DNA from: Chloroflexota bacterium
Lineage (GTDB): Bacteria > Chloroflexota > Anaerolineae > UBA4142 > SHND01
Assembly (NCBI GenBank): GCA_029778615.1
Contig: JAKOPZ010000134.1
Location: forward strand, 1-33,429
Length of the DNA stretch: 33,429 nucleotides
Reading direction: 5' to 3'
Below are positions 1 through 33,429 of this stretch, piece by piece. The notes beneath the pieces are model-generated. The model did no database searches, was not told the origin of the DNA, and saw only the letters and a program-made list of their open reading frames with translations. The first letter of the stretch is position 1, and each line of letters opens with the position of its first letter. The position numbers were made by a program, and so were the translations under genes.

Positions 1-693
1 CTCAATTTCCAGGTCCGTGTCAAACTGCGCATGAGACAATTTTCCTCCCTTGCCATTTAGAACATTCAGACTAAAGGGGCGCAACACCTCTTGTTGCCCA
101 TGTATAGCCACGTCCTCATCAATCTGAATTTTGGCGTTGGCGCGGACTGCATGCGGCGGAACAACAACGCGGACATTGCAGCTTGGCGATACAAGTGTTC
201 CACCATGCTCAACAGAAATATCTGCGGACGCTTTGCGCGCCGTGCCGGGTAGACAAGGACCTTGGATAGGCGTTGCCGTTGGTGTGGCAGTGCGTGTTTT
301 TTTTGCTCGGCGGGTTTTGCGTGCCTGACGTGTTTTTTGGGCGCGCGCGGTTTGTTTAGGGGCGGGAACTTGTCTTGTTCGCGATGCAAGCTCTGTCACA
401 GTCGGCGTCGCATCACCCGGGGCGGTTTCGGTGGCTGTTGGTGATTCTGACGGCGACACAATATCTGTTGCTGTGCGTGTGGGCGCCGGCGTCCTGGTTT
501 TTTTTTGTTTCCGTGTCTTGTTTGGTTTGGGTGTTTTGGTGGCGTACGGCACTTGCATTGATACAGGTTGAGAGGAAGCGGATTCAATTCCTTGCGCCTC
601 TGCATTGACGCTACGACTGGCGGTAAAAAAAATAGACAACAAAACGAAACCAACGATGAGTTGTGTCAAACGGGACGAATTGAAGCGAAGCAT
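1..693 (-). CDS. Secreted Thr/Pro/Lys-rich protein with possible ZU5-like domain (partial, 3' end outside window)
   Basis: An open frame of 231 codons runs from ATG at 693 to the left edge without a stop. GGAGG lies 7 nt upstream of this ATG (702-706), which decides the start over an in-frame GTG at 699. Residues 1 to about 31 look like a signal peptide (Arg and Lys-poor N-tip, hydrophobic core, cleavage near VNA-EA). Residues about 45-150 are a low-complexity Thr/Pro/Lys/Arg linker. The visible C-terminal part begins with GGTLVSP and has a VVVPPHAV motif, which resembles the start of ZU5-type domains; this match is tentative. Export to the cell surface is inferred, function is unknown. It lies downstream of the LuxR-type gene, separated by a terminator-like hairpin and a 10-bp direct repeat. 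Confidence 0.75.
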   Translation of the reverse strand, partial: MLRFNSSRLTQLIVGFVLLSIFFTASRSVNAEAQGIESASSQPVSMQVPYATKTPKPNKTRKQKKTRTPAPTRTATDIVSPSESPTATETAPGDATPTVTELASRTRQVPAPKQTARAQKTRQARKTRRAKKTRTATPTATPIQGPCLPGTARKASADISVEHGGTLVSPSCNVRVVVPPHAVRANAKIQIDEDVAIHGQQEVLRPFSLNVLNGKGGKLSHAQFDTDLEIE

Positions 694-737
694 AGCCACA
701 CCTCCAAAAAAGCAAGTGCGTGCGTGCCTGAAATTCT

Positions 738-776
738 CAAAAGAAAACTCGGCAACCGCACACCATTGCCGAGTTT
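738..776 (-). terminator. Intrinsic terminator after the LuxR-type gene
   Basis: Perfect 11-bp stem (745-755 with 766-776) and a 10-nt loop. On the minus strand it is followed by a T-rich run (TTTTCTTTT). It lies between the stop of the HTH gene (824) and the start of the secreted-protein gene (693), so it could also act as an attenuator for the latter. Confidence 0.7.
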
Positions 777-800
777 AACAATTCCCGAAAACAAAGACAC

Positions 801-820
801 CTGTAGTTTTCTGTAGTTTT
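801..820. repeat. Tandem direct repeat, two 10-bp units
   Basis: CTGTAGTTTT occurs twice in immediate succession just after the stop of the LuxR-type gene and upstream of the secreted-protein gene. One helical turn per unit fits a protein-binding site read twice on the same DNA face. Binding by the adjacent HTH protein is only an inference. Confidence 0.5.
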
Positions 821-823
821 GGG

Positions 824-1174
824 TTAATGCCCTTGCGCCGAGTCTCGAACACGCATTGCTGCTTGCGTTCGCGACCGCACATCAAGTTTCAAAAAAATAT
901 TGCGAATGTGAAAATTCACGGTCTCTTCGGTAATAGTCAAGTCGCGCGCGATTTCCTTGTTCAGCTTGCCTTGTACAATCAACGCCAAGACCTCTCGTTC
1001 GCGGTCTGTCAAAACCTTTCGTTTGCCCGCACGATACTCTGCGCGTTGTTCTCGTACCAGGCGCATAATGGCATGAAGCATCTGCTCCGGCGCAAGGTCG
1101 CTTTGCTTGTCAGACTTGTTTGTGCCCAGGGTGCTTTGCCTTTTCCCCGCTGGATTGTGACGTCGCAAAATCAA
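824..1174 (-). CDS. Short LuxR-type helix-turn-helix regulator (no receiver domain)
   Basis: The protein is up to 116 aa. Residues about 53-110 form a GerE/LuxR HTH: LTDREREVLALI, then NKEIARDL, TVNFHI and KLDVRSR, the standard four-helix DNA-binding pattern. No receiver, PAS or ligand-binding domain precedes it, so it is either a stand-alone HTH protein or a response regulator that lost its N-terminus. The start is unsure: the longest frame begins with TTG at 1174, inside a hairpin arm and without a good Shine-Dalgarno, while ATG at 1081 would give an 85-aa protein that still keeps the HTH. It lies 36 nt downstream of the lipoprotein gene on the same strand. It may control its own neighbours, but the sequence does not prove this. 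Confidence 0.8.
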   Translation of the reverse strand: MILRRHNPAGKRQSTLGTNKSDKQSDLAPEQMLHAIMRLVREQRAEYRAGKRKVLTDREREVLALIVQGKLNKEIARDLTITEETVNFHIRNIFLKLDVRSRTQAAMRVRDSAQGH

Positions 1175-1209
1175 CCCCGCGCTAATTTGCCATTAGCGCG
1201 GGGTTGATT
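1169..1209 (-). terminator. Long perfect hairpin after the lipoprotein gene
   Basis: 18-bp perfect stem (1169-1186 with 1192-1209) with a 5-nt loop, placed 1 nt after the lipoprotein stop codon. Only a short T4 tract follows on the minus strand, so it may be a weak terminator or an mRNA 3'-end stabiliser. It overlaps the nominal start of the LuxR-type gene. Confidence 0.65.
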
Positions 1210-1210
1210 G

Positions 1211-1732
1211 TTATTTCTTGGTCCCCTCAAACCGGATGAAAAAGATTTGCGTCTGCTTGGTACTCTCGTCCTGCACCGGCAATATCATCAGCACCGTTTG
1301 TTTGCCGCTGCTGTCTTGTTTGCCATAGGCGCAAAAGCCGCCTGCCACGCCGCTGCTGCCCGAACCGACCTGACAGCCGCCCGTATCTTCTGAATTCCAA
1401 CCCGCCGTTTTCATCTTGTCCGCTGTGTAAAAATCTGCCACTTGCTGCGGTGTGTCGTTCGTCTGATACGCGATGAAATTGAAACTCTCCAACTTTGTAT
1501 CGCTGTTACTGTTTTGCGCGTTCGCCGCTTGAATGAATCCTTGAATCATCAAATTCACCAGCGGCGGAATATCAATGTTCGCTTTGGTCGCGTTGGGCGG
1601 CGCGGGCACATCGCTCCACAACTCGCTCACCGTGCCGCCTTTCGTGCCCATCACAGATTGCGCGAGACTACAACCCGAAATCACGAACGCGACGACGAGC
1701 AATAGACTCGCCAGTCCAAATTTGGTTTTCAC
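1211..1732 (-). CDS. Small lipoprotein of unknown function
   Basis: 173 aa, start GTG at 1732 with AAAGGAG 9 nt upstream. Residues 1-20 are a lipoprotein signal (Lys near the N-tip, hydrophobic LLLVVAFV) ending in the lipobox VISG-C21, so the mature protein should be lipid-anchored. The remainder is soluble, about 150 aa. It has an ADFYTADKMKTAGW segment, typical of small secreted proteins that describe a step-wise difference, then a Gly/Ser-rich stretch with two Cys and a final beta-strand-rich part. I do not recognise a named family. It is the first gene of the minus-strand group and diverges from metV; the 250-bp gap between them must hold both promoters, but no clear -35/-10 pair is visible. 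Confidence 0.8.
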   Translation of the reverse strand: MKTKFGLASLLLVVAFVISGCSLAQSVMGTKGGTVSELWSDVPAPPNATKANIDIPPLVNLMIQGFIQAANAQNSNSDTKLESFNFIAYQTNDTPQQVADFYTADKMKTAGWNSEDTGGCQVGSGSSGVAGGFCAYGKQDSSGKQTVLMILPVQDESTKQTQIFFIRFEGTKK

Positions 1733-1943
1733 TTTTGTTTACTCCTTTACCTGAATTTCCTTCTGCTTTGCCGGCACGCGATTGGAGCTTGCCAGCCGTT
1801 CCGAATGCGTCATCGAACCGCTTTGGATGTTATCTCCTTTCCATCCCACCTCCAGTTTAACTGTAGCATCAATGCCGAAATTTCCCAATTCTCCATTTTC
1901 GTTTGTCAAAAACACTTGTCGCAAAATCGAAAAATCGAATACA

Positions 1944-1985
1944 CTTGACACCGGATACCGGATACCTGATACTTGCACTCTCATG
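1944..1985. repeat. Heptad array 1, upstream of metV
   Basis: Six in-phase 7-nt units ending at the last base of the metV ATG. The core is CCGGATA, CCGGATA, CCTGATA, framed by CTTGACA and CTTGCAC. No Shine-Dalgarno lies between the array and the start codon. Confidence 0.6.
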
Positions 1986-2534
1986 TTACGTTGGCTCCAG
2001 AATTATCCGCATTTCCTTGAAATCATGTACGACGCGACACACAACGCGCTCGCGCCGTTTCAGCGCTGGTTAAAACCGCGCGGCAGTGTAGAGAAAACGT
2101 TTATCGTCGCGGAAGAAATTACCAAGGGCGCGCTGTTCAATTGCCAAATGTGCGGACAGTGCGTGCTGCATTCGACGGGCATGACGTGCCCGATGAATTG
2201 TCCCAAAAATTTAAGGAACGGTCCGTGCGGCGGCGTGCGCGCGAACGGGCACTGCGAAATCATTCCCGAAATGCGCTGCGTGTGGGTGCAAGCGTGGGAG
2301 CGTTCGCGCGCGATGCCCGAATATGGCAATGAAATTTTGAACGTCCTGCCGCCGGTGAATCGCCGTTTGCAAAATACGTCAGCATGGATAAACGAATTCA
2401 CCGGCATCGCGCAAAAAAATCCGGCGGGCTGGATCGGCGTGAATGAAATACTAATGCGCGACGCGAATGTCATTTCGAGCGGAGCGAGAAATCTCGCGGC
2501 TGACAATGCAGATTTCTCGCTCCGCTCGAAATGA
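1983..2534 (+). CDS. metV: MetV-like partner of methylenetetrahydrofolate reductase (MTHFR C-terminal domain family)
   Basis: 183 aa from ATG 1983; an upstream extension in the same frame is only repeat DNA. The centre carries the Cys pattern of the zinc-binding MTHFR_C/MetV family: NCQMCGQC, then TCPMNCPKNLRNGPCGG, then GHCE and RCVW (residues about 55-105). Family knowledge: in acetogens and relatives MetV forms a complex with MetF and supports reduction of methylenetetrahydrofolate with electrons not supplied directly by NAD(P)H. Here metF follows at once, so a MetVF complex is likely. Oddity: the last about 21 residues, starting VISSGARNL, and the stop codon are supplied by a REP-like hairpin, so the native C-terminus has been replaced. 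No Shine-Dalgarno is visible. Confidence 0.85.
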   Translation: MLRWLQNYPHFLEIMYDATHNALAPFQRWLKPRGSVEKTFIVAEEITKGALFNCQMCGQCVLHSTGMTCPMNCPKNLRNGPCGGVRANGHCEIIPEMRCVWVQAWERSRAMPEYGNEILNVLPPVNRRLQNTSAWINEFTGIAQKNPAGWIGVNEILMRDANVISSGARNLAADNADFSLRSK

Positions 2535-2536
2535 CA
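2468..2536. repeat. REP-like hairpin copy 1 (metV/metF junction)
   Basis: Perfect 27-bp inverted repeat (2468-2494 with 2510-2536) with a 15-nt loop. The outer ends read TGTCATTTCGAG and its complement. The same ends recur at four other places in the window. It overlaps the 3' end of metV and lies just upstream of metF. Confidence 0.9.
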
Positions 2537-2547
2537 CAACATTTTTT

Positions 2548-3504
2548 GTGCCCCCCCCCTCTTCCAATCTCGTCTCCGGTTCGCGTCTCGAACGCGTGTT
2601 GAAAGCCGGACGCTTTGCGGTGACGGCGGAATTGAATCCGCCGGACAGCGCCGACCCGCAAGCGGTGTATGACCGCGCGCTCGTGCTCGCAACGGTGTGC
2701 GATGCGATTAACGCGACGGACGCGTCGGGCGCGCATTGTCACATGTCGAGCGTGAGCATGTGCGCGTTATTGACGCGCGCGGGGTACGAACCGATTTATC
2801 AAATTTCGTGCCGCGACAGAAATCGCATTGCGATTCAAGGCGATGTGTTGGGCGCGGCGGCGATGGGCGTGAAAAATGTTTTGTGTCTCACAGGCGACGG
2901 CGTGCAAGCGGGCGACCAACCCGAAGCGAAACCCGTTTTCGATTTGGATTCGCTCACGCTCTTGCGTACCGTCCGCATCATGCGCGACGCGGGACAATTT
3001 TTGAGCGGACGGAAATTGGATGTGCCGCCGCGTGTGTTCGTGGGCGCAGCAGAGAATCCGTTCGCGCCGCCGTTTGATTTTCGTCCGCTGCGTCTGCAAA
3101 AAAAATGGCAAGCCGGCGCGGAATTTATTCAAACACAGTATTGTTTTGACATTGCGCGGCTGCGCGAGTTTATGCAGCGCGTAGTAGATTTGGGCTTGCA
3201 CGAAAAATTGTACATCCTCGTCGGCGTCGGTCCGCTGCGTTCCGCGCGCGTCGCGGAATGGATGCGGACCAATGTGCCCGGTGTGCACATTCCCGACACG
3301 ATGGTGGAACGTTTGCGCGGCGCAGAAAACCAAGCGCGCGAAGGAAAAAAGTTGTGCATCGAATTGATTCAACAGGTGCGCGAAATTCCCGGCGTGCGCG
3401 GTGTGCACGTGATGGCGTATCGGCAAGAAGAATTGGTTGCCGAAATTATTGACGAAGCGGGTCTCTTGCCGCGCGTGACAGAAAAAGATTTGGCGCGGCG
3501 GTAA
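2548..3504 (+). CDS. metF: Methylenetetrahydrofolate reductase, MetF type
   Basis: About 318 aa from GTG 2548. The frame is open further upstream to ATG 2467, but that part translates the REP hairpin. The product is the FAD-binding TIM barrel of MTHFR: FAVTAELNPP (first strand), DAINATDASGAH, then YQISCRDRNRIAIQGDVLGA, VLCLTGDG and, later, AGAEFIQTQYCFD and LYILVGVGP. It should reduce 5,10-methylene-THF to 5-methyl-THF, feeding methionine synthesis or a methyl branch of C1 metabolism. With metV next to it, a MetVF complex is inferred. Oddities: there is no Shine-Dalgarno, and a run of nine C follows the GTG directly (2551-2559), so slippage there would switch the frame unless translation starts further down, for example at GTG 2596. 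Confidence 0.88.
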   Translation: MPPPSSNLVSGSRLERVLKAGRFAVTAELNPPDSADPQAVYDRALVLATVCDAINATDASGAHCHMSSVSMCALLTRAGYEPIYQISCRDRNRIAIQGDVLGAAAMGVKNVLCLTGDGVQAGDQPEAKPVFDLDSLTLLRTVRIMRDAGQFLSGRKLDVPPRVFVGAAENPFAPPFDFRPLRLQKKWQAGAEFIQTQYCFDIARLREFMQRVVDLGLHEKLYILVGVGPLRSARVAEWMRTNVPGVHIPDTMVERLRGAENQAREGKKLCIELIQQVREIPGVRGVHVMAYRQEELVAEIIDEAGLLPRVTEKDLARR

Positions 3505-3512
3505 CAGTTTGC

Positions 3513-3563
3513 CATTTCAAGCGGAGCGAGAAATCTAGATTTCTCACTGCGTTCGAAATGACA
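3513..3563. repeat. REP-like hairpin copy 2 (after metF)
   Basis: Inverted repeat of about 24 bp with some mismatches and almost no loop (arms meet at 3536/3537). After the right end it shares the flank CACAACATTT with copy 1, so the shared unit is longer than the palindrome. Copies 1 and 2 bracket metF. Confidence 0.85.
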
Positions 3564-3571
3564 CAACATTT

Positions 3572-4810
3572 ATGAACCTCACCTCCCTCTCAAAATTTTT
3601 ACGCTCGCCGCGTTTCCCCATTTTCATGATTGTGTTTGTGGATGTGTTGGGGCTCGGCATCACGATTCCGGTGCTTCCGTTGTTCGCCCAAAATCAATTG
3701 GGCGCGTCCGCCGCGCAGATTACTCTGCTCACTTCGATTTTTTTCGGCGCACAATTTATTGCGTCACCGTTTCTCGGGCGTCTTTCCGACCGCGTGGGCA
3801 GGCGCCCTGTCTTGATTGTTTCGCAAGCGGGGACCTTGACGGCGCTGTTGATGAACGGACTCGCGCCCGCGCTCCTTTTTTTGTACATCGCGCGCGTGAT
3901 TGATGGATTGACGGGCGGCAACATTACGGTCGCGCAAGCGTACCTTGCAGATGTGACCGAAGAACACAACCGCACGCGCGGCTTGGGGCTCATCAGCGCG
4001 GCGTTCAGCGCGGGTTTTATTTTCGGTCCCGCGTTCGGCGGCATTCTCGCCGCGCAGTTCGGTCCGCGCGTGCCATTTTTCGCGGCGGCGGGCATGTCGC
4101 TCACGACGATTTTGCTTTCCACCTTTTTGCTGCCCGAATCGCTGACGCCCGAAAAGCGCAAGAGTGACCACGCCGCCGCGCAGTTGACGCCGCGCCGCAG
4201 TCAATGGGAATTGCTGCGCGTGCCTTCGGTGTTATTGATTCTGCTCGTGGGGCTGGGCACGCAGGTCAGTTTCTTTTCGTTTCAAACGACGTTCGTGTTG
4301 TGGGCAGAACATCTACTCTTTCCTACCGAATCGCAATCGTATGTTTCGCTCGCGGTCAGTTTGATTTTCACGCTCATTGGGATTACGGGCGTGATTACAC
4401 AAATTTGGCTCGTCGGTCCGTTCGTGAAACGTTTTGGCGAATTGAATCTCGCGTTGGGCGGAAATTTTTCGCGCGCGATGGGGTACGGTCTGCTCGCGGC
4501 GTTCCCATTTCTGTTCACGGTGATTGCAACAATTCCGCTGCTCGCGATTGGCGCGGGCGTCGCGCTGCCTTCGATTGTGGCGTTGTTGACGTTTGCCGCG
4601 CCGCCGCACGCGCGCGGCGGCGTGCTCGGCTTGAATCAGTCCGCGAACGCGTTGGGCAGTGTTTTGGGTCCGCTCATTGCGGGATTCTTGTTTGATACCA
4701 TTAACCCCAATGCGCCGATGATTGCGGCGAGCGTCATCATGTTTATCACCGTTTTGCTCGGGCTAAATTTGTATCGCTTTCCGCTCGAACGCGCCAAGCC
4801 GCCAAGGTAG
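3572..4810 (+). CDS. MFS transporter, TetA-like drug/H+ antiporter family
   Basis: 412 aa, near the usual length for a 12-helix major facilitator. Motif A is present between helices 2 and 3 (GRLSDRVGRRPV, residues 69-80), followed by ARVIDGLTGGN (helix 4) and a glycine-rich helix-5 motif, FSAGFIFGPAFGG, which is the motif C position typical of 12-helix antiporters. A second Gly-rich stretch, LGLNQSANALGSVLGPLIAG, lies near the C-terminus. It is an inner-membrane carrier. Export of a small molecule in exchange for protons is inferred from family, and the substrate is unknown. Its ATG follows REP copy 2 by 8 nt with no Shine-Dalgarno. Confidence 0.88.
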   Translation: MNLTSLSKFLRSPRFPIFMIVFVDVLGLGITIPVLPLFAQNQLGASAAQITLLTSIFFGAQFIASPFLGRLSDRVGRRPVLIVSQAGTLTALLMNGLAPALLFLYIARVIDGLTGGNITVAQAYLADVTEEHNRTRGLGLISAAFSAGFIFGPAFGGILAAQFGPRVPFFAAAGMSLTTILLSTFLLPESLTPEKRKSDHAAAQLTPRRSQWELLRVPSVLLILLVGLGTQVSFFSFQTTFVLWAEHLLFPTESQSYVSLAVSLIFTLIGITGVITQIWLVGPFVKRFGELNLALGGNFSRAMGYGLLAAFPFLFTVIATIPLLAIGAGVALPSIVALLTFAAPPHARGGVLGLNQSANALGSVLGPLIAGFLFDTINPNAPMIAASVIMFITVLLGLNLYRFPLERAKPPR

Positions 4811-4822
4811 CCGCGCCGAGTG

Positions 4823-4850
4823 TTGACACGCGCGCCCCCCGCGCTATAAT
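4823..4850 (+). promoter_or_regulatory. Sigma-70-type promoter for the 5088 lipoprotein gene
   Basis: TTGACA (4823-4828), a 16-bp spacer and TATAAT (4845-4850): both consensus hexamers are perfect. Transcription would begin near 4857 and leave a leader of about 230 nt before the start codon. The leader holds no ORF or RNA class I recognise. Confidence 0.75.
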
Positions 4851-5036
4851 TGCGCCCATTGCAGTACTGCCTTGTTGCCTTGAAACCCCCTATCTTGTGT
4901 TCTTCGCGTGTGGATTTCTTCTTGGAACGAGTGAATCCCGAAAAACCACCACCGCATGTTTCTGCATAAATAGTTTTTAGATTGGACTCGCGCGCGGGTC
5001 TAAAACCAAGACTCGCCCGTAGTATATCGTTGTGAC

Positions 5037-5059
5037 ATGTTCACCTCTGCGGTGAACAT
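5037..5059 (+). promoter_or_regulatory. Leader inverted repeat next to the ribosome binding site
   Basis: ATGTTCACC (5037-5045) and GGTGAACAT (5051-5059) form a perfect 9-bp palindrome with a 5-nt loop. It ends 15 nt before the strong Shine-Dalgarno at 5075-5084 of the substrate-binding-protein gene. It could be an operator on DNA or a translation-modulating hairpin on RNA. Confidence 0.55.
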
Positions 5060-5087
5060 TGAACTTTTTCCTTTGGAGGAGGAGAAA

Positions 5088-6788
5088 ATGTTCAAATTTA
5101 CACGTGCATTGTGGGTTTTCGCCGCATTGATTGCGCTCGTCGCCGTCATCGCCTGCGCGCCCGCCGCACAACCGACTACCGCGCCGCCCACCGCGGCGGC
5201 GCAACCCACTACTGCGCCCGCGCAGCCCACCGCAGTCCCGCCAACCGCCGCGCCCGCGCCCACTCAAGCGCCCGCCGCAGGTGGCGCCAAAGACACGATC
5301 GTCTGGGTTAAAGACATTACTGACATCACCACGCTGGACCCCGCCGGTACGTACGAATTTAGCGGCTGGCTCGCAGTTCACAGCATCTATGACACGCTCG
5401 TCGTTTTCGAAGGCGCTGACCTGACCACGCTTAAACCGGGTCTCGCCGAGAAATGGGATATCAAAGATGCGGGCGACCACTGGGAGCTTGTCTTTACGCT
5501 CAAAGATGGTGTGAAATTCGCAAGTGGCAATCCGCTCACTTCAGCCGATGTGGTCTATTCGAATGTGCGCGCCATCAATCTCAATCAAGCCCCCGGCTTT
5601 TTGTGGACGGACACGGGCGGCTTGAAAGCGGACAGCATCACCGCACCCGATGCCAAGACGGTTGTGTTCAATATGCCCAAGACCGCGAGTCCTGTGGAAT
5701 TTTTGAGCGTCCTCACCGCAGCCCCTCTTGGTATCGTGGATTCCGTCGAAGTGAAAAAACACGAAATGACGGTGGATGGCAAAAATGATTACGGCAACGG
5801 CTGGCTCAAAGACCATTCGGCGGGCAGTGGTCCGTACATGCTCGACCACTGGACCAAAGATGTCGAATGGCTTTTGAAAGCCAATCCGAACGCGGCAGTC
5901 CAACCCAAGTCGCCGCAGATTCTCGTCAAGAACGTTCAAGACCCCTCCGTTCAGCAATCGCTTCTCGAAAAGGGTGACGCCGACATCGCGTACGATTTGA
6001 CGCCCGAACAAATCAAAGCGTTAGAGGGCAACAAAGACATCACCATTCGTAAAGAAGGCAATCTCAACATCTTTTACATGGGGATGAATGTCAACGTCAA
6101 GCCGCTCGATAATCCAAAGGTGCGCGAGGCGATTCGATACGCGATTGATTACGATGGAATTGCGAATGACTTGCTTTCGGGCAACGCCAAAGTATTGCAA
6201 ACGATTATTCCCGATGGACTGGCAGGCGCAAACACCGACATCATTTTCAAACGCGATGTGGAGAAAGCCAAGGCACTGCTGAAAGAAGCCGGAGTGGATG
6301 GTTTTGAAATTGACCTCATGACCTACACCGGCAGCAACGGCATTGTGCAATGGAGTGACCTCGCCGCCAAACTGCAAGCCGACCTCGCTGAAATCGGAGT
6401 CAAGGTCAACGTCAAACAGCAGCCCTCTGCGGAACTGCTCAAGGTGTATCGCGCGTCCGAAGCGACGATTGTGGTATTGGCATGGGGTCCGGATTATCCC
6501 GACCCAAATACGAACGCCACACCGTTCGGCGATGCCAATGTCAAATCTATCGCCAAGCGCAACAACTGGCTCGACCAAAAAGCGGCGGACATGGTAGCGG
6601 CTGCAAAACTCGAAGCCGACCCTGCCAAACGCGTGGCGATGTATAAAGAAATCACCGATTACATCGCGCATAACGGACCGTATGCGGTAATGTTCCAACC
6701 GGTCACGCTCATCGCGCTGCGTTCGAACGTGCAAGGATTCACATGGAATCCCATGCTCTATTCGGACTTGTGGACATTGAGCAAATAA
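5088..6788 (+). CDS. ABC importer substrate-binding lipoprotein, family 5 (peptide/nickel/opine type)
   Basis: 566 aa from ATG 5088, chosen for the GGAGGAGGAG just upstream and because the signal peptide starts here. Residues 1-22 are a lipoprotein signal with VAVIAC23 as lipobox, then an Ala/Pro/Thr/Gln tether to about residue 65. The rest is a SBP_bac_5 domain: DTLVVFEG, LKPGLAEKWD, FTLKDGVKFASGNPLTSADVVYS, then DNPKVREAIRYAIDYDGI and VVLAWGPDYPDPN. These are typical of DppA/OppA-like receptors that bind peptides, oligosaccharides or metal chelates outside the membrane. The DppB/DppC-like permeases at 7821 and 8827 are the likely partners, although two unrelated genes and a terminator lie between. 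No ATPase gene is present in the window. Confidence 0.9.
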   Translation: MFKFTRALWVFAALIALVAVIACAPAAQPTTAPPTAAAQPTTAPAQPTAVPPTAAPAPTQAPAAGGAKDTIVWVKDITDITTLDPAGTYEFSGWLAVHSIYDTLVVFEGADLTTLKPGLAEKWDIKDAGDHWELVFTLKDGVKFASGNPLTSADVVYSNVRAINLNQAPGFLWTDTGGLKADSITAPDAKTVVFNMPKTASPVEFLSVLTAAPLGIVDSVEVKKHEMTVDGKNDYGNGWLKDHSAGSGPYMLDHWTKDVEWLLKANPNAAVQPKSPQILVKNVQDPSVQQSLLEKGDADIAYDLTPEQIKALEGNKDITIRKEGNLNIFYMGMNVNVKPLDNPKVREAIRYAIDYDGIANDLLSGNAKVLQTIIPDGLAGANTDIIFKRDVEKAKALLKEAGVDGFEIDLMTYTGSNGIVQWSDLAAKLQADLAEIGVKVNVKQQPSAELLKVYRASEATIVVLAWGPDYPDPNTNATPFGDANVKSIAKRNNWLDQKAADMVAAAKLEADPAKRVAMYKEITDYIAHNGPYAVMFQPVTLIALRSNVQGFTWNPMLYSDLWTLSK

Positions 6789-6816
6789 GCAAATGATGTA
6801 AAGGTCAAACGTAATG

Positions 6817-6863
6817 ACGACGCGCGTATTGATGATACAATACGCGCGTCGTTCGATTTTTTT
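6817..6863 (+). terminator. Intrinsic terminator after the substrate-binding protein
   Basis: 14-bp perfect stem (6817-6830 with 6839-6852), an 8-nt loop, and T7 at 6857-6863. It separates the abundant receptor transcript from the downstream permease genes. Confidence 0.9.
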
Positions 6864-6874
6864 CCATCCTTCTT

Positions 6875-7321
6875 ATGCCATACGACCCCACCCTCATTGA
6901 ACAAAACAACGCGTCACGCGCGGGCATGCGCGCATTGTTTGAAAAATTGTCAGACGCGCACTATGCGATTCCACTCGACAACGATTGGACAATTGGCACA
7001 ACGCTCGCGCATGTTGCCGTATTTGATTCGCGCGCGATTCAAATTTTGAATCGTTGGGAACGCGAAGGCGTCGCGCCGTCGCCGAATGATGTGGATGTCA
7101 TCAACGCCGCGTTGATTCCCATTTTGCGCGCGCTGCCGCCTGCGTCCATCAAAACGCTCGTACTGGAATTGGCGGAAACGCTCGATGCGAAGCTCGCCGC
7201 GCTGCCGGATAATGTTCTCGAACAATTTGAAACCGTCGGCGGCAAACCATTCAATCTCTCGCGCGCAAAGCATCGCAACGAGCATATCGAACAAATTCTC
7301 ACCGCGCTAAACAACCCATGA
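6875..7321 (+). CDS. DinB-superfamily protein (putative thiol-dependent metalloenzyme)
   Basis: 148 aa, close to the usual length for a DinB four-helix bundle. The three His expected to bind the metal are in place: H46 in TTLAHVAVFD, and H133 and H137 in KHRNEHIEQI. The family includes mycothiol- or bacillithiol-dependent transferases and isomerases, and many members have no known reaction; the substrate here is unknown. The start is ATG 6875, 12 nt after the terminator, with no Shine-Dalgarno. Its last codons overlap the next gene by 4 nt (ATGA at 7318), so the two are translationally coupled. Confidence 0.8.
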   Translation: MPYDPTLIEQNNASRAGMRALFEKLSDAHYAIPLDNDWTIGTTLAHVAVFDSRAIQILNRWEREGVAPSPNDVDVINAALIPILRALPPASIKTLVLELAETLDAKLAALPDNVLEQFETVGGKPFNLSRAKHRNEHIEQILTALNNP

Positions 7322-7764
7322 GTGATTCCAAAACAATTTGGCATACACGTCCCACATTGGAATTGATGCATTCCATTTCCGAAAATACGATGGCGGCACA
7401 TCTCGGCATCGAGTTTTTGGAAATCGGCGACGATTTTATTCGCGCACGAATGCCGGTAGATTCACGCACGGTGCAGCCCTTTGGCTTGCTGCACGGCGGC
7501 GCGTCTGCAACGCTCGCGGAAACGCTCGGTAGCATCGCGGGCGCGTTTTGTGTGGATATGGAAAAAAAATATGTCGTCGGTCTGGAAATCAATTGCAATC
7601 ATGTGCGTTCCGCGCGCGAAGGATTCGTGTACGGCACGGCGCGTCCGATTCATCTTGGCGGTTCGACCCAAATTTGGGACATTCGTATTTTGGACGAACG
7701 CGATAAATTGGTGTGTATTTCGCGGTTGACACTAGCAGTGTTGGAACAAGTAAGTAGCATGTAG
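7318..7764 (+). CDS. Hotdog-fold thioesterase, PaaI/YbdB-like
   Basis: 148 aa. The hotdog thioesterase signature is clear: RTVQPFGLLHGGASATLAE (residues 50-68), with His59-Gly-Gly and the catalytic-position acid E68 in the long helix, then VVGLEINCNHVRSA. Such enzymes hydrolyse acyl-CoA thioesters in the cytosol; the acyl group cannot be predicted. It overlaps the DinB gene by 4 nt. The last residues (VSSM) and the stop codon lie inside a 7-nt repeat array, so the C-terminus may be length-variable between strains. Confidence 0.85.
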   Translation: MSDSKTIWHTRPTLELMHSISENTMAAHLGIEFLEIGDDFIRARMPVDSRTVQPFGLLHGGASATLAETLGSIAGAFCVDMEKKYVVGLEINCNHVRSAREGFVYGTARPIHLGGSTQIWDIRILDERDKLVCISRLTLAVLEQVSSM

Positions 7765-7820
7765 CATGTAGCAGGTAACACGCGAAATTTCCCTGCTACC
7801 TACTACCTGATACCTACCCT
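7754..7820. repeat. Heptad array 2, two opposed blocks before dppB-like gene
   Basis: Left block 7754-7781: GTAGCAT, GTAGCAT, GTAGCAG, GTAACAC. Right block 7793-7820: CTGCTAC, CTACTAC, CTGATAC, CTACCCT, ending exactly before the ATG at 7821. The blocks are in opposite orientation and form a hairpin core at 7768-7775 with 7792-7799. Confidence 0.75.
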
Positions 7821-8834
7821 ATGAATTTCTGGAATTACGTCGCGCGCCGACTCATCGGCATCATCGTCGTCTTGCTCGGCGTTTCACTCATCACGTTTTC
7901 GATTTCGCATCTCGTCCCTGCGGACCCCGTTGCCGCCGCGCTGGGCGAACGCGCGCGTGAAGAACAAATCGAGGCGTTCCGCAAAGCGTACGGGCTGGAC
8001 CGTCCGGTGCCCGAACAATATCTTGTTTATATGCGCGGCTTGTTTCAAGGCAATCTCGGCAACAGTATTCGCACGCGGCGTCCCGTGACCCAAGACCTTC
8101 AAGAATTTTTTCCCGCGACCATCGAACTCTCTATCGCCGCGCTCTTGATTGCGATTGTGTTGGGTGTTCCCGCAGGCATTTGGTCGGCAGTCTATCGCAA
8201 TCGTTTGCCTGACCATTTGGTGCGAATTTTTTCGCTCGTCGGCGGTTCACTGCCGATTTTTTGGCTGGCGTTGTTGATGATTGGTTTATTTTATGACCGG
8301 CTCGATTGGCTGCCTGCGGGTGGGCGCATTGACCAATTTACGCCGCCGCCGCAAACCATCACGGGACTGTACACGGTGGACAGTTTTCTCACGGGCAATA
8401 TGCCCGCGCTGCAAAGCAGTCTGCATCATTTGATTCTGCCCGCGTTTGTGCTCGGTTATTTTTCGACGGCGGTGATTGCGCGCATGATGCGTTCTTCGAT
8501 GCTCGAAGTGTTGAATCAAGATTATTTGCGTACCGCGCGCGCCAAAGGATTAAAAGAGCGCACGGTGATTTTGCGACATGGTTTTCGCAACGCGTTAATT
8601 CCCACGCTCACTATTATCGGCATCACATTTGGCAGTTTGCTTTCGGGCGCGGTATTGACCGAAACAATTTTCAGCTGGCCCGGACTCGGACGGTACGCGA
8701 CGGCGGCAGCCATCGGTCTCGATTTTCCCGCCGTGATGGGGGTTACGCTTGTCGCTGGTATCATTTTTCCATTGTCGAATCTCTTTGTAGATTTGAGTTA
8801 CGCGTGGCTGGACCCGCGCATACGGCATGGCTGA
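7821..8834 (+). CDS. ABC importer permease, DppB-like
   Basis: 337 aa. The N-terminal helix motif (YVARRLIGIIVVLLGVSLITF) and the extended first loop ending NLGNSIRTRRPV are typical of DppB/OppB/NikB permeases. The cytoplasmic EAA loop that contacts the ATPase is present at about residues 240-260 (TARAKGLKERTVILRHGFRN), followed by LTETIFSWPGLGRY. It should form a heterodimeric inner-membrane channel with the next gene, which overlaps it by 8 nt. There is no Shine-Dalgarno, and the ATG directly abuts a heptad array. Confidence 0.92.
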   Translation: MNFWNYVARRLIGIIVVLLGVSLITFSISHLVPADPVAAALGERAREEQIEAFRKAYGLDRPVPEQYLVYMRGLFQGNLGNSIRTRRPVTQDLQEFFPATIELSIAALLIAIVLGVPAGIWSAVYRNRLPDHLVRIFSLVGGSLPIFWLALLMIGLFYDRLDWLPAGGRIDQFTPPPQTITGLYTVDSFLTGNMPALQSSLHHLILPAFVLGYFSTAVIARMMRSSMLEVLNQDYLRTARAKGLKERTVILRHGFRNALIPTLTIIGITFGSLLSGAVLTETIFSWPGLGRYATAAAIGLDFPAVMGVTLVAGIIFPLSNLFVDLSYAWLDPRIRHG

Positions 8835-9723
8835 ACTCTCGCAAACCTCGTCCGTCCCAATCGCGCTGCGTGATGAAATCAAGCGCAAGCGTTGGCGCGC
8901 CCCCGCATTGTTTCGCAGTCCCCTCACGGTCGCGGGATTCCTGATTGTCGGAATCTTTTTGTTCGCCGCTATCGCCGCTCCGCTCGTCGCGCCCTTTGAC
9001 CCCAACAAACAACAACTCTCGGCGCGTCTCAAGCCGCCGACATCGGAACATTTATTGGGCACAGACGCGTTGGGGCGCGATGTCCTTTCGCGCATTGTGT
9101 GGGGCGCACGCGTTTCACTCACCATCGGTCTCGTCGTCGTCATCAGCGCGTCCATCGTCGGCACTCTTGTCGGTTTAATCGCCGGATATGTTGATGGATT
9201 TGTGGATGATGCCTTGATGCGGCTCACCGATATTTTTTTCGCCTTCCCTTCACTCATTCTCGCAATGGCAATTGCTGCGGCTCTGGGTCCGAGTCTGACA
9301 ACGGCAATGATTGCGATTGCGGTGGTGACGTGGCCCGTCTATGCGCGTTTGGTGCGTGGGCAAGTGTTGTCTTTACGCAAACGCGAATTCGTCGAAGCGG
9401 CAGAAAGTGTTGGCGCGAGCGGCGCGCGCATCATTCGCAAACATCTTTTGCCCAATTCACTTTCGCCGCTGCTCGTACAAGCGAGTTTCGATATGGGCGG
9501 CGCGATTTTGATTGCGGCAGGTTTGAGTTTCATTGGGTTCGGCGCGCAGCCGCCGCTGGCGGAATGGGGCGTGATGATTAGCGAAGGGCGCAAGTATGTT
9601 TCGACCCATCCGTGGCTGCCGTTATTCCCCGGACTCGCAATTTTGTTCACCGTCGCCGCGTTCAATCTCATTGGCGATGGATTGCGCGACGCATTGGACC
9701 CGCGTCTGCGCGGCAACCTGTAG
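8827..9723 (+). CDS. ABC importer permease, DppC-like
   Basis: 298 aa. It begins with a cytosolic tail, one helix (FLIVGIFLFAAIAAPLVAPF) and the DppC family motif LLGTDALGRDVLSRIVWGAR (residues about 76-95). The EAA loop is EFVEAAESVGASGARIIRKH, and the C-terminal DALDPRLRG ending is typical. It pairs with the DppB-like protein (8-nt overlap). The substrate is probably that of the 5088 lipoprotein. A terminator follows immediately, so no ATPase gene belongs to this transcript. Confidence 0.92.
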   Translation: MAELSQTSSVPIALRDEIKRKRWRAPALFRSPLTVAGFLIVGIFLFAAIAAPLVAPFDPNKQQLSARLKPPTSEHLLGTDALGRDVLSRIVWGARVSLTIGLVVVISASIVGTLVGLIAGYVDGFVDDALMRLTDIFFAFPSLILAMAIAAALGPSLTTAMIAIAVVTWPVYARLVRGQVLSLRKREFVEAAESVGASGARIIRKHLLPNSLSPLLVQASFDMGGAILIAAGLSFIGFGAQPPLAEWGVMISEGRKYVSTHPWLPLFPGLAILFTVAAFNLIGDGLRDALDPRLRGNL

Positions 9724-9736
9724 AAAATTTTTCGCG

Positions 9737-9766
9737 GCGCGCGTTCTACCAAACGCGCGCTTTTTT
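9737..9766 (+). terminator. Intrinsic terminator after dppC-like gene
   Basis: 9-bp GC-rich stem (9737-9745 with 9752-9760), a 6-nt loop and T6 (9761-9766). Confidence 0.88.
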
Positions 9767-9793
9767 GTGTGCGCGGCGCGTTCGCTTGATACG

Positions 9794-9822
9794 GCATGTA
9801 TAAATACATGCGGTGTTATAAT
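9794..9822 (+). promoter_or_regulatory. PEPCK promoter with overlapping palindrome
   Basis: TATAAT at 9817-9822 is a good -10. GCATGTAT (9794-9801) and ATACATGC (9804-9811) form a perfect palindrome with a 2-bp centre. It occupies the place where a -35 would lie, and no good -35 hexamer is visible at the right spacing. A repressor or an activator replacing the -35 contact could bind here. Confidence 0.6.
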
Positions 9823-9888
9823 TGACTCTGCCGCGCTCTGAAATGATTTTTTTGCGCGCGCAAATTCTCTCACAAGGCAGTGAGTTTT

Positions 9889-11736
9889 ATGAATCCTCCC
9901 GATTACATTCAACATCCAAAACTTTTGAACTGGGTCAGCGAAATGATTGACCTGTGTGAGCCGCAAGAGGTGCATTGGTGCGACGGCTCGGAGCGCGAGT
10001 ACGAGTATTTGTGCGAGCACATGGTCAAGTCGGGCACGTTCATCCGACTGAATCCCGAAAAACGTCCCAACAGTTTTCTCGCGCGTTCCGACCCCAGCGA
10101 TGTTGCGCGCGTCGAAGACCGCACCTTTATTTGCAGTCAAAGCCGCACCGACGCGGGCCCCACCAACAATTGGGTCAATCCGAAAGAAATGAAAGAGACC
10201 CTGCGCGGTTTGTTCGCGGGCTGTATGCGCGGGCGCACGATGTATGTCATTCCGTTCAGCATGGGTCCGCTCGGTTCTTCCATCGCCCATATCGGCGTGG
10301 AACTTTCCGATTCGCCGTATGTGGCGGCGAGTATGCGAATTATGACGCGCATGGGACGCGCCGTGTATGATATTTTGGGCGAGAACGGCGATTTTATTCC
10401 GTGTATGCACAGCGTGGGAATGCCGCTCGAACCGGGGCAGGCGGATGTGCCGTGGCCCTGCAATGCGACGACGAAATACATTGTCCATTTTCCCGAAGAG
10501 CGTTCGATTTGGTCCTACGGCAGCGGCTATGGCGGCAACGCGCTGTTGGGCAAAAAATGTTTCGCCTTACGCATCGCGTCTGTTCTCGCGCGCGATGAAG
10601 GTTGGCTCGCCGAGCACATGTTGATTCTCGGCGTGACCAATCCGCAAGGACAAAAAACATACGTCGCCGCCGCGTTCCCGTCCGCGTGCGGCAAAACGAA
10701 TTTCGCCATGTTGATTCCGCCGCCCGTTTTGCAAGAGCAAGGTTGGCGCGTGACGACGGTGGGCGATGATATCGCGTGGATTAAACCGGGCACCGATGGA
10801 AAACTGTATGCCATCAATCCCGAAGCGGGCATGTTCGGCGTCGCGCCCGGCACGTCGTACGCGTCCAATCCGAACGCGATGGATACGATTCGCGCCAATA
10901 CCATTTTTACCAATGTCGCGCTCACGGACGATGGTGATGTGTGGTGGGAAGGAATGACGGCGGACCCGCCCGCGCATGTGACGGATTGGCGCGGCAATGA
11001 TTGGACGCCCGAATCCAAAACGCCCGCCGCGCATCCGAACGCGCGTTTTACCGCGCCGCTCAGTCAATGCCCTTCGATTGATTCCGAAGCAGAAAATCCG
11101 CAAGGCGTGAAAATTTCCGCATTCATTTTCGGTGGACGGCGTTCGAGTGTGGTGCCGCTCGTGTATCAAGCGTTCAACTGGAATTATGGTGTCTACGCCG
11201 CCGCGACAATGGCTTCGGAAATGACCGCCGCCGCGACAGGCAAAATCGGCGAAGTGCGCCGCGACCCGTTCGCCATGCTGCCCTTTGCGGGGTATCACAT
11301 GGGCGATTACTTTACGCATTGGCTCGACTTTGGACGCAAGCTCGCCGACCCGCCGCGCATCTTTAACGTGAATTGGTTTCGCAAAGATGAGCATGGACAT
11401 TTTCTCTGGCCCGGCTTTGGCGAAAACATGCGTATCTTGAAATGGATTGTCGAACGCGCGCGCGGGCGTTCCGTGAGCATCGAAAGTCCCATTGGCTGGA
11501 TGCCGCGTTATGATGATTTGGATTGGCGCGGCTTGGAAAGTTTTTCGCGCGACGATTTTCGCAAACTCATGTCCGTTGACCGCGACGCGTGGCAGCAAGA
11601 ACTGCTCGCGCACGAAGAACTCTTTATAAAGTTGTACGACCGCCTCCCCAAAGAATTATTGTTTATTCGCGAATTGACCTTGTCCGCGTTGTGGCGCTCG
11701 CCCGAACACTGGGGACTGGCGCCGGAGGAAATCTGA
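9889..11736 (+). CDS. pckG: Phosphoenolpyruvate carboxykinase (GTP)
   Basis: 615 aa, matching the GTP-dependent PEPCK family (about 600 aa) and not the shorter ATP-dependent one. Visible motifs: [25 protein letters not shown], the phosphate-binding loop with its reactive Cys ([12 protein letters not shown], residues about 262-273), VGDDIAWIK, and [14 protein letters not shown]. It interconverts oxaloacetate + GTP and PEP + CO2 + GDP in the cytosol, linking the TCA cycle to gluconeogenesis. ATG 9889 was chosen; GTG 9880 is in frame and sits too close to AAGG at 9873. The gene stands alone between a terminator on each side, behind a promoter with a palindrome, so it is probably regulated by itself. 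Confidence 0.96.
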
Positions 11737-12048
11737 GGTTCACGCGCCGCGAACGCGTAACCGCTTGGGCGCCGATTCGCGCGCGAGACATCGCGGCGAG
11801 CACCGCCTGCAAAAAGACGCGGCGTTGAATCCGTAAACGCGTCCACAAGACAAAAAAAACCGCACGTGAATTGCCGCGTGCGGTTTTTTCTATTCTCCGC
11901 GTGTTCCACAAGCAATGTCCCCAACATGGTCGAGGCGAAATCGCGGCAGCCACAACGCAAGACCACCTTTGCAGACTGCGTAACGTCCGCAGGAACGTTT
12001 CGTGACTTGGTTGCCGCGAATTCCATTCGCCATCAAACAAAAAAGGGC
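11737..12048. other. Spacer between pckG and the GntR gene
   Basis: About 310 nt without a supported gene. It contains a bidirectional terminator near 11854-11889. Short antisense frames here only continue shadows of pckG. I see nothing else in it. Confidence 0.5.
11854..11889. terminator. Bidirectional intrinsic terminator after pckG
   Basis: 13-bp stem (11854-11866 with 11877-11889) that includes A6 on one side and T6 on the other, around a GC-rich centre CCGCACG, with a 10-nt loop. It can work on both strands. Confidence 0.85.
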
Positions 12049-12076
12049 TTGACTTGCGCAATAATTGTGCTATTAT
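12049..12076 (+). promoter_or_regulatory. Promoter of the GntR gene
   Basis: TTGACT (12049-12054), a 16-bp spacer and TATTAT (12071-12076). The spacer holds the imperfect palindrome GCGCAAT-A-ATTGTGC (12056-12070, one mismatch), a possible autoregulatory operator for the regulator encoded downstream. Confidence 0.65.
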
Positions 12077-12112
12077 TGTTGTAATGACATCTGACAACAT
12101 AATGAGACCCCA

Positions 12113-12886
12113 ATGATACGCTCCGCCCGCCACTCCCGAAAAACCCTCACCGATGCCGTGCAAGAAGAATTACGGCAAGCAATTTTTAGCGGTACCTACA
12201 CGCCCGGCAGCCAACTGCCGACGGAGGCAGAGTTGGGGGTCATGCTTGGCGCGTCGCGAACCGTCGTGCGCGAAGCGCTCCGCATTCTCGAAGAAGATGG
12301 CTTGATTTTTCGGCGGCACGGTGTTGGCACATTTGTGCGCGAACATCAAATCCTCAAAAACCTCAATATCAATTACGGCATTACCGAGATGATTCAGTTG
12401 GCGGGGTTGGAACCGGGCACGAAACATGTGGCGGTGAACCAGACCCCCGCAGACGGTGAAATTGCCGAGCAACTTCAAGTGCCGCTCGAAACGCCCATTA
12501 TTCAAATTGAACGCGTGCGTACCGCCGACGGAAAACCGGTGGTGTATTCGCTCGACGCGTTTGCCGAAACTCTGCTGCGCGGCGCGACGTTCGACCCGAA
12601 CCAATTGCTTTCCGAATCGGTCTATAAAATTCTCGAAACTCAATTTGGGCACACCATCGAATATGGCGTTGCGCGCATTCTCCCCGCGCGCGCACCCGCC
12701 GCTATAGCCAAACACCTTGACTTGGAACCCGATGCGATGGTCCTCTATCTCGTTCAAACTGATTATTCTGCGCTGGACGAACCCCTACTTTACTCGCGCG
12801 AATATCATTTGCCCGATGCTTTTGATTTCATGATTTGGCGGCGCGGTCCCAACAAACTCGGTTCGCTCATTCCGACCAACAAATAA
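12113..12886 (+). CDS. GntR-family transcriptional regulator, HutC/UTRA type
   Basis: 257 aa. N-terminal winged HTH (residues about 10-78): LRQAIFSGTYTPGSQLPTE, LGASRTVVREALRILEEDGLI and HGVGTFV match GntR. The C-terminal about 150 aa form a UTRA ligand-binding domain (PIIQIERVRTADGKPVVY, then LLYSREYHLPD). UTRA regulators usually sense a sugar phosphate, an amino acid derivative or a related metabolite. It precedes the long run of carbohydrate genes on the same strand, so a catabolic intermediate of that locus is a plausible effector. The start is ATG 12113, without a clear Shine-Dalgarno, 37 nt after the -10. Confidence 0.92.
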   Translation: MIRSARHSRKTLTDAVQEELRQAIFSGTYTPGSQLPTEAELGVMLGASRTVVREALRILEEDGLIFRRHGVGTFVREHQILKNLNINYGITEMIQLAGLEPGTKHVAVNQTPADGEIAEQLQVPLETPIIQIERVRTADGKPVVYSLDAFAETLLRGATFDPNQLLSESVYKILETQFGHTIEYGVARILPARAPAAIAKHLDLEPDAMVLYLVQTDYSALDEPLLYSREYHLPDAFDFMIWRRGPNKLGSLIPTNK

Positions 12887-12920
12887 TTTCACATCTCGCT
12901 CACGCCATCTTGTTTGCGCA

Positions 12921-13742
12921 ATGCTTCCCCGCGTCACATTCAGCACGCTGGCATGTCCGCATTGGTCTATCGAAACCATCGTCGCCAACGCGCGCGCGAT
13001 GGGCTATGACGGCATTGAATGGCGCGGCGGCGCCGACGGGCACATCAATCCCAACGCGACGCGCGACGAACGCAAAATGCTGCGCGAACGAATGCGCGAC
13101 GCGAATTTGTTTTCGCTCGCGGTGACGAGCTATACAAATTTCGTTTCCGACGACGCCAACACGCGTGCGGCGCATGTGGACGATTTAAAAAAATATCTCG
13201 ACCTCGCTGCCGACCTCGACGCAAAATTCGTGCGCGTCTTTCTCGGCGAACTCGCGCCGCATCAAACGCGCGCCGAAATGTATCCGCGCATCGTCGAAGC
13301 GTTACAGCAAGGTATGGAACACACGCGCCAAGTCGGTGTCGGCATTGCCGTCGAACATCACGACGATTTTGTGCAGACCGCCGCGCTCGTACCGATTCTG
13401 GATGCGCTCACGGATGTTTATATTGGCGCGGTGTGGGACATTGCGAACGCGCACCGCGCGAACGAAAGCGCGCCAGACGGCATCCGCAATTTGGGCGAAC
13501 GGATTTCGTACGTGCAAATCAAAGATGGAATCGGACGCGGCACAGCATGGCGTTTGACGAATGTGGGGGAAGGAGATGTCGAGTTACGCCAAGCCATCGA
13601 ATTGCTCCACGCGCAAAACTATCGCGGCGCGTTCAGCGTCGAATGGGAATATGCATGGCATCCCGAACTCGCGCCGCCCGAACGCGCGCTGCCGCACGCT
13701 CTCGAACACCTACGCGCGTGGCTGCAACAAACGTGGAGTTGA
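12921..13742 (+). CDS. Sugar phosphate isomerase/epimerase-like TIM barrel (xylose isomerase-like)
   Basis: 273 aa, the usual length. Strand-end metal ligands can be followed: E145 in VEHHDD, D173 in WDIANAHRANE, Q199 in YVQIKDG and E241 in VEWE. Many epimerases have His at the third position; Gln there is the pattern of hydroxypyruvate-isomerase-type members. It probably isomerises or epimerises a keto sugar or keto acid in the cytosol, substrate unknown. It follows the GntR gene by 34 nt and precedes the flavin oxidoreductase by 6 nt, so the two enzymes are probably co-transcribed. Confidence 0.85.
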   Translation: MLPRVTFSTLACPHWSIETIVANARAMGYDGIEWRGGADGHINPNATRDERKMLRERMRDANLFSLAVTSYTNFVSDDANTRAAHVDDLKKYLDLAADLDAKFVRVFLGELAPHQTRAEMYPRIVEALQQGMEHTRQVGVGIAVEHHDDFVQTAALVPILDALTDVYIGAVWDIANAHRANESAPDGIRNLGERISYVQIKDGIGRGTAWRLTNVGEGDVELRQAIELLHAQNYRGAFSVEWEYAWHPELAPPERALPHALEHLRAWLQQTWS

Positions 13743-13748
13743 CTGCGA

Positions 13749-14735
13749 ATGAAATTTGGATTCATCCCCACCGAAGGCGGACAATTTTTTCAACAAGCAT
13801 TGACCGAAGCCATTCTCGGCGAAGAGCTCGGTTTCGATTCTGTGTGGCTCGAAGAACATCACAGCATCCGCAATCACTATTGGGCGTCGCCGTTGATGGC
13901 GCTCGCGGGCATTGCGGCGCGCACCTCGCGCATCGAGCTCGGCACCGATATTGTGGTGATGCCGTTTTATCATCCCGTGCGGCTCGCCGAAGATGTGACG
14001 ATGCTCGACGTCATGTCCAACGGACGCGTCATTTTTGGCGGCGCCATCGGTTATCGTCCGCCCGAATTTGATTTGTACGGCATTTCGATTGACGAACGCG
14101 GCGGACGCTATGTGGAAATGTTAAAAATCATGCGCGCGCTGTGGACGCAAGAACAAGTGGAATTTCACGGCAAATTTTTCAACGTCGTCGGCAGCATCGA
14201 ACCGAAACCGCTGCGCGTGCCGCCCATTTGGCTCGGCGGCTGGGGCGAACTCTCGTTGAAACGCGCGGCAGCGCTCGGCGACGCGTGGGTGCCGGGTCCG
14301 ACCGCGAATTTGGAAAAATTGCTGCACGCGCAAAAACAGTACCGCGAAAATTTGCGCGCGCTCGGAAAAAATCCGACAGAGTATCCGACGCCGCTCACGC
14401 GCGAAGTGGTCATTGCCGAAACCACCGAACGCGCGTGGGAACTCGCGGAAAAACATCTGCTCATCAATTATCGCGACGAGTACGGCGGCGGCGTGTGGAA
14501 ACATCCGCTCATCGGTTCCAGTGACGCGACGCCTGTGAATCAACTCGACGCGCTGGCGAATGACCGTTTCCTCGTCGGCAATCCCGACCAGGTGGTTATT
14601 CAACTCAAACGTTTTCAAGAAACATTCGGCGTGGACCATCTCATTTGTCGTTTGTATTTTCCCGGAATGCCGCACGACCACATCATGAACGAACTGCGCT
14701 TGATTGCAAAACAAGTGATGCCGGCGTTTCGGTGA
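13749..14735 (+). CDS. LLM-class flavin-dependent oxidoreductase (bacterial luciferase-like)
   Basis: 328 aa TIM barrel of the luciferase-like monooxygenase family: MKFGFIPTEGG, EELGFDSVWLEEHH, RIELGTDIVVMPFYHPVRLAEDV, GRVIFGGAIGYRPPEF, then PPIWLGGWGE and FLVGNPDQV. Members use reduced FMN or F420 to oxygenate or hydride-transfer to small organic molecules; the cofactor cannot be decided here. The gene is 6 nt after the TIM-barrel isomerase. Its stop codon TGA (14733-14735) lies in the first unit of the long heptad array. Confidence 0.9.
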   Translation: MKFGFIPTEGGQFFQQALTEAILGEELGFDSVWLEEHHSIRNHYWASPLMALAGIAARTSRIELGTDIVVMPFYHPVRLAEDVTMLDVMSNGRVIFGGAIGYRPPEFDLYGISIDERGGRYVEMLKIMRALWTQEQVEFHGKFFNVVGSIEPKPLRVPPIWLGGWGELSLKRAAALGDAWVPGPTANLEKLLHAQKQYRENLRALGKNPTEYPTPLTREVVIAETTERAWELAEKHLLINYRDEYGGGVWKHPLIGSSDATPVNQLDALANDRFLVGNPDQVVIQLKRFQETFGVDHLICRLYFPGMPHDHIMNELRLIAKQVMPAFR

Positions 14736-14835
14736 GCGGTGAGCAGAAAGCAGTAATCCGTAAGCGGTGAGCAAGTAATCGGTTTGTGCATTGTGCATTA
14801 GGCATTGAGCATTGTCCATTGTCCATTGTCCATTA
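14731..14835. repeat. Heptad array 3: 15 consecutive in-phase 7-nt units
   Basis: Exactly 105 bp, divisible into 15 heptads without an indel. The first part consists of GGTGAGC and variants (AGAAAGC, CGTAAGC); after two transition units, the second part consists of TGCATTG to TCCATTG variants. The upstream stop codon lies in the first unit, and the last base is the A of the DUF2264 start codon. Confidence 0.9.
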
Positions 14836-16856
14836 TGAACGTCTCTTTTGATTTTCAACTCTCGCCTTTCACCGGCTGGACACGCGCGCATTGGGAATAC
14901 ATGCTCGCGCGCGCGACGTACGGCTATGTGCGCGCGGCAGAGAAAAATGGTTCAATGGCGCGCGCATTGTATCCCAACGACCGCCGCGATTTGCCCGACG
15001 CGGTGGACGCGTTGGAATCGTTCGCGCGTATCGCGTCGGTGTGGGGCGCGTGGTTGAGCAATCCGAAAAATTCGGCGACGTTGACGTTTGAACATCGCGC
15101 GTTGAACCTCGAAGAAATTTTGTATCGCGCGCTGCTCGAAGGCACGGACGAAAAAAATCCGCGCACGTATTGGGGCAAAATGCGCGGCATGGACCAACGC
15201 ATCGTCGAAGCGGCGGACATGGCGCTCGCGGTGTGGTTCTCGCGCGAGCGCGTCTTCCAGCGCATGAACGAACGCGAACGCGCGCAAATCATCGCGTGGC
15301 TCGCGCAAGTGGACGGACAGGACACGTATTACGACAATTGGGTTTTGTTTCCCGCCGTCGCGCAAGCGGTGCGGTTACAGCTCGGCTATCCGGTGGACGA
15401 ACGCGAACTCGACGCGCGGCTCGAACAAACGGCAGCGTTTTATCGCGGCGATGGTTGGTACGTGGATGGAACGGGCGCGGAATACGAATTGTACAACGCG
15501 TGGATGTTCGGCTGGCATTATGTGTTGTGGGCGCACATTGACGGCGCGCGTCGTCCCGCCCATCGCGATGTGGTGCTCGAGCGCGCGCGTTTGTTTTTGA
15601 ACGGCTTGCAATATTTTTTTGGCGCGAACGGCGCGTATCCCGCGTGGGGTCGCAGCATCGTGTATCGCTTTGCGGCGATTGCGTGTTTCGCCACAGGGTA
15701 TCTGATGAACATTGCGCCCATGTCGCCCGGCGCGCTGCGGCGTCTTGCGAGCGGCAACTTGAAATATTTTTATGATAACGAATGTTTTGACCCGCACGAA
15801 CATTTTTTGCGGCAAGGCTTTCACGGCGATTTTCCGCCCGCCGCCGAAGCGTACATTTCGCCAGGCTCGCCGTCGTGGGCATGTCACGGATTGTTTGCGT
15901 TGGCATTCGATTCCGACGACGCGTTTTGGATCGAACGCGAAGAACCGCTGCCGGTCGAACGCGATGATTTTGAAATCGCTTTAGCGACGCCCGGATTTGT
16001 TTTAAGCGGACGCCGCGAAACGGGACAGGTGATTTTGCTCAACGCGGGCAGCGGGCATCAACCCGAAAATCCGCGTCACAATTACATTCCCAAATACGGC
16101 AAGCTCGCGTACTCGACGCATTTTCCATTCAACGTCTTGCCCGCAGGGCACACGTACGCGCCCGACGCGATGGTATCGCTTACGAATGACGACGTTGAAT
16201 TCGCGCATCGCTTCACCAATCGCGCGCACGGCGTGGGTCCGGGCGTAATGTGGAGTGAATTTTTTGAATATGTGGGCGGCGAACCGCAGTTGTTACGTAT
16301 TGCCATTGTGATGTGGCGCGACGTACAACTGCGGTTCACTTTTGTACAGCCGACGCGGCGCGTGCGCGTGGTCGAAGCGCCGGGCGCGTTGGGCTGCAAC
16401 GGCGCGGCGTGCGTGACGCGAAAATCGAATGCGCCAGAAGGTTGGGAATACGCGGAAGCGGAAGGACGCGCGCTCGCCATCCAACGTTTGTTTGGGTATG
16501 ACGCGCAGCGCGCGAGCGAACCGTTCCGCGATTATTCCAACATCAATCTCGCGTATCCGTACGCCGAACAACCGCTCATCATGGAACGCGAAATGAGTTT
16601 GCGCGCGCGGTGTTTGGCGTCTGCTGTGCTTTTGCGTCCGCGCGCATTCGACCCCGCGCAAGAATTTGCCGACATCCGTGTGAACGCGACCGAACGCGGC
16701 GACTTTGAAATCGCACTGCCGAACGACGAACGCGCGTTTGTGTCGCTCGCGAATCAATTACCCAAAACTATCCGCGTCGGCGCAACCGAAATCATCGGCA
16801 AAGCGATTCGCTATGCGCGCGTCCAGCGCGGCGTGGTTACAGGCATTGGAATTTAG
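14835..16856 (+). CDS. DUF2264 domain protein
   Basis: 673 aa from ATG 14835; the frame upstream is only repeat DNA. The N-terminal about 370 aa match DUF2264: FTGWTRAHWEYMLA, then YYDNWVLFPAVAQAVRLQLG (about 165-184) and FYRGDGWYVDGTGAEYELYNAW, then SPGSPSWACHGLFALAF. The pattern of repeated helices with conserved Trp, Tyr and Asp suggests an alpha/alpha-barrel like those of carbohydrate-active enzymes. The C-terminal about 290 aa are beta-rich, as in many such hydrolases and lyases. No signal peptide is visible, so it should act in the cytosol on an imported oligosaccharide. Its reaction is not established from sequence. The polysaccharide deacetylase gene follows after 4 nt. Confidence 0.85.
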   Translation: MNVSFDFQLSPFTGWTRAHWEYMLARATYGYVRAAEKNGSMARALYPNDRRDLPDAVDALESFARIASVWGAWLSNPKNSATLTFEHRALNLEEILYRALLEGTDEKNPRTYWGKMRGMDQRIVEAADMALAVWFSRERVFQRMNERERAQIIAWLAQVDGQDTYYDNWVLFPAVAQAVRLQLGYPVDERELDARLEQTAAFYRGDGWYVDGTGAEYELYNAWMFGWHYVLWAHIDGARRPAHRDVVLERARLFLNGLQYFFGANGAYPAWGRSIVYRFAAIACFATGYLMNIAPMSPGALRRLASGNLKYFYDNECFDPHEHFLRQGFHGDFPPAAEAYISPGSPSWACHGLFALAFDSDDAFWIEREEPLPVERDDFEIALATPGFVLSGRRETGQVILLNAGSGHQPENPRHNYIPKYGKLAYSTHFPFNVLPAGHTYAPDAMVSLTNDDVEFAHRFTNRAHGVGPGVMWSEFFEYVGGEPQLLRIAIVMWRDVQLRFTFVQPTRRVRVVEAPGALGCNGAACVTRKSNAPEGWEYAEAEGRALAIQRLFGYDAQRASEPFRDYSNINLAYPYAEQPLIMEREMSLRARCLASAVLLRPRAFDPAQEFADIRVNATERGDFEIALPNDERAFVSLANQLPKTIRVGATEIIGKAIRYARVQRGVVTGIGI

Positions 16857-16860
16857 CGCG

Positions 16861-17751
16861 ATGAATTTGAATTTGACCGTGCTCATGTATCACTATGTCC
16901 GCGATGCAGGCGACGCGGCGGAAGCGGGTTCAGGAATACGCGGCATGTCCAAACAGAAATTTTGTGCACAAGTGGACACAATCGCGCGAACGTACGAAAT
17001 GGTTTCGTGGAAGGATGTGCGCGAGGCGGTGCTGGAAAAAAAACCGCTGCCCGAACGCGCGTGTTTACTCACGTTTGACGACGGCGTGTGCGACCACTAT
17101 TGGAATGTGTTTCCCGAATTGGCGCGGCGCAAGCTTTCGGGACTCTTTTTTGCGCTCGCGCGCGCAGAGGACGCGAATTTGCCGCTGCCGTTCAAACTGC
17201 ATTTTTTGATTGCGCGGCTCGGTTTGGAAAATTTGCGCGCGGAAATTTGGAATCGCTTGAATGAAGCGCAGCGCGCAATCTATCGCGACGCGGAAGCGCG
17301 GTACCGCTTGCGCGGGAAAGCAGAAACGGACGTGGTCAAAGGAATTTTTCAACGCGACCTCGCCGACGCGGTGAATCCGCTCTTGAGCGAACTAATTGCG
17401 CAGCACATCGGCTCGGAACAAGAATTGGCGCGGCAGTTATTTTTGAACGACGCGCAGATAAAAGAAATGCGCGCGGGCGGAATGCATTTTGGCGGACACA
17501 GCGCGACGCATCCGTGGTTCGATTTTATTTCGCCCGCCCAGCGCGCCGACGAAATTCGCGCGTCGCGCGAGGGGTTGACGCGTGTGGAACAGCCGCCGTT
17601 CGCGTTCGCGTATCCGTACGGCGGACTCGCAGACGACGCGCCGCAACTTTTTCAACAAAATCATTTTTGCGCCGCGTTCACCACGCGCGCAAGCGTCACA
17701 CACGCCGACCCGTTTTACATCGGGCGATTCGACGGCGAAGAATGGCAATGA
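16861..17751 (+). CDS. Polysaccharide deacetylase family protein (NodB homology)
   Basis: 296 aa from ATG 16861; longer versions only add antisense-like sequence from the upstream gene. NodB motifs are present: TFDDG (71-75, catalytic base and metal Asp), HSATH (213-217, the two metal His) and FAYPYG later. Family enzymes remove N- or O-acetyl groups from sugars using a divalent metal. No signal peptide is seen, so a cytosolic acetyl-sugar or oligosaccharide is the likelier substrate. It lies 4 nt after DUF2264 and overlaps the Gfo/Idh gene by ATGA, so these form a coupled group. Confidence 0.88.
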   Translation: MNLNLTVLMYHYVRDAGDAAEAGSGIRGMSKQKFCAQVDTIARTYEMVSWKDVREAVLEKKPLPERACLLTFDDGVCDHYWNVFPELARRKLSGLFFALARAEDANLPLPFKLHFLIARLGLENLRAEIWNRLNEAQRAIYRDAEARYRLRGKAETDVVKGIFQRDLADAVNPLLSELIAQHIGSEQELARQLFLNDAQIKEMRAGGMHFGGHSATHPWFDFISPAQRADEIRASREGLTRVEQPPFAFAYPYGGLADDAPQLFQQNHFCAAFTTRASVTHADPFYIGRFDGEEWQ

Positions 17752-18791
17752 CGGTAACGCGTTTCGGCATCGTCGGCTGCGGCAGCGCGGCGGTGCCCGT
17801 TTGTCAAGCGATTGCAAATTTGCCCGACACGACGCTCGCGCGTGTGCATGATGTCAATGTCGAACTCGCGCGTGATTTGAGCGAACGCTGCAACGTTCCG
17901 TACACGACTGACGTGAACGAACTGTTGAACGATTCGGACATTGACGCAGTGTATCTCGCGGTGCCGCATGATTTGTTGGCGGGATTGGCGCGCCAAGTTT
18001 TGCAAGCCAACAAACATGCGCTGGTCGAAAAACCGTTGGCGTTGACGCTGGATGAGATTGACGAATTGATTGCGCTCGCGGAAGAAAAACAGCGCGCGCT
18101 CGGCGTCTTTTACGAAATGCGCTACGCCGATAGTTTTCGGCAGGCGCGCGAATTGGTGCAGGCGAAGAGGTTGGGTGAAATTTTTGGCGTGAAAATGCAA
18201 ACGCTGATTGATAAAAAATTGACGTATTGGAATGTCGGCTACAGCGGACGTTCGGCGAATCCGTGGCGCGGCGAAAAGAAACGCGCGGGCGGCGGGGTGA
18301 CGTTGATGAACACGAGTCATCTGCTCGACGCGCTGTGGTACGTGACGAATTTGCAAGTCACGCGCGTCGCCGCCGAAAGCGGAACGTTGGTGGCGCACGT
18401 TGAAGTCGAAGATACACTCGCGGCGACGCTGCGCTTTCACAACGGCGCGCTTGGCAGTCTGTTTGCGGGCGCGCACATCGTCGGCGCCCACGCGGGCGAG
18501 GCGTTTGAAATTTATGGGACACACGGCACCTTGCGCGTCCCCGACCCGTACAGTGACGAGCCGCTCGAAATTTTTTTACGCACGCGTTGGAACGACATTC
18601 CCGCCGCCACATGGCACATGCTCCCGCGCGCCAGCGTGAATGTGTTTGAACGCGCCGTACAAGATTTCGCACGCGCCGTACAAAACAACGCGCGTGCGCC
18701 CATCAACGGAAACGATGCGCGGCGCGTCCTGCAAATTATTTTGGCAATGTATCGCGCGGCGGAAGAAAAGCGCGCGGTGAATTTGCAATGA
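17748..18791 (+). CDS. Gfo/Idh/MocA-family oxidoreductase
   Basis: 347 aa. ATG 17748 overlaps the stop of the deacetylase as ATGA; ATG 17742 is also possible. N-terminal Rossmann motif GIVGCGSAAVPVC (7-19), the family EKPLALT signature with K95, and a C-terminal beta-sheet domain starting near GGGVTLMNTSHLLDAL. It should oxidise or reduce a sugar, sugar acid or inositol-like compound with NAD(P) in the cytosol. Its position between deacetylase and DapA-like lyase suggests it prepares a keto acid or keto sugar for cleavage; this is inferred. Confidence 0.9.
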   Translation: MTVTRFGIVGCGSAAVPVCQAIANLPDTTLARVHDVNVELARDLSERCNVPYTTDVNELLNDSDIDAVYLAVPHDLLAGLARQVLQANKHALVEKPLALTLDEIDELIALAEEKQRALGVFYEMRYADSFRQARELVQAKRLGEIFGVKMQTLIDKKLTYWNVGYSGRSANPWRGEKKRAGGGVTLMNTSHLLDALWYVTNLQVTRVAAESGTLVAHVEVEDTLAATLRFHNGALGSLFAGAHIVGAHAGEAFEIYGTHGTLRVPDPYSDEPLEIFLRTRWNDIPAATWHMLPRASVNVFERAVQDFARAVQNNARAPINGNDARRVLQIILAMYRAAEEKRAVNLQ

Positions 18792-18803
18792 AGGAGAAGC
18801 AAC

Positions 18804-19724
18804 ATGCGACAACTTGATTTGCGCGGCATTATCCCCGCGATTGTGACGCCGATGCTGCCCGATGGCACGTTCGACCGCGCGAGCATGAAGCGCTATATCG
18901 AATGGCTCGTCGCGCAAAAACCGATTGCGCTCGCGGTAAATGTGGACACGGGCGAAGGACCGCATTTGAGTTTCGACGAGCGCGGCGAAATTTTGAAAGC
19001 GGTCAAGGAATTTGTGAACGGACGCTGTTTGATGGTCGCGGGCATTGGCGGACCCGCAACGGCGATGGCGGTGGCGAATGCCAAACAAGCGCGCGACGCG
19101 GGCGCGGACGCGTTATTGATTTTTCCCATTCCCGCGTATCTCGGACAACCGTTGAACCCGGAAATCCCGTACCGTTATCACGCGGCGATTGCGGACGCGG
19201 CGGACTTGCCGTTGATTTTGTTTCAATTGCAGCCTGCGCTCGGCGGCTTGAATTACACCGCCGAAGTGATTCATCGCCTCATCGAAATTCCGCACGTCGT
19301 CGCCATCAAAGAAGCGAGTTTTGACGCGATGCGTCATGCGCAAATGCGCGTCATGCTCGACACGGCGAGTCGGCGCATCACGATGCTCACGGGGCAGGAC
19401 AATTTTATTTACGAAAGTTTTCTGTTGGGCGCGGAAGGCGCGCTGTTGGGCTTTGCCACACTCGGCACGCGCGAACATGTCGAGATGCTCGACGCGATTC
19501 GCCGCTGTGATTTCGCCGCCGCGCAAACGCTGGGCAAACGCTTGCAAGCTTTGGCAGATGTGATTTTCGCGCCGCCCGTGAGCGATTATCGCGCGCGCAC
19601 CAAAGAAGCGTTAAAGCTGATGGGCATTATCGAGCATACAGTGGTGCGTCCGCCGCTGTTGGATGTGGACGACGCCGAACGCGAGAACGTAAAACGCGCG
19701 CTCGAGCGCGCAGGCATGTTGTAG
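18804..19724 (+). CDS. DapA-family class I lyase with altered catalytic residues
   Basis: 306 aa, typical length for the dihydrodipicolinate synthase/N-acetylneuraminate lyase family. Strong AAGGAGAA upstream. The Schiff-base Lys is K169 in VVAIKEAS, and the pyruvate-carboxylate-binding region is VDTGEG (48-52 core). The Tyr that ends the LYNVP-type motif and shuttles protons in DapA is Phe here (F140 in LILFQLQP), and the YY pair of the VTPYY region is replaced by FPIPAY. So it is probably neither DapA nor a standard sialic acid lyase. A keto-acid aldolase or dehydratase of the sugar-acid type, or an altered mechanism, are the options. It follows the Gfo/Idh gene by 12 nt. Confidence 0.88.
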   Translation: MRQLDLRGIIPAIVTPMLPDGTFDRASMKRYIEWLVAQKPIALAVNVDTGEGPHLSFDERGEILKAVKEFVNGRCLMVAGIGGPATAMAVANAKQARDAGADALLIFPIPAYLGQPLNPEIPYRYHAAIADAADLPLILFQLQPALGGLNYTAEVIHRLIEIPHVVAIKEASFDAMRHAQMRVMLDTASRRITMLTGQDNFIYESFLLGAEGALLGFATLGTREHVEMLDAIRRCDFAAAQTLGKRLQALADVIFAPPVSDYRARTKEALKLMGIIEHTVVRPPLLDVDDAERENVKRALERAGML

Positions 19725-19764
19725 GCACACAATACACAAACGCGCAAGAAACGCGCGGGCGAAT

Positions 19765-19807
19765 AAAAAAGAGGAGCTTGCGCTGTGGAAGGCAAATCAA
19801 GCTCCTC
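19765..19807 (-). terminator. Orphan intrinsic terminator on the minus strand
   Basis: 10-bp perfect stem (19771-19780 with 19798-19807) with a 17-nt loop. On the minus strand it is followed directly by T6. No minus-strand gene ends here, and on the plus strand no T-run follows. Confidence 0.65.
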
Positions 19808-19876
19808 GACTACATCGGACAGTCTTGCAGAGGCAGAGGGCTTGGCGCGCCTTGCCGCTTGCAAAGCTGTGCGTGC
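19765..19876 (-). ncRNA. Candidate small RNA ending at the orphan terminator
   Basis: A minus-strand TATAAT (19883-19888) would start a transcript near 19876 that ends at the terminator, about 110 nt long. The -35 is poor. It does not match SRP RNA, 6S, tmRNA, RNase P or a tRNA as far as I can see. It lies opposite the leader of the sugar-binding lipoprotein gene. Confidence 0.25.
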
Positions 19877-20016
19877 TTGCGAATTATAACTCAACAAGTT
19901 GCGCGCGACCAGAGCTTGCAAATTATTCGTCCGCGCCCGAAAACGTCAAGGAGGCAATGCCGGAAGATTTGGCGTACCGTATTTCAACCATTCCAATTTG
20001 AACTCAAGGAGGAGAA

Positions 20017-21519
20017 ATGAAATCGCGCATTTGGCTCAGTTTCGCCGCGTTGCTCATCGCATCATTCGTGTTGATTCAATGCGGCACACCCGCCACGCCG
20101 CCGCCGCCAGCGCCGCCCGTAATACAAACGGTGGTCGTACAGCAAACGGTTGTGAACACGGTCAAAGAAACCGTCGCCGTCCCGCAAACCGTTGCTGTCC
20201 CGCAAACCGTTGTGGCAGAAAAAACGGTTGTAGTGGAACCGACGAAAGCGCCGCCCTCGGGCGTAGTCAAAGTCTTGCTCATCGGCAAACCCGACGAAGA
20301 CAGCATTGACCAAGTGACCGGCAAGCCGGTCCCGGGCGTCCAACAGCTCAAAAAGATGTTTGAAGAAAAATACCCCACGATTGACATGCAAATCATCAAC
20401 ATCCCGTGGGGCTCCGGCGCAACCGGCTATGGTCCCAAAACCGAAACGATGATTCAGGCGCAAGAGGCGTGCGTCTATCACATGCCCGGCGCGTTCGATT
20501 ATGGTCGGCGCGGGTACCTGCAAAACCTCGACGATTTCATCAAGAACGACCCGGACTTTAAGAATGTGTGGGGCGACAATCTCGCCCAATGGCGCGGTTG
20601 GGGTCCCGGCAATCCTGACAATCAGTGGGGCTTGCCGTACTCGGGCGGCAATCGCGTGATTCATTACGACGCGAAATTGTTCGAAGATTGGGGCGTCGAA
20701 CCGTTGAGTCTGCATCCGACGCTGCAAGAGATTGAAGAAAAAGCCGCCAAGATGACCGGCAAGAATCCCAAGACCGGCGAACAGAATTACGGATATTGGT
20801 ATCAGGGCAAATACATCAACTGGCAATTCCAGGTCATCGCCCACGCGTTCGGCGCAACGTGGGGCAAAGTGAATGACGACGGCACGTGGACTATCAATTG
20901 GAATACGCCGGAATACTTGAAAGCGCTCGAGTGGCTCGTCAAGATGAACAAGTATGCGCCGCCCGGCGCGCTCGCCGCCGATGCGATGCCCGATGGCTTT
21001 CTCACTGACCAAAACGTCGTCGCCATCATTCCCGAAGGCGAAACCGGTTACTATTTGCAGCCGTTCGTTTCCACGCCGGGACTCGATAAACGCTTCCGTA
21101 CCGTGTACAACATTCAAGGTCCGGATGGCAAAGGCGGTCTGTTCATCGCCGACCCCATTACAATGGCGGCGAGCTGCCCGAACAAAGATGCCGCGTGGGT
21201 CGTGATGAAATGGCTCGCGGGCAGTGTGGAATCGCAAAAATACAACTTTGATTCCGGCGGCAACTTGCCTGTGATTGACGCCAAGTTGACAATGGAGGCA
21301 ATTCCCGAACTCGGCAAACTGACTGACGCACAGGCGATTCTCGACCAGAACGCGCACGCGGAAAAACGTTATCCGTGGGCATCTTCGCAGCCGCGCTTTT
21401 CACTGCAAACGGCAATCGAAGCCGCGCTCGCGGGAACGCTGACACCGCAGCAAGCTTTGGAGCAAGCGCAAAAAGAAACCGATGACTGGTTGAAACAACA
21501 ACAGCAGGCGAGTCAATAA
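20017..21519 (+). CDS. ABC importer substrate-binding lipoprotein, family 1 (carbohydrate type)
   Basis: 500 aa, ATG preceded by AAGGAGGAGAA. Lipoprotein signal with lipobox LIQC22. A tether to about residue 85 is built from Val/Gln/Thr repeats such as VAVPQTV repeated twice. Then an SBP_bac_1-like domain follows: LKKMFEEKYPTIDMQIINIPWG, DFIKNDPDF, WGLPYSGGNRVIHYDAKLFEDWG, and PWASSQPRF near the end. Such receptors bind mono- or oligosaccharides or polyols outside the membrane. The permeases at 21708 and 22614 are its partners. The ATPase is missing and is probably a shared MsmX-like protein encoded elsewhere. Confidence 0.92.
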   Translation: MKSRIWLSFAALLIASFVLIQCGTPATPPPPAPPVIQTVVVQQTVVNTVKETVAVPQTVAVPQTVVAEKTVVVEPTKAPPSGVVKVLLIGKPDEDSIDQVTGKPVPGVQQLKKMFEEKYPTIDMQIINIPWGSGATGYGPKTETMIQAQEACVYHMPGAFDYGRRGYLQNLDDFIKNDPDFKNVWGDNLAQWRGWGPGNPDNQWGLPYSGGNRVIHYDAKLFEDWGVEPLSLHPTLQEIEEKAAKMTGKNPKTGEQNYGYWYQGKYINWQFQVIAHAFGATWGKVNDDGTWTINWNTPEYLKALEWLVKMNKYAPPGALAADAMPDGFLTDQNVVAIIPEGETGYYLQPFVSTPGLDKRFRTVYNIQGPDGKGGLFIADPITMAASCPNKDAAWVVMKWLAGSVESQKYNFDSGGNLPVIDAKLTMEAIPELGKLTDAQAILDQNAHAEKRYPWASSQPRFSLQTAIEAALAGTLTPQQALEQAQKETDDWLKQQQQASQ

Positions 21520-21537
21520 CTCACCTTACGCAGTAGC

Positions 21538-21630
21538 TGTCATTTCGAGCCGTTCTTGCGAGAAATCTCAGTGGAAAACCGAGATTTCTCACAGAGTTTA
21601 CCCCGAAGGATTGAGGGGTTCGAAATGACA
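21538..21630. repeat. REP-like hairpin copy 3
   Basis: 93 bp with the standard ends TGTCATTTCGAG and CGAAATGACA. Its right half shares the segment around 21590-21630 with copy 4. It is flanked by TTACGCA (21526-21532) and its complement TGCGTAA (21631-21637), and further out by the direct repeat AGTCAATAA (21511-21519 and 21642-21650). Confidence 0.85.
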
Positions 21631-21662
21631 TGCGTAACATCAGTCAATAAGTTAGAGGCACA

Positions 21663-21697
21663 AGACCTGACAGGTTCTTGATGAACCTGTCAGGTCT
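21663..21697. repeat. Perfect 15-bp palindrome before the sugar permease
   Basis: AGACCTGACAGGTTC (21663-21677) and its exact complement (21683-21697) with loop TTGAT. An ATG at 21681 falls at the loop. As RNA it forms a strong hairpin 10 nt upstream of the more likely start at 21708. Confidence 0.85.
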
Positions 21698-21707
21698 CCC
21701 TAACGAA

Positions 21708-22607
21708 ATGCGAAAACAACTCCGCGACAGTTTGATTTGGTACGCGCTCATTGCGCCGACCTTCATTCTCTTTGCGATTTTCGTCGCCTATCCGACCATC
21801 GAAACCTTTCGCCTGAGTTTGTACCGCGAAGTGGCGACGAAACAAGAATTCGTCGGACTCGCGCATTATGCGCGCTTGCTCGGCGACCAAATTTTTCGCA
21901 GCGCGCTCTTGAATACCGCGCTGCTCGGCGCCGCGTTCTTGCTGATTGTGATTCCATTGGGTTTGGTGCTCGCGTCGCTCTTGAACAATTTGAAATACGC
22001 GCCCAATTTTTTCAAAGTCGTCTATTTCTTGCCGCAGATTACTTCGTCCGTCGCGATTGCGCTCATCTTTGGCTATGTCTTTCAACCGAATTGGGGTTTG
22101 TTGAACAACGGACTGCGCGCGTTGGGTGTGGACCCGCTGCCGCTGTGGCTCGCCGACCCGAATTACAATCTCACCGGGTCGCGCGCGGCGGCGACAATTC
22201 TCGCGGTGTATGTGGCGCTCGGCTATTACATGCTCGTCACGCTCGCGGGGCTGCAAGCCATTCCGCAGGAACTGTACGATGCGGCGGTGGTGGACGGCGC
22301 GAATTTTTGGCAAGCGTGGTGGTACATTACCATTCCCAATTTGCGTCCCACCTTTGTTTTCTTGATTATCACGGGCTCGATTGAAGCGCTCTCGCGTTTT
22401 GGCGATTTGTACACGCTCGGCGGACCCGGCGGCTCGCCCGCGCGTTCTCTGCAAACGATTGTGATGTATTTGTACCAGACCGCCTTCGAGTCGAATGATT
22501 TCAATCTCGCTTCCGCGACGGCGGTACTTTTATTTCTCATCATGTTAGCTGTGACGATTTTCAATTTCCGCGCGCTGTTACAGCGCGAGTTCAGCCGCCG
22601 CGATTAA
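21708..22607 (+). CDS. Carbohydrate ABC importer permease, UgpA/MalF-like
   Basis: 299 aa from ATG 21708; starts at 21678 or 21681 would translate the palindrome. It has six predicted helices beginning SLIWYALIAPTFILFAIFVAYP, a region typical of UgpA/LacF permeases, and the EAA loop PQELYDAAVVDGANFWQAWW (about residues 190-210) for contact with the ATPase. It should pair with the next permease, 6 nt downstream. No Shine-Dalgarno is visible ahead of 21708, but a hairpin lies there, so translation may depend on RNA folding. Confidence 0.9.
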   Translation: MRKQLRDSLIWYALIAPTFILFAIFVAYPTIETFRLSLYREVATKQEFVGLAHYARLLGDQIFRSALLNTALLGAAFLLIVIPLGLVLASLLNNLKYAPNFFKVVYFLPQITSSVAIALIFGYVFQPNWGLLNNGLRALGVDPLPLWLADPNYNLTGSRAAATILAVYVALGYYMLVTLAGLQAIPQELYDAAVVDGANFWQAWWYITIPNLRPTFVFLIITGSIEALSRFGDLYTLGGPGGSPARSLQTIVMYLYQTAFESNDFNLASATAVLLFLIMLAVTIFNFRALLQREFSRRD

Positions 22608-22613
22608 AACCTT

Positions 22614-23510
22614 ATGAGCGACCTCACCCTTTCCAAAACCACCGCCGAACGCGCGACGCTTGCGAATTTTTTTCGCTCGCATCGTCGCAGCACGCAGTTC
22701 AAACAAATTGTGATTTTGTTGATTCTCGGCATCGGCGCGTTCTTGATGATTATGCCGTTCGAGTGGATGCTGGCAACGTCGTTTTCGCGTTCCGCCAATA
22801 TCGCCATGCCGCGCGTCGTACGTTTTTTTCCCGCCGACCCGTCGCTGTTCAATTACCAAGTCGCTATCACCAATCTGCCGCTGCCGCGTTTGTATCTCAA
22901 TTCGTTCATCGTCACTGCCGTCGCCACCGTCGGCTATTTATTTTTCAGCGCGCTGACGGGTTATGCGTTCGCCAAAGGACGCTTTGTCGGCAAAAGCATT
23001 TTGTTTCTCATTATTCTCATGACGTTGATGATTCCGTTCGAAGTGCGGATGATTCCGCTGTACTTTTTAATCAAAGAGATGGGCTTGCGAAACAATTTGC
23101 TCGCGCTGATTCTGCCGTTTCTCGCGGGTGGCTTTGGCGTGTTTCTCATGCGCCAATACATCAGCACCATTCCCGACGATTTGGTGGACGCGGCGCGCGT
23201 GGACGGCGCAAGTGAGTTTACGATTTTTTGGCGCGTTATCTTGCCATTGTGCGGTCCGCCGCTCGCCGCGCTGGCAGTGCTTTCCGCGTTGTGGCGCTGG
23301 AACGATTTGATTTGGCCCCTGCTCGCGATTTCTGACCGCAACATGTACACGGTAACGCTCGGACTCGCGGTGGCGGGACGCTCGCAAGGCACGTACACGG
23401 GTTCCGCGTTGGCGAACGCCGCGCTCGCCATCATTCCCATCACCATCGTTTATCTCTTGCTCCAACGCTACATCATCAGAGGCATCGCGATGACGGGGTT
23501 AAAAGGTTAA
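22614..23510 (+). CDS. Carbohydrate ABC importer permease, UgpE/MalG-like
   Basis: 298 aa. Six helices; the features are MIMPFEWMLATSFS after the first helix, LTGYAFAKGRFVGKSILF, and the EAA loop IPDDLVDAARVDGASEFTIFWR, followed by WRWNDLIWPLLAI, typical of the UgpE/AraQ group. It is co-transcribed with the UgpA-like gene and completes the channel for the 20017 receptor. Confidence 0.92.
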   Translation: MSDLTLSKTTAERATLANFFRSHRRSTQFKQIVILLILGIGAFLMIMPFEWMLATSFSRSANIAMPRVVRFFPADPSLFNYQVAITNLPLPRLYLNSFIVTAVATVGYLFFSALTGYAFAKGRFVGKSILFLIILMTLMIPFEVRMIPLYFLIKEMGLRNNLLALILPFLAGGFGVFLMRQYISTIPDDLVDAARVDGASEFTIFWRVILPLCGPPLAALAVLSALWRWNDLIWPLLAISDRNMYTVTLGLAVAGRSQGTYTGSALANAALAIIPITIVYLLLQRYIIRGIAMTGLKG

Positions 23511-23520
23511 CCACAAACCA

Positions 23521-24969
23521 ATGAATCTTCCTTTCGATCCTTCTGCTCCCAATTTCAAAAACGCGATTCGCGCGATTCCCGGTTATCCGCCAAACGACGA
23601 CGTGCCGATTCAAGCGATGGTGTTTGAATCCGACGCGTACGCGCATCTGCCCGCGCTGCTCACTCAAATCGGCGCGGCGCGCGAACATCCGCTCATCGTC
23701 GTCGCGGACGAATTGCCCATTCGCCGCGCGGGCGTCGAACTCAAACCCTTGCTCATTCATTTTCTTCAAGCTAACGGTTGGAATCCCGAACTCGTGGTGC
23801 TCACCCCGCAGCACGGCGAACCCCTGCACACCGATTGGTTTCAGGTACAGCGCGTGCAGCAACAACTCACGCGCGGGGCGGCGGTTGTCGCGGTGGGTTC
23901 AGGCACCGTCACGGATGTTTCCAAACACGCGTGCTTTTTGTACGAACTCGAATACGGCGCGCACATTCCATTCGTCGTCATGCCCACAGCCAACAGCGTG
24001 AGCGCGTATACGTCCAACACCGCGTCGGTTGAAGTGGGCGGCGTGAAAAAAACTCTGCCTTCGCGTTATCTCGACGTATTGGTGTGCGATGTGGAAACGC
24101 TCGCGAGCGCGCCGCGCACTGCCAGCGTGGCGGGCATCGGCGACATTCTCGTCGCGTTTGGCAGTTTCGCAGATTGGTTTCTCGCCGCGCGCGTGGGACA
24201 CGATAAAAATTACAGTGACCTGCCGCGCACGCTCATCGGTCCGCTCGACGAAATTTTTCTCCACGAAGCGGTGGAACTGCGCGACGGAACGCCGCACGGC
24301 ACCGCGCTCTTGGCAAAACTGCTCGCCCTCGAAGGACTGGCACAATCGCTCGCGCACACCAGCGCGCCGTTTTCGGGCTTTGAGCACACCATTTCGCATT
24401 TGCTCGATTTGCTTATCAAGCAAAACAAACAACCGCCGATTCTGCATGGGACGCAAGTGGTGCTGCTCACCATTTTGACCACGCTCGCGTACCAAGAGTT
24501 CATGGACGCATTCGTTCCCGCGCGCGTAAACCTCGACGCGTGTTTTCCCTCGCGCGCAGAGATGCAAGCGCGTATCGAAAAAACATTTTCCGCGCTCGAC
24601 CCGTCGGGCGCGCTGGCGAACGAATTTTGGAACGAATATCAAAAGAAACTCGACACGTGGCACGCGCAGCGCGCAACGTTTGAAACCTTTTTGCGCGAGT
24701 GGGATTCGATTCGCGCGGAATTGCAAAGCATTGTGCGCCCGCCGCAAGAACTCGTCGCAATCTTGCAGCGCATGGGTTCGCCCACGCATTTCGAACAATT
24801 GCAACCGCCGCTGCCGGAAGACGAAATTCGTTTTGCGTTCGAGAACGCGTCGTTCTTTCGCAGTCGCTTTACGCTCGGCGACCTCTTTATTTTTTTGAAT
24901 TGGGATATGGACCGCTTGTGGGCGCGCATTTGGGAAGCGAGCCGCGCCTTGGCGCATCTCCCCGCTTGA
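23521..24969 (+). CDS. Glycerol-1-phosphate dehydrogenase-like protein (AraM/EgsA family, iron-containing ADH superfamily)
   Basis: 482 aa. Nucleotide-binding motif VAVGSGTVTDVSK (123-135), MPTANSVSAYTS (154-165), and the three metal ligands D208 in AGIGDIL, H289 in SGFEHTISH and H309 in ILHGTQV. This is the sn-glycerol-1-phosphate dehydrogenase/AraM pattern, reducing DHAP to G1P or acting on a related polyol phosphate with NAD(P). It is about 80 aa longer than the archaeal enzymes, by a C-terminal helical part. It follows the sugar permeases by 10 nt. In Bacillus, araM likewise sits with the araNPQ importer genes, which also lack an ATPase; the parallel suggests a role in sugar use rather than lipids, but lipid synthesis is not excluded. 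Confidence 0.85.
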   Translation: MNLPFDPSAPNFKNAIRAIPGYPPNDDVPIQAMVFESDAYAHLPALLTQIGAAREHPLIVVADELPIRRAGVELKPLLIHFLQANGWNPELVVLTPQHGEPLHTDWFQVQRVQQQLTRGAAVVAVGSGTVTDVSKHACFLYELEYGAHIPFVVMPTANSVSAYTSNTASVEVGGVKKTLPSRYLDVLVCDVETLASAPRTASVAGIGDILVAFGSFADWFLAARVGHDKNYSDLPRTLIGPLDEIFLHEAVELRDGTPHGTALLAKLLALEGLAQSLAHTSAPFSGFEHTISHLLDLLIKQNKQPPILHGTQVVLLTILTTLAYQEFMDAFVPARVNLDACFPSRAEMQARIEKTFSALDPSGALANEFWNEYQKKLDTWHAQRATFETFLREWDSIRAELQSIVRPPQELVAILQRMGSPTHFEQLQPPLPEDEIRFAFENASFFRSRFTLGDLFIFLNWDMDRLWARIWEASRALAHLPA

Positions 24970-25006
24970 TGGTTGTACAAATTTCACTTTTCAGGAGGCA
25001 TCCTCA

Positions 25007-25861
25007 ATGTCCAATTCGACGGGCAAACAGATTCGCTTGAATCGCTTGATTCAAACCGAAACAAACACGTGCATCATTTGCGCGATTGACCACGGCATGA
25101 CCTCGCCGATTTTTCTGGATGGTTTGTACGACACGAAAACGCGCGTGCGCCAAGCGATTCAAGGCGGCGCGAATGTTTTGATGCTCGGACGCGGCGTGGT
25201 CAGAGATACGTGCGGCGCGTTTCAGCGCGACACCTCGCTCGCGTTGATGCTCACCGCGTCGGCGGCGGGCAAACCGTCGGGCGCGGTCGTCACGCCCATC
25301 GGTTCGGTGCAAGAAGCGTTGCAGCTCGCGGCGGACGCGGTGGTAGTGTACGTCGCGCTCGCGGGCGAGAACGAACCCGAAATGATTCAATATCTTTCCG
25401 CCATCGGCGCGGCGTGTGAAGCGAACGGGATGCCCTTTATCGCGGAAGCGGAATATCCCAACGCGTATCAAAGTTTGAATGCGATGGGCGAAACGTACGG
25501 TGCGGAATATCTCAAGCGCAATGCGCGCTTGTGCGCGGAGATGGGCGCGGACATTGTCAAAGTGAATTGGTCGGGCGACCAAAAATCGTTTGGCGAAATC
25601 GTGCGCGCGTGCGCGCGTCCCGTCGTCCTCGCGGGCGGTTCGCTCATCAGCGACCAAGAATTGTTGACGCGTATGCAAATGGCGCGCGATGTCGGCGCGG
25701 TCGGCTGCTCCGTCGGACGCAACATTTTTCAGCACACGCATCCCGAAGCGATTACGCGCGCGATTTGTCGCGTGTTCCGCGACCGCTGGTCGGCGCGCGA
25801 CGCGGAACAAGAATTGATGGACGCGGTGAATGGAAACGCCAAGACGTTCGCGGCGGCGTAG
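25007..25861 (+). CDS. Class I aldolase, DhnA/FbaB/LsrF type
   Basis: 284 aa, with AGGAGG 10 nt upstream of ATG. TIM-barrel class I aldolase: AIDHGM (26-31), the Schiff-base Lys K185 in ADIVKVNWSGD, VVLAGG (phosphate site) and VGRNIFQHTHPEA near the C-terminus. The family includes fructose-bisphosphate aldolase class I, LsrF and the ADH synthase of archaeal aromatic synthesis. In a catabolic locus, cleavage of a phosphorylated ketose to DHAP or another C3 unit is expected. It lies between the G1P-dehydrogenase-like gene and the FGGY kinase, which supports a kinase-aldolase pathway. Confidence 0.85.
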   Translation: MSNSTGKQIRLNRLIQTETNTCIICAIDHGMTSPIFLDGLYDTKTRVRQAIQGGANVLMLGRGVVRDTCGAFQRDTSLALMLTASAAGKPSGAVVTPIGSVQEALQLAADAVVVYVALAGENEPEMIQYLSAIGAACEANGMPFIAEAEYPNAYQSLNAMGETYGAEYLKRNARLCAEMGADIVKVNWSGDQKSFGEIVRACARPVVLAGGSLISDQELLTRMQMARDVGAVGCSVGRNIFQHTHPEAITRAICRVFRDRWSARDAEQELMDAVNGNAKTFAAA

Positions 25862-25910
25862 GGAATCGGTTGTTCCCGCGTTGCTTTTTTGACTTGAGAG
25901 GGAGCCGAAA

Positions 25911-25958
25911 ATGTTTAGCGCCGCGGCATCATGCATCCGGCAGTGTCAAGTGATGTGA
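25911..25958 (+). other. Possible 15-aa leader ORF or remnant after the aldolase gene
   Basis: ATG 25911 follows GAGAGGGAG at 10 to 18 nt upstream, a fair ribosome binding site. The frame encodes 15 residues (MFSAAASCIRQCQVM) and stops at TGA 25956-25958, just before the 10-bp direct repeat of the inserted element. It may be a peptide, a remnant of a longer RNA or chance. Confidence 0.2.
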
Positions 25959-25968
25959 CCCATCGCAC

Positions 25969-26120
25969 AAGGCAACTGCAAAGTCGCGCCAATTGTCATT
26001 TCGAGCGGATGCGAGAAATCTCAACCTTTCGTGACAAACGAGATTTCTCACAGAGTTTACCCCGAAGGATTGAGGGGTTCGAAATGACATATCCTTGTCA
26101 AGGGACTTTGCAGTCGCCTT
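25969..26120. mobile_element. MITE-like element carrying REP copy 4, with flanking 10-bp direct repeats
   Basis: The 19-bp terminal inverted repeats (25969-25987 and 26102-26120) differ at 2 positions. The direct repeat ACCCATCGCA flanks it at 25958-25967 and 26122-26131, one base away from each end, as expected for a target duplication. The centre (25994-26089) is a REP-like hairpin with the usual TGTCATTTCGAG end. It encodes no transposase. Confidence 0.7.
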
Positions 26121-26151
26121 AACCCATCGCAAGACAAAGCCGCCGGGGGAC

Positions 26152-26186
26152 ACGCGCAGGACAATCTGCCCTGCGCGTTTTTTTTT
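26152..26186 (+). terminator. Intrinsic terminator before the FGGY kinase
   Basis: 9-bp stem (26152-26160 with 26170-26178), a 9-nt loop and a run of nine T (26178-26186). It closes the transcript of the aldolase region and isolates the kinase promoter. Confidence 0.88.
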
Positions 26187-26211
26187 GAATCGAAACCCTT
26201 TGGCTGTTTTC

Positions 26212-26220
26212 TGCTACAAT
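26212..26220 (+). promoter_or_regulatory. Extended -10 promoter of the FGGY kinase gene
   Basis: TGCTACAAT: a TG extension and the -10 TACAAT (26215-26220). The ATG at 26229 lies 9 nt downstream of the hexamer, where transcription should start, so a leaderless mRNA is likely. No -35 at proper spacing. Confidence 0.5.
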
Positions 26221-26228
26221 TGGTTCGT

Positions 26229-27821
26229 ATGAACCCTCCACAAGGTTCACCGAAATTCATTCTCGCGATTGACCTTGGCACGTCCGCGCTCAAGGTCGCG
26301 CTCGTGACCACTGACGGCGAAATTCGCGCGTGCGAGCAAGCCGCGCAAAGTGTGACGCTCTTGCCCAACGGCGGCGCGGAACAAAAACCCGACGATTGGT
26401 GGCAAGCAATTGTGCAGACCGCGCAGCGCGTGTTGTCGCAACAGGTCGCGCCGGTGGATGACATTATCGCCATCGCTTGCACGACGCAGTGGTCAGGCAC
26501 CGTTGCGGTGGACCGCGCGGGCAATCCGTTACACAACGCGATTATTTGGATGGACGCGCGCGGCGCGCCGTACATCCAACGCGTAACAGGCGGCGGCATC
26601 GCAATCGAAGGATACGGCATCACGAAATTGGTGCCGTGGCTTCGCAAGACGGGCGGCATTCCGGGACACGCGGGTAAAGATTCCATCGCGCACATTCTTT
26701 GGCTCAAACACGAACGCCCGGACATTTACCGCGCGACGCACAAATTTCTCGAACCGAAAGATTATTTGAACTTGCGCTTGACGGGCAAGTTTGCCGCCGG
26801 GTACGATTCGATTATTTTGCATTGGGTGACCGACAATCGCCGCATCGCACACGTCGAGTATGACGCGCAGTTATTGAAACTTGTCGGCGTGCCGCGCGAC
26901 AAACTCCCCGACTTGAAACCTGCCGCGTCCGTGTTGGGAACGCTTGCGCCCGAAATGGCGCGCGAGTTCGGTTTGCGCGAGGATGTGCGCGTGGTGATGG
27001 GCACGCCCGATGTCCAATCGGCGGCGCTGGGTTCGGGCGCGGTGCGCGATTTTGACGCGCATTTGTACGTCGGCACGTCGGCATGGCTTTGCTGTCATGT
27101 CCCGTTCAAAAAAACAGATTTGACGCACAACATGGCGTCGCTGCCCTCCGCGCTGCCAAATCGTTACTTGCTCACGAACGAACAAGAAAGCGCGGGCGCG
27201 TGTCTCACCTATTTACGCGACAATTTATTTTTTCCCGACGACGCGCTCGCGACACCACAACCCGCACACGCATATCGCGCGTTCGATGCGTTGGCGGCGA
27301 ACGTTCCAGCAGGTAGTGACAAATTGATTTTTACACCGTGGCTGTACGGCGAACGCACGCCGGTTGAAGACCATCGCGTGCGCGGCGGTTTTTTCAATCA
27401 ATCTCTGCAAACGACGCGCGCGCATTTGGTGCGCGCGGTGATGGAAGGGGTCGCCTATAACGCGCGTTGGCTGTGCGACGCGGTAGAACAATTTTGCGGA
27501 CGCCCGCCGGACGCGTTAAATTTTATCGGCGGCGGCGCGAACTCGGATGTATGGAGTCAGATTTTCGCCGATGTGTTGAATCGTCCCATTCATCAAGTGC
27601 GCGACCCCGTGCAGGCGAATGTGCGCGGTGTGGCGCTGCTCGCGTCGGTCGCGCTCGGCGTGATGCCTGCCGCCGAAATTCCCGCGCACGTCGCGATTGC
27701 CAAGCGCTTTGCGCCCAATCCGGAAACGCGCCGCGTGTACGATGAACTCTTTGCGGAATTTAAAAACTTGTACCGGGCGAACAAAAAAATTTATGCGCGT
27801 CTGAATCGCGGAATGCAATGA
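26229..27821 (+). CDS. FGGY-family carbohydrate kinase (xylulokinase-like)
   Basis: 530 aa. N-terminal ASKHA fold: ILAIDLGTSALKVALV (phosphate-1 loop), CTTQWSGTVAVDRAGNPLHNAIIWMDARG, and KFLEPKDYLNLRLTG; C-terminal half with LYVGTSAWL, LIFTPWLYGERTPVED and NFIGGGANSDVWSQIFADV, the adenosine-site motif. ATP-dependent phosphorylation of a ketose or polyol is expected; xylulose is only the nearest family label. ATG 26229 is chosen because a TACAAT sits 9 nt upstream; TTG 26220 is in frame. It has its own promoter after a terminator and is followed with 1 nt spacing by the methyltransferase gene. Confidence 0.9.
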   Translation: MNPPQGSPKFILAIDLGTSALKVALVTTDGEIRACEQAAQSVTLLPNGGAEQKPDDWWQAIVQTAQRVLSQQVAPVDDIIAIACTTQWSGTVAVDRAGNPLHNAIIWMDARGAPYIQRVTGGGIAIEGYGITKLVPWLRKTGGIPGHAGKDSIAHILWLKHERPDIYRATHKFLEPKDYLNLRLTGKFAAGYDSIILHWVTDNRRIAHVEYDAQLLKLVGVPRDKLPDLKPAASVLGTLAPEMAREFGLREDVRVVMGTPDVQSAALGSGAVRDFDAHLYVGTSAWLCCHVPFKKTDLTHNMASLPSALPNRYLLTNEQESAGACLTYLRDNLFFPDDALATPQPAHAYRAFDALAANVPAGSDKLIFTPWLYGERTPVEDHRVRGGFFNQSLQTTRAHLVRAVMEGVAYNARWLCDAVEQFCGRPPDALNFIGGGANSDVWSQIFADVLNRPIHQVRDPVQANVRGVALLASVALGVMPAAEIPAHVAIAKRFAPNPETRRVYDELFAEFKNLYRANKKIYARLNRGMQ

Positions 27822-27822
27822 G

Positions 27823-28332
27823 ATGGAGCGCTTGAAACAGCTGCGCGCAATTCTTTTTCTGCCGGTGATGGTCACACTCATCATTCCCGCGCTGCTGGTC
27901 GCGGGCGGTGGAATGAATATGGGATTTGGACTGCCCGCGCCGTCGCTGTGGCTGGAGCTGGGCGCGGGTCTCGTGTTCTTTGCTTTGGGCGTTTTGCTGG
28001 TCGTCAAAACGATTTCGTTGTTTGCGCGATTTGGACACGGCACACTCGCGCCGTGGGACCCGACACAGCGGCTCGTCGTGCGCGGCGTGTACCGTCACGT
28101 GCGCAATCCAATGATTAGCGGCGTGTTTTGCATCTTGCTCGGCGAGACACTCCTGCTCGGTTCGACCTGGCTGCTCGCGTGGCTGCTCTTTTTTGTCGCC
28201 GCGAATTGGATTTACATTCCACGCGTCGAAGAAGCGTCCATGCAGGCAAGATTCGGCGCCGAGTATTCGCGTTATCGAGAAAATGTGCCGCGTTGGATTC
28301 CGCGATGGCGCGCGTGGGAACCGCGCGATTGA
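27823..28332 (+). CDS. Isoprenylcysteine carboxyl methyltransferase/PEMT-family membrane protein
   Basis: 169 aa with about four hydrophobic helices. The conserved C-terminal part is visible: RGVYRHVRNPMISG (88-100) for S-adenosylmethionine binding, E136-E137 and RFGAEYSRYRENVPRW. Bacterial members methylate lipids or small hydrophobic substrates in the membrane. The target is unknown; the sphingosine-phosphate-lyase-like enzyme encoded next suggests a lipid-related job. ATG comes 1 nt after the kinase stop codon. Confidence 0.82.
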   Translation: MERLKQLRAILFLPVMVTLIIPALLVAGGGMNMGFGLPAPSLWLELGAGLVFFALGVLLVVKTISLFARFGHGTLAPWDPTQRLVVRGVYRHVRNPMISGVFCILLGETLLLGSTWLLAWLLFFVAANWIYIPRVEEASMQARFGAEYSRYRENVPRWIPRWRAWEPRD

Positions 28333-28341
28333 GAGGGGGTG

Positions 28342-29850
28342 ATGAGCGTGGTAGATTTTTTGATGCGCGCGTTGAATCGCGTGCCTCCGCGCGTACTGCA
28401 AGCGGCGGAAAAAACGTTGAAAGCGGTGCCGGGGATGGACGCGCGGATGGAACGCGAATACGCGCACATGCTGCGCGAGTTGGAACCCGCGCTCAAGCCG
28501 TACGCGCACGCATTTGCCGCGTACGCGCAGCTGCCGCCAACGGGAATGGACCGCGCGTTGATTCTGGACGAGATGGAACAGTTGAACGCGCGCGAACGCG
28601 CCAAGTGGCAAGATGGTTTTGTTTCGGGCGCGGTGTATCACGGCGACGCGGCGCACATTGACTTTCTCAATCGAGTGTACGCGCTCAATTCGCAAAGCAA
28701 TCCGCTGCATGCGGATGTGTTCCCTTCGACGACCAAGTACGAAGCAGAAATCGTCGCCATGACCGCGCACTTGCTCGGCGCGCAAGCATCCGACGAAATC
28801 GTCGGCACCGTTTCCTCCGGCGGCACCGAAAGTATTTTGCTCGCGATGAAAACGTACCGCGATGCGGCGCGCGAACAAAAAGGTATCACTGCGCCCGAAA
28901 TTATCGCGCCCGTCACCGCGCACGCGGCGTTCGACAAAGCCGCGCAGTATTTCAATCTCAAGCGCGTGCACATTCCGATTCGTGACGATATGCGCGCGGA
29001 TGTCGACGCGGCGCGGCGCGCCATCACTCGCAACACCATCGCCATCGTCGGCAGCGCGCCGCAGTTTCCACACGGCGTCGTTGACCCGATTCAAGAATTG
29101 TCCGAGCTGGCGCGCGAACACGACATCGGTTTTCACACCGACGCGTGTCTGGGCGGATTCGTTTTGCCGTTCGCGGAAAAATTGGGCTATCCCGTGCCGC
29201 CGTTCGATTTTCGATTGCCCGGCGTCACGTCCATGTCGGCAGACACGCACAAGTACGGCTATGCGGCAAAAGGCACGTCGGTGGTGCTCTATCGCGGACG
29301 CGCGTTGCGGCATTATCAATACTATACTGCGACGGATTGGAGCGGCGGTTTGTATTTTTCGCCGACGTTCGCGGGCAGTCGTCCCGGCGCGCTGAGCGCG
29401 GCGGCGTGGGCGGCAATGGTCTCTATCGGCGAAGCGGGTTATCTGGAGGCGACGCGGCAAATTTTAGAGACCGCGACGAAAATCAAAAAAAGCATCCGCG
29501 AAATTTCCGCACTCCGAATTTTGGGCGAGCCGCTGTGGGTGATTTCATTCACCTCCGACACATTGAACATTTATCAAGTGTTGGAGCAGATGACCAAACG
29601 CGGTTGGAGTTTGAACGGCTTGCACAAGCCGTCTGCCATTCATATCGCGCTGACGCTGCGCCACACGTCACCGGGCATCGCCGAACGCTTTGCAAACGAT
29701 TTGCGCGACGCCGTGACGTACGTCCAAGCCCATCCTCAAGACAAAGGCGCAATGGCGCCCGTGTACGGACTCGCCGCGAATTTGCCATTGCGCGGCGTGG
29801 TCAGTGATTTGCTGAAACGCTATATGGATGTGTTGTATCAAGTGGACTAG
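28342..29850 (+). CDS. PLP-dependent lyase, sphingosine-1-phosphate lyase-like
   Basis: 502 aa from ATG 28342, preceded by GAGAGGGGG. Fold-type I PLP enzyme: [38 protein letters not shown] (phosphate cup, 158-173), [13 protein letters not shown] (D267 for the pyridine nitrogen), and [20 protein letters not shown] with the Schiff-base Lys K304. These match sphingosine-1-phosphate lyase (DPL1) more than glutamate or tyrosine decarboxylases. The known reaction is retro-aldol cleavage of a phosphorylated long-chain base to a fatty aldehyde and phosphoethanolamine. Bacterial relatives mostly lack the eukaryotic N-terminal membrane helix, as here. A related amino-alcohol phosphate or an amino acid could also be the substrate. 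Confidence 0.88.
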
Positions 29851-29873
29851 TCGTTTCAACTTGCGAAAATTCA

Positions 29874-29936
29874 GAGACTAGAGACTAGAGACTGGAGACC
29901 AAGCTCCAGTCTCTAGTCTCCAATCTCCAATCTCTC
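29874..29936. repeat. Heptad array 4 with a 17-bp hairpin
   Basis: Nine in-phase 7-nt units: GAGACTA twice, then GAGACTG, GAGACCA, AGCTCCA, GTCTCTA, GTCTCCA, ATCTCCA, ATCTCTC. The two halves are inverted and pair as 29881-29897 with 29904-29920 (17 bp, 6-nt loop). The array ends 2 nt before the ATG at 29939. The hairpin could also terminate the upstream transcript. Confidence 0.88.
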
Positions 29937-29938
29937 AC

Positions 29939-30490
29939 ATGAAATTCCAAACCCAAGGTGTTCACCACATCACGCTCGTTGGTTCGAATCGCCAAGCGAC
30001 GATTGATTTTTATCAAGGCGTTCTCGGCATGCCGCTCGTTTTTGAACAGCCGAACCTCGACGTGCCGGAAGAAAATCATTTGTACTTTGACCCCGGCGAT
30101 GGGCGACTGCTTACGTTTTTTGTGCGTCCCTCGCGCGTGAATGACCCGACGCCGAATCCCGAAGGCATCGGCAATTTGCATCATCTCGCGTTCATGGTTT
30201 CGCGCGCGACCTACACGCAAATCGCGGAACGGCTCAACGCGCTCGGCATAAAAAACACCGGCAACATTGACCGGGGATTTATGGATTCGATTTATTTCCG
30301 CGACCCGAACGGGCAGCTCCTCGAAATGGCGTGCTACAAATTTGTCCCGCCCGAAGGGTACACGCACGCGGACGTGCTGCATCAAGCGCATCTCATCCGC
30401 GTCGCGGCAGGCGATTACGCCATCGCGGATAAACACATCGCGGACGCGTTGATTGAATTGAGCGCCAAGAGAAATGCGAGTTTGGTGTAG
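29939..30490 (+). CDS. VOC-superfamily protein (glyoxalase/extradiol dioxygenase-like)
   Basis: 183 aa. One VOC metal-binding module of two beta-alpha-beta-beta-beta halves: H10 in GVHHITLVGSN, H82 in LHHLAFMV and E129 in RDPNGQLLEMA form a 2-His-1-carboxylate site. The family covers extradiol ring-cleaving dioxygenases, glyoxalases and fosfomycin-type transferases. The 40-aa C-terminal tail after YKFVPPEGYTHADVL is also seen in ring-cleaving members of the MhqO type. Next to a hydroxyquinol-dioxygenase-like gene (directly adjacent, no gap), cleavage of a hydroquinone-like ring is the best guess. Confidence 0.85.
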   Translation: MKFQTQGVHHITLVGSNRQATIDFYQGVLGMPLVFEQPNLDVPEENHLYFDPGDGRLLTFFVRPSRVNDPTPNPEGIGNLHHLAFMVSRATYTQIAERLNALGIKNTGNIDRGFMDSIYFRDPNGQLLEMACYKFVPPEGYTHADVLHQAHLIRVAAGDYAIADKHIADALIELSAKRNASLV

Positions 30491-31348
30491 ATGCAGAACT
30501 CGAGTGAATCCAACCTCACCGACGCGGTGATTGAGACCTTTGCAAAAACCGAAAACGCGCGTCTGCAAGAAATCATGACCGCGCTCGTAAAACATCTTCA
30601 CGCGTTCGTGCGCGAGGTGAACCTCACCCAAGACGAATGGTTCGCGGGCATTCAATTTCTCACCGCGACGGGAAAGATGTGCGATGAACGCCGTCAAGAA
30701 TTTATTTTGTTATCGGACACGCTTGGCGTTTCCACCTTGAAAGACTTAATCAACAACCGCAAACCCGAAGGTCTGACCGAGTGGAATATCCTCGGGCCCT
30801 TTTACCGCGCGGGCGCGCCCGAAATGGCGCTCGGTGAGAATATCGCGCAAAATGAAACGGGCGAACCGTTGCTCGTTTCGGGACGGGTGCTTGCGCCAAA
30901 CGGTTCGCCAATTGCCAACGCGCTGCTCGACGTATGGCAGTCCGACGCGGAAGGATTTTACGATTTGCAAAAGATGGACGCGTCACACATGGATTTGCGC
31001 GGACGTTTTCACACAAATGAAAACGGCGAATATTTTTTCCGCACCATCAAGCCATCGTACTATCCGATTCCCGACGATGGACCCGTCGGTAAAATGCTGC
31101 GCGCGGCGGGACGCCATCCGTATCGCCCCGCGCACATTCATTTTCAAATTTCGGCGGACGGCTATAAAGCATTGACGACGGAATTGTATTTGAACGGCGA
31201 CCCATACATTGATTCGGATGCCGTGTTCGGCGTGCGTTCGTCGTTGGTGATTGATTTGGAAAAACGCGATGGCGTGCTGCACGCGCACTATGATTTTGTA
31301 ATGGAACCTGTGAGCTTGGAAAAACGCGAGAATGTAGGAGCCGAATGA
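30491..31348 (+). CDS. Intradiol ring-cleavage dioxygenase, hydroxyquinol 1,2-dioxygenase-like
   Basis: 285 aa. N-terminal helical dimerisation domain (to about 100), then LGPFYRAGAP and the beta-sandwich. The Fe(III) ligands are Y157 (GFYDLQ), Y191 (SYYPIPDDGPVG), H215 and H217 (RPAHIHFQI). The YPIPDDGPVGKML motif and the H-x-H site, then YIDSDAVFGVRSSLV, fit hydroxyquinol 1,2-dioxygenase better than catechol 1,2-dioxygenase. It would open hydroxyquinol to maleylacetate with O2, so an aerobic or microaerobic step. ATG starts on the base after the VOC stop codon and its end overlaps the amidase gene by 4 nt. Confidence 0.9.
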   Translation: MQNSSESNLTDAVIETFAKTENARLQEIMTALVKHLHAFVREVNLTQDEWFAGIQFLTATGKMCDERRQEFILLSDTLGVSTLKDLINNRKPEGLTEWNILGPFYRAGAPEMALGENIAQNETGEPLLVSGRVLAPNGSPIANALLDVWQSDAEGFYDLQKMDASHMDLRGRFHTNENGEYFFRTIKPSYYPIPDDGPVGKMLRAAGRHPYRPAHIHFQISADGYKALTTELYLNGDPYIDSDAVFGVRSSLVIDLEKRDGVLHAHYDFVMEPVSLEKRENVGAE

Positions 31349-32859
31349 AACAAGCATTTCACGAAAGGACCATCGTCGAACTGCAAAACGCGATGCAAAC
31401 GGGCGAATGGACCGCGCGCAAAATCGCAGAGGAATATCTCGAACGCATCGAATCGCTCGACCGAAACGGAGCGCGCGTTAATTCCGTCATTGAACTCAAT
31501 CCCGACGCGCTCGCGATTGCCGATGCGTTGGACGGCGAACGACGCGCGGGAAAAACGCGCGGCGCGCTGCACGGCATTCCGATTTTGCTCAAAGACAATA
31601 TTGACACGCACGACCGCATGATGACCACCGCCGGTTCGCTCGCGCTCAAAGGTTCAATTGCCGCGCGTGACGCGTTCATTGTCGAACGCTTGCGCGCGGC
31701 GGGCGCGGTCATTCTGGGCAAAACGAATTTGAGCGAGTGGGCAAATTTTCGCGGGCGCCGTTCCGTCAGCGGCTGGTCGAGTCGCGGCGGTTTGACGCGC
31801 AATCCGTACGCGTTGGACCGGACCGCGTGCGGTTCGTCGTCCGGTTCGGGCGCGGCAGTGGCGGCGAATTTTTGCGCGGCGGCGATTGGCACCGAAACAG
31901 ACGGCTCGATTATTTGTCCGTCGCAAACAAACGGCATTGTCGGCATCAAGCCGACGCTGGGTCTGTTGAGCCGCAGCGGCATCATTCCCATCGCGCACAG
32001 CCAGGACACGCCCGGTCCCATGACGCGCACCGTTGCCGACGCGGCAATTTTGCTCGGCGCCATGACGGGCGTGGATACGCGTGATGCCGCAACGCGCCCA
32101 AGTAAAAAATACGCGCGACGCGATTACACGAACGTTCTCGACCCGAACGGTTTGAACGGCGCGCGGATTGGCGTGGCGCGCAACATGGCGGGCGATAACG
32201 CGCGCATCAACAAGATTTTTGAAACGTGCCTCGACGTTTTGAAACAATTGGGCGCGGTGGTGATTGACCCCGCGAACGTTCCAAATTTCAATAAATTTGG
32301 AAAAACGGAACTGGACGTTTTGCATTACGAATTCCGAGCCGACCTGAATAAATATCTCAAAACGCTTGCGCCGAACATCGGTGTACGCACAATGCAAGAT
32401 GTGATTGCATTCAACGAACAAAACCGCGCGCGCGTCATGCCGTACTTTGGACAAGAACATTTCATCGCCGCGCAAGAAAAAGGTCCGCTCTCCAGCAAAA
32501 CATATCGCGCCGCGCTCGCAAAAAATCATCGCCTTACGCGTACGGAAGGCATTGACGCGGTGATGAAAAAATATCGCCTCGACGCGCTCGTCGTTCCTTC
32601 CGGCGGTCCGGCATGGCTGATTGATTTGGTGAACGGCGATTCCGAAAATTGGGACGTAACGAGTACATCGCCTTCCGCCGTCGCGGGTTATCCGCACATC
32701 ACGGTTCCGGCAGGTTACGTGTATGGTTTGCCCGTTGGGCTTTCGTTTTTCGGCAAAGCATGGAGCGAATCCACGCTCATCCAATGCGCCTACGCGTTCG
32801 AGCAGGCGACAAAGGTTCGCCAGCCGCCCGAGTTTTTAGCCAGCGCGAAAGCAAGTTAG
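31345..32859 (+). CDS. Amidase, amidase-signature (AS) family
   Basis: 504 aa. The Ser-cisSer-Lys triad is readable: K83 in ILLKDNID, cis-Ser S165 in CGSSSGSGAA, and nucleophile S188 in TETDGSIICPS. Length and the ILGKTNLSEWANFR motif are typical of long AS amidases near GatA and plant-type amidase groups. It hydrolyses a carboxamide; substrate unknown. ATGA overlap with the dioxygenase gene means translational coupling, so it may release an aromatic acid or ammonia for the same pathway. The stop codon TAG (32857-32859) is part of the TTAG target duplication of the MITE that follows. Confidence 0.93.
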   Translation: MKQAFHERTIVELQNAMQTGEWTARKIAEEYLERIESLDRNGARVNSVIELNPDALAIADALDGERRAGKTRGALHGIPILLKDNIDTHDRMMTTAGSLALKGSIAARDAFIVERLRAAGAVILGKTNLSEWANFRGRRSVSGWSSRGGLTRNPYALDRTACGSSSGSGAAVAANFCAAAIGTETDGSIICPSQTNGIVGIKPTLGLLSRSGIIPIAHSQDTPGPMTRTVADAAILLGAMTGVDTRDAATRPSKKYARRDYTNVLDPNGLNGARIGVARNMAGDNARINKIFETCLDVLKQLGAVVIDPANVPNFNKFGKTELDVLHYEFRADLNKYLKTLAPNIGVRTMQDVIAFNEQNRARVMPYFGQEHFIAAQEKGPLSSKTYRAALAKNHRLTRTEGIDAVMKKYRLDALVVPSGGPAWLIDLVNGDSENWDVTSTSPSAVAGYPHITVPAGYVYGLPVGLSFFGKAWSESTLIQCAYAFEQATKVRQPPEFLASAKAS

Positions 32860-33034
32860 TACTACTTTGTCACTTGACAGTCGGGCGATTCAAATCGCGG
32901 CAACCGATGGCGAAATCGGCCTACGCCGATTGAGATTTTGTCCAATTTGGCGCATTTTTCAGTCTGCGGAGCCAGACTTGGCTATGCGTTGCTGCGATTT
33001 CCAATCGCCCAAGAGTCAATCTGACAAAGTAGTA
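32860..33034. mobile_element. 175-bp MITE-like element inserted at the amidase stop codon
   Basis: Perfect 13-bp ends TACTACTTTGTCA (32860-32872) and complement (33022-33034). The inverted homology continues with few mismatches to about 46 bp per arm. It is flanked by TTAG on both sides (32856-32859 and 33035-33038). Two internal hairpins: 32914-32920 with 32925-32931, and 32961-32966 with 32973-32978. No ORF inside. If TA is counted as the target, the ends would begin CTACTTTG, as in Tc1/IS630-type elements. Confidence 0.8.
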
Positions 33035-33035
33035 T

Positions 33036-33112
33036 TAGGAGTTGAAGATGTGCGACCCGCACACCCACGCCAAATGAAAAAGTGGGGCGGTAGGACAAAT
33101 TTGAAATTTGTC
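33036..33112. repeat. Diverged copy of the 88-bp repeat
   Basis: It begins with TAGGAGTTG and ends in the palindrome GACAAATTT-G-AAATTTGTC (33094-33112), matching in order the elements of the 88-bp repeat at 33241. The centre is well diverged. Confidence 0.55.
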
Positions 33113-33117
33113 ACCTA

Positions 33118-33229
33118 ATGTGCAACACTTTTGTCATTTCGAGCGGAGCGAGAAATCTCGCAAGGCGCGAATGAGATTTCTCGCCAAGACGGCTCGAAAT
33201 GACATTTGTCCCGCGAAAGAGTTGCACAT
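33118..33229. repeat. REP-like hairpin copy 5 nested in an outer palindrome
   Basis: The REP core is 33132-33204 with the standard TGTCATTTCGAG end. It is enclosed by ATGTGCAAC (33118-33126) and GTTGCACAT (33221-33229), a perfect 9-bp outer inverted repeat. Confidence 0.85.
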
Positions 33230-33240
33230 TGAGTCTTTGT

Positions 33241-33390
33241 CGTACATTTTCAAGAGAGTTGTCCATGAACGGTTGGCTCACCCGCAGCCAATGAAAATGG
33301 GCAACAGTAGGGCAAATTTGAAATTTGCCGTACATTTTCAGAGGAGTTGTCCATGAGCCGTTGGCTCACCTGCAGCCAATGAAAATGGGC
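33241..33390. repeat. 88-bp tandem direct repeat
   Basis: Unit 1 is 33241-33328, unit 2 matches for 62 bp (33329-33390) and then diverges. Each unit carries CGTACATTTTCA, a GAG-rich Shine-Dalgarno-like stretch, GTTGTCCATGA and CCAATGAAAATGGGC. Unit 1 ends with the palindrome GGCAAATTT-G-AAATTTGCC (33311-33329). No long ORF follows either ATG. Confidence 0.75.
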
Positions 33391-33393
33391 GCC

Positions 33394-33429
33394 GCGTCGT
33401 AACAGCGCGTCGTAACAGCTCGTAGTAAC
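33394..33429. repeat. 13-bp tandem repeat running off the window
   Basis: GCGTCGTAACAGC at 33394-33406 and again at 33407-33419, then a partial and diverged third unit to the right edge. Confidence 0.7.

Follow-up and report, generated by a model that had tools for sequence, protein, structure and literature searches.

In Bacillus subtilis, the araABDLMNPQ-abfA operon pairs AraM with an ATPase-less importer. Uronate dehydratases formerly assigned to GH154 are frequently, but not obligatorily, encoded near a GH88 or GH105 partner. Both the B. caccae enzyme BcGDH and the GH154 family are identified as uronate dehydratases (PMC12269599). The locus considered here has features in common with each. 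In the window (the whole stretch of DNA that was analyzed, 33,429 nucleotides), profile matches and ORF positions define one co-directional run of twelve genes on the forward strand, 12113–25861. Genes encoding a GntR regulator, a TIM-barrel protein, an LLM oxidoreductase, a DUF2264 protein, a deacetylase, a Gfo/Idh protein and a DapA-like protein are followed by three importer genes, a dehydrogenase and an aldolase, and then by an intrinsic terminator (Table 1). On balance, this run appears to be a GntR-controlled catabolic operon for a uronic-acid-containing carbohydrate (uronide).

Table 1. Features of the operon, its boundaries and the adjacent kinase gene.
Feature	Position	Strand	Remarks
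Promoter/operator region	12041..12112	+	TTGACT, 16-18 nt, TATTAT; conserved element TTGTAATGACATCTGACAA immediately 5' of the GntR gene
GntR/UTRA regulator	12113..12886	+	PF07702, PF00392; 75% identity to G171
Xylose-isomerase-like TIM barrel (AP_endonuc_2)	12921..13742	+	PF01261; 62% G171, 44% G565
LLM-class oxidoreductase	13749..14735	+	PF00296; 86% G171, 58% G565
DUF2264 ("GH154") protein	14835..16856	+	PF10022, 269 bits
Polysaccharide deacetylase-like (NodB) protein	16861..17751	+	PF01522; TFDDG and HSATH motifs
Gfo/Idh/MocA oxidoreductase	17742..18791	+	PF01408, PF22725
DapA-superfamily lyase/dehydratase	18804..19724	+	PF00701; 64% G565; missing from G171 cluster
Solute-binding lipoprotein	20017..21519	+	PF01547 (SBP_bac_1)
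CUT1 permease	21678..22607	+	PF00528
CUT1 permease, second	22614..23510	+	PF00528
Long-form AraM/G1PDH-like Fe-ADH	23521..24969	+	Fe-ADH_2, PF13685, 50.2 bits (cut-off 28)
DhnA-type (DeoC/LacD-type) class I aldolase	25007..25861	+	Lys185 at Schiff-base position; 89% to G171
Intrinsic terminator	26152..26187 (about)	+	GCGCAGG...CCTGCGC and nine T; closes operon
FGGY kinase	26229 (first ATG)..27821	+	Not an operon member

An earlier note had grouped the importer, the dehydrogenase, the aldolase and the neighboring FGGY kinase (20017–27821) into a single pathway. All six genes are intact forward-strand ORFs at those positions, with profile matches to the families assigned to them, and the first five do lie in one operon; the dehydrogenase–aldolase pair is also found in a second genome of the genus (G171). 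The kinase, on the other hand, is excluded, and the operon begins at 12113, about 8 kb upstream of the start given in that note. As the note observed, none of the six genes encodes an ATPase; Pfam profile matches reveal none in the rest of the operon, and neither the ORF list nor the profile matches include a kinase gene within it.

The boundaries of the run are marked on both sides. The GntR gene of G171 is preceded by a promoter region of equal layout and by TTGT(A/T)ATGACATCTGACAA, and the GntR genes of the two genomes thus share what is, from its sequence, an operator-like element; related TTGTCTGACAA boxes occur upstream of GntR genes in loci L103–L107. The terminator is supported by its sequence and by RNA folding (z −1.9) and is absent from the terminator scan output. 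It is contained in the 367-bp gap that separates the end of the aldolase gene from the FGGY kinase.

Conservation of the upstream genes extends beyond the window. In G171, GntR, TIM-barrel, LLM, DUF2264, deacetylase, Gfo/Idh, dehydrogenase and aldolase genes occur in identical order, with different flanks on both sides and without the DapA-like and importer genes. In G565, which belongs to another family, the order from the TIM-barrel gene through LLM, DUF2264, deacetylase and Gfo/Idh to DapA is likewise identical, and the module is convergent with a second set encoding GntR, FGGY kinase, long dehydrogenase, HAD and TIM-barrel proteins. A search of the phylum detected the LLM gene in 6 of 400 genomes; beyond the window and G565, only G392 has another module gene (DapA, 43%), and LLM relatives at 61–62% in G295 and G267 stand without the remaining module enzymes. 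Three plasmid loci with DUF2264 relatives lack the module, and two of them have a CUT1 importer and hydroxyacid dehydrogenases as neighbors. Six haloarchaeal regions were opened around LLM or DapA homologues. Five contain pectinase, pectate/oligogalacturonate lyase, pectinesterase or galactonate-dehydratase/mandelate-racemase genes, and the sixth has only DHDPS and an importer.

The DUF2264 protein is a distant relative of BcGDH, a glucuronate dehydratase (122.6 bits), and retains nine of its ten active-site residues. These residues (E59, R63, N166, W167, F170, Y218, R271, Y275 and Y338, numbered from 14841) are invariant across all three rows of alignment A4, and the protein is likely a uronate dehydratase. 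Together with the pectin and sugar-acid genes in five of the six haloarchaeal regions, they make uronide catabolism the most likely role of the operon. The partner that would be expected alongside a GH154 dehydratase is lacking, as no GH88/GH105 uronyl hydrolase is seen in the operon. GH88 matches are absent from the clusters of the window, G171 and G565, and the window's genome as a whole yields only weak partial ones, the best being a 28-bit fragment on contig C220.

The best NCBIfam match of the LLM protein is to the F420 family model TIGR03619 (162.5 of 166.9 bits), and the enzyme is possibly F420-dependent; cofD is present in the window's genome, and a search of G565 for cofD gave no match. 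The DapA-like protein retains the Lys in VAIKEASFD, and an ILFQLQP stretch presumably stands in place of the superfamily's usual Tyr motif, that Tyr being absent. For the solute-binding lipoprotein, the closest solved chain is the trehalose/maltose-binding protein 1eu8 (44.8 bits).

We infer the following substrate and order of reactions. The binding protein and permease pair would bring in a uronide, energized by an ATPase encoded elsewhere. In the cytoplasm, the DUF2264 protein quite probably dehydrates the uronate residue, and the NodB-like protein would take off an acyl group. As a group, the LLM, Gfo/Idh, TIM-barrel and DapA-like proteins would then probably carry the uronate part onward via oxidation, isomerization and either dehydration or cleavage. 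What is left, a polyol or ketose chain, would probably be phosphorylated by the CK-type FGGY kinase whose gene lies on another contig, and one of the chain's secondary alcohols may be the target of the long AraM-like dehydrogenase; this step is the more tentative one. The class I aldolase would, somewhat more probably, split the resulting ketose phosphate into a C3 phosphate such as dihydroxyacetone phosphate (DHAP) and an aldehyde. What ties the dehydrogenase and aldolase to the molecule handled by DUF2264 is their co-location in two genomes of one genus (and, for the dehydrogenase by itself, in G565). A broader proposal appears doubtful as a whole: that this is a new Chloroflexota uronide route, in which DUF2264, an F420-type LLM and the DapA-like protein strip the uronate, and the polyol or ketose phosphate left over is oxidized by a new subfamily of long AraM-like dehydrogenases (SVS/SVT/SVN in place of SVD) and cleaved by a new DhnA aldolase subfamily, with the kinase supplied in trans and a Zn-type enzyme able to take the dehydrogenase's place.

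The aldolase adjoins the dehydrogenase in both the window and G171. It retains the Schiff-base K185, the general-base D28 and the phosphate site (G210, G211, G237 and R238), residues as named in PMC2728841, and by these residues it is a predicted phosphate-binding class I enzyme. Tyr150 is Phe in relatives at 66% and 53%. The "DhnA/LsrF-type" label of the earlier note stands in its first half, whereas LsrF itself does not fit (NF006081, 118.7 of 297 bits; LsrF Asp251 corresponds to Ser235), and by its score it is not an ordinary or archaeal-type class I fructose-bisphosphate aldolase either (NF040816, 123.2 of 430 bits). Around the gene for a rhizobial relative (locus L065, which has no annotation), BLAST shows two adjacent CUT1 permease genes and one resembling Gfo/Idh.

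The main alternative dispenses with both kinase and polyol aglycone. Intermediates derived from the uronate could themselves be the substrates of the dehydrogenase and aldolase: the former might, for instance, reduce a 4-deoxy-5-keto-uronate, and the latter would then split a keto-deoxy acid by aldol cleavage. The kinase-free operon and the uronates indicated by the upstream module are compatible with this, but the complete phosphate site of the aldolase and the FGGY kinases alongside its close relatives in L103–L105, L107 and G171 argue the other way, and we consider such a route rather unlikely. A biosynthetic cluster for a rare sugar or cyclitol, with the aldolase acting like ADTH synthase and the operon's DHQ-synthase-superfamily enzyme as its partner, is very unlikely. 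The highest scores of the aldolase are indeed to ADTH synthase models and MJ0400, its closest solved structure (163.3 bits); however, the model scores fall below their cut-offs (NF005556, 213.2 of 241; TIGR01949, 195.5 of 299.45), the run includes an importer and a GntR/UTRA regulator, and the scanned operon genes include no AroB'-type gene or glycosyltransferase.

In the pathway of the earlier note, the window FGGY kinase would phosphorylate an imported sugar or polyol, the aldolase would cleave it and the AraM-like enzyme would act on the triose phosphate. The genes are indeed ordered on one strand, and the family-level association is real: 29 of 35 aldolase loci in the phylum have an FGGY kinase, Zn-dehydrogenase or Fe-ADH within about 1.5 kb, and an FGGY kinase adjoins the DhnA aldolase at 15 of them. 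The window's own kinase is nevertheless unlinked. It scores 281.5 bits against the xylulokinase model TIGR01312, below the 380.25-bit cut-off, and has orthologues (50–83% identity) in nine other genomes of the order. At eight of these loci a sphingosine-phosphate-lyase-like gene lies alongside, the ninth (L128) being cut at the contig end. Three of the genomes (G184, G071 and G199) have no dehydrogenase orthologue, and G184 and G071 have no aldolase match at all; in G171 the orthologue, located on contig C115, is not near the cluster. The tree places the window kinase in a separate clade (support 100) from the cluster-linked kinases, whose own clade (G171, C97, L098, L099, L103, L107) links long dehydrogenases with this aldolase type, and an orthologue of the true cluster kinase, a CK-type FGGY, is found on contig C97 of the window's genome. 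From its orthologues' neighbors, its separate clade, the terminator and the intergenic gap, the window kinase is part of another gene group and is an unrelated gene of the lineage, which is the outcome that the earlier note itself had named as counting against it. Its pathway is already contradicted and highly improbable, and an attractive but wrong gene grouping is corrected.

The dehydrogenase falls, by alignment, in a distinct long AraM-like clade. It retains the metal ligands D208, H289 and H309, and S161 replaces the Asp of the SVD (SVDG/SVDA) motif, a residue that in glycerol dehydrogenase (GldA)/AraM has a substrate-site role. All eight Chloroflexota long forms have Ser, Thr or Asn at this position; the two long forms from plasmids retain the Asp, as do 36 of the 37 short-form rows kept in the alignment. 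The earlier note's alternative, supply of sn-glycerol-1-phosphate (G1P) for archaeal-type lipids, is least credible of all: the solved structures that match best are those of G1P dehydrogenases (9h4x, 98.9 bits), and the metal ligands are retained, but the enzyme scores 103.5 bits against a cut-off of 413 for the curated G1PDH model NF002022, the SVD Asp is lost, PcrB has no match in G171 and only fragments of 45–62 positions (23–27 bits) in G000, G184 and G071, and the operon context is carbohydrate. A GTDB contig scan with just two peptide patterns from the N-terminus found one locus, apparently in the same genome as G171, and so gives little information on the distribution of the dehydrogenase. 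A search of the open-access literature found no description of the long form or of this operon. The long form would represent an unrecognized AraM-like subfamily that pipelines would label G1P dehydrogenase or iron-containing alcohol dehydrogenase despite the lost Asp. For the co-conserved protein set, which includes the reclassified DUF2264/GH154 family, uronides offer a testable substrate class.

Like the B. subtilis ara operon, the window has an AraM-type dehydrogenase beside a binding protein and two CUT1 permeases with no ATPase gene; the dehydrogenase is however long-form, with Ser for the SVD Asp, and a DhnA aldolase and uronate-type module replace araA/B/D. The lsr AI-2 operon (Escherichia coli lsrACDBFG and lsrK; loci L155 and L160) likewise combines uptake genes with one for a protein of the class I aldolase fold, but the window operon has a different importer type, no LsrG, Ser235 for LsrF Asp251 and no kinase. 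Methanocaldococcus jannaschii MJ0400, an ADTH synthase, is structurally closest to the aldolase, which differs in its sub-threshold scores and catabolic context. Compared with BcGDH (PMC12269599), the window DUF2264 protein is identical at nine of ten probed active-site residues and differs in having an extra C-terminal region, no GH88 partner, and a co-operonic importer, LLM and aldolase. The haloarchaeal pectin/galacturonate clusters have importers and Gfo/Idh genes together with homologues of the LLM and DapA-family proteins, although the annotations of the opened regions show neither DUF2264 nor an AraM-like dehydrogenase nor a DhnA aldolase. Finally, the Chloroflexota GntR–aldolase–Zn-dehydrogenase–FGGY cassettes (L103–L107) replace the Fe-ADH with a Zn-dehydrogenase and continue with class III aminotransferase-like and glutamine-synthetase-like genes, but share the aldolase type (53%), a related GntR, the operator-like box and the CK-type kinase.

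A run of twelve genes, from a GntR regulator to a DhnA-type class I aldolase (see table), is best read as an operon that imports and breaks down a uronide. This reading is the best supported because it combines two independent uronate pointers, one importer, a GntR/UTRA regulator and a terminal aldolase with a phosphate site. Intergenic gaps in the run are -10 to 37 bp, except for ~100 bp upstream of DUF2264, and 292 bp upstream and 158 bp downstream of the solute-binding protein (SBP) gene. The 367 bp 3' of the aldolase contain GCGCAGG...CCTGCGC followed by nine T (hairpin fold z -1.9), a hairpin not among the sites listed by a generic terminator scan. One of two similar copies of a dispersed repeat (TCATTTCGAGCGGA...GAGAAATCTC), spotted by eye, sits between the aldolase and this terminator. 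The window (G000:C240:1-33429) belongs to a 6.0 Mb genome in 372 contigs, whose closest named relative found is Anaerolineae MAG SJ719.

Coordinates of the operon, its surroundings and related loci
Location	Coordinates	Strand	Feature
Window	2467-2560		dispersed repeat
Window	12113-25861	+	operon: GntR, AP_endonuc_2 TIM barrel, LLM oxidoreductase, DUF2264, NodB-like deacetylase, Gfo/Idh, DapA-like, SBP, two permeases, dehydrogenase, aldolase
Window	23521-24969	+	AraM-like dehydrogenase
Window	25007-25861	+	aldolase
Window	25990-26100		dispersed repeat
Window	26229-27821	+	FGGY kinase
Window	26229-29850		FGGY kinase and sphingosine-1-phosphate-lyase-like PLP protein, conserved pair in order; PEMT/ICMT-like methyltransferase gene between
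Window	28339-29850		PLP decarboxylase, read as sphingosine-phosphate-lyase-like
Window	29939-32859		VOC protein, intradiol-dioxygenase-like protein, amidase, downstream of kinase group
L151 (G000:C97)	127-10559		CK-type kinase, peptide-type ABC importer, RpiB-like protein (last two read by eye); faces GntR
L063 (Rubrobacter indicoceani plasmid)	6953-17074		long-form dehydrogenase, two FGGY kinases, GlpD-like oxidase, sugar-binding regulator, aquaporin
L064 (Shinella plasmid)	2257-18453		long-form dehydrogenase, two FGGY kinases, sugar ABC importer, GlpD, class II aldolase, TPP-dependent E1/E2, lipoyl synthase, HAD hydrolase
L096	7130-7861		small TIM-barrel-like protein
L098	~7466-8175		small TIM-barrel-like protein
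L099	7487-8155		small TIM-barrel-like protein
L153 (G171)	6636-8956		DhnA aldolase-FGGY pair with importer
L154 (G171)	1756-5190		DhnA aldolase-FGGY pair with importer

The uronate pointers lie in the upstream module. DUF2264 is the former GH154; according to PMC12269599, its member BcGDH is a beta-D-glucuronate dehydratase, and reclassification of the family is proposed there. Nine of the ten BcGDH residues mutated in that study are identical in the window protein (E59, R63, N166, W167, F170, Y218, R271, Y275 and Y338, numbered from a start at 14841), and the tenth, N176, is D165; the mapping goes through the printed alignment and applies a five-residue offset. All ten active-site columns are invariant in an alignment of the window protein with those of a same-genus genome (G171) and a genome from another family of the phylum (G565). 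The latter keeps the TIM-LLM-DUF2264-deacetylase-Gfo/Idh-DapA order (44, 58, 35, 38, 42 and 64% identity, respectively), convergent with a GntR-FGGY-long dehydrogenase-HAD-TIM run. The top plasmid matches of LLM are haloarchaeal (36-41%), and five of six haloarchaeal regions examined contain pectin or sugar-acid genes (pectinesterase, GH28, pectate/oligogalacturonate lyase, rhamnogalacturonan acetylesterase, or galactonate-dehydratase with mandelate-racemase); the sixth has only DHDPS and an importer. An F420 reductase gene occurs in two of the six, and cofD (F420 synthesis) in five of six genomes searched, including G000 and G171, with no match in G565.

Against the uronide reading, a uronyl hydrolase is missing, the G171 cluster lacks DapA and the importer, LLM relatives also occur outside the module, and just two genomes, both from a single genus, showed the dehydrogenase-aldolase pair. 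The reactions of these two enzymes, their order and any kinase acting in trans are what we infer.

At the G171 locus (L032), eight operon genes are kept in order at 62-89% identity, and neither side carries any gene that flanks the operon in the window; the cluster is thus conserved as a unit, rather than through general synteny. A profile search of all 20 order genomes, the window's own included, found a close dehydrogenase only in G000 and G171, and aldolases above 41% identity were likewise confined to these two in the search table for a class sample of 199 genomes. The element TTGT(A/T)ATGACATCTGACAA is common to both, just 3' of a -10-like TATTAT upstream of GntR, and TTGTCTGACAA-like boxes precede the GntR genes of five aldolase loci (L103-L107).

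An earlier note had joined importer, dehydrogenase, aldolase and the downstream FGGY kinase in one possible sugar/polyol pathway. The genes are all intact forward-strand ORFs with the expected family matches, and none encodes an importer ATPase. The kinase, on the other hand, is not a member of the operon: its orthologues (50-83%, in nine others of the 20 order genomes) adjoin a homologue of the PLP decarboxylase gene at eight of nine loci, the ninth ending at a contig end; G184, G071 and G199 have the kinase orthologue and no dehydrogenase orthologue; and in G171 it is located on another contig, C115. Window kinase and orthologues form one clade in a tree of 28 kinases (support 100). A different FGGY kinase starts 24 bp after the G171 aldolase. 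Its closest homologue in the window genome (57%) is on contig C97, in a run whose GntR is 54% identical to that of the window, and both kinases group with those of L098, L099, L103 and L107 (support 93, short-search tree). The C97 GntR/RpiB gap holds only half-sites related to the operator-like element, a weak link.

The dehydrogenase, an AraM-like protein, matches 9h4x best among solved chains (98.9 bits); its metal ligands are D208, H289 and H309. It falls in a long-form clade of 10 rows (support 94, quick tree) comprising the window, G171, Rubrobacter and Shinella plasmid proteins and six other Chloroflexota proteins. The Asp of SVD is replaced in all eight Chloroflexota long forms (S in three, T in two, N in three) and kept in both plasmid forms; among short forms, one of 37 rows (L086) has N there. 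Five of the ten long forms adjoin an FGGY kinase (G171, L063, L064, L098 and L099; the window's own is not counted), and five a HAD-IIA-type hydrolase (L064, annotated 'HAD hydrolase-like'; L096 and L101, by HMM; L098 and L099, read by eye). The stretches covered around L097 and L100 show no such kinase or hydrolase. The L063 region looks like a polyol cluster. At L096, L098 and L099 a small TIM-barrel-like protein adjoins the HAD and dehydrogenase genes; those of L096 and L099 have no Pfam match at 1e-3.

Aldolase neighbourhoods were compared at 35 loci (29 of the 30 best class-sample matches, the window's own being dropped, and six from another search). Within ~1.5 kb, an FGGY kinase occurs at 15, a Zn-dehydrogenase at 18 and an Fe-ADH at one, with at least one of the three at 29. 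The order GntR, aldolase, Zn-dehydrogenase, FGGY is found in L103-L105 and L107; L106 ends before the kinase position. At L103-L107 this cassette adjoins class III aminotransferase-like, GATase-like and glutamine-synthetase-like genes, a setting reminiscent of gamma-glutamyl amine catabolism. One of the two further G171 pairs (L153, L154) also has a Zn-dehydrogenase.

The window aldolase retains K185, D28, H29, G210, G211, G237 and R238, residues whose roles are described in PMC2728841. Tyr150 is Phe in relatives at L102 (66%) and at L103 and L107 (53%), and the proton donor is therefore uncertain. The earlier note had called the enzyme DhnA/LsrF-type. An identity as LsrF is not borne out: the protein scores under every curated cut-off among the NCBIfam models matched, Asp251 of LsrF is replaced by Ser235, and its closest solved chain is MJ0400, at 163.3 bits against 78.7 for LsrF.
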